Under the pieces are notes generated by a model. The model was not told the origin of the DNA. It saw only the letters and a list, made by a program, of their open reading frames with translations, and ran no database searches. A stretch of 64,000 nt of DNA from Gautieria morchelliformis (Eukaryota > Basidiomycota > Agaricomycetes > Gomphales > Gomphaceae), in assembly GCA_015179125.1 (NCBI GenBank), contig WHVA01000121.1, forward strand, positions 1 through 64,000. Reading direction: 5' to 3'. Both the position numbers and the translations under genes were made by a program. Shown here piece after piece: positions 1 to 64,000 of the stretch (its first letter is position 1; every line of letters starts with the position of its first letter).

Positions 1-366
1 CGAGGCGTAGAAACTAGCTAGGGATCGAAGGGACACGATAGTTGATTTTCAGACTGAGGAGTAGGAATGCATACAAGGGGGTTATATACGGACGAGGTGC
101 AAGTCAGGGGCGAACGGATTAGTGGAGGTCAGGGCGAGGTCAGGAGACCGAGGTCAGGGCGAGGTAATATACGAATGATGCGTGATGGAGCGGAATCAGT
201 AACTAAGGGGATACGGGCATGGGATCAAGGTCGGATATGAGTTCAAGCTCGGGATCGGGCTCGGGCACGGATAAGTATCATATGTACTCGGGCATGAATA
301 TCACAAGGCTCGGGCTCGGAAGAAGGTTCTACCGGTAAGTAGCCGGCCAAAGGCCGGGTCCTTACA
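1..366 (+). mobile_element. LTR fragment, probably Ty3/gypsy type
   Basis: The stretch has no open frame and ends in ...CCTTACA directly against a sequence that matches the tail of another LTR family (see 367-453). It resembles the 3' part of a solo LTR: a purine-rich leader-like stretch, then GC-rich repeats of the form GGGCTCGGG. Its left end lies outside the window, so the target duplication cannot be checked. Old fossil, family assignment uncertain. Confidence 0.45.
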
Positions 367-453
367 GAATGGCATACCTATTCGCACAAGCTATTCGGGC
401 ATTCACTGTGTTCACTAATACACGATATTAATGCCTAAAATCCAATCTTGACA
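367..453 (+). mobile_element. 3' tail of the long solo-LTR family (also at 24885-25961 and 27947-28978)
   Basis: These 87 bases match the last part of the LTR at 27947-28978, including the shared words TTCGCACAAG, TTCACTAATACACGATATTA and the terminal CAATCTTGACA. The remainder of this LTR copy is displaced by the LTR at 1-366, so one LTR appears to have inserted into another. Confidence 0.75.
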
Positions 454-2111
454 CCATCCTCCAAGCTCCAGTGCAGGGTAACCCACTACCCTTCAAAAGG
501 ATATGCCTGACTGCAAGTATTCTGCCCTGTGACCTGGTGTCATGCAAATCACAAAATGGTATGCATTGCCACTTTCAGGTTCATCATCGCTGCAATCACT
601 GCAATCATCTGTCTCAATATCTTGGTTAAGGAATACACCAATGAACTGTATATACTTATTTGGAGAGTCCCTGAAGTCATTGAGCTTCTTGAGATGTACT
701 GCACCTATTGATTGCATGCCATTTGCTGGAATGATAAGCTGGACACAATGGAGGTGTGCAACTTCCCATCCTGTTCTGCTAGGATAACACACAATTTTTG
801 CCAGTTTAATATATTGACACAACCAATCTTTGTTTGACAGAGATATGTGTGAATCTGCAAGCATGGGAGTATGGATATCAGGCAGCAGCTGTCACAAAAG
901 GCTGCAAACCACACTGTGACACAGGAAACGCCAAGGTGTCATGTCTGGAAGGTCTTGAGCAAGCTATCTCAGCATGGAGAAGACCTGCTGCTTGACAAGA
1001 GGTGGAACTGTCAATGGGAATCACGTGCTTATGCACATGCGAGCACATGATCAGTACATCCAGGCAAGCCACGCAATATTCTTCCAAAGGTGTGAACACC
1101 ACGAACTTGCTGCTACAACTCAACACAGTCATTTCTAAAGCTACCAGCTGGCCATCTTCAGTGTGGTGATTAATGGCTACCAGGTCAGTGATTTTCACAT
1201 ACTGCTATGAGGCCTAAGGGTTTGCTTATGACACATCAGCCATTGTGACAAACAGTTTGCAACAGTTGAACAGCTATCCAGGGGACCATATCCTTTGCTT
1301 TCAGCCACTCTTTCAATCTGCACAACTTCTTCTGTATCTCCGGCAAAGGCAGCCTCCAAGTAGTCATGGTCAAGTGATCCTTTGGAAGGTGCATAATCAA
1401 AAAAATGGTGTCGATTAATAGCTGAGTCGTAATGTTCACAGCTAGAGGATTGAATTTCCCACATTCACTTGTCAAATCACAGTATCAGCTGCCAGATGTT
1501 CACAACTCACCAGACAAACATGTCGGCTTTGTTGTCAAAATTCAAGAGCAATCTACCCTCACAGAGTTGGTTTGTGGTCTTCTGACCCCTTCTCTCTCTG
1601 TCAACAAGCAGGGAACAAGCCTTACCAGCATCTCACTTCTCCAGTGTAAGGTCAGTTGGTTCACACAGTAGAGCACCACAGCCACATTTGTGCAGGGCAT
1701 GCAGGTAGGCCACAGTTCACTCCAAAATGGTATGAGTGTCTGAGCTTGAAAGTGCTCAGACACCTCTATCTATCGCGAGGCACAGTTTAAGTAGCTGGCG
1801 AGTTGCATGTGTGTGTGGTTGGCGAAGTACATCAACAAGTGCTTTCAGGAATACTGTGTAGGAACCAGCTTTCTAGTTTAAAAATCTCGAAAAAAAAAGC
1901 ATTAAAAAGTCTGTAAAAGCCTTTTTCCCATCTTAACATCAGCCAATACATGCAGCTTTGATGGGGAACTGTTTTTAGAATATTCCTTGAATTTTCTTGC
2001 ATTTTTTCGCCAATTGTCCTGACCTCCTTGGCTCAAAACTGCTTTATTGTGTTTGACAAAGGCTATGAACCCATGAGAGTCCATAACTTTGTCATCGGCG
2101 CTCAATTTCAA
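454..2111 (-). pseudogene. Unrecognised minus-strand coding remnant
   Basis: Several minus-strand open stretches follow one another (about 2111-1902, 1763-1542, 1464-1195, 1198-878, 864-493) with protein-like composition. One example is a segment with an acidic DDCSDCSDDEPES stretch before a stop near 493. They could be exons of one decayed gene or captured sequence. I recognise no domain, and there is no convincing start or full set of splice sites. It could equally be a fragment of an unfamiliar transposon protein. Confidence 0.3.
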
Positions 2112-2438
2112 ACTCCGAACGGAGCGATCCTCGAACGCGCTTATTCAGAGCCGCACGTCCTCAAACACCCACAACTCCGACACTTTGGCTCTTTCAATCT
2201 CAGCTGGTGAGATTGGGAATATCCGGTGCAGCTTACACAAGCCTGTACACTTAAATATAGTTCAAACCCAGCAGACACATGACTTGCCTCATAGCAACCA
2301 TGGCTGTGTAAGGCTGTGTGCAAGACTGCCCAATGATATGCAGAGCCAAAACTAGGGTGCATAATCAAGCAATCTTATTGGATGCTGAGCCTCCAAGCTT
2401 AGTGCCACAACCCCTGAAATAGGACCCTTGACATCATA

Positions 2439-2508
2439 GGGCTGTGCAGGGCTATGCAGGGCTATGCAAGGCTATGCTGGGCTGTGTAAGGCTATGCTGG
2501 GCAGTGCA
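2439..2508. repeat. Short tandem repeat, GGGCTATGCA-like unit of about 10-11 bp
   Basis: About seven imperfect copies of GGGCTATGCA / GGGCTGTGTA stand in a row between the decayed coding region and the first Helitron. No gene is visible from 2112 to 2661. Confidence 0.7.
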
Positions 2509-2770
2509 AATCAGGGAAGGTGATTGGCTATCTATTCTTAATTTCCTTGCACAAACACACCACTATAGTTACGAGGGTGTGTTTTAGCTGCGCAAATATT
2601 TACTTATGACATCACTCGCCTAATAGATAGAAGCTCCCCATTTTATGTAATCCTGTGTAATTCCTATAGGTGAAAGCGGCTCGGTGGGTTGTGGGCGTCG
2701 AGCTTATGTCAGGTTTTAGGTCAGCCTTAGTCAGCTGGCCAATCGGATGCGAGCGGCGCAGCCGCGAGCC

Positions 2771-3168
2771 AAGAACGCTGCGCAGCATGGTCACGTGACC
2801 GTTTGCGTTCCAAATTAGGTCAGCGGCGAGCGGCGCAGCCGCGAGCATAGAACGCTGCGCAGCGGTCACGTGACCCGTTCGCGACCAGAGCGCACATACG
2901 CGAGCGTGGTCCGTGCACTACACGCGCGCGCGGTATAAAGGCCGAATGGTAAGGAGGGAACGCCAGGACAAGAACGCTGCGCAGCATGGTCAGGTGACCG
3001 TTTGCGTTCCAAATTAGGTCAGCGGCGAGCGGCGCAGCCGCGAGCATAGAACACTGCGCAGCGGTCACGTGACCCGTTCGCGACCAGAGCGCGCATACGC
3101 GAGCGTGGTCCGTGCACTACACGCGCGCGCGGTATAAAGGCCGAATGGTAAGGAGGGAACGCCAGGAA
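2771..3168 (+). promoter_or_regulatory. Tandemly duplicated promoter-like cassette with E-box and TATA
   Basis: Two copies of a roughly 199-bp block follow each other. Each has GGTCACGTGACC-type E-box sequence (CACGTG), GC-rich CGCG runs, and a TATAAAG box (2934-2940 and 3133-3139), followed by a pyrimidine-rich CTGTCTGCT leader. Related cassettes lie near the 5' end of the other units (TATA at about 8662, 12439, 14735 and 17559). Promoter function is inferred from motif order. Confidence 0.5.
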
Positions 3169-3689
3169 CCTGCCCAACCGCCGATTCCTCTGTCTGCTGT
3201 CTGCTATGTGCTCTGTCTGCTCTGTCTGCTCTGTCTGCTCTGTGCTCTGCTGTCTGCTCTGGGTGCTGTCTCCTCCTTTAGCTGGCTGCCTGTCTATTGC
3301 TTTGCTGGCTTTCTATTGGTAGGTAATATGTTTTGTTTAATGCATTGCCATGTATTTTATTTTATTTGTGTTTGTAATTTTATTAGTTCTTTTTTTTTTC
3401 ATCATAGTATTGTCACATGTGTATTATATTTTGGTGATTTCTTTCAAAAATAGATTTAAATACCTTCCAAAGACTGCTGAAAAAAATGTATTTTAATATC
3501 AATATTTTTCAGGTTTTTTTCCAAAATAGACATCAATAAGTTCCCTCTAAAATTAATGAGATTCTGCTTTTAAATGTGGTTTGTTTTATTGTTTTATTTA
3601 CTGTAAAGCCACTTACCAGCCACTCCTCTCTGGCTATACTGGTGGCCGGCTTACTATGGCTTTGGCTGGGCTCTGGGTTTCTCTGTCAG

Positions 3690-4060
3690 TCTCAGGGCTT
3701 CTCTGGCTTTGGCTGGGCATTAATAACAGCCTCTGCTTCAATGTACTGTACTTTTTTGACATTTTTTCGCAGATAGATGTCAATAAATTATCCTGACTTT
3801 GTGAAAATTGTCAGCTTAAATGTACAGTGCATTTTTTTGACATTTTTCAAAAATAGATAATCTTGACTCTGCTAAAATTAATAACAACTTCAGCTTAAAT
3901 GTACTGAACATTTATTTTGACATTTTTTGAAAAATAGATAATCCTGACTTTGCTAAAATTAATGACAACAGCTGCTTAAATATGGCTTCCTTTACTATTT
4001 TATTTATGTCTGTATATGTCACAAAATAGATATTGATACATGTCCCTGAGTTTGCGAAAA
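3690..4060. repeat. AT-rich tandem repeats, about 80-90 bp unit
   Basis: Three to four imperfect copies of a module containing TTTTTTGACATTTTTTCG, AATAGAT, then TCCTGACTTTGCTAAAATTAATGACAACAGC. Equivalent blocks occur at 9310-9650, 12590-13090, 15310-15640 and 17710-18200, each upstream of a minisatellite. No coding signal. Confidence 0.75.
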
Positions 4061-4129
4061 GTTAATGATAAGTAACAACCCCTGCTCGCTTCACTTTGAA
4101 GCCCTTGGGGATATACTACACATGCCATT

Positions 4130-4765
4130 GGGACATGCTATGCATGCTATACTTGAGGGGCATGCTACACACACTAACATGCATGCTATGCATGGGGACA
4201 CACACGCTATGCTTGGGGACACCCATGTTATGCGTGGAGACACACATGTTATGCATGGGGACAAGCATGCTATGCATGGGGATGTGCACACTATATGTGG
4301 GGACACACTATGCTTGGGGGACATGGTACAAACAAGGGACACACTACAGGGGAATACACTACAAACACGGGACATTCTACACATGCTATACTTGGGGGAC
4401 ATGCTACAAACAAAGGACATGCTATGCACACTATACTTGGGGGACATGTTATGCATTGGGGACACACTTTGCACACTATACTTGAGGGGGATGCTACACA
4501 CACTACATGGAGGCACATGCTATGTTTGGGGACATGCTACAAACCAGGGACATGCTATGCATGTGGGACACGCCATGCACACTGTACTTGGGGATATGCA
4601 ACATGTGGAGACACACTATGCATGGAGGACATGCTACACACACTATACTTGGGGACATGTTATATGTGGGCCAGGGACACAATAAGCATGCTATATTCGA
4701 GGCTATGCATGGAGGACATGCTATGCACGCTATACTTGGGCACATGCAGATATGTGTAGAGACAT
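4130..4765. repeat. Minisatellite, about 21-bp unit (GGGGACAYGCWATGC type)
   Basis: Direct tandem repeats of GGGGACACRCATGYTATGC variants. The unit is a multiple of three, so translation gives a seven-residue repeat (HAMHGDT type), and several frames stay open by accident. I do not regard those frames as genes. Confidence 0.85.
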
Positions 4766-4891
4766 TACCTATCTTGATGTGTTACTTATAGCTACTTTCA
4801 ATTGCAATGAGATGTGTTTTACTTATCCCAAGTTTGATTTACCCAATGCGTTTGACCTACACCCCCGTGTGAAGCATGGGTATCCACCTAG
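4766..4891 (+). mobile_element. Internal Helitron 3' terminus in alpha-1
   Basis: The region repeats the common Helitron tail: TTACCTATCTTGATGTGTTACTTA, TTTGACCTA, a hairpin with wobble pairs (CCCGTGT-GAA-GCATGGG), TATCCACCTAG. It is followed directly by LTR sequence (AGGTAAGGGTTC), which in alpha-3 lies well inside an LTR. The Helitron that ended here therefore sits in an LTR that was itself inside another unit. Confidence 0.7.
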
Positions 4892-6197
4892 AGGTAAGGG
4901 TTCAACAATCGAGTTAAGTTGGATATCAGAAATCGAGTTGGAAGGCAGACGTCAGAGAGACAGAGGCCTTGCAAGTACTTGCTGTGGTAAGAATAGGAAA
5001 CAGTGCAAAGGGAGTCACATATCAAAGTCAATTATCTGATTGCAGAATAGAGGCACACATGACTGGGTTTTATACAAAGAGCTGAGACAACATGTCAGAA
5101 GGTAGAGGTAAGCAATTCCAGTGCAAGCAAAAGTAACTAGGATAAATGGAGTAAGTAACTAATACGGAACAAGAGGAACTACAAGGGGGTGCCGGGTAGA
5201 ACTAAGAACAATCAGTAGGCAAAAGAACAAGGGGAATGTGGGTCTAATTGATTGTTACGTATTGGAATTCCCAGAGGTCGGAACTGGAAAGGACAACGGC
5301 TTCAACTTATGTGTTGCGCCCCTGATGAACTACCGTCCTAAGTATTTCGGGATTGACTTGCGGATATCGGAGAAGGCAGAAGTCGGGAACAGAGTACTGA
5401 GAGTCGAGGTTCGAGGGTCGGAGAACAAAGGTCAGAAGAGGCGGAAGAGGCGGAGGACAGAGGGTCGAGAGCGGAAGGAGACAAGACTAGCAAAACTCGC
5501 TGTGCTAAGAACAGGAGACAGTGCGAAGGGAATCACGTATTGAAGTTGATTATCTGATTGCAGGAACGGAGACATACATGAGGGGGTTTTATACAAAGAG
5601 CTGAAGCAACAGGTAATGGTATGGTACTAAGCAAATTCTGGAGAGTGCAGGAATCGGATAGACATACAGGGCAAGTAACTAATGCGGAACAATGGGATGA
5701 CAAGGGGGGTGCAGGGTAGGGTAAGTAGAATGGCAAAGAACAAGGCGAGTATGTACAATAGGCCTCGGAAGAAACGGAATTACGGAAATGGTATCTTGCT
5801 GTGTTCAGGGTTGAGTACGGGGGCCGGTATCTGGAGGTGGCCAGGGGTACTGAAATCACCAGGGTCGAGGTAGAGGGTTGCAGATGGTGCGGATGTTGTG
5901 GAATAGAGTCGGAGGTGGTGCGGAGGCGGTGCAGAGGTGGTGCGGAGGATATGCGGATATGGTGGAGATGGTTGAGCGGAACAGTCGTAACATTGATAGT
6001 GGAACAAATGGATCTCCTGATGCTCCGGACTTGCTATGCTAAGGGTCAAGTAGGGAAGGCCGGTGAATAGAGTCAAACAGGGAAGTATGTGAATAGTAAA
6101 GAACAAGGGGATCAAAAGGTCAAAGTGTGGACATTGTGGAATAGAGCCAGAGGAGGCATGGAGGTACCAGAGTTGGTCAAGCAGCATGGTCATAACA
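4892..6197 (+). mobile_element. Older solo-LTR remnant, interrupted by a younger solo LTR
   Basis: Bases 4892-5252 and 5998-6197 align with the intact solo LTR at 16537-17214. The right end GGTCATAACA is followed by TTACC, the same target word that flanks the 16537 copy on both sides. The LTR at 5253-5992 splits it. Fossil, Ty3/gypsy-type LTR by comparison with the other copies, although no coding part is present. Confidence 0.65.
5253..5992 (+). mobile_element. Solo LTR nested in an older LTR, target duplication TTGAT
   Basis: Begins TGTTACGTATTGG and ends AGTCGTAACA. It is flanked by TTGAT at 5248-5252 and 5993-5997. The uninterrupted site AATTGATAGCAAAACAAATGG is present in the LTR at 16537-17214, which confirms the insertion. 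About 740 bp, same family as 49738-50430 (opposite strand) and 21206-21854. Confidence 0.85.
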
Positions 6198-6697
6198 TTA
6201 CCTACCTTGATGTGTTACTTAGAGCTACTTTCAATCAATAAAATGTGTTTTACTTATCTGAATGAAATTTTCTTATCCAAATGTGTTTGACTTATCCCAA
6301 GTTTGATTTACCCAAGGTGTTTGACCTTGCTGATGCGTTTGACCTTACCGAGGCGTTTGACTTGCACCCCCGCGCGAAGCGCGGGTATCCACCTAGTCTA
6401 AGAGTTAAACACGGGGGGTGGGTGGTTGTGGGCGGTGCTTATGTCAGGTTTTAGGTCAGCATTGGTCAGCTGGCCAATCGGACGCGAGCGGCGCAGCCGC
6501 GAGCCAAGAACGCTGCGCAGCAGCACCGGTTCAAGCGCCCAACTGGCCACATCCGGCGACCGGTCGCTGCTTCAGACCGAGCGGTCTGCCGTTCCTCCGC
6601 AGGAACGCACAGCTGTGCAGCGTGCTGGCTCTCTCTCTCTCTCTCTGCCACTGGCTATCTCTCTCCTCTTGCTGGCTTTCTCTGTCTGTGCCTTCCA

Positions 6698-7015
6698 GGC
6701 TCTCATCACTGCACCTGGTGGGTTTTCTTTGCCATTGATTGTTGCTTTTTTATCTTCTTTTTTATCTTCTTTTTTATTGCTAATATTTTCGCTTTTTTAT
6801 TCATTTTCTGACTGCTTTTCAGCATAGGTTGCTCCTCTCACTGCCTCCCCATCCTTCCTGGCTCTCATCACTGCCCCTGGTGGGTTTTCCTTGCCATTGA
6901 TTGTTGCTTTTTTATCTTCTTTTTTATCTTCTTTTTTATTGCTAATATTTTCGCTTTTTTATTCATTTTCTGACTGCTTTTCAGCATAGGTTGCTCCTCT
7001 CACTGCCTCCCCATC
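6698..7015 (+). repeat. Two tandem intron-like modules of 162 bp
   Basis: Each copy has CCTG|GTGGGTTTT at its left, a T-rich body, and GACTGCTTTTCAG|CATAGG at its right, with a 30-40 base exon-like spacer (TTGCTCCTCTCACTGCCTCC) between. The second copy runs into the helicase frame. Splice-site use is inferred, not shown. Confidence 0.6.
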
Positions 7016-8302
7016 GGTGGCGCCGGGAAATCATTCACATGGAACACTCTAATCCACTCCTGTAGAGCGGAGAGCCTCATTGTGATTGCAGTAGCCTCAT
7101 CTGCAATGGCTGCCCTTATCCTCACTAAGGGTACAACCTCTCATAGCATGCTTGGAATTCCCATTCCTGTCCATGAGCGCTCTTTCTCCTCCATCAAAAA
7201 GAACTCTGACAAGGCTGACATGCTGAGACGGGCCAGTCTCCTCATCTGGGATGAGGCTGCAATGCAGCATCGCCATGCCATAGAGGCCATTGACAGGACA
7301 CTGAGGGATTTCCTTGACCAGCCTGACAGACCCTTTGGTGGCATCACAGTCGCCTTTGGAGGTGACTTTCAGCAGACTCTCCCAATTGTCCCTAAAGGCT
7401 CCAAGGAGGATATCGTGGGAGCTACCCTTCAGAAGTCATATCTGTGGCCAAAGATCAATGTCCTCCATCTGACAGAGAACATGCGGGTGAGAAATGACCC
7501 TGACAGAGCCAGGTTTGCAGAATGGCTGCAGAATGTGGGCCAGGGAAAGGATCTCCCACTAGATCATACGTTCTCACTCCCTCCTCACATGGTTTGTGGC
7601 CCTGGAATTGAAGATCTGATCCAGGAAATATACCCTGGCATTGGCAATCATGTCCCTGCCCAGGACAATTACTTTTTGGAGCGTGCCATCCTCTGTGCCA
7701 GAAACACTGAAGTCAATGAGATCAATTCCATGGTGTTTAGGGAGTTTCCAGGTGATGCTCAGGTCTTGCACTGTGCAAATTCCATTGAAGAATCCGACGA
7801 TGCAGATCGGTATCCTGTGGAGTATCTGAATTCCATAGAGATGGGCTGTCTTCCTCCTGCTCGCTTGGAAGTCAAGCCTGGAGTGCCTCTGATGCTGTTG
7901 CGCAATTTGGATCAGAAGCAAGGACTATGCAATGGGACAAGGTTGTGGTTGGTGAGGATAAGCATTAGAGTGTTGGAGGTCAGGATCATCTCAGGTCCAT
8001 GTGCAGGCAATATTGCTTTCATCCCCAGGATCATCATTAAGCCATCAGAGGGAGAGTTGCCATTTGTGCTGCAAAGGAGGCAGTTTCCAGTGCGTTTGGC
8101 ATTTGCAATGACTATCAACAAGTCTCAAGGACAGTCTTTGGGTATGGTTGGGCTGGACCTGAGATATCCAGTGTTTGGACATGGTCAGTTGTATGTTGGT
8201 GTATCAAGAGGGACCAACTGGAACAGAGTGAAGGTCTTGCTTGAGGAGGGTTTGGACACAACCAACATTGTATATAAAGATGTATTACTTAGAGCTCCTT
8301 GA
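7016..8302 (+). CDS. Helitron Pif1-type DNA helicase, C-terminal part
   Basis: The open frame encodes the ATPase/helicase part of a Helitron RepHel protein, which in this family unwinds DNA during rolling-circle transposition in the nucleus. Visible motifs in order: Walker A GGAGKS at its very start, Walker B IWDEAAM, motif III AFGGDFQQTLPIV, LTENMRV, then FAMTINKSQGQSL and LYVGVSRGTNWNRV near the end. The product ends IVYKDVLLRAP. About 430 residues are readable; full-length proteins of the family usually exceed 1,200 residues, and the Rep endonuclease is missing. There is no ATG at the start; the frame enters from an upstream AG at 6984. The helicase part is unbroken, but the gene is not autonomous. 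Confidence 0.88.
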   Translation, partial: GGAGKSFTWNTLIHSCRAESLIVIAVASSAMAALILTKGTTSHSMLGIPIPVHERSFSSIKKNSDKADMLRRASLLIWDEAAMQHRHAIEAIDRTLRDFLDQPDRPFGGITVAFGGDFQQTLPIVPKGSKEDIVGATLQKSYLWPKINVLHLTENMRVRNDPDRARFAEWLQNVGQGKDLPLDHTFSLPPHMVCGPGIEDLIQEIYPGIGNHVPAQDNYFLERAILCARNTEVNEINSMVFREFPGDAQVLHCANSIEESDDADRYPVEYLNSIEMGCLPPARLEVKPGVPLMLLRNLDQKQGLCNGTRLWLVRISIRVLEVRIISGPCAGNIAFIPRIIIKPSEGELPFVLQRRQFPVRLAFAMTINKSQGQSLGMVGLDLRYPVFGHGQLYVGVSRGTNWNRVKVLLEEGLDTTNIVYKDVLLRAP

Positions 8303-9309
8303 TTTTTTTATATCCACTTCTCTTCATATGGTTTATGTGTGTTACTTGATTTTACTTGATGCAAATTGGTTACTTTTATTTTCCCCAATGCACTTGACCT
8401 TACCGATGCGTTTGACCTACACCCCCGCGCGAAGCGCGGGTACCCACCTAGTTCCTATAGGTGAAAGTAGCACGGTGGGAGGTTGTGGGCGTGCTTACAA
8501 ATAATATTACGTAAAACTTATGTCAGCGGCGAGCGGCGCAGCCGCGAGCACCAACGCTGCGCAGCGGTCACGTGACCGGCAGACCGGCGCGAAGCTGCGC
8601 AGCAGCGTCCGCGGTCACGTGACCCGTTCGCGCGTGGTCCGTGCACAACACGCGTGCGCGGTATATAAAGGCAGTTCGGTAGGATGGAACGCCAGGAATC
8701 TGCCTGACCGGCAATTCCTCACTCTGCTGTCTGCTCTCTCTGCTGTCTGCTCTCTGCTGTGTCTGCTGTCTGCTGTGTCTGCGCTGTCTGCGCTGTCTGC
8801 TCTCTGCTCTGTCTGCTGTGTCTGCGCTCTCTGGTGTCTCCTCCTTGAGCTGGCTGGCTGTCAATGGCTTTGGTTGGCTGGCTTTCTATTGGCTTGGCTG
8901 GCTTTCTATTGGTAAGTAATATCTCTTTTTTAATGCATTCCCATGTATTTTATTTTATTTGTGTTTGTAATTTTATTGGTTCCATTTTTTTTTTCATCAT
9001 ATTGTATTGTCACATGTACTTTATATTTGTGTGAATTTTTTCGAAAAATAGATTTAAATAAAATCCCAAGACTGCTGAAAAAAAGTATTTTTATATATAT
9101 ATTTTTCAGGTTTTTTTCGAAAATTGACAGTTTCCTCTAAAATTAATGACAAAAGGTTCTACTTTTAAATGTGGTTTTTGTTGTTTTATTTACTGTAAAG
9201 CTGTCAGGCACTCCTTCTCTGGCTATACTGGTGTGTTACTATGGCTTTGGCTGGCCTCTGGGTTTCTCTGTCAGTCTCTGGGCTTCTCTGGCTTGGGCTG
9301 GGCATTAAT

Positions 9310-9650
9310 AACAGCTTCTGCTTCAATGTACTGTACTTTTTTGGCATTTTTTCACAAATAGATGTCAATAAATTATCCTGACTTTGTGAAAATTGACAAC
9401 AGCTCCAGGTTAAATGTACAGTGCATTTTTTTGACATTTTTCGAAAAATAGATAATCTTGACTCTGCTAAAATTAATAATAACTTCAGCTTAAATGTACT
9501 GGACATTTGTTTTGACATTTTTCAAAAAATAGATAATCCTGACTTTGCTAAAATTAATGACAGCAGCTGCTTAAATATGGCCTCCTTTACTATTTTATTT
9601 ATATCTGTATGTCACAAAATAGATATTGATACATGTCCCTGAGTTTGCTA
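9310..9650. repeat. AT-rich tandem repeats of alpha-2
   Basis: Same 80-90 bp module as at 3690-4060, with shared blocks TTTTTTGACATTTTTC and CCTGACTTTGCTAAAATTAATGA. Confidence 0.75.
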
Positions 9651-9719
9651 GAAGTTAATGAAAAGACAGCCTCTGCTTGCTTCACTTTGAGGCCCTTGGG
9701 ATATGCTACACATGCCATT

Positions 9720-10585
9720 GGGACATGCTACACCCACTATGCATGGGCACACGCACACTATGCATGGAGACACATATGTTATGCATGGAGACATGCATGT
9801 TAGGCATGAAGACATGCATGTTATGCGTGGAGACATGCATGTTAGGTGTGGAGACATGCACGTTAGGCGTGGAGACATGCACGTTAGGCGTGGAGACATG
9901 CATGTTGTGCATGGGGACACGCATGCTATGCTTGGGGACATGCATGTTATGCGTAGAGACACACTGTTATGCATGGGGACAAGCATGCTATGCATGGGCA
10001 CACACACACTATGCATGGGGATGTGCACACTATATGGTGGGATACACTATGCTTGGGGACATACTATGCTTGGGGACAGACACTATGCTTGGGGGACATG
10101 GTACAAACAGGGGACACACTACACACACTATGCATGGGGAACACACTACAAGACGGGACATTCTACACATGCTATACCAGGGGACACACTACAAACAAAG
10201 GGCATGCTATGCACACTACACTTGGGGGACATGTTATGCATGGGGGACACACTTTGCACACTATACTTGAGGCAGATGCTACACACACTACATGTAGGGA
10301 CATGCTACACATGTGGACATGCTATGCATGGGGGACACACATGCTATAATTTAGGGGCACGCTACATTTGGGGACATGCTACAAACCAGGGACATGCTAC
10401 ATGTGGAGACAGACTATGCATGGAGGACGTGCTACGCACACTATACTTGGGGACATGTTATGTGTGGGGTCATGTTACAAACCAGGCACACAATAAGCAT
10501 GCTATATTTGAGGGACACACTGTGCATGGAGGACATGCTATGCACACTATACTTGGGCACATGCAGACATATGTAGAGACATTAC
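9720..10585. repeat. Minisatellite of alpha-2, about 21-bp unit
   Basis: Tandem GGAGACATGCATGTTATGCGT variants. It is longer than the alpha-1 array, with a very regular block at about 9765-9910. Long open frames here are a by-product of the repeat. Confidence 0.85.
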
Positions 10586-10739
10586 CTATCGTGATGTGTT
10601 ACTTATAGCTACTTTCAATGGCAATGAGATGTGTTTTACTTATCCCAAGTTTGATTTACCCATTTGACCTTGCTGATGCATTTCACCTTACCGAGGTGTT
10701 TGACCTACACCCCCATGCGAAGCATGGGTATCCACCTAG

Positions 10740-12044
10740 AGGTAAGGGTTCAAGAATTGAGTTAAGTTGGATATCAGAAATCGAGGTGGAAGGCAGAGGT
10801 CAGAGAGACAGAGGCCTTGCAAGTACTTGCTGTGGTAAGAACAGGAAACAGTGCAAAGGGAGTCATATATTCAAGTCAATTATCTGATTGCAAAACAGAG
10901 GCACACATGACTGGGTTTTATACAAAGAGCTGAGATAACATGTCAGAAGGTAGAGGTAAGCAATTCCAGTGCAAGCAAAAGTAACTAGGATAAATGGAGT
11001 AAGTAACTAATACGGAACAAGAGGAACTACAAGGGGGTGCCGGGTAGAACTAAGAACAATCAATAGGCAAAAGAACAAGGGGAATGTGGGTCTAATTGAT
11101 TGTTACGTATCGGAATTCCCAGAGGTTGGAACTGGAAAGGACAACGGCTTCAACTTATGTGTTGCGCCCCTGATGAACTACCATCCTAAGTATTTCGGGA
11201 TTGACTTGCGGATATCGGAGAAGGCAGAAGTTGGGAACAGAGTACTGAGAGTTGAGGTTCGAGGGTCGGAGAACAAAGGTCGGAGGAGGCGGAAGAGGCA
11301 GAGGACAGGGGATCGAGAGCGGAGGGAGACAAGACTAGCAAAACTCGCTGTGCTAAGAACAGGAGACAGTGCGAAGGGAATCACGTATCAAAGTTGATTA
11401 TCTGATTGCAGAAATGGAGACATACATGAGGGGGTTTTATACAAACAGCTGAAGCAACAGGTAATAGTATGGTACTAAGCAAATTCCGGAGAGTGCGGGA
11501 ATCGGAGAGACATACGGGCCAAGTAACTAATGCGGAACAATGGGATGACAAGGGGGGGCAGGGTAGGGTAAGTACAATGGCAAAGAACAAGGCGAGTAAG
11601 TACAATAGGCATTGGAAGAAACAGAATTACGGAAATGGTATCTTGCTGTGTTCAGGGTTGAGTACAGGGGTCGGTATCTGGAGGTGGCCAGGGGTACTGA
11701 AATCACAAGGGTCGAGGTAGAGGGTTGCGGATGGTGCAGATGTTGCGGAATAGAGTTGGAGGTGGTGCGGAGGCGGTGCAGAGGTGGTGCGGAGGATATG
11801 CGGATATGGCGGAGATGGTTGAGCGGAACAGTTGTAACATTGATAGTGGAACAAATGGATCTCCTGATGCTCTGGACTTGCTATGCTAAGGCTCAAGTAG
11901 GGAAGGCCGGTGAATAGAGTCAAAAGGGGAAGTATGTGAATAGTAAAGAACAAGGGGATCAAAAGGTCAAAGTGTGGACATGGCGGAATAGAGCCAGAGG
12001 AGCCATGGGGGTACCAGAGTTGGTCGAGCAGCATGGTCATAACA
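10740..12044 (+). mobile_element. Older solo-LTR remnant in alpha-2, split by a younger LTR
   Basis: Parallel to 4892-6197. It starts immediately after the internal CTAG with AGGTAAGGGTTCAAG and ends GGTCATAACA followed by TTACC. It is split by the LTR at 11101-11839. Confidence 0.65.
11101..11839 (+). mobile_element. Solo LTR nested in alpha-2, target duplication TTGAT
   Basis: TGTTACGTATCGG...GTTGTAACA with TTGAT on both sides (11096-11100 and 11840-11844). It occupies the same site as 5253-5992, so it was copied with the unit rather than inserted independently. Confidence 0.85.
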
Positions 12045-12438
12045 TTACCTACCTTCAATCAATAAGATGTGTTTTACTTATCTGAATGAAATTTTCTTAT
12101 CCAAATGTGTTTGACTTATCCCAAGTTTGATTTACCCAAGGTGTTTGACCTTACCGATGCGTTTGACCTTACCGAGGCGTTTGACTTGCACCCCCGCGCG
12201 AAGCGCGGGTATCCACCTAGTCTAAGAGTGAAACGCGCTCAGTGGGTTGTGGGCGCACCGCTGACAAATAATGTTACGTAAAAATTAGGTCAGCGGAGCG
12301 AGCGGCGCAGCCGCGAGCCCTAGGCCCCTGGCCCAGGCCAGACCATTGACGCCGCGCAGCAGCGTCCCAGGTCACGTGACCGGTTCGCGTTCGTCGCGAC
12401 CATACGCGAGGGTGGTCCGTGCACGACCCTTCGCTTGG

Positions 12439-12445
12439 TATAAAG
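12439..12445 (+). promoter_or_regulatory. TATA box of the beta promoter cassette
   Basis: TATAAAG follows a CACGTGACC E-box and GGTCCGTGCACGAC. The same order occurs in beta-3 (TATA 17559-17565) and, in the alpha form, at 14735. Function inferred. Confidence 0.45.
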
Positions 12446-13109
12446 AGAGCGATGCTGCAGAACCGCACTCCCCACTGGTGTCTTCCTGTGTTCTGGCTGT
12501 ACTGGTGGGCTTACTATTGCTTTGGCTGGGCTCTGGGTGTCTTTGTGTGTGTCTCTGGGTGTCTCTGGGCTTCTCTGGCTGTGAATTGACACCAGCTTCT
12601 GCTTCAATGTCCTGTATATTTTTTTGATATTTTTTCGCAAATACATATCAATAAACCTAACTTGCTAACCTTAACAATAGTCAACTTACATATCCTGTAC
12701 ATTTTTCGATATTTTTTCGCAAATAGACATCAATAAATCTAACTGGCTAACCTCAGCCACCTTAACTATCCTGTAAATTTTTTTGACATTTTTTCGCAAA
12801 TGGATATCAATAACTTATACTGACTTTGCTCAAGTTGATAACAACATCTGTTTTAATGTAGTGTGTTTTTTTTTATCTTTTTTTGAAAAATAAATATACA
12901 TATTAATGAATTATCCTGACTTTGCTAAAATTAATACCAGCTTCAGGGTAAATGTACTGTACATTTTTTGACATTTTTTCAAAAGGTAGATATCAATGAA
13001 TTTTCCAGGCTTTGCTAAAATTAATGACAACAGCTGCTTAAATGTGGTTTCTTTTGCTATTTTATTTATGTCTATATAAATAGATACCAATACATGTCCC
13101 TGATATGTG

Positions 13110-13990
13110 TGAGGACATGTTACGTGTGAGGACACGCTACCTGTGGGGACACGCTACCTGTGGGGACACGCTACCTGTGAGGACACGTTACCTGTGAGGA
13201 CACGCTACCTGTGGGGACATGCTACCTGTGAGGACACGTTACGTGTGAGGACACACTACCTTTGAGGACACGTTATGTGTGGGGACACACTACCTGTGAG
13301 GACACGTTACGTGTGGGGACACGCTACCTGTGAGGACACGTTACGTGCGGGGACACGCTACCTGTGAGGACAGGTTACATGTGGGGAGTGGGGACACGTT
13401 ATGTGTGGGGACATGCTACCTGTGAGGACACGTTATGTGCAGGGACACACTACCTGTGAGGACATGTTACGTGTGGGGAGTGGGGACACGTTATGTGTGG
13501 GGACATGCTACCTGTGAGGACACGTTACGTGTGGGGACACGCTACCTGTGAGGACACGTTACGTGTGGGGAGTGGGGACACGTTATGTGTGGGGACACGC
13601 TACCTGTGAGGACACGTTATGTGCGGGGACACGCTACCTGTGGGGACACATTACCTGTGAGGACACGCTACATTTGGGGACACACTACCTGTGAGGACAT
13701 GTTACCTGTGGGGACACGCTACCTGTGAGGACACGCTACCTGTGAGGACACGCTACCTGTGAGGACATGCTACCTGTGGGGACACATTACCTGTGAGGAC
13801 ACGCTACGTTTGGGGACACGCTACCTGTGAGGACACGTTACGTGTGGGGACACGCTACCTGTGAGGACACGTTACGTGTGGGGACATGCTACCTGTGAGG
13901 ACATGCTACCTGTGAGGACACGCTACCTGTGGGGACACGTTACGTTTGGGGACAGGCTACCTGTGAGGACACGTTACGTGTGAGGACATG
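13110..13990. repeat. Minisatellite of beta-2, 18-bp unit
   Basis: About 48 copies of GGGGACACGCTACCTGTG / GAGGACACGTTACGTGTG. There are two higher-order insertions where GTGGGGAGTGGGGACACG recurs. The unit differs in length and sequence from the alpha arrays, but the GGGGACA core is shared. Confidence 0.9.
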
Positions 13991-14335
13991 CTATCCAACT
14001 GCACTTTGGGTCTTCCCCCATTTCTGATTTTGGTATTGTTTCTGGTTCTGTGAGAGTGTCACCGGAGGATCAGCTGGCATATTGATGTAACCACATTGTC
14101 AACATTCAGGATCCCCAAGATCACTATTGGATCTATTTCACAATGCACAAGCTTTGAAACCTGTTGATTATGACAATAGGCGCAATCTTATAATCTCTGA
14201 TGATTCAGTCAAGACTATTACCACTTTCATGTCTAGAGTCGCTGGGAGGCCCATCCCAGAGGTCGAGAGAGAGCTCTGCATGTTCGGCTGTTCCATGGGT
14301 GCATACATGATTCATGATACTATATGATCAGGGAT
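13990..14335 (+). other. Captured or relic segment shared by beta-2 and beta-3
   Basis: A 345-bp non-repetitive block lies between the minisatellite and the Helitron tail and is nearly identical at 18960-19305. It holds a 66-codon open frame (14127-14327, start MDLFHNAQALKP) that I do not recognise. It may be a captured host fragment or a relic of a Helitron protein. Both copies keep the frame open. Confidence 0.5.
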
Positions 14336-15714
14336 ATATTTTGCATGATCCTATTTACCCTAATGCACTTGACCTTACTGATTCACTTGACCTTACTGAT
14401 GCATTGACCTTACCAAGGCGCTTGACCTACACCCCCGCGTGAAGCGCGGGTACCCACCTAGTTACACTATATGAAAGCGCCTCGGTGGGTTGTGGGCGTC
14501 GAGCTTATGTCAGGTTTTAGGTCAGCCTTAGTCAGCTGGCCAATCGGACGCGAGCAGCGCAGCCGCGAGCCAAGAATGCTGCGCAGCAGGGTCACGTGAC
14601 CGTTTGCGTTCCAAATTAGGTCAGCCGCGAGCGGCGCAGCCGCGAGCATAGAACGCTGCGCAGTGGTCACGTGACCCGTTCGCGACCAGAGCGCGCATAC
14701 GCGAGCGTGGTCCGTGCACGACACGCACGTGCGGTATAAAGGCCGAACGGTAAGGAGGGAACGCCAGGAACCTGCCCAACCGGTGATTCCTCTGTCTGCT
14801 GTCTGCTGTCTGCTGTTGGCTGTCTGCTCTGTCTGCTGTCTGCTCTCTGTGCTGTCTGCTGTCTGCTGTCTCCTCCTTTAGCTGGCTGGCTGTCTATTGC
14901 TTTGGCTGGCTGGCTATCTATTGGCTTGGCAGGCTTTCTATTGGTAGGTAATATCTTTTTTTTTAAATGCATTGCCATGTATTTAATTTTATTTGTGTTG
15001 GTACTTTTATTGGTTCCTTCTTTTTTCATCATATAGTATTGTCACATGTGCATTATTTTTGTCATTTTTTTTGAAAAAATGTATTTTAATATCAATATTT
15101 TTCAGGTTTTTTTTGAAAATAGACATCAATAAGTTTCCTCTAAAATTAATGACAATAGATTCTGCGTTTTATTGTGGTTTGTTTTATTGTTTTATTTACT
15201 GTAAAGCTGCTTACCAGCCACTCCTCTCTGGCTATACTGGTGGCTGGCTTACTATGGCTTTGGCTGGGCTCTGGGTTTCTCTGTCAGTCTCTGGGCTTCT
15301 CTGGCTTTGGCTGGGCATTAATAACAGCTTCTGCTTCAATGTACTGTACTTTTTTGACATTTTTTTTGCAAATAGATATCAATAAATTATTTTGTGAAAA
15401 TTGACAACAGCTCCAGGTTACATGTACAGTGCATTTTTTTGACATTTTTTGAAAGATAGATAATCCTAAAATTAATAACAGCTTCTGCTTACATGTACTG
15501 GACATTTTCTTGACATTTTTTCGAAGAATAGATAATCCTCACTTTGCTAAAATTAATGACAGCAGCTGCTTAAATATGGTTCCTTGACTATTTTATTTAT
15601 GTCTGTATATGTCACAAAATAGATATTGATACATGTCCCTGAGTTTGCAAGTAGTAACAGCCTCTGCTTGCTTCACTTTGAGGCCCTTGGGGATATGCTA
15701 CACATACCATTGGG

Positions 15715-16525
15715 ACATGCTACACACACTATGCATGGGGACACGCATGTTATGCATGGAGGCATGCATGTTATGCGTGGGGACATGCAAGCTATGCATG
15801 GAGACATGCATGTTATGCGTGGGGACACTCACGCTATGCTTGGGGATACGCACACTATGCGTGGAGACATGCATGTTATGTGTGGGGACACGCACCCTAT
15901 GCTTGGGGACATGTACGCTATGCATGGGGACATGCATGTTACATGTGGGGACACACTATTCTTGGGGACAGACGGGCTATGCATGGGGACACACACACTA
16001 TGAGTGGGGACACACGATGCTTGGGGACAGACACACTATGGGGGACACGATACAAACAAGAGACACGTTACACACACTATGTGTGGGGAAAACACTACAA
16101 ACAGGGACATTCTACACATGCTATACTTGGGGGACATGTTATGCATGGGGGACACACTTTGCACACTATACTTGAGGGAGAGGCTACACACACTATGTGT
16201 AGGGAGATGCTACACATGTGGACACGCTATGCATGGGGACACACATGCTATAATTTAGGGACATGCTACACACAAAATACTTGAGGGATATGTTATGCAT
16301 GTGGGACATGCCACACACACGGTACTTGGGGACATGCTGCATGTGGGGACACACTATCCACACTATACTTGGGGACACAGTACATGTGGGGACATGCCAC
16401 CTGTGAGGACACGCTACGTGTGAGGATGCGATATGTGTGAGGACAGATGAAGTGTGATGACACACTACAGGTGAGGACATGCTACACATGAGGTAGGGGA
16501 CACACAGACATGGGAGAAATGTGTA
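15715..16525. repeat. Minisatellite of alpha-3
   Basis: Tandem GGGGACATGCATGTTATGCGT-type units that become irregular after about 16000. The repeat gives long accidental open frames. Confidence 0.85.
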
Positions 16526-16536
16526 GAGTCATTACC

Positions 16537-17214
16537 TGTTATGTATTGGGTTTGGCTCTAAAAGGACTGCGGCTTCAACTTATATGTTGCGCCCCCAACT
16601 ATCATCCTAAGTATTTTGGAGATTGGAGATCGGAAGTTGGAAGAGGTCAAGTATTATAACGGAAGAGGTAAGGGTTCAAGAATTAAGTGAAGTTGGATAT
16701 CAGAAATTGAGTTGGAAGACGGAGGTCAGAGAGACAGAGGCCTTGCAAGTACTTGCTCTGCTAAAAATAGGGAACAGTGCAAAGGGAGTCACGTATTAAA
16801 GTTGATTATCTAATTGTAGAACAGAGGCATACATGACTGGGTTTTATACATAGAGCTGAGACAACATGTCAGAAGGTAGAGAGGTAAGCAATTCCAGTGC
16901 AAGTGAAAGTCACTAGGATACATGGAGTAAGTAACTAATGTGGAACAAGAGGAACTACCAGGGGGTGCAGGGTAGAACTAAGAACGATGGGCAAAAGAAC
17001 AAGGGGTGTGTAGGTCTAATTGATAGCAAAACAAATGGAACTTCTGATGATCCAGACTTGCTGTGCTGACAGTTGAGTACGGAAGGCCGGTGAATACGGA
17101 AGCATGTGAATAGGAAAGAACAAGGGGATCAAAAGGTCAAAGTGCAGACGTTGCGGAATAGAGTTGGAGGAGGTGTGGAGGTACTGGAGTTGGTCAACCA
17201 GTATGGTCATAACA
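16537..17214 (+). mobile_element. Solo LTR with target duplication TTACC
   Basis: TGTTATGTATTGGG...GGTCATAACA, 678 bp, flanked by TTACC at 16532-16536 and 17215-17219. This is the intact reference for the broken LTR copies in alpha-1 and alpha-2, and it also shows the empty site for the nested younger LTR. Confidence 0.88.
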
Positions 17215-18219
17215 TTACCTACCTTGGAATGTGTTTGACTTATCCCAAGGTTGATTCACCCAATGTGTTTGACCTTGCTGATGCATTTGACCTTACCGAT
17301 GCATTTGACTTGCACCCCCGCACGAAGCACGGGTATCCACCTAGTCTAAGAGTGAAACGGGGGCAGTGGGTTGTGGGCGCCACTGACTAATAATGTTACG
17401 TAAAAATTAGGTCAGCGGAGCGAGCGGCGCAGCCACAAGCCCTAGGCCCCTGGCCCAGGCCAGACCATTGACGCTGCGCAGCAGCGTCCCAGGTCACGTG
17501 ACCGGTTCGCGTTCGTCGCGACCATACGCGAGTGGTCCGTGCACGACCCTTTGCTCGGTATAAAGAGAGCGATGCTGCAGAACCGCACTCCCCACTGGTG
17601 TCTTCCTGTGTTCTGGCTGTGCTGGTGGGCTTACTATTGCTTTGGCTGGGCTCTGGGTGTCTTTGTGTGTGTCTCTGGGTGTCTCTGGGCTTCTCTGGCT
17701 GTGAATTGACACCAGCTTCTGCTTCAATTCCTGTATATTTTTTTGATATTTTTTCGCAAATACATATCAATAAACCTAACTTATTAATAGCCAACTTAAT
17801 TATCATGTACATTTTTTTGATATTTTTTCGCAAATAGACATCAATAAATCTAACTTGCTAACCTTAATCACTGCCAACTTAAATATCCTGTACATTTTTT
17901 TGATATTTTTTCGCAAGTAGATATCAATAACTTATTCTGACTTGGCTAAAGTTAATAACAACTTCTGTTTTAATGTAGTGTGTTTTCTTTTTATCTTTTT
18001 TTGAAAAATAAATATAGATATCAATGAATTATCCTGACTTTGCTAAACTTTGTACCAGCTTCAGCTTAAATGTAGTGTACATTTTTTTGACATTTTTCAA
18101 AAGGTAGATATCAATAAATTATCCTGACTTTGCTAAAATTAATGACAACAGCTGCTTAAATGTGGTTTCTTTTGCTATTGTATATATGTCACAAAATAGA
18201 TACTGATACATGTCCCTGA

Positions 18220-18965
18220 TATGTGTGAGGACACGTTACGTTTGGGGACATGCTACCTGTGAGGACACGCTACCTGTGAGGACATGTTATGTGTGGGGAC
18301 ACGCTACCTGTGGGGACACGTTACGTGTGGGGACATGACCTGTGAGGACACGTTACATGTGGGGACACGCTACCGGTGGGGACACATTACGTGTGGGGAC
18401 ATGCTACCTGTGAGGACATGCTACCTGTGGGGACACACTACCTGTGGGGACACATTACGTGTGGGGACATGCTACCTGTGAGGACACGTTGCGTGTGGGG
18501 ACACGCTGCCTGTGAGGACATGTTACGTGTGGGACATGTTATGTGTGGGGACACGTTACATGTGAGGACACACTACCAGTGGAGACATGTTACGTGTGGG
18601 GACACGCTACCGGTGGGGACACGTTACATGTGGGGACACGCTACCGGTGGGGACATGCTACCGGTGGGGACACGCTACCTGTGGGGACACGCTACCTGTG
18701 AGGACACGTTATGTGTGGGGACACGCTACCTGTGAGGACACGTTACGTGTGGGGACACACTACCTGTGAGCACACGTTACGTGTGAGGACACACTACCTG
18801 TGGGGACACGTTACATGTGAGGACACGTTACGTGTGGGACATGTTATGTGTGGGACATGTTTTGTGTGGGGACACGTTATGTGTGAGGACACCCTACCTG
18901 TGGGGACACGTTACGTGTGAGGACATACTACCTGTGAGGACATGTTACGTGTGAGGACATGCTAT
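18220..18965. repeat. Minisatellite of beta-3, 18-bp unit
   Basis: About 40 copies of GGGGACACGCTACCTGTG-like units with GACACGCTACCGGTGGGG variants not seen in beta-2, so the array has diverged or turned over since the duplication. Confidence 0.9.
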
Positions 18966-19305
18966 CCAACTGCACTTTGGGTCTTCCCCCATTTCTGATT
19001 TTGGCATTGTTTCTGGTTCTGTGAGTGTCACCGGAGGATCAGCTGGCATATCAATATAACCACATTGTCAAAATTCAGGATCCCCAAGATCACTATTGGA
19101 TCTATTTCACAATGCACAAGCTTTGAAACCTGTTGATTATGACAATAGGCGCAATCTTATAATCTCTGATGATTCAGTCAAGACTATTACCACTTTCATG
19201 TCTAGAGTCGCTGGGAGGCCCATCCCAGAGGTCGAGAGAGAGCTCTGCATGTTCGGCTGTTCCATGGGTGCATACATGATTCATGATACTATGTGATCAG
19301 GGATA
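18960..19305 (+). other. Second copy of the 345-bp beta segment
   Basis: Nearly identical to 13990-14335, with only a handful of differences by eye. The 66-codon open frame lies at 19096-19296. Confidence 0.5.
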
Positions 19306-19334
19306 TATTTTGCATGATCCTATTTACCCCAATG

Positions 19335-19490
19335 CACTTGACCTTACTGATTCACTTGACCTTACTGATGCATTTGACCTTACCAAGGTGTTTGACCTTA
19401 CTGATGCATTTGACCTTACTGATGCATTTGACCTTACTGATGCATTTGACCTTACCGATGCATTTGACCTTACCAAGGCGCTTGACCTAC
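19335..19490 (+). repeat. Iteron-like 18-bp repeats upstream of the Helitron 3' hairpin
   Basis: Nine copies of an 18-mer of the form TTGACCTTACYGATGCA run up to the terminal hairpin. Other units have two to four copies at the same place (for example 6305-6365, 8390-8420 and 14360-14425). Confidence 0.7.
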
Positions 19491-19969
19491 ACCCCCGCGC
19501 GAAGCGCGGGTACCCACCTAGTCAATAGTATAAAGATGGGCACGTGGGTGCTTGTGGGGGTGTTCGCGTTTTACGTAATCCTGACTAAGACGCAAACAAA
19601 CCACGCATCCAACTTTCTACTGGCGAGCGGCCCTGGTCACGTGACCAGTTCGCGTCCAACGCTGCTGCGCGCGCGCGCACCTTCCCTCAACCCTCCTGCT
19701 GCCATTTCCTCTGGTCAACTGGCAACCTCTGGCTCTCCTGCCCACTGTCTCTGTGCCTGCTGGATCTGTCTGTCTGCTGCTGGATCTGTTCTGCTGCTGG
19801 ATCTCTGTGTCTGCTACTGGATCTCTGTGTCTGCTGCTGGATCTTTGTGTCTGCTGCTGGCTCTCTCTGTGTCTGGCTCTCTCTGTGTCTGCTACTAGCT
19901 TTCTCTGTGTCTGGCTCTTTCTGTGTCTGTTACTGGGGCTCTCTGTCTCTCTACAGTCCCCTCAGGTAA

Positions 19970-20760
19970 ATATTTTCGCTTTTTTATCCTCTTTTGACTT
20001 CTTTTCACCCTAGGCTGCTCCTCTCATAGCCTCCCACCTTTCTTGATGGTTATTACTGGCTTTGGTGTGTTTTTTCCTATCATATCTATCATTTCCTCCA
20101 ATAATTTTCGCTTTTTTATCCTCTTTTTGTCTTCTTTTCAGCACCCTCTCTCAATGCCTCCCACCTTGCCTGTCTGGTATTGCTGCATCTGGTATGTGTC
20201 TTGCTATCATGTTTTGATATTTATTAGAATCAGCTTCTCTCCATGGTAAATATTGCTATTTCTTGCTATAATTTTCGCTTTTTTAATCTCTGTTTGACTT
20301 CTTTTCAGCTTAGGTTGCTCCTCTCATTGCCTCCACCTTGCTTGGTCATCACTACTGCCTCCTGTGTGTTCTTTCCTTATCATATCTGTCATTTCTTCCC
20401 CTAGTTTTCGCTTTTTTATCCTCTTTTTGCCATCTTTTCAGCCCAGGTTCCTCCTCTCAGTGCCTCCCACCTTTCCTGTCTGCCATTGCTGCATCTGGTG
20501 TGTGTCATGCTATCATATTTGTGTTGTTTTGACATTTATTAGGATTAGCTTCTCTCCATGGTATTTCTTTCAACATTTTCGCTTTTTTAACCACTTTTTG
20601 ACTTCCTTTCAGCCTGGACTGCTCCTCTTATTGCCTCCCACATTTCTTGATCATCATCACTGCCTGTGGTGTGTTTTTTTCTGACATTTCTTGCAATAAG
20701 TTTTCGCTTTTTTATCCTCTTTTTTTGTTTATTTTTTTTTATCTAGCCCAGGTTCAGGGC
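19970..20760 (+). repeat. Tandem intron-like modules, about 130-165 bp each
   Basis: Six copies of TTTTCGCTTTTTTATCCTC, TTGACTTCTTTTCAG, a 50-60 base segment containing CTCCTCTCATTGCCTCCCAC, and a GTGTGT or GTATGT donor-like word. Each therefore looks like a short exon plus a GT...AG intron. It is the same module family as 6698-7015. Confidence 0.6.
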
Positions 20761-21074
20761 TCCCACCATTCCTGTGTGTAGTATGTTTCTTGCTCTCATA
20801 TCTCCTTTTTTGATAGTTATTAGGATCAGTGTCTCTTTTTTTTTAATTGTTATTTATCTATTTTTATTTATTTTTTATGTATATATATACTGTATATTTG
20901 TCAAAATAGATATCAAAAAATTTCCTTGACTTTGCTAAAAAATTAATGACAACAGTCTCTGCTTGCAAAATATAAGTCTATTTCTCTATTATCCATTGTA
21001 AACCCTCTGACATTTATTTATTTTCTCTGCCCCTACAATAAGTTCACTTTTAGGCTCTTAGGGTTATGCTACAC

Positions 21075-22075
21075 ACTACAAACAAGGGACATGCTCTGCA
21101 CACTATACTTGGGGGACATGCTACACTCGGGGGACATGCTACACTCGGGGGACATGCTACACATGGGAGATACACTACAAACAAGAGACATGCTATGCAC
21201 AAGGGTGTTATGTATTGTGATTCCCGGAAGTTGGAACTAGAAAGGACGGTGGCTTCAACCTATGTGTTGCGTCCCCAATGAACTATTGTCCTAAGTATTT
21301 CGGATTGTAAGTCAGAAGTCGGAAAGTATCAAAGTAAGTTAAAGGCCAAGAGTTAAGTTGGAAGGCGGAAGGCTAAGAGATGGAGGTGCTGTGCTACTCG
21401 CTATGCTAAGAGCAGGAGATAGAGCAAAGGAAATCATGTATCGAAGGTGATTATCTGATTCCAGAATAACGAGCATACGTGAGGCCTTTCATACAAAGAG
21501 CTGAGACAACAGGTAATCGGGTAGTACTAAGCATATTCCAAAGAAAGTGGAAGTCGGATAAGATATATGGGGTAAGTAACTAATTGAGAACAAAGGACTA
21601 CAAGGGGGTGCAGGGTAGAGTCAAGAACAATGGGCAAAAGAACAAGGGGACAGAAAGCATATCTGACATAACAGAACAATGGGACTCCAGAGGGGCTGGC
21701 CATATGGTCTTGCTGTGCTGCGAGTTGAGTCTGGTGCAAGTAATAGAGTCGAAAGAAGAAAGGATATAACAAGGGGTGGGATTGTCAGAATTACTGGGAT
21801 GTCGGAAAGGAGGCAGAACTGAGTGTCAGAAGTTGGAAATGCAGGGTCATAACAAAGGGACATAATACACATGATATACTTGGGAGACACACTACGCATG
21901 GGGGACACACTACACATGGGAGAGACCTTACACATGGGGAACACGCTACAAATGGGGAACACGCTACACATGGGGAACATGCTATGCACACTATACTTGC
22001 GGGACACACTACACTCTGGGAACACATGCCATACATAGGGACATGCTACCCATGAGGGGCACACAGACATGGGAG
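21075..22075. repeat. Minisatellite of gamma, split by a solo LTR
   Basis: GGGGGACATGCTACACTC-type repeats at about 21075-21200 continue at 21860-22075 after the LTR insertion. Confidence 0.75.
21206..21854 (+). mobile_element. Solo LTR with target duplication AAGGG
   Basis: TGTTATGTATTGTG...GGGTCATAACA, 649 bp, with AAGGG at 21201-21205 and 21855-21859. Same family as 16537-17214. Confidence 0.87.
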
Positions 22076-22217
22076 AAATGGGTGGTGATATTACCTACCC
22101 TGATGCATTATTTAGAGCTACTTTCAATTGTGATAAGATGTGTTTTACTTATCTGAATGATTGTACTTATCCCAAGTTTTATTTACCCAATGTGTTGGAC
22201 CTAACCACGGGTATCCA

Positions 22218-22533
22218 CCATAGCAGTGGTCCAAGTGCATTCAAGCTCATCCCATGGGTCCCCAGTGGTCCCTACCCAGTGCTGTGCCACATCCTGGTGT
22301 GCAGCAGAGGGGCATGGTAGGAATAGACTTGCAATATGCAGTATTTATCATAACAGAGTCCATGTTCTTTAGGGAAGGGGAACACAACATCTAATATTGT
22401 ATACAAAGATGTGCTGCTAAAGCCTGATTAAATATGTAGCTTCATTTCACCAAATAATTCTGTAATATATTGACTACCCCTGTGCAATGTTAACCTTAAC
22501 TAACCCGGTGCGAAGCACGGGTCTATTGGCTAG
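22218..22533 (+). mobile_element. 3' end of a second Helitron family with helicase remnant
   Basis: A decayed frame reads GMVGIDLQYAVF and later NIVYKDVLLKPD, matching the last part of the helicase at 8140-8302 (GMVGLDLRYPVF, NIVYKDVLL). The element ends with a hairpin GTGC-GAA-GCAC, GGGTCTATTGG, CTAG at 22530-22533. Its spacer differs from the main family. Truncated on the left. Confidence 0.65.
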
Positions 22534-23230
22534 TTTACAATATAAAAGGAGGCCATTCTGACCCCCTAGGAGAATCATCCAATCTAGCAATCTACTGCTT
22601 CTATCCTACACGTGACTTGTGTGACTTGCATCTTACTAAGCTGCTAACCCCAGCTAGGGTTATTCACTTACTTTAGTGTCTAATTCCTTGTTAAGTAGAT
22701 ACTTTTCTGCTTAGCCACCTAGACTAATCCTCCGGGTGTAATTCTACAGAGTGAGTCTGTCAATTGATAGTCTTGCCATTCGCACTCCAATACCCGAGAG
22801 AGTTGATCAGTTGATTTTCCTGGTTAATATCTTTCACAAGTCAATTCCTGTTACTTGTAAAAGCTGTTTTAGATTCTATTCTTTGCCTCTCGTTTTATTG
22901 CTGTGCGCTGGTAGATTATCAGGGCAGTCCATTTATAAACTCGCCTGCTAAGTACATTCCTTTATATTTTGGAATACGCTTGGACCCCGATAGTGTCCTT
23001 GAACCTACAGTCTTTTAGTTTATTGTTCAGTGCTGCTAAGAAACGCATTGCCTTCCATCCGTATTAACTTGGACTAGTTTTTACGCGGATTGCAACCAAG
23101 GTACAAATGTTAAATTATTTCCGGAGTTGTGCTGCAGCATTGTTTAATATTCTTCGAGTCTCGTAAACGACATGTTCTGATAGATTGAAGTGTTAGCAAT
23201 AACACCAAAGTCTTGAAGGGTTCCAAAACA
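22534..23230 (+). mobile_element. Copia LTR fragment (family of 58920-60255)
   Basis: Starts right after the Helitron CTAG and aligns through to the LTR end TTGAAGGGTTCCAAAACA with the inverted LTR at 58920-60255 (shared CAATATAAAAGGAGGCC, CACTCCAATACCCGAGA, ACCAAAGTCTTGAAGGG). The left part is missing at the Helitron edge, so the Helitron end lies within this LTR. Confidence 0.75.
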
Positions 23231-24540
23231 AATACCTTCACACCCTGACTTACATGCAACCAGCAGCATAGAAAAATAAGGTATGTCGGTCAATCTTGCA
23301 ATCTATCTCTGTTGACTGAACATCATTTACATACATGTGGAATGTGACTTGATGGCACCATTTCACCAGTGTTGTCTACAAGAAGCTTGCAGAACACAGG
23401 TTCTTTGGCAGGTGTCTGGCCCATTGGCTTACCCTGCAAATGACATATGTTCTCTTGCCGATGGACCCACATGGTGGGATCAAGGATGAATAGATGGCTG
23501 ATTGCACCCTTGACACTGGTTTGAGGATATTTGACATTGTTTACTGAGTAGGTGAATAATTTCAATACTGAGGTGTGATCTGTGATCTGCACATTCAACC
23601 CAACACTGAGCACAAATGGAGATATATTTTCAATGTCTTCTTGAGGTCATAATTCTGAACATAGGACTGGGGAAGCAGCAAGGGACAACAGTTTTGTAGG
23701 GGATGACGTCTGGATGATGTGGGGGATGATATGGGGGACAGGGGCTGTCAGTGTCAAGAAAAGGGTGTGCACCTCTGCAGGGATCAGTAGGGGTTCGTCT
23801 TCAAGACCTAGGAAATCATGCAACCACTCAATGTTGAGACAAGAATCTACACCATCCAGGTTGCATATTTTCACTGCTCGACATAGCAGGCATTGAAGAG
23901 AACAAGGAGGAATTGCAACTCCTTTACTCTGTGCAATACATTGCATTTTCATTGAAAGACAGTGAAAATTTTTAATTTGACAAGGATCGACCCATGCAGA
24001 CTATGACATGGTTACATTTTCATACGTCGGGCCTGGCAGGTCATGGCCAGCAGCAGGAAGGGGGTCAAGTTACCTGCTTGACTCACCTGCCTACTTTTTA
24101 ACTGGAAGCACATACCCTGCTCTATATTACTCTGCGGCCAGGGCAAGTGCTGAGGAGGATTCAACCACAAACTCATCTAGATCTCTACTTTGATCACCAA
24201 GGACTTTGCAGTGTCAGCCAAAACAATGATGCGCTGCTTTGGCATTCTGTGTTTGAAGGCTCAGGGGAGGAAGACCTGAATTCAGAGACTCAGAGCAGGT
24301 TTCTATGTGGCTTCAGCTGGATTTTCCAGTGAAGATGAGGTGATTAGGGATTCTTCATTCTGAACTTCAAGACAAGAAAACTGGTTATATACAGGCAATG
24401 GGGGCACATTTTTCACCCACTGTGGCTCGCAAAATCTGCAATTAGATATCCTCTTTTATCACCTGTTTCCTAGGACTCAGACAGCCCTCCTGCCTTGGAG
24501 CTCAGCTGGCTTACATTGACCAGTGCCAGAAGCTCGGGAA
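23231..24540 (-). other. Unassigned stretch, possibly degraded LTR-element interior
   Basis: Two short minus-strand open stretches (23323-23613 and 23647-23952) look protein-like but match no domain I know. They lie downstream, in the minus sense, of a gag remnant, so they may be decayed retroelement interior. Confidence 0.25.
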
Positions 24541-24884
24541 TCATCTCCAACTTCCCTCAAGTGTCATGGTGCGAATGTCGAAGGCCTGTGCAGACATTCC
24601 CAGGCATAGTGCCCCGGTATGTGGCACTGCCGGCAAGTCACCAGGGGGTTGTCACTCTGGTGTGTGCGGTCTACATCCATCGGGGCAGGCCATCCTTCAG
24701 AGGTGTTGGGACTGCTGCTCATTTCAGGGCCCAGAAGGGGCCTTGATAGCAGATGCCACAGTGACTGCTGCTTTCAGGAATGGGTTGTAATGCAGGTGGG
24801 TTTTCCAGTTCCTCAGCTCATCTCAAGGAAGGCTTCATTCGCATCTTTGTTTCAGGACACCTTCCAAGCACCCTTGTACCATCC

Positions 24885-25961
24885 TGTCAAGGTTGGGTTT
24901 TAGGCATTAATATTGTGTATTAGTGAACACAGCGAATGCCCAAATGGGTTGTGCAACGAAGTGTGCCATTCAGCGAATAAGATGAACCAATAAATGTTCA
25001 GAAGGTAAGAGGGCTGCCCAACAGGGCTCGCCCTATCTACAGTCGTAGCGAAGTAGCCCATGATACTTGACGATGTAACGTACAAGGCCTCATGGAAAGG
25101 TTGTCTATTAGTGACAATCCTTTTTGCCAGCGAAGGTGCTCCTTCAGAGCCCTTCGCTGACAGCACCGATAATAGTACGAAGGCTAAGGTAGTGAAGGTA
25201 AAGTACGAAAACTCACCAGTGGTGCTTAAGTCCTCTTCTGGTCGAAGATGTTAGTCTATAGAAGAGGGCTCAAGACGATAGTCATGTAGAGATCGCAGTA
25301 GGGACGAAAACGGCAGTGTATTACTAAGCAACTGTAACTAGCTTAACTAACGAGATTACAAACTCCAACAGGTCACAGTGAGGTCAAGTTTTGCACAAGA
25401 TAGACATATGATAATTGAACTGGGGAATATACATGTGAATGTAAACTACTTATACCGAATGCTCATATGATGTTAGCGAATAGGAAAGAGGCCATCTTGA
25501 GTCAGGGTTGGGTAGGGGTGCGCAGTCAGGATACAAATAGGTGTAACACATATACAATGGAAGAGGGGAGGAGTGCGAACATGAAACAATGGAGGGAGAG
25601 AGGACGAAGGCACCTATGTAAGAAAACACACCTTGAGACCTGCATACATGTTACCCTGCACAGACTCTTGGTCTGCTGGGTTGATCCCACACAATCTACG
25701 GGTAGGATGTCTCACGAATGTACTCCGGCCATAGGAACACCCAAAAGGGGGTTGAGTCAGGAAGATGATGGGACCAGTGATGAACCATCACGCCGGGTAA
25801 AGGATGTTGATTGTGTTTGATGGTGTGCCTACTGGTGAATGATGTGAGTAGCAAATGGCTGTTCGGCGAATTCGGCAAAGAGCGAATGGAGCAAACATAG
25901 AGATGAAGAGAAGGAAGGGAAAATGGAGATAACTGGATACAGGAATAAATGAGTCATGACA
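24885..25961 (-). mobile_element. Solo LTR, minus orientation, target duplication CATCC
   Basis: On the minus strand it reads TGTCATGACTC...CAACCTTGACA, with CATCC immediately on both sides (24880-24884 and 25962-25966). It is inserted in a gypsy gag sequence. It is the same family as 27947-28978 and carries an 86-bp insertion that the other copy lacks. Confidence 0.9.
25285..25370. mobile_element. 86-bp solo terminal repeat of the small terminal-repeat element
   Basis: TGTAGAGATCGCAGTAGG...GATTACAAACTCCAACA matches both ends of the terminal repeats at 36210-36311 and 38956-39049. It is flanked by AGTCA/GGTCA (4 of 5 bases equal). The sister LTR at 27947-28978 shows the uninterrupted site (CTGTGATCATAGTCTTGAG). 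Very short solo terminal repeat nested in a solo LTR. Confidence 0.7.
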
Positions 25962-27235
25962 CATCCTTTGGGATCGAAATCTGGAGCACCATCTCCAAGC
26001 AGGGCAACCTTATTCTGCAAGCTAGGGTCTAAACCTCGGTGGAATTTGATGATCTTCATCTTGTCATTGTTGTATTCTGCCAAGTTGATCAGCTCTTGGA
26101 ACTGGTCAATGTATTCATCAATCGGGTCTTTGGCCTGATGCCAGCCAGTCCCTTCGAGTTTAGTGAGGGTTGTGAGCTGCTCATTCCTCAGGCAAAACTG
26201 GTCTATGAACTTCTTCTTGAAGTCTGCCCAGGTCAAGTGCAGGGTTGCGGACCCTGCCTTGACTCGCAAGACTCGGTTTGTGAAGCGTGCAGCCCTCCTG
26301 GTTTTGAAGACTGACAGTGCCTAGTGGATTTGGGCCTGATCCGACAAGAATCCATCTCTGCCAACTATGAAATACAGGGTGAGGGTGTTTAGGAAGGCTT
26401 GGCCTTGGTCTCGGTTGCCATTGAAATCCGAGGGCTTGGCTGCTTTGATCCTTCCTGGGCACAGTGTTGATGTTGCTCTCTTGGCCTCCTCTTCCAAATC
26501 TCCAAACCCATGGAACTCTTGGCTTGTGCCTGGTCTTTTCTCAGCTCTCTGGCCATTGGTCTCACATCTAACTTTGCTATGATATATATTGTGTCATTCT
26601 TTGCTTGGCTGACCTGGAGCTTCTCTTCGATATTCCAGATTTGGTCGAACTGATCCATTATCTTAGAATCTGAATGGACACAGGCCTACTGGCACAAGAC
26701 CTTGTGCCTGGGGAGAGCCTTCGTGAACATGTCAGTGGCCATGTCATTGGAATATACTGCAGGTGAATGAGCTGCTGTTGTACCACATGATGTATGAAGT
26801 GGTAGTGTATGTCAATATGCTTCATTCATGGATGGTATTCATTGTTCTTGGTGATGGAGATAGTGGAGACATTGTTGAGGTGGACAGTGATGGGTTTCTT
26901 GAGTGGGCATGCAATCTCAGCTAGAAACATGTGTACCCATAGCACTTCTTTTGCAGTGTGTGTGTCAGAACCGTCCACACTGGGTGTAAGATCCCAATGT
27001 TGAAGACCCTGCACTAAGAAGGGGTGCCTGTTCTGGTTGGTCAAAAGATATAAGAAGAAGGACAAGTCTGAAGCGCCAAGCCTCAAAGTAAGAGATTGAG
27101 AGAAGAGAGACGATAGAGTGAGCAAGGTATCCTCAAGTGCTTAAGGGCACAGGAGACGGCGTAACGTATATGATAACCAAACTAGCGAAATACATGGAGC
27201 AAGCTCTGGTATTTATCTACTTTGGAAAAGGGGGA

Positions 27236-27581
27236 TGAGTCAGAAGAAATTAGGAGGGATGAGTCACCATGAGTCAGAATGAGTCAGAATGAGTCAGAGT
27301 GAGTCAGAGTGAGTCATGTGATTATGAGAAGGAGTCAGAACAACAAGAGGGATGAGTCACAATGAGTCAGAATGGGTCAGAGTGAGTCAGAGTGAGTTAG
27401 GTGAGTATGAGAAGGAATCAGAACAACAAGAGGAATGAATGAGTCAGAATGAGTCAGAGTGAGTCAGGTGAGTCATAAAGAGGAGTCAGAACAATAAAGC
27501 TGGTATGGTACACAATAGGGGAACTGAGTCATAATGAGTCAATGAAAACAAGAGCAAGTCATGAGGAACAATAGTGACTCA
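27236..27581. repeat. Cluster of 17 TGASTCA motifs
   Basis: TGAGTCA (16 times) and TGACTCA (once) recur, mostly at 10-base spacing (TGAGTCAGAA). This is the consensus bound by Gcn4/AP-1-type bZIP factors in fungi. It sits in a roughly 480-bp insert inside the copia remnant and may be LTR-derived. Confidence 0.7.
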
Positions 27582-27946
27582 TGGAGACAATAATGAGTCG
27601 TCCTTAACCCCTGAGCCAACCGACAATCCGGAACAGCACATGGCACTGGAGGTGATGGCTCAACTTGGGGTAAGATGTGATGGTAGTGGTCTGATGAGAC
27701 AATTGGGGAAAAGATTCTGTGTAAGCGCTCAGTGCAGTTGGTGAAATAAACCGGTTCATGACAATACCTTTCCCTTCCAGACTGTTCATACCGTAGATTT
27801 CATGGTTGAGATGATAGATGTAGTGTTCCTTTCCAGGAACTTCATAGCCTTTCACCTGATGTAGACCATTCGGTGATGAGGTACACACTATCTATGTCAG
27901 TCTGCTCAAGCTCCCAGTTGTTTCTGACAGCGATTGCGGTGATGAT

Positions 27947-28978
27947 TGTCATGATCGGTTTATTTCTCCTACCGCGCTACCTCCATGTTCCCCCTCGTCA
28001 CTCCCTAGCATCTTCGTCAGAGTTCGCCGCACCTACCGACCACTCCTCCTCTACGTCCACCCTACTCGCTGTTCGCCCCATCCTCCGAACCGCTGTTCGC
28101 TGCTCGCGCATTTCGCCAGCAGGCACGCCATCAAAAATGATCGATACCAATCACCCGGCATGATGGTTCATCATTAGCCCCATCATCTTCTTAATCCAAT
28201 CCCATTGGGTGTTCGTATGGCCAATGTGTGTTCGCAGGGCATCCCTTCCATAGGTCGTGCGGGATCAACCCAGTAAACGAAGAGTCCGTGCAGGGTAGCA
28301 TGTATGCGGGTCCCAAGACATGGTTTTGTCCATAAGTGCCTTCGCCCCCTTTTACTCTCCGTCGTTCCATGTTCGCACTCCTCCCTCACTCTATTGTATG
28401 TTTATTCCATCTACTTAGTATCATGACTGTGCACCCCTATCCAACCCTGACTCGTGACGGCCTCTTTCCTATTCGCTGATACCGTACGAGCATTCGATAT
28501 AAGTAGTTTACATTCACATGTATATTCCCCAGTTCAATTATCATACGTCGTCCATCTTGTGCAAACTTGACCTCGCTGTGATCATAGTCTTGAGCCTCTC
28601 CTTGAAGATTTCTATCTTCAACCAGCCAAGGACTTAGGCATCACTGGTGAGTTCTCATACTTCATCTTCGTTACCTTAGCCTTCAAACTACTTTCTGTGC
28701 TGTTGGTGAAGGGCTCCGAAGGAGCACCTTCGCCAGCGAAGGGACCGTCGAAACTTAGACAGCCCTTCCGCAATATCTTGCACGTTACGTCGTCAAGTGC
28801 TGCGAGCTATTTCGCTATGACTGTAGATAGGGCGAGCCCCGTTCGGGCAACCCTCTTGTTTCGTGAACATTCATCGGTTCACTTATTCGCCAAACGGCAT
28901 ACTTATTCGCACAAGTTATTCGGGCATTCGCTGTGTTCACTAATACACGATATTAACGCTTGAAAACCAATCTTGACA
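27947..28978 (+). mobile_element. Solo LTR, plus orientation, target duplication ATGAT
   Basis: TGTCATGATCGG...CAATCTTGACA, 1,032 bp, flanked by ATGAT at 27942-27946 and 28979-28983. It interrupts the copia remnant within the reverse transcriptase; the equivalent site is uninterrupted in the copia at 61520-61545. Confidence 0.92.
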
Positions 28979-29130
28979 ATGATGCAGATAGTGAATAGCT
29001 TCGTGGTAGGGGAGAATGTTTTGTTGTAATCTATACCTTCTGTCTGCGAGAATCCTTGCACAATAAGCCCAGTCTTGTGAGCTATGACCTTGCCGTTCAC
29101 ATCATGCTTGTAGTGGAAAACCAACTTACT

Positions 29131-30120
29131 GCCAATGATAGCCCACGGTCCCTCCTGCTTCAGCAGGATGTGTTTTCACATGGGCTTTGCCTGTGCACAT
29201 GCTATGCAGAATCAGGGTTGACTGGACAGGTCAACCTCAAGTCCGGTTACTATTCCATCCTGGACAAGCTTCCAGGCAGTCTGCAGGGTGATGTACCCTA
29301 TGGGGTGGTACAGCTCATCTAGCATGAGTGGTTTCCACACTATGTTTGCTGCCACTGCCATTGACTTGTGCTCTACTTTGTAGAGGCTGTTTGAGAGGAC
29401 CTGCCCTACCTATGTAGTGAAAGACTACATAGTGATTTTCAGGGGAACCCTTTTCCAAAGCCATTCCTGAGCTCATTCTGAGCATGCCCAGAGCCCCCAA
29501 CTTGTCCCCACTTCTGCCTCTATCCCAAAGCAAAGATCCTGGGTCCTTAGCCTTGGCTTCTGTTTCTGAGTGGCGTCGGAATTGCATGCAGGACTGCACG
29601 CATTAGGTGATCACCACAGAGGTCAGGGTCAGTGTCGCTTGCAAAGCAAGTGCCCCTGAGAATGTGAAAGAGTTTAACATGCCCAATACCCTATGATGCA
29701 CAGGGCTGTGTCCTAGGCTTACCTGCAACTGGATCCTGACACTCCCCCTTATAAATCATATAGTCTCCACTGAGACAGGTATATATATCAGTCATGTAGT
29801 TAGTAGCACCTCAGTCACATATTCACTGAGGTATGTACCGCATTTGTACACTATAACGCACATGTACTCATCACTTTGTAGTCTTTCAGTACATAGGTAC
29901 AGTATCAATGTATATGCTCAGTGAATCACATAGTCACTTAGTCTTTATACTGTAATACCAGGCCAGCCACCTAAGTTGAACAGACGGTACACGGTTAGCT
30001 CAACCAAAGGGTGGGCTATCTGAATTTAGTCTAATGGTTATACTGACTTTGATACTACAGCATTCAATGGGTAACTACAGAGCAGTAAAGTATTCGAGCG
30101 CACCGGATAGAGTGATGATT
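29131..30120. other. Degraded retroelement flank, no gene
   Basis: A minus-strand open stretch at 29315-29599 is unrecognised. Around 29739-29760 a minus-strand purine tract (ATAAGGGGGAG) is followed by TGTCAGGATCC, which looks like a polypurine tract and LTR start. From 29760 to 30120 there are only AT-rich, weakly repetitive sequences (CACTGAG words). Confidence 0.35.
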
Positions 30121-31667
30121 TCAGGAGACGGTTGGCACTTCTAGGCCAGCTGCCTTGGCCAGGCGAATGGTCTGAATTGCTTGTTTGATCAATGGGGCAT
30201 CAATCATTTCCCTTCCACCTTTCCCATCACCTAAATCCAAACCAATGGCACCTTTGGAAGATGCATGGGATATTTGCATTTGGTGTAAAATTCTTGCCGC
30301 GCGTTCAATTTCTATGTTCGGTATCAGCAGGGTAGAAAACTGATATAACTTGCGTACCCTTCGCCGTCGGAACAAAAGTGCCTTGAATAATTTCAACTTG
30401 ATCCGGATGGATGGCTTGCTAATGACAGATCAGTGTCAGGCAGTCCAGCCTTAAGCAAGCAGAAAGGAAAACATGTGACTTTGCCGTTAAATCCCAGCCG
30501 TCGGCCCTCTTCACACTCCTGGCGGAGAATCTCCTTGTCTTTGTAATTGACACAGACCTAATATTTTGGATAAAGGGTCAGGGGCCTAGTCAAGTGAAGT
30601 GCACGACGTACCATGTCAATTGCTTGTAGTTGGAATGCCTTAGTTGCTAAGGCAATTTTAGACCTAGGATATAGTAGCTCTTCTCGAGACGACGTGCGGA
30701 TAATGGACGTATCCGCGCAAACTGTTGAATCATGCTTCATCAGTAACACTACACCAAATATTTTATGAAGAGAAGGCGGCGTACAGTCCTCGGCAGCAAA
30801 CTTGCCCTCATTGGTTAGAAGTTTGGCATGAAGCGGAAAATACGCGTACGAGTAACGCGAAAACGGTGGCAACGCCTTCCCGAGACCTCCAAGTTGCAAT
30901 GTCTCCTAAGGACCAAAGAGATCTAGCGCTTTCAATGGAAGCAACCACTCGAATCGGTGTCTTCGTCGAACGGGAACTGAAGCACTGCGAAATAATCTGT
31001 GACATTTTATCAAGGTCTTCGGTAGAATGGATCTTGGGAAGGACCAAAGTTTGAATTATTGGAACTTTGAGCTTTCAAATCCAAGCATTGTGGACAAAAC
31101 AATGAACCCGCAAATTCAGCTACAATGAAATTTATGAGAACGAAAGGAAACCCACAACTGCCGCAATATCTTCTTGGAAGAAGGGAGTATCAATGGCGTT
31201 TACGCGGACAGACAGCCTCTCAGATGGTGGCAATTTTGGCGTGTCTGAACCGCCCTGACATCCTCTGTTTAGTCAGGCGAGACAGAGTGATGCACTGGCT
31301 GACTCACGCCCAGGAAACGAACGAGGCTAGTACGGGAAGATTCCTTCTGAGCAGGTGCTACGCTGTCCTCGAGATCATATATCAATGTGTCAGCGTTACT
31401 TGCTACAGACTTCTCAAGCATTCGTGTGGATGAGGATGGGACTGATCCAATGGTACAGTGTTATGTGAAACTCGTCAAGGGTCGTCACGAAAGACCTAGT
31501 GCGGCGACCTCACCATAAAGATAGGCTCTTTGCAGCCTTGACGACTCCTCGGCGACAGCAGTGCTGTACCTCTGTCGAAATGAACCTCTCCACGAGCTTT
31601 TGTTTGATGAAAGATAGAGCTGTAAATTGAACGAGTAGGATTTGGAGCGACAGAGCGAGGAAAGCAT
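30121..31667 (-). CDS. Citrate-lyase-beta-like (CLYBL/CitE family) lyase, probably mitochondrial
   Basis: Members of the HpcH/HpaI aldolase (CitE/CLYBL) family cleave CoA thioesters such as citramalyl-CoA or malyl-CoA using Mg2+. Read on the minus strand with several short GT-AG introns, the product starts MLSSLCRSKSYSFNLQLYL, a basic, serine-rich stretch typical of a mitochondrial presequence. It continues with NADTLIYDLEDSVAP (acidic metal-site motif), ERLSVRVNAIDTPFF, VLPKIHSTEDLDKM, RVVASIESARSL (conserved glutamate), AAED...CADTSIIRTSSREELLYPR, KAFQLQAIDM, a GFNGK...AIHPDQVEIIQ motif across an intron, and GGREMIDAPLIKQA near the C-terminus. Length (about 330 residues) and domain order fit the family, and I see no break. 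Exon borders are by eye. It is divergent from the transporter at 32554. Confidence 0.85.
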
Positions 31668-32553
31668 GTTTTTTTTGAGTCGCTTCTTTCTAGGTCAGCA
31701 CACTGATCAAGATCTACAGGTCACTGGTCATCAGCAAGCTCCATCAGAGGGCCAAGTTTCCATTCCATTCCATTGCTTACTTGGAAGCCGTTCAGTCGAT
31801 ACTACTGTATCTGGATTTGTTCGCCTCAAGTGTGGTTCTCACGTGGTACAGTGACGTCTGCGGTCTGAGGTTCTTACCCGATTTGGGAATTGGGACCTAT
31901 TCCATTACGCGTACAGCCGGCGATCTTTCTCCTGAGCTCAGGATACCAAAAAGCGCAACAGACAATTATCCCGAGTTTAAGTAGGTACGTGCTTACACAA
32001 GGCGAATTCCACCTCCAAGTGGGCCGCTGGCTTAGTCGGCTGCCTCCGTAGGTCTCACGTGATCCCGAAACAACGCGCGCGTTGAACGATGAACGCCGGT
32101 ACGAGCATTGTAGGTAACATGTTGGAGGGCTATACAGGGCAGTGTCAAAATTTATTATTATATATATATATGCTTTTTTTGAAGGAGAAGAAGAAATCAT
32201 GTTCGACGACGACAAGGACGAGTTGCGCGTCGTGAGGAGCGCGCATGGGCATGTTGATAACATGACCCTAGCGATCCACATGTGGCTGCTGTCACGCATT
32301 CCTGAGCCGGTGACCGGTGAGTGGGCCTGCTTTTTCTGAGGGCCGAGATATCCACGGTATTATTCGTGGTATGTATAATTAAGGGCTAGGTATGAAATCT
32401 ATCCGTTGAACTCGACGGGACTTCCGGTCCGCTACTCGCGTCTAATTACCTTACTCGTGCAGTAAACCCCAGGTGTATCTGCATTGGGTTGAAATCGAAT
32501 GTGCGAGAATTCTTCTCAGTCGTTCTTCCACTACCACTTGCTGTGCCGCTGGT
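31668..32553. promoter_or_regulatory. Intergenic region shared by the divergent lyase and transporter genes
   Basis: About 0.9 kb between the two start codons. It contains a (TA)n tract near 32158-32170 and one exon-like open stretch (about 32166-32335) reading FDDDKDELRVVRSAHGHVD and ending PEPVTG|GTGAGT, which I cannot assign. The transporter's 5' UTR lies in the last part. No clear TATA box decides the starts. Confidence 0.4.
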
Positions 32554-35500
32554 ATGTCCTCTGAAACACAACCCAAAGACAACCATTCGGACGTCTCCTT
32601 TGTGGGTCAACGCTTCCCTTCCCCCCGACAAGGTCGTCTTTCCGAGAAAAGAAGGTTTAGTCTCAAGGCAGCGAAGGATGATCTCGTGCAGAATCGAAGG
32701 ATCTATGCTATGGCTGCATCCGCTGCATTTGGTTTGTGTCCTTCATCATACTCACGTCATGAATATGAGGTTCACCAAGTATCCCATTGTGCAAGGCGGT
32801 ATGTTCTTTGGCTGGGTTCGCATTCGGACACTTGTCGGCCGAGTCAGATCCCTAACGCCCCATAACTAGGACACTGGGCTCATCGGGGGGATCCTTTCGT
32901 TAGTCAAGACATTTTTGATGTAATTTTATTGAATCTTGTCCAGGATGGATTCCTTCAAGCATTCATTCGGCTTGGATAATGGCCAAAGTACCGCCGCGCT
33001 AGCGGCTCTCAACGGAAATATCGTTTCCGTACTGCAAGGTGGGTCCGTTTGCACTTCATGCCCTTGACGCCTTGATTTCACAGCTTGCAGCTGGTTGCTT
33101 CTTTGGGGCACTGAGTGGGGGTTATGCTTCCGAAAAACTTGGTCGCAAGCAAGCCCTCATGGTGTCAGTTGTAATCTACACCATCGGTTCAATTATCCAG
33201 CTTTGTTCGGGAATCCATTCAAAGAGTCTTACGCCCCTCTACGTCGGACGGGTCATCGGAGGTTGGGGTGTCGGCATGAATTCAGCCGTTGGTTTTCCAA
33301 GATGAAGGTTACCCATTTCTAACGACACGATTAGATTGTTCCCGCATATATATCCGAATCAAGTCCCAGAGCAATCAGAGGCAGGATGACAGGGTGAGTA
33401 TTAGACAACGGCATCAGCCCATTTTTTCATGACATGGCTTTCGGGAAGCATGATGCAACTTTTCAACGTCAGTACGTTCATTTCCTATTGATGATATATA
33501 CTATTATTTTTCTTATGATGTTACGAAGCGGGGATTATGCTGTCGTATTTTGTGAATTACGGTTCTGTAAGAAATTCTAAAAAGTATCAGACGGCTTCTC
33601 ATTTGGATGTAGTCCTTACACGTCAAGCCACATCTGAATCCCGCGGTATGTACTTTTGAGCTTTCCTTCCGCACAGCTCACCATCTGTCGTCCAGATGTG
33701 GCGAGTGGGTTTTGGGTATGCCTTGTAAATCATTGTTATTACAATTATTAACTCAGAATCACAGATGCCAGCTTATTCCAGGCTTGTCGAGAAACAACTG
33801 CATAAAGAAAAGTGTTGACTGACGCAACTATGTAGGGGGGCTTTTTGCGATGGGCATGTTGTTCCAGAAGGAATCTCCTCGCTGGTTATGCGAACGCGGT
33901 GTAAGCTATTGTCGGCCATCCAAGTGACGAATTGACTCATCACTGTCAATTCCGTGGCCCCACCATAGAGATACGATGAGGCTTGCGCTGTGGTTGCTAG
34001 ACTCCGCTGCCAACACCCTAAAGATCCTGTCGTGCTGGAGCAAATAGATGACATCAGACGTGATTTCGAAGGGAAGCCTAGGCCCACATTCCCAGAACAA
34101 GTAGTATATTTTCTAATTTCTGTGAAACGTACTCACGAGTCTCAGTTTCGTACCATGTTCTCTGGTCGCGTCATATTTTATAGATCTATTCTCGGAACGC
34201 TGTTAATGTTTGGTAAATTAACCACAATTTTGGAATCATTACGACGTTCCTGACAAGTTGCTGTATTCGATGTCTTATTTGGACAGCACAACAGTGGACT
34301 GGCACCAACGCCATCAACTACTATGCGCCCCAGATCTTCTCAAATTTAGGGATATCTGGTACGATTTTTTTCCTTGGACGCTACACAGAACATGCATTAA
34401 AACCATGCTCAGGTGCAAACACGGGGCTCCTAGCCACAGGCATAGTGTGTTATACTTACGTTCTACTGTTGATCTGTCCCCCTCGCTGACTCCCGGCGTG
34501 CCACTTCGCCATCATCAGTATGGTGTTGTTAAGGTCAAGTGCCACGGCTCAAGCTACTACTATTTACCTATTTATCTGCAACTGCATCTGTAATCTAGGT
34601 TGTTTTCACGACTATTGCACTTGCGGTAGCAATCGAGCAAGCTGGGCGCAAGGAATGCCTCATATACGGCGGCCTCGGGCAGGCGTTCAGTTTTTTCTTC
34701 ATTGCCATTTATCAGGCCGTCCACCCAGACAGCAGTGTTATACCGGCTTCTTTGTGAGCGTCTCGTAGACGTGAATTGTCCAAGTATATTGACATGGTCT
34801 ATCACACCGAAAGTGCCGCGATAGTAATGGTATGTCCACCAAATCCAAGAAACTATTTACGTGACTGCGTTAAAACAATCGTGCATAGGTTTACTTGTAT
34901 GTGGTGCGTTCACTCTTCTGGTACTTTTTAAAATGATGAATGACGTGCTGTGATCGCACAGATATTCTTTAGTTTTGGGTGAGTAACAAGATATGAGGAT
35001 TTCACGGCCTAAATTACTATATCGGAGCGAAGATGGGGTTCCACGGCATGGCGAGTCTCATTTCAATTGTCCTCCCCATAATTGTAACATGGTACTTCAC
35101 CAGGGCTTTAGCCGTAAGTACTCTGGAAAACATATTTTCTACTGCCGGCATCATAGCTATCCAGGGTGAACTTCCGCCTAACTCGACGCGAGCGTTGTCT
35201 CTGTCTTTGGCAGTTGCCACGCAATGGCTTTTCAAGTGAGATCGCTTCTTTGGTCGTGGTCGTCATCTGTTCCTAACAAGGTTGCATGTACAGTTTCGTT
35301 ATTGCGAAGGTATATTTGACATTCGTGTCTCTTGTGTGCCCAGAATATGGGGAATCACACATTATATCAGATCACACCATCCCTACTTGCAGAAATAAAA
35401 TACGGAACGGTAAGCTTCTTCAAGTTGTGGGTTGTTTAACATTGAATTTGTATGAAATAGTTCCTGTTGTTTGCGCTGTGTCTTGTTATAATGGTTATCT

Positions 35501-35830
35501 GTGTTTATGTGGCATTGGTAGGTGACTTGTTTTTATACTTCAGTTTACTTCTTACGGCAATGTAGCCTGAGACTTCTGGTGTCGCACTAGAAGACATAGG
35601 GGAGCTGGTATGCCTTTGAAATGTGCTTATTTATGTCTGCATTTTTCAACGTTTGCTTCAGTTTGAAGACCCCGAGGGCATCATTGTGCGCAGGTAAATC
35701 TCTCATGGGTTTTGATCTGGCAGGAGATTCCGTAATAATGTCTTCCTCCAGTATTCGGGACAGCCCCGGTGGCGACACTCTTCTGCGCTGGTTCGGCGTG
35801 AGAGCCAAGAGTGGAGGGAGCCCCCCCTGA
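32554..35830 (+). CDS. MFS sugar/quinate-type transporter
   Basis: A twelve-helix proton-coupled permease of the sugar porter family, expected in the plasma membrane and importing a hexose, quinate or related solute. The start chosen is ATG at 32554, giving a cytosolic N-terminus (MSSETQPKDNHSDVSF). Spliced over many short introns the protein shows FGGMFFGWDTGLIGGILS (helix 1), AGCFFGALSGGYASEKLGRK (the GR-RK loop after helix 2), YVGRVIGGWGVGMNSA, VPAYISESSPRAIRGRM (the PESPR-like signature), ESPRWL, WTGTNAINYYAPQIFSNLG in helix 7, and the end signature PETSGVALEDIGELFEDPEG, followed by a serine-rich tail with a stop at about 35830. All family signatures are present in order, so I take the gene as intact. 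Several intron borders were placed by eye and the substrate cannot be told. Confidence 0.85.
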
Positions 35831-36209
35831 GAATTAGTCCGTCTTAGCATATAATTGGGGGAGGTGTCGGGTATACGTGAATTTCTCGACCCCATGATGG
35901 ACGATATAATGATGGTTGTTGAAGTCACGGTAACGATCATATGTACCATATAAATTCGGAGTGTAAGAAACAATGGGTAAACGACGCGGAATCCTGGAAC
36001 CCTGTGAGCTGCCCCTTCAATGCAAAATGCGGTGTAAGAGTCTAGCCTGGAGGTGTCGACCAAAAGCTCAGAGGTGATCGTCGATCGATCGATCGAAATT
36101 TATGTCACCAAGGTCAAACGCCGACTCAATGGGTGACGTGAACGTGACCTTGTGACGTCGAGCTCTTAACCTTGAGGAGACACGGGACATGCATAATTGC
36201 CAACCGTTA
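35831..36209. other. Intergenic stretch with a short (GATC)n run
   Basis: Contains GATCGTCGATCGATCGATCG near 36078 and nothing else recognisable. It ends at the target duplication CGTTA (36205-36209) of the next element. Confidence 0.6.
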
Positions 36210-37235
36210 TGTAGGGGTTTACGGGGTGGTCGCAGTAGGAAAGAACGGCTTAAGTCTTATTAGGCGCCGAGCGCGCCCCACAAAATACAGTGAAGATTAC
36301 AAACTCCAACACACCTCCTTAATCGAAGCACTCTTCAACTCCAGCTTCCCTGAAAACCAACTCCTGGAATAGCTCCAACAGCTTTCCAATACCAAGTGAC
36401 CTCCCCAGTAGAATGAGAATATTGAGGCCTCAACAAATAAGGCCCAGTGGAAATCGGCTCGAATTAGGGCTGCACGTAGCTGTAAATACCAATAATGAAA
36501 TACCAATTCGGAGTTAAATCTGTAGGTACCGGTGACGCACCGATGCACGAAATTTTTTTTTACAAAACTCAGTTGCTTCCGGTTCAGAACCACCACCAAC
36601 CGATACCAGCGTGTCCAACGCTTTTCGCAGCACTCAGAAACTAAGAAATCTTCTGCTTGGCAACATCTTCGCTTGATGCACGTGCCATCAACTTGTCTCA
36701 TTTCTGTCACTCGCATCTGCACTTGCACTCGATTTTCCGTGTCTGTACACACACTCACATCTGCACTCCAGTCATCACCCGATTCTCTGTCTCCGCTTGC
36801 ACTTGCATCGCAGACACACGCATCTGCATTCTGCTCAATTTTCTATTTGCATCTGCATCCAAACTCGATCTTTGTTTACCCAGTGGTGTGGATTCTTCAT
36901 TTTTGCAGATGCACTCGTTGCTGATTTTTTCATCTATCAGAGACACAGAGACGCTAAGCGCCACGCACTCTCGGATTTCTGCATACGCACAGCACTGGAA
37001 CCCTCTGCGTTTGTCAGATCTACCACACCATGACGTACATTTTGTTGGGCTTATGCGCTTCTCTTCCCCCAGTGCCCCAGCATATTCGACACACCATGTT
37101 CTGCCACCATCTCCCTGAGTTCCTGCCTGGCGTACATGCTGCTTCGCTTCCCGGTGAAAGAGGGGACGGGGGAGACGATGCAATAGATGGCGAGAACGGA
37201 TAGAGCGTGACAATGCGATTAAAGGAGGCGATGAC

Positions 37236-38170
37236 ATGGAGGGCAACGATGCGATAGAGGGAGATGAAGCGGTGGAGGCCAACAACACGATGGAGGGGGA
37301 CGACCAAAACTACCAAGACGCGAATCTGGACGGTATGACAGGAGACGTAAGGAGCCTCTCTTTTCTATGGATTTTTATTTATTCATTTATCTACAGGAAG
37401 GAATCGACGGATACTGGCGAGAAGAAGTCCCAGTATCGTCGGATTCACCCCTGCCAATGGCAGCGCCCACCTCACCCTCAGTGGCTGTGCCATCGCCGCC
37501 TGCAAGGCGGCTCGTAGTCGAGGATATCGAGCGCGCCGTAGACGCTACAGATGGCGGCCGCATTTCCCACACGGAGTCCTGGTCAGTGCTGGGCTCTCCA
37601 TATATCTATATCTATATCCTCCGCCGCTGACCGCGCCGCATGCCAGCTCGCCCGCTGCGTACCCACACCACGTCCCCGCCGCGCTCAACGAGCCCCAGCG
37701 TGGCCTCGCGCACCTCCTCAATGCCACCCTCCACCCTGCAAACCTCACTGTCCTCCCTGCGCACAAGGCGCGGCTCCTCAGCCTCGACTGTGTCGTGCGA
37801 GCTCGATGTCGGCGGCATGCCTTGTGTCCAGCCCCGCGCCGTCCATGTCCACTCCCATGCCCATAGCGTCGTCGCTGACATGCTGTACCCAGCGCGCCCA
37901 GGCGCTCTGTACTCGACGGGCCTCGTCAGGTCAGGTCAGGTCAATGAGGGGCGGCGTTAAAGATGCATTCGCAACTCAGAAGCGGACAAGGAGGTGAGTT
38001 AAAATCTTTATTCAGTTATACCAGTGTCTCATCTATGAGTTCTACAGTGAACTCAGCGAAACGAACAAGTCATGCAAGATATCACCCGACATGAAGGGCT
38101 CCAAGCCAAACTCATCAACCTGATATCGCTGATCAAACACTCGCTTCACATTACATTGGTGCATATATTT
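37236..38170 (+). pseudogene. Exon-like host sequence inside the TIR element
   Basis: GC-rich, protein-like plus-strand stretches are separated by intron-like gaps. One reads VSSDSPLPMAAPTSPSVAVP and VVEDIERAVDATDGG up to a donor-like GGTCAG near 37580. The next begins after CCAG near 37648 and contains AALNEPQRGLAHLLNATLHP and HKARLLSLDCVV. Another near 38066-38156 reads EQVMQDITRHEGLQAKLINL, then GTGCAT. I do not recognise the source gene. The GC content is well above that of the element's ends, which fits capture from a host gene. Confidence 0.4.
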
Positions 38171-38224
38171 CTCATTTTATTTCATTGCTTTCTCATTCGT
38201 TTCAGTTTTTTTCTTTCTAGCCAT

Positions 38225-38400
38225 TAAACGTGGTATGGGTGGATGCAGAGCAGAGGGATCGGTGCTGGGGCGTGTGGTGCAGGTGGACACGGAGCATGGA
38301 GGGATCGGTGCTGGGGCGCATGGTGCAGGTGGATGCAGAGTGGAGGGATCGGTGCTGGGGCACGCGGTGCAGGTGAGTGCAGAGCCGAGGGCTCGGTTGT
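38225..38400. repeat. Tandem repeat of about 48 bp (GGATCGGTGCTGGGGCG)
   Basis: Three imperfect copies of GAGGGATCGGTGCTGGGGCG...GTGCAGGTGGA lie near the right end of the nested TIR element. Confidence 0.7.
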
Positions 38401-39137
38401 GTACATGTACCAGCGGTTGTACACATACCGCAATACAGAAAAATCGGTTTTATTCTGCTATCTACCGGTGAGAACATCCCTACACATCTCACAGCGACTC
38501 TGCGCATCTCTCAGCCAACCAAAATATCGGTTATAGTTCCATTTCTCGGTTTGTGGCGGTTCTCACCTGCAGCGCTTATTTTACAGATATTTACATCTAT
38601 TTACATCTATACGCAGCCCTAATTCGAGCCGATTTCCACTGGGAATAAGGGCTTACACAAACCACCTCAGAATACGAAGGCTTGGGTGTGCCAACCACCA
38701 ACCTCAACAACAACTCAAGTTCCCATGGTTAATGATGAATCCCAGTAATGACTGGTGACCGGCAACAAATGGTATGTGTGTGTGCACAACGTGATTGGGG
38801 TTTTTTTTTGCACAATGTGGTAAATGCCTGGAACGTCACAGGGCTTTGCGATGAACTTTACAACGGGAGAGCCCTCTCAACCCCAACACCAGGGGAGCAC
38901 GCATTTCAATCCCGAGGGAGCCGACAACTGGAGCGAACGGGCGGGGCCCATAACCTGTAGAAGTTTACGGGGTGGTCGCAGTAGAAAAGAACGTCTTATT
39001 AGGCGCCGAGCGCGCCCACAAAATACAGCGAAGATTACAAACTCCAACACGTTAGTCATTTACAAATCGCCGCTCAACGGCCATGGCTCTGCTTCGCGAC
39101 GTTATACCAATCATCTCGACTTTGAAGCGCCATCATT

Positions 39138-40191
39138 GGGTGACTATCCGTAACCCAAATTCCTAAAGTCGCAGTTCTAAACCGTGGGAGCGACGCGCGT
39201 CCCCTCATTTAGAACACAGTTCCAAACCGTAGTGCCAAATTTAGAACATGTCCTAGCTGCTCGGCCCTCAAGTGTGCCGATATGGAGTTCGCCCTCACGA
39301 CCGACCTCAAGGAAGAGGAAGAACTCCTACAATATTATCTGTGAGTCTATTATATTGCACCTACAACGTGCGCACACTTGTAAGTGCGTTTGGCTGAATC
39401 AGATTCGGGCAGTATATTTTGACATCTGGAGGAGAGCAATGTGATGGTATCTCGGTTTCATATTGGGTGGAGGAGCACTAAATTCTACTGTCAAGTTTGG
39501 ATATATTTAAGTATTTATTGTTCTTCGCACTTATTCGCCCGCAAATTCTGGATACACCGCACGTTGAGATGGTGTACAGACATTCAACCTCATCTTCTCC
39601 TGGTTCGCACTCGTAAGTTTTCCCTCTTTCGCTGGCAATCATGGAATGGTTCGCGCAGGGTTGCCTGTGTAGGGCTAGCGCAACTTATATTGCATTTGTA
39701 TGTCGGCCTATGGTGTGTTTCCGTCTTGTACCACAGACCTGACAACCCTTTGTATCAGAGCATCGTGAGTAGTAATGCGTTAGAGGATCTTGCTTATACC
39801 ATCTGGAATTTTGTTTATTTTTTCTCCGAAAAACAATTTTAAAAACTACATACTACTATATTAATATTTAGTTCTCATTGGAGGGTGGATTAATGTCCTC
39901 AACACAATGTTGACTTTTCTTCTACCTAGGCCTCTTAGTCATGTGTTTCGGGAGCAAAACCCGAAAAGGGACCTTCGCTATCAAATCGGTGGTGGGTAAG
40001 GTTTGGAACAGCAAAAAAAAAAAATCTAGGAAGGGGGTCCGGACCCCCTTCCTAGATGTTGCGTTTAGGATCGTGCGTTCACCATCGGCGGGGCTTGAAT
40101 TAGTCATGTGATCATCGGCTAAGGACCGGAGCGGGTATCCGAATGATCTAGAACCACGAATTTAGGAATTTGGGCTTACGGATAGTCACCC
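39138..40191. mobile_element. 1.05-kb TIR element, MITE-like
   Basis: Imperfect inverted repeats of about 45 bases begin GGGTGACTATCCGTAA at both ends, with ATT on both sides (39135-39137 and 40192-40194). No transposase is evident; an open stretch at 39441-39842 is not recognisable. The 3-base duplication could suggest a PIF/Harbinger-like family, but the assignment is weak. Confidence 0.6.
40024..40057. repeat. Perfect 34-bp palindrome
   Basis: ATCTAGGAAGGGGGTCC is followed at once by its exact reverse complement with no loop. It lies inside the TIR element at 39138-40191. Confidence 0.95.
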
Positions 40192-40194
40192 ATT

Positions 40195-41339
40195 ATATTG
40201 TGGTACCCACATGAGATGAGCCCTCTCCCTTTAAAGTTCCAATGTCATCACAGGCACGAACGATAACGTAACATGGGATATGCTTGAGTATCATGATCAG
40301 GTAAGTGTCCGGTGACTCCATCATGTTGTGCTGCGCCAGGTTGACGTTGAGTGTTCACCGCCACCACTGGCAATGAGTGAGACTATTGTCGCCTCAAGTG
40401 CCTCAAGAGCATGCCTATGGTCCTTCTGGGACGTTTCTAGGAGGATGGTGTTGACTTGTAAACCAGCATGTAACAGCCACTTCCAATACGCCTCTTCCGT
40501 AAGATCCGTCATGGATCTGGCTGCTTCTTCGGACGGTAGCCATTAATACTTCTACGTTGTTGGGCTCACTAGAATTTCCGCGCAGGATATTCACACATTA
40601 CATATTTCCCCCTTGTACCTTTTTGGCGATGATAGATGAAGAATCGTTATTACTCCTGTTGCCAGTTTCCACCTCTAGCTCCGTCTGAACGATCGGGCAT
40701 CCTCACTGCTGTCACGTTCTTCCGTCAGGCTCACGGTGGTTCCGCTCGCACTGTGTCGGGTCACGCGTCATGCATCAACTACACTGCAGTAACTCGGAGC
40801 ACTTAATATAAGTACATTACGCACCAAATTTTCAATGCCCAAGTTACTGATAATAAGTAACCGGGGAGCGGATTTTTGACGCTTCCTCTCGTTAAGCTGC
40901 GTACCGAAATCTAGTAGCTAGAATGTCCGCTTTCAGCGTCCTAGAACACTGGTTTTCCGCTCCTAAGTTACTTATAAATAGTACTCTAGAACACAATAAA
41001 CCAGTACTTTCTATTACTGAAAAAGCACTTAGAGATACATTGATTGAAAGCTAGTGTGAACAATGAAATGGACACATGCAGTTACAAACCATCATAGAAG
41101 AGACGAGAGCTGACGGCCAGTAGAGACAGGTGCGAGAGCGGAAGCGATATATTGGGAGAGTGAGAGCAGCCGAGGGAAACATATTGCGAGAGCGAGAGCT
41201 TGAGTGTAAGAGCAAGATCGAGTTTGAGCATGAGCAGAGCGAGGGCAGGAGCAGTCTATTGTGGGAGTGAGGGCAGCCGAGGGGACATATTGTGAGAGCT
41301 GGTGTGGCTTGCCCAAGAACATGGGTCTATCTGTATTTT
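40195..41339. other. No gene recognised; purine-rich patch
   Basis: A short minus-strand open stretch (40321-40512, start MTDLTEEAYWKWLLHAG) has protein-like character but no identity. Bases 41095-41310 are a GAGAGC/GAGCGAGAG-rich degenerate repeat. Confidence 0.4.
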
Positions 41340-43029
41340 ACGTAGTCAGTGTGGGGCAGATACAATGCAAAATGGCATACGCAGGTACCAAGTAATAGAA
41401 GAGGGGGGAGGGTTCGAGAGCATCATGGGTTGGCACCACGAGCTCTAGCAGACGGGATCGACTATGTCTCCATCAGCCTAGCGCAACGGCATCGAATACA
41501 CTTACTTACCTTGCGCTGGGACTTCCTGGCTCCATCAGCAGTGGCTGCAGATGTAGATGGTGCCGGCGGAACCACCTGTGCAATATCAGCATAGTTTGAC
41601 ATCCGGGAGCATAATAATAGGCATACCTTTACTTCTATGGTCTTCTTTGGGACTGAATCGACCGTTTTATAGTGTCTGGACTATATATAAATGTATCAAA
41701 ATATGTAATCGAAGGAATGACAGACTTACCGGGCCAACACCATCCTCAACACTGTCTTCGATGATTTTCCTCTTGGCTTTCTTGATAGAGTTTGTTGCAC
41801 TCTTCTTTGAGACATTGACGGCAGAAGGGACAGGGAGAGGTGCTTGCTTCTGCTTACCTTTCGTTTTTTTAACCCCTAGGGTCTCGAGATCGAGATTGAT
41901 GTCGTGGTTGTCAGGTGATTTGTAGTTGGCTTGGGGCGGACTGTTTTCTTGGATTTCGAAGGCTTGTCCTTATAGAATGGATCTCATTAAAAGAAATATA
42001 CACCGCCTATCGATGAAATCACCTGGGAGGTATTGTGACCCGATTTCCCCTTGGTGGTGTTGTCCTTCGATGGAGCCTGTGAAGTAAGAATGCAACGTGG
42101 TTAGACCACAGTGAGATGAGTAGCAGTGAATATGTACTTTGACAGTAGGCTGGCGTTGCTTCGCCACCTTTGGAGTGCGTTTACCTATGCCATCTTGTGA
42201 CGCAACCTCCACAATCGTATGAGCCTTCTTCTTCGTCTTGGATTTAGAACTGGATACAGGCATGGTAACACTGGTGGTTGAGGTGATTTCGGTGGCGTTC
42301 CCAGATGTAGGCTCTTCGTGGGACACTCGTTTGTCATTGCGCTTCTTCGCTTGCCGTGATTGCTCAACAGTATTCTTGAGATACTGTTGGGTAAGTGCAT
42401 AAATTGGCCAGGTGTTGTCGAAGTGCCTGAGCACAGGGTGGACTCGCAACACCTGGTTTATATACATCACATCAATCCCGAGGTGACTACTTATACATAG
42501 ATAAGGACTTACATTCTCATCCACAAGCATTTGATGGCGGCGTTGTTGCTTGCGCATGCATTGATGTATATCGAGATATTTATTGGCGAACTCACGAACA
42601 GAACGCTAGAAGAACAAATCATTATATTTATATTTGTACCTCAATTATAACTCACCGAGATGTCCCTGTACCAATTTGCATATCCATGGACTCAGGTTGA
42701 TGGCTGTGTTCTGGGTCATAGTGGGAGGGAGGGGGTGTAAGTTCAGATCTGCCTGAGTCGCTGTCTTCAGGGTCGTTTTCCACAGGAGGAGAAGTGGCGG
42801 CTATGACATAGCATCAATATCAGTGCATTACATGCGAGTCGTATTCACTTGAAATGAGACATACCATTAGGAATTGAATGAAACACTGTCTTGGGGTCCA
42901 ATCCTTCAGATATCATCTGTTCGATGAGCCCTTTGGCACATGCGTGTAAGGGTGTTGAGCGGGGATTGATCGCGCGATAACATCACAAATATGAGACTCA
43001 CTTTGCATTTTCCTCGTGGCACGCTCCAT
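41340..43029 (-). CDS. Hypothetical lysine- and serine-rich protein, multi-exon
   Basis: The start is probably ATG at 43029 (MERATRKMQ). Successive minus-strand exons with GT-AG borders read LIEQMISEGLDPKTVFHSIP, an acidic proline-rich part (ENDPEDSDSGRSELTPPPS), RSVREFANKYLDIHQCMRKQ, VLRVHPVLRHFDNTWPIYAL with YLKNTVEQSRQAKKRN, a serine/threonine-rich linker (MPVSSSKSKTKKKAHT), and basic C-terminal pieces (LGVKKTKGKQKQAPLP, NSIKKAKRKIIEDSVEDG). I recognise no domain. The composition suggests a nuclear, DNA- or RNA-associated protein, but that is inference. The C-terminal end is not fixed and exon borders are approximate. Confidence 0.5.
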
Positions 43030-43139
43030 TATGCCAAGTTATTGAGAATGGACACGACTAAAATTGATGAAAACGTGTTGAAGCCTCTTTTCTGTTAGTC
43101 GGGGTAGAGGTCGGGAGAAAGGAGTTAGAATTTCTATTG

Positions 43140-43639
43140 CATCGGAGATTCAATCACTTGGAGAAATTTTGGACTACGCACATAGCATAATGCCAGACAC
43201 CCGCCCATGTCTGTGTATTCCTACATGCACAAAACCTATCAGCAGTCGCCAACGTCGACGACACCGTAAAGTACACGCTCCTTGTGCAAAATCACCGTCG
43301 TGGACGCGACTCGGAACCAGAGCAAATACGTCAGATATTCTATGGACAACTAGAAAGCATCATCGATGTTGTCCTACCTCGCGCACCACGTATCAACATC
43401 GCGATGCCGAAACGTCACCTCCTCGCCCTGGTGATGCCTTGTTCGACAGGCAGTCGGGATGCAACCAAAGTTGTAACCACTTACTCTTTGACCACGGCGC
43501 CGATCGTGATTGATTTACGCACAGTTGAGTGCGTGGTAGGACGAGTCAGGCGAGGTAACGAGTGGGGAATCGTGGACAGGAGTGGAGACTATGCACGCAC
43601 AGTCTTCGTGGATCCCGTGCAGCAAGAGGAGCAATAGAG
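43140..43639 (+). CDS. Hypothetical protein, C-terminal part
   Basis: A plus-strand frame (readable from about 43284 to the stop near 43637) encodes SEPEQIRQIFYGQLESIIDV, MPKRHLLALVMPCSTGSRDA, VIDLRTVECVVGRVRRGNEW and AGDYARTVFVDP-like sequence. It resembles compact beta-rich C-terminal segments seen in uncharacterised Agaricomycete proteins. Whether it belongs to a host gene or a transposon is open. The start is unknown; upstream sequence may contain an intron. Confidence 0.4.
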
Positions 43640-44044
43640 GAATCTGGTGTGTATATCTGGCATTTATGTACATTAACTTGTACGTCACTAACCTACAACG
43701 CACAGTCACTGCAGCCTGTCGATCTAAGGCCAGCCAACTGCACGCTGAGTTCCTCCCCGAGGCACCCCCGACTGACCCACGGCTGCGACTTTTCCAATTT
43801 CAAATTGATACCTTCACCCGCGAGCATCTCTCCACCATGGTCAATTCCATCGCCGTCCATGCACCATCCGATTCCAGCAAACAGTTCAACAGCCAATACT
43901 TTCCGGATTCATCGGCCCTATGGCGCATGATCACTCGGCTTGCACGATATACAACCTCTGTGGATGGATGTCTAAGTGGGGCTATGACGGCCGAGTGAAG
44001 AGGGCGATCGCGTTTCAAAAAGTTTTTTTCACACACTTGCATGT
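43640..44044 (+). other. Unassigned stretch before the chromovirus segment
   Basis: An open stretch up to 43998 (with PTDPRLRLFQFQIDTFTREH) is plausible as coding sequence but unrecognised. Retroelement sequence begins around 44045. Confidence 0.35.
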
Positions 44045-47000
44045 TTTTTAGTATCTGAAATTCAGTGCTCCAAAGCAAAGGCGGAAATTCCGGAGTACCT
44101 GCGAGAGTTCGAGGACGTCTTTTCCAAGGAGTCGTTTGATACCCTGCCTCCACGGAAGCTGTGGGACCACGCCATCGAGTTGGAGCCTGGGTCAAAGCCC
44201 ACCAACTGCAAGGTCTACCCGCTGTCACCCAAGGAGCAGGTAGAGCTCGATGCGTTCCTCGCGGAAAACCTCCGTACAGGGAGGATCCGCCCCTCCAAGT
44301 CACCCATGGCATCTCCGGTGTTCTTCATCAAGAAGAAGGATGGCTCGCTCAGACTTGTGCAGGACTACCGGGCCTTGAATGCGATCACGATCAAGAACCG
44401 GTACCCCATTCCACTCATTTCCGAACTGATCACACAACTCCGCGGGGCGAGGTACTTCACTAAGCTGGATGTCCGCTGGGGCTTCAACAATGTCCGGATC
44501 CGGGAGGGAGACGAGTGGAAGGCCGCATTCCGCACCAATCGAGGACTCTTTGAGCCACAGGTCATGTTCTTTGGCCTCACCAACAGTCCCGCCACATTCC
44601 AGACGATGATGAATGACATTTTCCGTGACATGATAGCAGAAGGGGTTGTCTGCGTCTACCTCGATGACATCCTCATTTTCACGAAAACAATGTCCGAACA
44701 TCGGGAAGTCGTGCGGAGAGTGCTGGAACGGCTCCGGGAGTACAACCTGTGTCTCAAGCCGGAAAAGTGCGAATTTGAGCGGACGCGGATAGAGTATCTT
44801 GGGGTGATTGTGTCGGAAGGAAAGGTGGAAATGGACCCAGTCAAAGTTTCCGGTGTATCGGATTGGCCCGTGCCGCGAAACAAGAAGGAGGTCCAGTCCT
44901 TCATTGGGTTTGTCAATTTCTACCGGCGGTTCATCAAGGACTTCTCCTGCCACGCCCGTGCCCTCTTCGACCTCACCAAGAAGGAGGTTGGATGGCGGTG
45001 GGGAGAGCCGGAACAGACTTCCTTTGACAAACTCAAGGAGCTGATCACTTCCGCCCCGGTCCTGATCTTTCCCGACGACTCTCGCCCTTATCGAGTCGAG
45101 GCGGATTCTTCCAACGCAGCTACCGGAGCGGTCTTGTCACAGCAGTCATCGGAAGATGGTGGGGGGTGGCATCCGATTGCCTTCTTCTCTAAGAGCCTTA
45201 GTCCGGTCGAGCGGAACTATGAGATCCATGACAAGGAGATGCTGGCAATCATCCGAGCGCTGGAGGAGTGGCGACACTTCCTCGAGGGTGCTCTATGCCC
45301 CTTTGAGATCTGGACAGACCACAAGAACCTCGAGTATTTCCGCATGGCTAAGAAGCTGAACCGACGACAAGCACGGTGGTCCCTACACCTGTCCCGGTTT
45401 GACTTCATGCTCCACCACCGCCCCGGCCGCACCATGGGCAAGCCCGATGCCCTATCCCGCCGCGCGGATCACGGAAGCGGAAGTGGAGACAACGCGGATA
45501 TGACACTGCTCCACCCAAGTCTCTTTGCAATCCGTGCCCTAGAAGGAGTAACTGCAGTTGGGGCGGAAGCGGAAATGCTCCGGGATATCCGGAGGCAGTA
45601 CCGGAATGGAGAGAAGGAGGAGTCGGTGGTGAAGGCAGTGGAGGAACTCCGGAAGGGGCACTCACGGTCTGTACGGGCAGCGGAATGGTCGGAACGTGAT
45701 GGACTGCTCCACTTCAGAGGCAAGGTCTATGTTCCGGGTGGGGCGGACCTCCGCCGTCGCATCGTGTCCCAGCACCATGACACACGGGTCGCTGGGCATG
45801 CTGGCAGGTGGAAGACGCTGGAGTTAGTGGCTCGGAATTACTGGTGGCCTCAGATGTCCCGCTACATCGGACAGTACGTGAAGACGTGTGACCTTTGTCT
45901 CCGAACCAAAGCGCAACGACGTCCGCCCGTCGGAGAACTTGTTCCGCTCCCGATTCCCGAATCCCGCTGGGACACCATCAGTGTCGACTTCATCGTTGAA
46001 CTCCCAGAGTCTCATGGCTACGACGCGATCATGAACGTCATGGATTCGGTGAGCAAGGTGTCCCACTTCATTCCGACGCACACGACGATCACAGCCCTCG
46101 GAGCGGCCCGCCTGTTCCTTGCACATGTCTGGAAGTTGCATGGGCTCCCGAAGCAAGTCGTTTCCGACCGAGGTCCGCAGTTTGTCGCGGAACTGACTCG
46201 GGAGCTCTACCGCCTGCTCGGCATAAAGCTGGCTACCACCACAGCGTACCATCCGCAGGGTGACGGACAGACGGAACGGGTCAATCAGGAGTTGGAGCAA
46301 TATCTCCGCCTCTTTGTCAATGAGAGGCAGGATGACTGGGATGAGTTACTTCCGCTGGCGGAATTCCAATACAACAACCATGTCCATTCCGCCACGCAAC
46401 AGACTCCCTTCATGCTTGACTCCGGACGACACCCGCGGATGGGCTTCGAACCACGCCAGGCTGACTCCCGACTCGAGACGGTCAATGAGTTCCGAGACCG
46501 CATGGACTCCACCCTTTCGGAAGCCAAGTCGGCCCTTGCGAAGGCCAAGGATGACATGGCAAGGTACTACAACCGACGCCGGGTTCCTGCCCCAGAGTAC
46601 CAAGTTGGAGACAAGGTGTACCTAGATGCAAGTGACATCCGCACCACACGCCCTTCGCAGAAGCTTGCCCACCGCTACCTTGGGCCCTTCACGTGACGCG
46701 GAGGGTTGGACGGAATGCATACCGCCTCCGACTTCCGATGTCCATGTCCCGCCTCCACCCCGTCTTCAACGTGGTGAAGTTACTCCCTATGCTTGAGGAC
46801 CCAATTCCACGTCGGAAGGCTCATCCGCCACCTCCGCCAGAAATTGTAGATGGGGAAGAGCACTACGTGGTAGAACGGATCCTGGACAGCCGGTTTGTGC
46901 GAGGACGACTCCAATTCCTCGTGAAATGGGAAGGGTATGGGTACGAGGAGAATTCGTGGGTCCCGGAGCAAGATGTTTCCGCTCCTGACAAACTCCGGGA

Positions 47001-47584
47001 GTTCTACAGGACACATCCAGGTGCCCCTCGCCGAATCCGCTCGCTGGCATTTCAATCCCTTGTGTCCCGCGCTTCGAGGACGCAGCACGCTAGAGGGGGG
47101 GTGATGTCAGGGGACACCCTGTTTTCCATTTCCAGTTCCGACACCACACCCAGTTCCGACTCCATTTCCGACTCCGCTTCCGGTTCCGATTCCATCTCCG
47201 CATCCGCTTTCGGGAACAATTCCGCTTCTGGGAGAACTTCCACCAGTTCCGTTCGCCTTGCCAGTTCCACTCCAATTTCCGACTTCCGCCCCGGAACAGT
47301 GTCGGAAATCAAGCGACTCGCATAATAGGTGGCATCAAGGGTCGATCAAGGGTCAGGGGGATGCAGGGTTGATGGCGGGTGCCAAGCGTTGTCCCTGGCT
47401 GCGCAGCGTAGTATAATACGGGCTCGCTGACATTGGGGGTCCTTAGACTTTTCTCTTTGGATTTCCCCTTGTCAGGTGAGAACCCCCTCTCTTGTATGCT
47501 CTGTTCATTTATACATACTTTGGATTTCCCCTTGTCAGTTGTGTGGTAGTGTGATCTCCACGACTAGCCAGGGTTGCCCTTACA
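44045..47584 (+). mobile_element. Ty3/gypsy chromovirus, pol segment with 3' LTR
   Basis: The segment carries reverse transcriptase (SPVFFIKKKDGSLRLVQDYR, YLDDILIF), RNase H (HDKEMLAIIRALEEW, IWTDHKNLEYF), integrase zinc finger (HAGRWKTLELVARNYWWP, CDLC), integrase core (VDFIVELPES, VSDRGPQF, YHPQGDGQTERVNQELE) and a C-terminal chromodomain (YVVERILDSRFVRGRLQFLV, KWEGYGYEENSWVPE). The 3' LTR is about 47102-47584, after AGAGGGGGG. Gag, protease and the 5' LTR are not here. The frame is long with about one break, so the copy is not very old. A matching protease segment lies at 62046-62825 on the other strand. Confidence 0.88.
47102..47584 (+). mobile_element. 3' LTR of the chromovirus
   Basis: Begins TGATGTCAGGGG right after a G-run polypurine tract and ends CCCTTACA. 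The pol frame runs into it (to about 47325), as is common in this family. The hAT element begins one or two bases later. Confidence 0.6.
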
Positions 47585-47847
47585 GTAGTGTCTTCCGGGC
47601 TCGGGCCGGGCTTGGGCTCGACGAATTCTAAGCCCAGCCTGAGCCCAAGCCCGACCAGGGCTCGGGCCAGGCTCGGGCTTGAGCCTGGGCCTGTGGGTGT
47701 GGGAAGTCATCGAAGGGGATGCTGCACATGCATGTATTTACCTGACCATAGTGTCATATTAAATTCAACAACTAGACAACCTCCTCATTCAGGAGGTTGT
47801 CTAGTTCAATGTCACAGTCGCTGTCTAAATCTAGATCAATAGAACCA

Positions 47848-50800
47848 TCACCGGACCCAGCCGCCGTTTTTTCTGTCACCGAGGAGATCAAACTTGAGCG
47901 AGGACATGGGTGCCGGATCCCGAGTGAGTAAGTCGTTTCGTAGAGCACATTTGATTACCTGCAGGGCCTCCACTACATCACCTTTCAAGCGGTTACACCG
48001 CTTGCTGATCGTGATACCCGAGCTGGAGAACGCACGTTCACTCGACACCGAGGAGGCCATGATTGGAAGGTAATCATATGCCAGCGAGGCCCAAATAGGG
48101 AAAAGGCGTTTGTGGCACTAGGCTTGCATCAGCGATCTCATCTAATCAATGAATATATATAAGGCTTACCCCCCACCACTCAATTAGCCCCATCCCATCG
48201 GGAATCGGCTCCACTGGTCCAATGTACCCTCGGTATTCCTGGAGCCAGGGGCTTTCGCTGTCTGACATGTCGCTGGAGAAGCTGGATGCAGGCACCAAAC
48301 GAGCCGGTGCGTCTTCTTCTTCATCGCCACTCAGTGCACCCAGTAGATCCTGGAACCGACGTTTCTTCAGGTTAGGGACTGCATTGGATGGTTTGGGTGC
48401 AGCCCTTGATGCATCCCAACGCTCCTTGAACTGCAGGACCAGTGAGTGGAATAATAGACCAAACAATAGGTGACTCACAATAGCTTTGACTGTTTGTGTC
48501 ACCCTGTCCACCAGTTCATTTCCCCAGTGTTTTTCGAAATGTGTCATTTTTTGTTCAGGGTGAAGCACTGCCATCCAATGTGTTAGTATGCAGGGACTAC
48601 TTGTATATATGCTACTCACCCATAGCCATTATATACGCTTGTGATTCGTCTGTTCTGTTATAGTATTGGGCGAGTTTATTGATGCCGGCAGTAAGTGGTC
48701 CGTGGAATTCGTCATATCCAGACCGTGCAATGAGGCGGCTGGACCACACTGTATGGAGACCTTCTAACCCTGGGATTGCAAGGTACAGCGTAGGATACTG
48801 TTCAGCCGAGAACTCATGCTGCGCGGCATCAGCAAACTGATACAGGGGAGATGCTTAGAAATGATTTAGTTTCATAGCCAGGACAAACTTACCCGAAGGA
48901 GCTGTATAAAGGCCTTCACCGAGTCCCATTCTCCTGGGGTAAGTGACAGCTTCATGAGTTTCAGGGACTTCGTGCGATCCTTCTCGAGGTGTGCGATTTC
49001 GAGCACGAACCGGTTGACATGCTACAAGGTCACGTTTGTACATATGGATATATACTGGTAGTGAGTACACACCTCTTTGTTTCAATATGCTCTGTCGAGC
49101 ATGATATACGTAGATGACCAGCGTACAACCATGTCGAGTAAGAGGGTGGTCGGCTGCTCGACCTGGTTTTGGACCTGGAGCATACGGTATACTTCCTTGT
49201 GTTTGGCTGAAGACCGTTCCTGCTTACAGGAATGGTTGTTAGAATGTACCCATGGACAGTCTGCAATGGGTGTACATACCTTGACACAAATCGCACGGAT
49301 AAGTCCAACAGCATCTCGTTTCAATGCCTCGGTGTCTGGGATGTTATCGTCGGGCTTATCCGCATTGTAATGCGGGGAGTGTGAGTGCGTGGCAAGAAGG
49401 GCTTGCGTTGCAAGATTGATGGAGTGCGCGAGACAGCTATAACCAATAGTTAAATGTAAATAACTTGTTGAAAAGAAAAGCACATACCGGATGCGTCGTT
49501 CTACTGGGCAGAACAATTGTCCTGTGCGCTCCTTGATGCGTCGGGCCAACTCCTCCATCATCGTGGTATTATTAGAGGCGTTATCACAGGTCACCCACCC
49601 GCCCTAAAGGAATAGGCTGTCAGTTAGAGAGAGTGTAATGGCATGGAACATACCTTATGGACAGCCCCAACACGGTCTAAGACTTTGAACAGGACTTGTC
49701 CAAGCCGCTTACCTGAATGGCCGCTGTTGACACGTACTGTTACGACCGTTCATTTCCGACTTCCGACCCTCAGTTCTGCCATACATTCCGCCTCTCCAAT
49801 AGTTCCGCCACACGTTCCGCCCCTCCGACATTTCCGCCATTCCGCCCCTTGTACATTTCCCTTGTTCTTTCGACTCTATTACTCGGACCCACCGGATCTA
49901 CCTCGCCATTCATCAAAACCATATATCCGGTCACCCTTGTAGTTCGTTGTCAGATATGTTTTCCCGACCCCTTGTTCTTTGCCATTGTTCTACCTTACCC
50001 TGAACCCCCCTTGTAGTACCATTGTTCCCAATTAGTTAGTTCCCACACATTGTACTCGACTTCCGCTTCCTCCGGAATTTGCTTAGTACAACACCATTAC
50101 TTGTTGCTCTGCGCTTTGTATAAAACCCCCCTCATGTATGTCTGTTATTCTGCAATCAGATAATCACCTTCGATACTTGATTTCCTTCGCTCCATCTCCT
50201 GTTCTTAGCACAGCGAGTCTAGCAAGATCTCAGTCTCTCTCTCAGCCTTCCGTCTTCCGCCTTCCGCCTCAGTTCCGACTCAAGTTCCGACCAAACCTCT
50301 GGTCCAGTACTTTCCGACTTCCGGCTCATTTCCGAAATACCTAGGACGATAGTTCATTGGGGGCGCAACCTATAAGTTGAAGCCGCTGTCCTTTCCAGTT
50401 CCGACTTAGTGGAAATCTCGATACGTAACACGTACAAAACCAACCAGAGAATTCTGGAGACTCATTATACCTCCCGAATCCTTTTCAACCCAGTGACAGG
50501 TGACGGCAAAATACCCATCGACATTCGAGGCCTGCCATGCGTCACATGTGCAGGAGATCAAACCTCGAATATCGGTGCCCTGGTCCGTGAGTTGTAGTTA
50601 CGTTGGTTACAGAATAATTGTCTGTACTCACCTTAAATCTTCTCTTGAGATCACGCAAATGACCCTGGAATAGCTCTAAGACTTTGCTGCGGGTGAGCTT
50701 GTGGCCAGGAAGCTTGAGTTTCTCCTTGGCACGAGATGCCATTTCGAGCATTTCTTTGAATCGCGGGTTATCAAACACCGATATAGGCTATGCACATAAT

Positions 50801-51765
50801 ATAAGTCAATGAATACAAGTGACAATATGATGAACATACCTGATCGGTCGCAATCATCCACTCTACTGCGAGCTGGACAAATGTCTCATCGGTATATGGA
50901 GCTACAGCCGCTTCCGTCACCTGGGAGGGAGCCGGTCCAAAGTGTGTCGTCAGTACACTGTTCTGCACAAGCCTGGCTTGCCTAACCGCATTCGGCAGTT
51001 TGTTGGTAAACCCAGTCTTAGAACACCACTCTTGGTATTTTCCCTAAATGGGTAGTTAAATATCTAATGGGAATTTTGGATGGACTAAAAACTCACCTCA
51101 TGCATCGACTGGAGGTGGCATCGCAGGGTGCTGACATCGTTCACAAAACTGACCTTAGACCGATCATGTTTTCTGGGTTCGGACAAAGTCAGCGATGATG
51201 AGATTCCGGGAGGCTGCCACGACCGCCCACACGCACGGTGACGCACTGACACAGCTTGCAGTCCATGATTTTCTTGCCTTCTTCCTGGCGCCGGTTCTCA
51301 AAAAAGAACTGTATATCTAAGGTACGTTCCTTGGAAATTTTTGAACTGTCGGGTAAGACCTCAATACCATCTAGATCTTTCAGCCACCCTTCCGGGTGGG
51401 TGTCGTCATGAGTGATAGTTGCCAGGGGTAAGGCTCGATCAGCTGAAACTGAATTAGATGTACTTATTAATAAACCCAATATAATCATAATATCACGTCA
51501 CACACCCGGGGCGGGGACAGGCACTGGAACCTCCTTGTCCTTTTGCTTACCGGTAGGTTTGGCAACGGTAGGTTTAGGTTTCTTCCTTTTAGGTTACTCT
51601 GCTTCCCCCAGCCTCCTAGTGCCGTGAGGCTGGCCTGGGACTTTCGCCGCATTACTCGGATCCAGAAGCGCCGCGCTTGGCTTCACCACGCGGCCTGAAC
51701 TGCTTTTAAATGGCAGAGGGCCCATTTCCTGGATTTCCTCGTTGGAGCTGTCGATGACACGCGGC
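47848..51765 (-). pseudogene. hAT transposase, BED finger to dimerisation domain
   Basis: Transposase of the hAT superfamily, which would bind the element's ends and cut them in the nucleus. Minus-strand exons in order: MPRVIDSSNEEIQEMG; a BED zinc finger (CKLC and, in a later segment, HLQSMH); VRQARLVQNSVLTTHFGP; NPRFKEMLEMASRAKEKLKL; ISCTCDAWQASNVDGYFAVT (first catalytic aspartate region); WVTCDNASNNTTMMEELA (second aspartate); CLAHSINLATQALL; RWSSTYIMLDRAY; and the C-terminal dimerisation domain SSERAFSSSGITISKRCNRL with DVVEALQVIKCALRN. Introns are short GT-AG. As I model the first exon there is one in-frame TAA, and a solo LTR sits within the gene, so this copy is inactive. Family and order are certain; exon borders are approximate. 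Confidence 0.82.
49738..50430 (-). mobile_element. Solo LTR in the hAT, target duplication CGTAC
   Basis: On the plus strand TGTTACGACCG...GATACGTAACA, flanked by CGTAC at 49733-49737 and 50431-50435. Reverse-complement relative of the LTRs at 5253-5992 and 11101-11839. 693 bp. Confidence 0.92.
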
Positions 51766-51978
51766 ATGGGCAACTTATGAAGAGTAGTAGATTCAATAGT
51801 ATGCAGCGACTTGCGTCGCTGAATTAAATACTAATACCCACCCAAAAGCCCGGGCTTATGAAAATGAAGCCCGGCCCTGCTCCTCGGGCTTTTGGAGGCC
51901 TGGGCCGGGCCGGGCTCGGGCTTTTTAGGGCTGGGCTTGGGCTCAGCCCGGGCCTAGGCCCAAGCCCGGAGAACACTA

Positions 51979-52247
51979 CAAGCGAGCAGGAGGAAGACTG
52001 TAAAGATGTCGATCTTAAGCCTTGTGTCACAAGGGCACAGCAGAACTTGACCAAAGTGTGGTATTCTGAATGCTACGTAGTGACAGTGTAAGGGTAAGAT
52101 GCGATTGGGGCCGCTAGCCGGTTCCCACGCATAAACCATACAGTGGGTCCCTAAGGTGCCCACTGGGATTATGTAATAACTAGTATACATGTATGATACA
52201 TAGGTTATTTACACCCTCCACCTCTATAGACAACTATAGGGGACCAA
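51979..52247. other. Intervening stretch, nothing recognised
   Basis: No open frame of note and no repeat between the hAT end and the 3' end of the next minus-strand gene. Confidence 0.5.
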
Positions 52248-55200
52248 CTAGGACTCATAGAGGTCATCCATGATGGCATCCTCTAGTGATTCCGATATGA
52301 TGACATCATCGTATGGGGCTGGGGGAGCACGTGACTCCTCTGGGGGCACCTCCACATCCACAGGGGTGGTTGGGTGAGGCTGTTCTGTCTCACCACTGGT
52401 GGGGGTTTCCGTTTGGTTGACGGGGTCGATGTCCTTGCAGAGCATGGCCTCGACAGCCGGGTCCTCGGCCTGTGCAGGAGGCCGGAAGCGCGCCAGCTCA
52501 TGATCGAGCTGAGCGTGGGTGAGCGGTTGTGGCACCGCAGCCCTGACATGGTTGGTCTCAAGGACCTTTTGTTGGCCCTCCCATGCGGCGGCACTGAACG
52601 CCGCGCCGGTGAGGCTGCGTTGAACGTAATGTTCAATGCGGGCTGCTCGTTTGTGAGTGACGCCGGCATAGCGGGCCAGCCATCATGCGATCTCAGCGAG
52701 CGGGATGTCAGGGCCAGCCTGGCCTCCCACGGGATATGGACCTGTGATGGAAAGCCGCAGGCTGGTGCTCTGCGGTGTCAGGCATTCCCTGGCATCGACA
52801 AAGCTCGACCATTGGTCGGTCAAGCCGAACAAGTCGAGGAGTCTCAACTTGAGAGGTGATGCGACCCCTTTAACACAGGGCGCGAGTGCCTTCAACCACA
52901 TCACGTCCATGTCGTCTAGGTTGTGTTGGAGCTGCGGGGACTGCGGGCACGTGACCGTGGGCAAAAGTGCAAACACGTGACAGCCGCGCATTGTACTTGG
53001 TCGCTGGGTATATGCGAGTGGACCACCCATTATGTCCATTGTTCTTTCTGTTCTTTTGTTGTCCCATTTAGATTAGAACAATAAGTCTCTTATAGTATAA
53101 GTAGTGCATTGTTCGACCGCTCTCCTCAGTCGTTTGGCTACACTGTTGCGTTCAAACACTGAGATCCATATTACAGATCATCTAATCTTACAGGTTATTG
53201 GGCCCCCGCACCTAATCACTAGATCCCCTCAGCTCCCTTCAAAAGCATGACTACCACCGCTCTGACCACCACCAACCTTCTCCCCTCCTCGGTTCCCAAA
53301 CTCATGACGAACGGCCTGAATTGGATAGTGTTCTCGATGTGCTTCCAGGATGCTGTCGAAGCAAAAGGCTTATGGGGGTACTTTGACGGTATGATTACCC
53401 AACCGACAGTTAGCACTCCACCAGCTGCTGGTGAAGAAGATGCCCTCGCCAAATGGGTCAAAGAGGACCGAACCGCAAAAGCTCTCCTGACTCTCACCGA
53501 ATTCCTGACTCCACACTCATACGCGTCCATAGCAAATCGTCCTTAAAAGACCGATGGGACCTCATCGTAAAAGAGTACTCGTCAAAAGGTGCTTTCGCTC
53601 AAGCGGACCTGCATACCCAGTTCATGGATTCCAGATGCCCTGACAAAGGCAATGTTCGTGAATTCCTCGATGGACTTCGCGTCAAAAGAGAGGAGTTAGC
53701 TACCTTCGGCGTGGACATTGAAGTACAAGATTACCGTTCCACTATCATCAAGTCCCTCCCACCTCACCTCTCAGCCTTCGCATCGAACCTACTTGCCGGC
53801 GCAAGGTTGTATAGCTCCACGAAGACCATAGATCCTGACGAACTCATAACCTTAGTCTCCGAGGAATATGAGCGTCATACAGCCCAGAGATCCCATCGTT
53901 CCGGACATGCGAGTGGAAAGGGAAACGAAAAAGATGAAGCAATGTTTGTGTCAGCAAACTCAAAGGGAAAGAAGTCAGAGCACAAACCGAAGGGAACTTG
54001 TTGGAACTGTGGCGACAAGGGACACTATAGGAACAAGTGTCCTAAGCCTGCCAAAGCAACAGACAACAAGAAACAAAACTCAACTCAAGGCGGAGGTTCT
54101 GCAAATGCAGCTGTTGAATCCGATGATGAGGACGAAGCTGCGTTCTTTGCGGACCTTGACGAAAACGAACTACCCGAACTCCTGTCAAATTGTGAGTCCG
54201 ACACAGACGATGGAGATGAAGGGGCAGACGATCGCTTTGAGAACCTTGACGAAAATGAGCTACCCAAGCTACTGTCAAACTGCGAGTCCGATACAGACGA
54301 TGATGACAAAGGGGCAAACAACCTCAACTGGTTTTCCAAGATCAGCGACGAGTCAGACAGCGAATATGAAATGGAAAGGTCACCTGGAACTGACGAGAGC
54401 GATGCTGCTTTGCTTGTCAGTGATGACCCGGACTTCATCTGCAATGATCTGGAAGATGCCCATGCAGTTTGCGTCGAAGCAAACGAAACTGCTGCAAACT
54501 CACCCTGTATCGAAGTGTACGACTCGGGATGTACACAACACATAACACCCTATCATGACGCAGTCCAAAACTTTGTCAAGATTTCACCCAAGTCATTCCA
54601 GGCTGCCAACTGACAAAGCTTTAATGCAGTAGGAACGGGAAAAATGATAATCGACGTACCAAATGGTGTCGATGTCTCCAAACTAAAGCTCTCTGAAGTA
54701 TTGTATTCACCTGATGTTGGGTACACACTCGTGTCCGTTGGACGGCTCGATGAGGCCGGCTTTGCTGTAACATTTGCGGACGGCAAATGCATGATACACG
54801 GGCGAAATGGAGAGCAAGTTGGCGCAGTCCCTAAATCAGGATGCGGCCTTTATCGAGTTACGCATGAGCCCGATACAGCAAATGCAGCGGCAGAAACACT
54901 CACCTTGGAACAACTCCATCGTCGTTTGGGACACATTTCACCTGAAGCAGCCAAAAGGTTAGTTGCAAAAGGATTTGTAACTGGAATAAAACTGGATACA
55001 TTACCTCAAGCAGACGCCCTCTTTTGCGAGTCCTGTATTTATGCCAAAGCGACTCGCAAGTCTGTGCCTAAAATGCGAGAAGGCAAACGTGCCTCGAACT
55101 TCAGTGACGAAGTACACAGTGACCTGTGGGGACCAGCTCCGGTTGCCACAAAGGCCGGAAGCGTTACTATGTCACCTTTACAGATGACATGACACGCTTA

Positions 55201-58200
55201 ACTCACCTATACCTTCTGTGCACGAAAGATGAAGCCCTGGGCACCTACAAGGACTACGCTACATGGTGTAGCACGCAGCTCAATTCCAGCATAAAGATGC
55301 TACACTCAGACCGTGGAGGAGAGTATCTAGGGAAGAGTTTTGAGCTTTACCTTAAGTCTAAAGGTACTGAGCAAAAACTTACCGTTCACGATACCCCCCA
55401 GCACAATGGGGTCACTGAACGACGCAATCGCACCATCGTAGAGCGTATACGTGCCCTGCTACACGCGAGTGGTCTACCAAAGTTTCTGTGGGGAGAAGCT
55501 GCGTGTCATGTAGTTTGGCTAATGAATCGGACATTCACCAAATCTGTCGAAGGCATGACACCCTTCGAAGCTGCTTTTGGAAGGAAACCCGACCTCCAAA
55601 ATGTACGCGAGTGGGGCGAGAAAGTATGGGTACGCACCGAAAGTGGAGACAAACTTGGCGGGCGTGTAACTGAAGGGCGCTGGTTAGGCATTGGCGATCG
55701 CAGTAAAGGCGTTTGTATATACTGGCCTGAGAAGCAGACGGTCACCGTGGAACGCAACGTCTATTACGACCCGTCAGCTTCTCGTCTCGAGGGGGAGGAT
55801 TTGCAAGTATTCGAAACGAAAACTGACTTACCCTCAGCCATTCCTAAACCTACTGCCCCCTCAGCACCTCCCGTTCCCGACACCAGCCTGTCTGACTCCG
55901 AGGTTGATACACCTGCGAAACGCGTACGCAAGCCCAGTCAGCGCATTCGCAACATCCTAGAAGGACATGGAACCACCTCTCACCGATCATCTGACCCAGT
56001 CATAGCAACTGGAGTCCAAATGCCCACTGCCACCAAAAACATGCTAGAAGGCGAAGCATCATCAGACTGGATGATGATGGCAGTTGAATCAGATGAATAC
56101 GCACTGGTAGCACAAACTAGCGAAACCGAGGCTCTCGAACCTCGCTCCCTTGCTGAAGCAAAACGACGCCCGGACTGGCATCTGTGGGAAAAGGCAATAC
56201 AAGAAGAGTTAGCACTCCTCCGCGAATCAGGAACTTGGGAACTCACCGAAGCCCCAACCAATGCAAATATTGTGGGTTCCAAGTGGGTATTTCGTGCAAA
56301 AAAGGACGCAGCTGGAAATGTAGTAAGATACAAGGCTCGTCTTGTTGCGCAAGGATTTTCACAAGTACCTGGAGTGGACTACTTTGACACCTTTGCCCCA
56401 GTTGCAAAGCTTGCGTCAATCCGAACTGTGCTCGTGCTAGCTGCTGCAAAAGACATGGAGCTACATCAGATCGATATCAAAGGTGCATATTTAAATGGAG
56501 AACTAACCGAAAATGAGACAGTCTACATGTCCCAACCTCCTGGGTATCACGCGCCGAACTCTTCTGGAAAGGTCTGTATCTTGCGGAAAACACTCTACGG
56601 ACTAAAACAGTCAGGGCGGCGCTGGTACCAGAAACTTGTAGAAATAATGCTCACCAAGCTCATGTTCTCCCGCCGCGACGTAGATCAGGCCGTGTTCTAT
56701 CGACACACCAACTCGGCCACTGTAATCGTCCTGGTCCACGTGGATGACTGCACGATAGCCGCAACAACGCCAGCCCTTGTGAATCAGTTCAAAAAGGGGA
56801 TTTCAAACCATGTTGAAATTACCAACCTTGGCGAACTGCATTGGCTGTTAGGTATAGAAGTCAAGCGTGATAGAGAACGACGTACCATACACCTCTCCCA
56901 ACGTGCCTACATCGACTCCATCATCCGCCGCTACAACTTCGACGACCTAAAGCCTGCATCCACACCAATGGAGCAAGGCCTACTTCTCTCAATGACACCG
57001 ATACCGAAAACCATGGCCAAATGGGCACGAATGCGTGACGTACCCTACAGAGAAGCCGTTGGCTCGCTGATGTACGCAGCACTCGGTACTCGCCCTGACA
57101 TCACCTTTGCCATCCAGTCCGTATCGCGCCATTCCACAAAGTTCGGTTCTACACATTGGAACGCCGTAAAACGAATTTTTCAGTACTTAAAAGGAACGAA
57201 AGACTTTTGGTTGACTTACGGGCATACAAAGACCGAGATCACGGGATACGCCGACGCCGACGGTAGCATGGCTGAAGACAGACGTGCTATATCAGGATAT
57301 GCGTTCATTATCCACGGAGGAGCAGTTTCCTGGAGTGCAAAGCGTCAGCAGATCGTCTCGCTGTCAACAACGGAAAGCGAATATGTAGCAGCCGCTCACG
57401 CTGCAAAGGAGGTGAAGTGGCTTCACTCCTTGATCCAACAGCTCTTCAATACCGAAATGTCACCGACGACGTTGTTTTCTGACAATCAGTCAGCAATCAC
57501 CCTGGCGAAAGATCATCAATATCATGCACGTACCAAACACATCGACATCCGTTTCCATTTCATACGATGGATCGTGGAACAGGGCGTCCTACGCTTAGTA
57601 TACTGCCCTACAGATGACATGATAGCGGATGCACTTACCAAAGCGTTACCATCCACCAAGGTTCGCGGTCGAACTCGGGCTGTCGACGGTTTGAGGGGGA
57701 GTGTTGGAGCTGTGGGGACTGCGGGCACGTGACAGCCGCGCATTGTACTTGGTCGCCGGGTATATGCAAGTGGACCACCCATTATGTCCATTGTTCTTTC
57801 TGTTCTTTTGTTGTCCCATTTAGATTAGAACAATAAGTCTCTTATAGTATAAGTAGTGCACTGTTCGACCGCTCTCCTCAGTCGTTTGGCTACGCTGTCG
57901 CGTTCAAACACTGAGGTGAGACAAATCATTTAGTATCTATTTATCTTAACTCACCTGTATATTGTAGATCCATATTACAGGTGAATATACAGTCGTTTGG
58001 CTACGCTGTCGTGTTCAAACACTGAGATCCATATTACAGATCATCTAATCTTACAGGTTGAAGGTTCCATCCACGTTGTCGTGGATGGCGGTGGGGATTC
58101 CTTCGGGGTTATGTATCCAACCCCTTAGGATAGTGGCGATGTCGTGCAGGGTACTGCTTGCTATTACAAGACAATCCCGTTTGGGATTGCGAGCGCGTTG

Positions 58201-58930
58201 CTCGCGCTCGATGCACTTGAACATGCTGATCATGTCGCATGTGCGCGCGACTTGCGGTGTGTCTTTTGCCCACGCTAGGAGCTCAACGAAGCGTGGGTCG
58301 TTGAGTGGGCAGACGTCGTTCTATTGAGTACGACGCTGCGGCGCCTTTCCTACCGGCCGTGGTAGGAGGCCCATCTCGGAGGTCGGCGGGTCTCCGAGTG
58401 GTATGATCACTCCCTCCCCCCGGTAGGGAGGGTGAACTGTCCCCGCCGGTGGTGGCAGGTCCATGTGAGGCCCAATGTACTGGGCCTCAATCACTGCTAT
58501 CTGCCGTTGTAGGGCAGGGTCGTTGATCGTGTGTGACAGTGACGCTGCAAGGTATGTGCTGATTGCACTTTCTCTCGCAATGGCTAGACCATTGACGGTA
58601 TTGGGGGTGCCACGCAATTTCTTGCGCTTCTTTTTTGGCTGCTCAGCCAGACGCTGAGCTCTGTCCGGCTCGTACGTCTTCCAGATGGAGGAGTCGGACT
58701 CCCATCCATCTGGGACACCATAGGCCGCGTCAGACGGTGCGCTCCACCCCTCTGTCGTTGTCATCGTCGGGGTGGGGGCCGATAATCGGGACGCTAACCC
58801 CGATGCTGCGCGTGCTGGCAAGGGTGCCGTCCCGCGAGGTGATGAGGGCCCGGCCACCGGATCTGTGGCCGGGTCATGGCGTGGCCTTTTTAAGGCCGCA
58901 TGGGCGAACTTGAGCTGGATGTTTTGGAAC
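52248..58930 (-). pseudogene. Unrecognised host gene, disrupted by a copia element
   Basis: A single minus-strand frame runs from about 58930 to 58056 and continues in phase at 52923-52248 once the copia at 52924-58055 and one copy of the duplicated GGTTG are disregarded. The product would be about 500 residues: a proline/serine-rich N-terminal part, a basic patch (AEQPKKKRKKLRGTP) like a nuclear localisation signal, NDPRFVELLAWAKDTPQVAR, CLVIASSTLHDIATILRGWI, VMWLKALAPCVKGVASPLKL, and an acidic proline-rich tail ending DAIMDDLYES. There are two in-frame stops besides the insertion, so it is a pseudogene. I know no domain in it. The 5' end abuts the copia LTR end at 58920, so the true start may be lost. 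Confidence 0.6.
52924..58055 (+). mobile_element. Ty1/copia element with both LTRs, target duplication GGTTG
   Basis: 5' LTR 52924-53192 and 3' LTR 57702-58055, both starting TGTTGGAGCTG and ending ATCTTACA, are flanked by GGTTG at 52919-52923 and 58056-58060. GGTTATTGGGCCCCCGC follows the 5' LTR (half initiator-tRNA primer type) and GAGGGGGAG precedes the 3' LTR. Gag (from 53247) has a CCHC knuckle (CWNCGDKGHYRNKC), then protease (YDSGCTQH), GAG-pre-integrase, integrase (HSDRGGEY, TERRNRT), reverse transcriptase (VHVDDCT, TLYGLKQSGR) and RNase H (YADADGSMAEDRRAISGYAF). The copy is broken in about three places. The LTRs differ by six transitions over about 243 aligned bases plus two length differences, so insertion was fairly recent. 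Confidence 0.95.
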
Positions 58931-60255
58931 CCTTCAAGACTTTGGTGTTATTGCTAACGCCTCTGTCTATCAGAACGTGTCGTTTACACGACGAGTAGAA
59001 TACCAATTCAATGCAGCCGCACAACTCTGGAAATAATTTAATATTTGTACCTTGGTTGCAATCTGTGTAATAACTAGTCCAAGTTATTACAGGTAGAAGG
59101 CAATGCGTTTCTTAGCTGCACTGAACAATAAACTAAAAGAGTGTGTAGGTTCAAGGACACTATCGGGGTCCAAGAGTATTCCTTTTAATAAAGAGGGAAT
59201 AGGCTCCGCAGGAGAGTTTGTAAGTGGATTGGGTCGACCAACGTCAATGCACTGCAATAATGAGAGAGTAATGTGAAGTGGCTTTCGCGCACAACTTGAC
59301 TTGACTTGTGAAAGTCACTGAACAGGAAAATCAACTGAACAGCTCGTCTCGGGTATTGGAGTGCTAATTGACAAGAAAATCGATTGCCAACCTCACTCTG
59401 TAGAGTTTCACCCAGCGTGTTAGGCTAAGTGGCTAAGCAGTAAAGCAACTACTTAACTAAGAATAGTTACTCTAAGCAAGAGTAGTATTCTAGTTCGGGT
59501 TAGGAACTTAGGTAAGATGTGCAAGTCACACAAGCTGTGTAGGATAGAAGATGGGTAGATTGATTGCTCAAAGGACAGGCAAAGGGCCTCCTTTTATATT
59601 GTAATGTACAGGAGCTTAGTAAGCAGGTAGAACCTTCTATCTATTAATGGAATGGGGGAAGAAGCTTGTGGAAGATGGAAGAAAGGTTGGAAGAAACTGG
59701 CTGTTTCCAGGGGACTCTACCATGCTTCCTACCAATCAGAGCTTGATTTGTCAGGAATGACTCACTGAAAAGGGTCATGTGCCATAGCACAGCTTGGCTG
59801 AGTCATGTACTCCTGACTCACCAAGTTGTGCCTGGATTGGTTGAGTCATTGAGGCTGTATCTCCAGATAACCATGTATTTGGCACTCAGAAGCTGAGTAA
59901 GCAGTCCTGAGCCAATTAGGGCTCTGTAGCCATAATTACTAAGAGCACTGTGTGGAGGTTATGCGCAGTAGACTAGATATAAAGCTCAGTGAGCGTGGTA
60001 GTTCACTGAGTGTATGTATTAGTACTCTACCTAGATATAAAGCTATCAACGGAGTGAGTGGCTTTGTATCTAGACATCGATAGAAAAGGATACGCACCTC
60101 AGTGAGCGTGGTAGTTCACTGAGGTGCCGCTAACTATTGGGTTGCACTATATACGGCCTCGGGCATATGCCCGAGGCTACTGATATGAGACCATACCCTG
60201 ACCAATCTCCCCTCCACCCTAACAGCGTTCTAGCTTATCCCTGATAACCCCAACA
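58920..60255 (-). mobile_element. LTR of the minus-strand copia
   Basis: 1,336 bp. It contains four TGASTCA motifs within 91 bases (59758-59848), two copies of a CTCAGTGA...TTCACTGAG stem-loop (59985-60010 and 60095-60126), and a perfect 22-bp palindrome (60156-60177). These lie on the U3 side in the element's own sense. Confidence 0.8.
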
Positions 60256-62045
60256 CTCCCCCTTAAGCGGAACGCATCCCTACCAGCAAGTTTAGGTACT
60301 CCACCTTGTGCCGGGCTAGGGGTTTGGTGAACATGTCCGCAGCCATGTCAGCAGTGGGGACGTAGTCGACCTGTATGAGCTTCCTGCGAACGGCGTCCCG
60401 TATGAAGTGGTAGCGAATATCGATATGTTTGGTACGAGGGTGGTACGCATCGTTCTTCGTGATGGAAATAGCAGAGATGTTGTCTAAGTGTATGGTGACG
60501 GGCTCCTTGAGTGGTCGCGCGATTTCCGCGATAAAAGTCCTAATCCAGAGAGCTTCCTTCGCAGCGTGCGTCGCCGCGATATACTCAGCCTCCGTCGTCG
60601 AAAGTGCGACGATAGGCTGCTTCTTCGAGCTCCAGGAGACCGCACCCCCGTCGATCGTGAATACATAGCCAGAAATAGAGTGCCTGTGTTCCTGTGAGGC
60701 CCAATCTGCGTCTGAAAAAGCTCTAGACCCTGTCCCGTCCCTCCGATGACGAGGCACGTGTCTTTCGTTCCCTTCAGGTAACGAAAAACCCGTTTTACCG
60801 CCTCCCAGTGTGCCCTCCCCAGATTCTGCATGAATTGCGCGAGGAATGAGACGGCAAAGGATATGTCGGGGCGCGTGCCCAGCGCCGCGTACATTAGGGA
60901 ACCGATGGCCTCCCTGTAGGGGACGTTGCGCATGTCGTCGTGCTGACGAGGTGTGGACGGTGATTGCGATAGGGATAGCTTATGGTGGGGGTCGAGTGGC
61001 GTGGTCAAGGGGTTGGCGTCCTGTAGGCTGAATCGCTCGAGAATCCTCTCAATGTAAGCGCGCTGTGAGAGAGAGAGGGTTCGCAGCTCACGGTCCCGTT
61101 TGACTTCGATCCCCAATAACCAATGAAGATCCCCCATGTCCTTAATCTTGAGGACGGTGCGCAGCTCGTCTTTGAATCTGCGGATCGCGGCCCTCGAATT
61201 CCCTGCCATGGTGAGGTCATCGACGTCGACGGCGATAATGAGCGCATCGTGGTCAGTGTATCGGTGGAACACTGCGTGTTCTGCCTCGCATCGCGTGAAG
61301 CCGAACCTGTACATAATTCCGCATAGCATGTCGTACCACTCCCTCCCCGACTGTTTTAACCCGTAGATCGCACGTTTGAGGCGGCAGACGTGGTTTTCCT
61401 TGCCGGCGACTTCATAGCCCTTGGGCTGACGCATGTAAACCGTTTCCGTGATCGGCGCGTTGAGATATGCGCCGTCGATATCGGTTTGCTCCAGCTCCCA
61501 GTCGTTCCTGACTGCTATGGTGGCTATAATGCGGATGGCGGAGAGTTTGGCGGTGGGGGAAAATGTCTCGTTGTAATCGATTCCTTCGGTCTGTGAGAAT
61601 CCTTGCGCGACGAGTCGGGTCTTGTGTGCTACGACCTGACCGCTCGCGTCGCGCTTGTAGTGGAAAACGAGCTTGCTCCCCACGATACTTGCGCCGTCCG
61701 GTGGTTCCACCAAGTCCCAAGTGCCTAGATCCGCGTGCTGGCTCAGCTCGCGCTTGATCGAGGCATCCCATAGCGGCCAGTCGTCGCGGGAACGCGCGTC
61801 AGTCACGCTGACCGGGTCGTCCCCTGCGTTGCGTGCCGCTGCTGCCATCGAGTACTCGAAGGGGCGGCACGTCTCCCCCTCGGGCTCGGCGGCAGTGCCA
61901 CTGTCCAGCTCTGCCAGAGCAGCCAAGGCCGTGCCGTCTGTGGGTAGGGGCATCCCTCGCGGGTAGGCGGGCGCGTTTGCGCGGCCCGTACTGCTGCCTG
62001 CGCCGTCCACGATCCCTCGCACGTACTCCGATGGCTTTCGCGTCT
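58920..62045 (-). mobile_element. Ty1/copia element, 3' half with a long LTR
   Basis: Minus strand. The reverse-transcriptase region runs from about 62045 (SEYVRGIVDGAG, SIVGSKLVFHYKRD, GIDYNETFSPTAKLSAIRII, IYGLKQSGREWYD, VDVDDLTMAG) into RNase H (DADWASQEHRHSISGYVFTI, SLSTTEAEYIAA-like region, ADMFTKPLARHKVEYL). CTTAAGGGGGAG then precedes a 1.34-kb LTR (58920-60255) starting TGTTGGGGTTATC and ending GGTTCCAAAACA. Gag, protease, integrase and the 5' LTR are absent. It has about one break in the retained part. The remnant at 26690-29130 and LTR fragment at 22534-23230 are relatives. Confidence 0.87.
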
Positions 62046-62825
62046 ATCATGCCTCTTGGAGGCTTCAGCAAGGCGTTGCGAAATATTTCCGGTGGCGCGG
62101 ATGTGTTCCGCTTCCGGCGGAAGGTTTACGTACAGCAAGCGCTCCCCTTCCGCCAGAATGTCTTCCGGGCCGAGTCGGATGACGTCGGAATCAGAATCGG
62201 AATCGGAAGTGGGATCCGGTTCAAATTCCGCTTCCGAGTCTTCTTCTGCAAGCAGTGGATGGGGGCCAGAACGACATGTCTGTATGAGCCGTTCAGTCTT
62301 CCGCTGCTCCTGGCGCTCCTTCCGCAGTTCCGACCTGCACATGTGACACTTGGCTGGACATCGACTCATCAGTACCTTCCGAGTCTGCCAATTGATCTCG
62401 GGGTTGTGCTCCTGAAGCCAGGTAAACCCGAGGATGATGTCCTGCTTCCCCAGGCTGGTGACTGCAAAGGAAGTGCGTTCTGAGTGTCCATCGTAGCGGA
62501 GAATTGTGTCTACTATCTCTGTGATGGACCCTGCCTCATTGGGGCTTCCATCCACATTGAACACCGGGATTGCACGTTGCAACTTCCGCGTGGTCAGTCG
62601 GTTCCGTTCCACATAGTCCCGGTCCATAAACTGACCAGTGGCCCCGCAATCGACAAGGGCGGGTCCGGATTTGACTTCCGCCGTATCTGTCGTCTGGATC
62701 TCCACCTTAATGACTAGTGACTTGGGGCCAGGGGTGGCAGCAACAACATAGCGCTTCGGAAGGCGTCTCTCCCAAGGGCGGATGCGGGATGGATGGGGTG
62801 TCAGATTTGGTTTTTGTGTGACTTT
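62046..62825 (-). mobile_element. Ty3/gypsy protease segment
   Basis: The minus-strand frame holds an aspartic protease (ALVDCGATGQFMDRDYVE), ERTSFAVTSLGKQDIILGFT, WLQEHNPEINWQ and a CX2C-containing acidic linker. It ends with ATGNISQRLAEASKR, which in chromoviruses leads into the sequence just before reverse transcriptase. Base usage (many TTCCG/CGGAA words) matches the pol segment at 44045-47584. It abuts the copia at about 62045. Confidence 0.75.
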
Positions 62826-64000
62826 ATCCGGTGGGTCTGTACGAAGTGAGGGGAGTGGGGGCTTTTCTCATTTAATGATATTTTTGAGCACTGATTTGTC
62901 AGTGCTCAAAGGTACTGAATATTATCGTTTGTGTAAAAGGTACCGAAATCTAATGTCGGAGTTTTCTCCAGTGACTAGCCTCCTTCGAGCGCATGGCGCG
63001 ATACCTCCTATCTATATCACGCTCACATGCCCGCCAAGATGTAATGACCACTACCTGACACACCCCTCGTCATAGAATACCACGCAAGTAGCCATTGATG
63101 ATGTTCGCTTCAATCTATTGGATGAAGCGAGAAGGTTCTACCACAAGTAGCCATGCCGTCACAGCAGGATGTTACTGTTCATCCAAGCGCAGTATCATCC
63201 ACATCTCTCTAATGTCGTGCCAATCATGTCATTCCAAAAGCAGTTCTATTATTTGAAACCCTCCTTACGACACCGTCTGAGATCAGACACATTTGGTGCA
63301 GAAAATGAGACCTAGGCACCATTCTCTACTTCCTATCCGTCCATCGTGTCTTTTCGTGGATATCTTTATTTCGCTATGCAATGAAGACAGGTGCGCCAAT
63401 CTCTGGCTCTCATGTGAAGCATCTGTGCCCAATGCTATGTGTATTAAGTATGTTTGACAGAGTATGAAGCGAACTCACATCTGGCTCGCCTGTTGTAAGC
63501 TTTGGTCTGCCGATAGGGCGACAAGATGACTTGTTCCGAACTAAAGCAAGAATAGGCTCATTCAGGCTTAGTTGGTGCGAGCGAGGGTTTAAATCAATGG
63601 GGTTTCTTGCGGTCTTCAAGACTCTTTGTGGTATTATAATTCAAGCGGTATACAACTGTTCTGAACGTTTCGTGGGGATGCATTTATGGAGATGTATTAT
63701 GGTTTACTGCCATCACCGATGCTTTGTGAGTGCCATTACTGTACAGTCAGTCCTGCCGTTTTCACCTGACTCTGTAAGAGAGGGACCAATGCCTCCATGG
63801 CAAACTCACTGCCTGCAAAATTCCAAGTGCCAGCTTCGATCCTGCTACACAAATGATATGTCATGCACTGCCAGAAGAGTTTGGGACTCGCTAATCAATA
63901 CAAAACCTGTTATTGATGTTCCCGAGTTACGCTCAACGTAGGGAATCCGTAACGTTCTGCCCGGAGGATGACTCATTTGTCTCGCAGGGGTCACCTCAGC
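62826..64000. other. No recognisable gene
   Basis: Short open stretches (for example 63531-63941 plus and 63410-63619 minus) show no motif I know and no convincing splice pattern. No repeat was seen. Confidence 0.4.

Follow-up and report, generated by a model that had tools for sequence, protein, structure and literature searches.

A head-to-tail array of seven Helitrons in Gautieria morchelliformis, probably built by serial insertion at resident Helitron ends

How do unlike Helitrons come to stand end to end, in one orientation and with no base between them? The question is raised by the 64,000-bp stretch of the Gautieria morchelliformis genome analysed here (the window), in which seven Helitrons occupy positions 2661–22533. 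A sequence-only reading of the window had described six same-strand units, each with its CTAG end directly against the next head, and had grouped them into three dimers, seemingly copied as wholes. This observation holds in part. The head-to-tail order, the single orientation, the zero-base joints and the alternation of TT-type (alpha) and TCTAAGAG-type (beta) heads along these six units are all correct; the array, however, does not end at 19521, and the alpha heads, a distinct type as claimed, begin with TT one base earlier in alpha-1 and alpha-2 (at 2661 and 8452). The interpretation is likewise supported in part: serial insertion, one of the mechanisms offered, is the one favoured here.

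Canonical Helitrons begin with TC, end in CTRR about 10–12 nt downstream of a short GC hairpin, and integrate at A^T with no duplication of the target; autonomous ones encode a PIF1-type helicase and a Rep (HUH) endonuclease domain. All seven units end in CTAG behind a hairpin, 11–12 nt from the end; their 5′ starts are TC in the beta units and unit 7 and TT in the alpha units. All lie on the forward strand. Alpha-1 (2661–6396; head TTCCTATAGGTGAAAGC, tail GGGTATCCACCTAG) is followed by beta-1 (6397–8451; head TCTAAGAG, tail GGGTACCCACCTAG), the body of which holds a 406-codon open frame (7082–8302, + strand) for a PIF1 helicase (PF05970, E 6e-51; PF21530, E 6e-18) that appears to be the C-terminal part of a Helitron-type helicase. 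Next come alpha-2 (8452–12220), beta-2 (12221–14461), alpha-3 (14462–17344; head TTACACTATATGAAAG) and beta-3 (17345–19521), both beta-2 and beta-3 containing a 17-bp minisatellite. The 3′ ends of these six units consist of a hairpin and TAYCCACCTAG. The seventh unit (19522–22533; head TCAATAGTATAAAG) has a different tail type, a hairpin followed by CTATTGGCTAG.

The array interrupts a young solo LTR at a single A^T. The 5′ part of the LTR (1855–2660, + strand) starts with TGTGTAGG and is preceded by the target duplication AATAC; the 3′ part (22534–23230, + strand) runs from TTTACAATATAAAAGG to CAAAACA and is followed by the same 5 bp. The 5′ part is 98.6–99% identical to four intact copies, L080–L083, and the 3′ part is 98% identical to L080, L082 and L083 and 92% to L081. 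The empty site read from the intact copies, TGTGTAA^TTTACAAT, sets both the 5′ boundary of alpha-1 and the 3′ boundary of unit 7, and places the whole insertion between A and T, as is canonical for a Helitron. No other allele of the array, sought via its left flank, was found among the 40 scored of 441 candidates.

Relationships among the units conflict along the array. The closest alpha pair overall is alpha-1/alpha-2 (90.9%) and the closest beta pair is beta-2/beta-3 (92.2%), so that alpha units pair dimers 1 and 2 while beta units pair dimers 2 and 3. The first 120 bp of alpha-1, moreover, are closer to alpha-3 (92.5%) than to alpha-2 (73.1%). Beta-1 is a different element: its body has only 45–46% aligned identity to beta-2 and beta-3, against 92% between these two, and the ends alone are common to all three (64–67 bp of tail at 92%). 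The three dimers are thus not homologous, and whole-dimer duplication was rejected for this array. Two similarities that the sequence-only reading had pointed out are real, namely an internal old-tail junction common to alpha-1 and alpha-2 (95% over 100 bp) and a segment common to beta-2 and beta-3 and absent from the array's other units (97.8% over 371 bp). The former is no proof of dimer copying, since it is a subfamily mark that also occurs on contigs C560, C652 and C981. A simple rolling-circle concatemer of one element was rejected as well: neighbours are not the same element, head types alternate and the beta-1 body differs from those of beta-2 and beta-3.

Head-to-tail joining is not confined to this window: the genome has 358 matches to the exact tail/beta-head joint CCACCTAGTCTAAGAG and none to its reversed control, and the joint is therefore not due to chance. 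A tail precedes 69 of 100 beta heads, and 74 of 100 strict tails continue into a whole or fragmentary head (for one of them, on C78, only 8 bases of a head follow, and after these comes a second head). Fractions for joints, heads and tails refer to the first 100 places by contig among the matches listed, with totals of 358, 410 or 910; one genome listing of base-exact joints required A, C or T at +11. Among the first 100 strict tails listed, heads are commoner behind TATCC tails (41/49) than behind TACCC tails (33/51; P = 0.04), a difference more simply explained by insertion at tails. Neighbours of unlike type occur somewhat more often than expected (odds ratio 4, P = 0.02).

Are joined neighbours copied together? 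We compared the two sides of 28 like junctions, obtained from 29 junction-spanning matches (L054 was lost) that scored best among 2202 candidates and thus form a sample close to alpha-2/beta-2. The sides are uncorrelated (r = –0.03), whereas positive controls, blocks within one unit, give correlations of 0.39 and 0.56. The same nearest neighbour on both sides was found for 8 of the 28 junctions, compared with about 1 expected. Elsewhere in the genome, pairs copied as dimers are a minority, and these 8 include two clear cases: C560 carries a tandem duplication (7,002-bp period, 99.7%) with its left breakpoint inside alpha, and C652 and C981 carry a copy that includes the flanks (10.7 kb at 98.9%). 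A nearly identical further copy of any long part of the array was absent from the 40 scored of the 2202 candidates; apart from its self-match, the alpha-2/beta-2 joint was matched at no better than 94% over 1,021 bp. One beta lineage is found both solo and behind tails, as near-identical sisters. Joining of different Helitrons is mostly not copying.

We propose that the array was probably built by serial, same-orientation insertion at resident Helitron ends, most likely at the A^T that immediately precedes a resident head. Serial and independent addition is suggested by the conflicting unit relationships, the uncorrelated junction sides and the beta sisters found solo and behind tails. Separately mobile Helitrons would be added one by one: the newcomer would enter the A^T at the resident's 5′ boundary, where A is the host base preceding the head and T the first base of the resident, and would come to lie directly upstream, with its CTAG fused to the resident head. 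A Helitron head, T plus about 12 AT-rich, TATA-like bases, would resemble the preferred target, and the head itself, as DNA or in a transposase-bound or nicked state, may be the attractant. With each repetition the array would gain a unit on its 5′ side, leaving the oldest unit last. This 5′ order of arrival is not seen directly, as none of the loci found is polymorphic for the presence of one unit.

Insertion at the head is indicated by the A^T rule, cuts inside heads, a head-like hot spot in LTRs and the greater age of junction heads. Among 46 distinct flanks of solo alpha heads, 93% have A as the base before the head (83 rows gave 71 distinct ones, and 15 were set aside as Helitron-related), as do 24 of 26 solo beta heads; G^T is thus hardly used away from joints. 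The base after tails is T in 99 of the first 100 listed. At seven places the sequence behind a newcomer tail is what remains of a resident head after a cut at one of its inner A^T steps, and no like cut was found at TA^TCC inside TATCC tails for newcomers whose end reads CCACCTAG. Compared with exact joints, there are few insertions within heads, which counts against insertion at heads. The head-like LTR site TTACAATATAAAAGG, which has no tail of its own, adjoins a Helitron tail in five LTR copies (surveyed in one orientation) and stands behind heads in further copies. TTCCTA repeats before some alpha heads were considered as nested insertions and dropped, the remnant CTAG/TAGGTGAAAGC occurring once among 95 matches; the genome survey showing these repeats left out heads carrying G at –12, and with them all heads that follow a strict tail immediately.

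Terminal branches of beta heads are longer behind tails (median 0.0090, n = 32) than in solo heads (0.0020, n = 26; P = 0.007), in a comparison that omits 23 junction heads picked by DNA query and 3 heads near a tail. The test had been enlarged with more sequences after weak early results (P = 0.37, then 0.16, or 0.09 without long branches); one of 20 fetched stretches, L146, missed its head and contributed no data. Purging of insertions in host DNA could produce the same age gap. Under 5′ growth, host-facing tails are expected to be older, which would separate the two; their median of 0.0082 (n = 8) against 0.0032 (n = 17) leans to 5′ growth and is not significant (P = 0.12), with odd tails L038, L054 and L087 and nine internal tails excluded and one host-facing case among TATCC tails. 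Private substitutions in the 28 junctions make right sides lean older, a trend confounded by family diversity. The 300-bp tail region of alpha-3 sits on a long terminal branch (0.0875) and the LTR around it shows few private changes, a combination that counts against our preferred explanation.

Growth could instead proceed at the 3′ side, each newcomer joining a resident's CTAG^T, the site that the transposase itself cuts on ending transposition. This reading, which we consider rather unlikely, accounts for base-exact, same-orientation joints and for the excess of heads behind TATCC tails. It also accords with the maize r1 region, where an adjacent head-to-tail pair is described as consecutive insertions, their order left open, and where the upstream unit is present without its partner in three lines (PMC2267711); most simply, the downstream unit then came second, at G^T. 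But it requires a G^T target where solo heads are mostly preceded by A, leaves the LTR hot spot unexplained because no tail lies upstream there, finds no counterpart in cuts within tails at the TA^TCC sites covered, and predicts junction heads that are younger or equal rather than older. The maize pair, as far as described, resembles our array in its CTAG fused to the next head, its G/T joint and its unlike contents; it is one pair, while here a seven-unit array and hundreds of joints permit tests of independence and of the end that is hit.

More doubtful is the formation of mixed multimers, the 3′ end of one Helitron being joined to the 5′ end of another during rolling-circle transposition and the chain integrating once; the same estimate covers a variant in which a tail is bypassed into its neighbour. 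Helraiser circles with exact CTAG/TC joints are known (PMC4778049, in the text available), a single A^T in a young LTR holds the entire array, and orientation is uniform. Against this, a long stretch of the array has no near-identical second copy among the candidates scored, and neither older junction heads nor hits in heads are predicted. That the transposase joins different Helitrons 3′-to-5′ in trans, with chains of up to seven elements integrating in a single event, is slightly more doubtful still; if true, composite elements and sequence shuffling would have a source separate from the known end bypass. Unequal crossing-over or segmental duplication that copied alpha+beta dimers is very unlikely to have made this array. 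Such copying does occur in the genome, as on C560 and C652/C981, and the shared nearest neighbours and heterotypic excess speak for it, but the unit relationships in the window and the lack of correlation across the 28 junctions do not. Least probable is an assembly artefact: the units are repetitive and the array is read from an assembly, yet hundreds of joints are base-exact at element ends, and the interrupted LTR continues from precisely the empty site and is bounded by target duplications that agree.

Bat and plant genomes contain head-to-tail Helitron repeats and arrays, which have been taken as support for rolling-circle copying (cited in PMC2267711 and PMC5876387). They share the perfect head-to-tail joints and, in the passages available, are discussed as tandem repeats or concatemers, unlike the different neighbour types and uncorrelated histories seen here. 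In Fusarium and Metarhizium, insertions of one Helitron at or within the 5′ end of another led to a proposal of self-insertion giving composite elements (PMC5148889); as far as that account is available, those are isolated cases with non-canonical, Helitron2-like ends, whereas here canonical CTAG ends and most units in the listed samples are involved. Helraiser likewise uses an A^T target, prefers AT-rich DNA most strongly on the 3′ side and forms an exact CTAG/TC circle joint, but was not seen to cluster near donor sites, and resident-end targeting is not among the features described in the available text of these reports (PMC4778049, PMC5876387).

Head-to-tail Helitrons were previously read as traces of rolling-circle concatemers; hundreds of joints between unlike elements make the question countable, and the evidence leans to insertion at the resident's 5′ boundary. 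The same tests can be applied to any well-assembled Helitron-rich genome. If this reading is true, Helitrons in this genome are landing sites for one another; they would thereby gather at a distance from host genes and set up composite elements for read-through capture.

Seven Helitrons in a single orientation make up the array (positions 2661-22533 of the window), which splits a high-copy repeat of ~1.5 kb. The empty site reads TGTGTAA^TTTACAATATAAAAGG in four uninterrupted copies of this repeat; thus, the whole array sits in one A^T. The interrupted repeat is a solo LTR: it has TG...CA termini, its copy in the window is flanked by AATAC on both outer sides, and three of the four other copies have perfect 5-bp duplications, the fourth having one mismatch. 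Compared with these copies, the window LTR is young, with private bases at 2 of 804 aligned sites and at 4 of 681. The units therefore postdate it, whether they arrived singly or together. Much of the remaining window is occupied by a gypsy-type retroelement frame (Pfam RVT_1, RNase H and integrase; 44180-46696) and two copia-type frames (RVT_2; 53453-57732 and 60484-62705).

Each of the seven units ends in a GC hairpin, then 11-12 bases, then CTAG, and the next head abuts the first six tails directly, with zero intervening bases. In 5′ to 3′ order, the units are alpha-1 (3736 bp), beta-1 (2055 bp), alpha-2 (3769 bp), beta-2 (2241 bp), alpha-3 (2883 bp), beta-3 (2177 bp), named after two alternating head types, and a seventh Helitron of 3012 bp. 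The sequence-only reading had rightly described same-orientation, head-to-tail Helitrons but counted six, overlooking the seventh because its tail ends in CTATTGGCTAG rather than CCACCTAG. Alpha-1 (4884-4891) and alpha-2 (10732-10739) also hold an inner decayed tail, followed by AGGTAAGGG in place of T and present on contigs C560, C652 and C981 as well; this is probably the remnant of a former end that transposition read past, its role having gone to a later end downstream. The alpha units carry 21-bp arrays, and 17-bp minisatellites are found in beta-2 (13108-13993, ~51 copies) and beta-3 (18224-18959, ~44 copies); Helitron-borne minisatellites with similar repeat units vary in length from unit to unit. 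Tandem duplications, both 98% identical, lie in alpha-1 (2770-3167, 199 bp) and beta-1 (6691-7015, 162 bp). In the ~125 bp immediately downstream of their heads, alpha-1 (2661-2790) and beta-1 (6397-6525) are 94% alike over 101 bp while the remainder differs, so that Helitron ends and bodies would seem to have been swapped between the two types.

The suggestion that whole alpha+beta dimers had been copied within the array did not hold, as the closest pairs are alpha-1 with alpha-2 (90.9% overall, 98.3% in the last 120 bp) and beta-2 with beta-3 (92.2%), with beta-1 at 45-46% to both. Even within alpha-1, the first 120 bp are 92.5% identical to alpha-3 versus 73.1% to alpha-2. Genome-wide, 29 matches to the alpha-2/beta-2 joint span the junction; 28 of them were usable, and across these alpha-side and beta-side distances are uncorrelated (r = -0.08, reached in 1462 of 2000 permutations). 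As a power check, neighbouring blocks were correlated within a unit and across the joint (2000 permutations each): the correlation is 0.56 within beta (reached in 5 permutations) and 0.39 within the alpha tail (reached in 0), compared to -0.03 across the joint (reached in 1289). In some pairs of junctions, L049 and L056 for example, the alpha ends are identical, yet the beta heads differ by 6.8%. Pairing is thus mostly independent. The nearest neighbour is the same on both sides in 8 of 28 junctions, with ~1 expected (permutation fraction 0.0002), which shows that a minority of junctions are copied pairs. Two of these pairs are explained, one by a tandem duplication of 7,002 bp on C560 (99.7%), whose breakpoint on the left falls within alpha, and the other by 10.7 kb, flanks included, common to C652:53000-63729 and C981:158300-169000 (98.9%). 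TATCC tails, the type of alpha units in the window, are followed by a beta head 18 times and an alpha-like head 13 times, versus 8 and 23 times for TACCC tails (P = 0.02); head types thus alternate a little above chance. We conclude that the Helitrons transposed individually.

Throughout the assembly (122 Mb, 1,113 contigs), the exact joint CCACCTAGTCTAAGAG has 358 matches and its reversed control 0. The strict beta head has 410 matches, and exact CCACCTAG directly precedes 69 of the first 100 listed. Among the first 100 listed of 910 strict tails, 71 initially, and 74 once the flanks of the others were read, lead into a head (one of the 74, on C78, being an 8-base head fragment with a second head behind it), and T directly follows 99. 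For alpha heads, CCACCTAG lies within 12 bases of TAGGTGAAAGC at 95 places, 80 of which, counted from the list, are the exact joint. End-to-end packing is the usual state in the sampled Helitrons. A (TTCCTA)2 repeat precedes six alpha heads (e.g. C188:50543, C334:127302 and C452:82685) and may mark either a lengthened-head lineage or old nested insertions.

A joint alone leaves insertion at G^T behind a resident tail and at A^T before a resident head undistinguished, a point made for maize (PMC2267711). At non-Helitron sites, A precedes the alpha head in 93% of 46 distinct flanks, and solo beta heads, which follow no tail, are preceded by A in 24 of 26 cases (T and G once each). At seven places (C102, C188, C263, C612, C656, C723 and C1103) a resident head is cut at an inner A^T, its remainder lying behind the newcomer's tail, and four or five further places have an inverted insertion at the same site; a search for a like cut at TA^TCC inside the tail, allowing up to one mismatch, gave no match. 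The LTR sequence TTACAATATAAAAGG equals the head TTACACTATATGAAAG at 10 of its 13 first bases (by eye). In five LTR copies, the window copy included, a Helitron tail immediately precedes it, and the left flank of this site precedes heads at C1009 and C179, as well as at C204, judged by likeness to the C157 flank; at C231 the head is five bases off. In the one orientation covered, this TATA-like sequence of an LTR family is repeatedly hit by Helitrons (LTR copies on C140, the contig whose first 64 kb form the window, and on C157, C171, C348, C992, C1009, C179, C204 and C231), and since the site has no tail, there is none to attract them. A set of 56 distinct non-Helitron flanks is AT-rich on the 3′ side (+3 to +11), as reported for Helraiser targets (PMC4778049), and a Helitron head supplies such a side. 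Terminal branches of beta heads are longer behind a tail (median 0.0090, n = 32) than in solo heads (0.0020, n = 26; P = 0.007). Purging of host-DNA insertions could produce this difference but predicts young host-facing tails, and these lean, if at all, towards greater age (0.0082, n = 8, versus 0.0032, n = 17; P = 0.12).

We consider insertion most likely to occur at the A^T immediately before a resident head. Counting against this are maize lines reported to have the upstream unit alone (PMC2267711), the small number of insertions inside heads, a difference between tail types (a head follows 41 of 49 TATCC and 33 of 51 TACCC tails, P = 0.04), and that no polymorphic site was found in this genome. 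A newcomer would enter just before the resident head, and arrays would extend 5′-ward; this order of arrival, like the cause of attraction, we infer. The head may attract either as melted, TATA-like target DNA or through transposase binding or nicking there, and the LTR hot spot favours the former.

Head-to-tail Helitrons were known from bat, Drosophila, rice and maize (as cited in PMC5148889), insertion at or into the Helitron 5′ end is described in Fusarium and Metarhizium (PMC5148889), and Pleurotus Helitrons are reported to land in AT-rich regions where other Helitrons were present before (PMC4289320). In the open-licence literature, we found no report of a genome in which most of the units sampled are packed in this way, nor a test of partner independence at Helitron joints; both may be new. 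Since the stretch common to C652 and C981 includes flanks, the assembly retains some haplotype or segmental copies, and polymorphic insertions could be sought within it.
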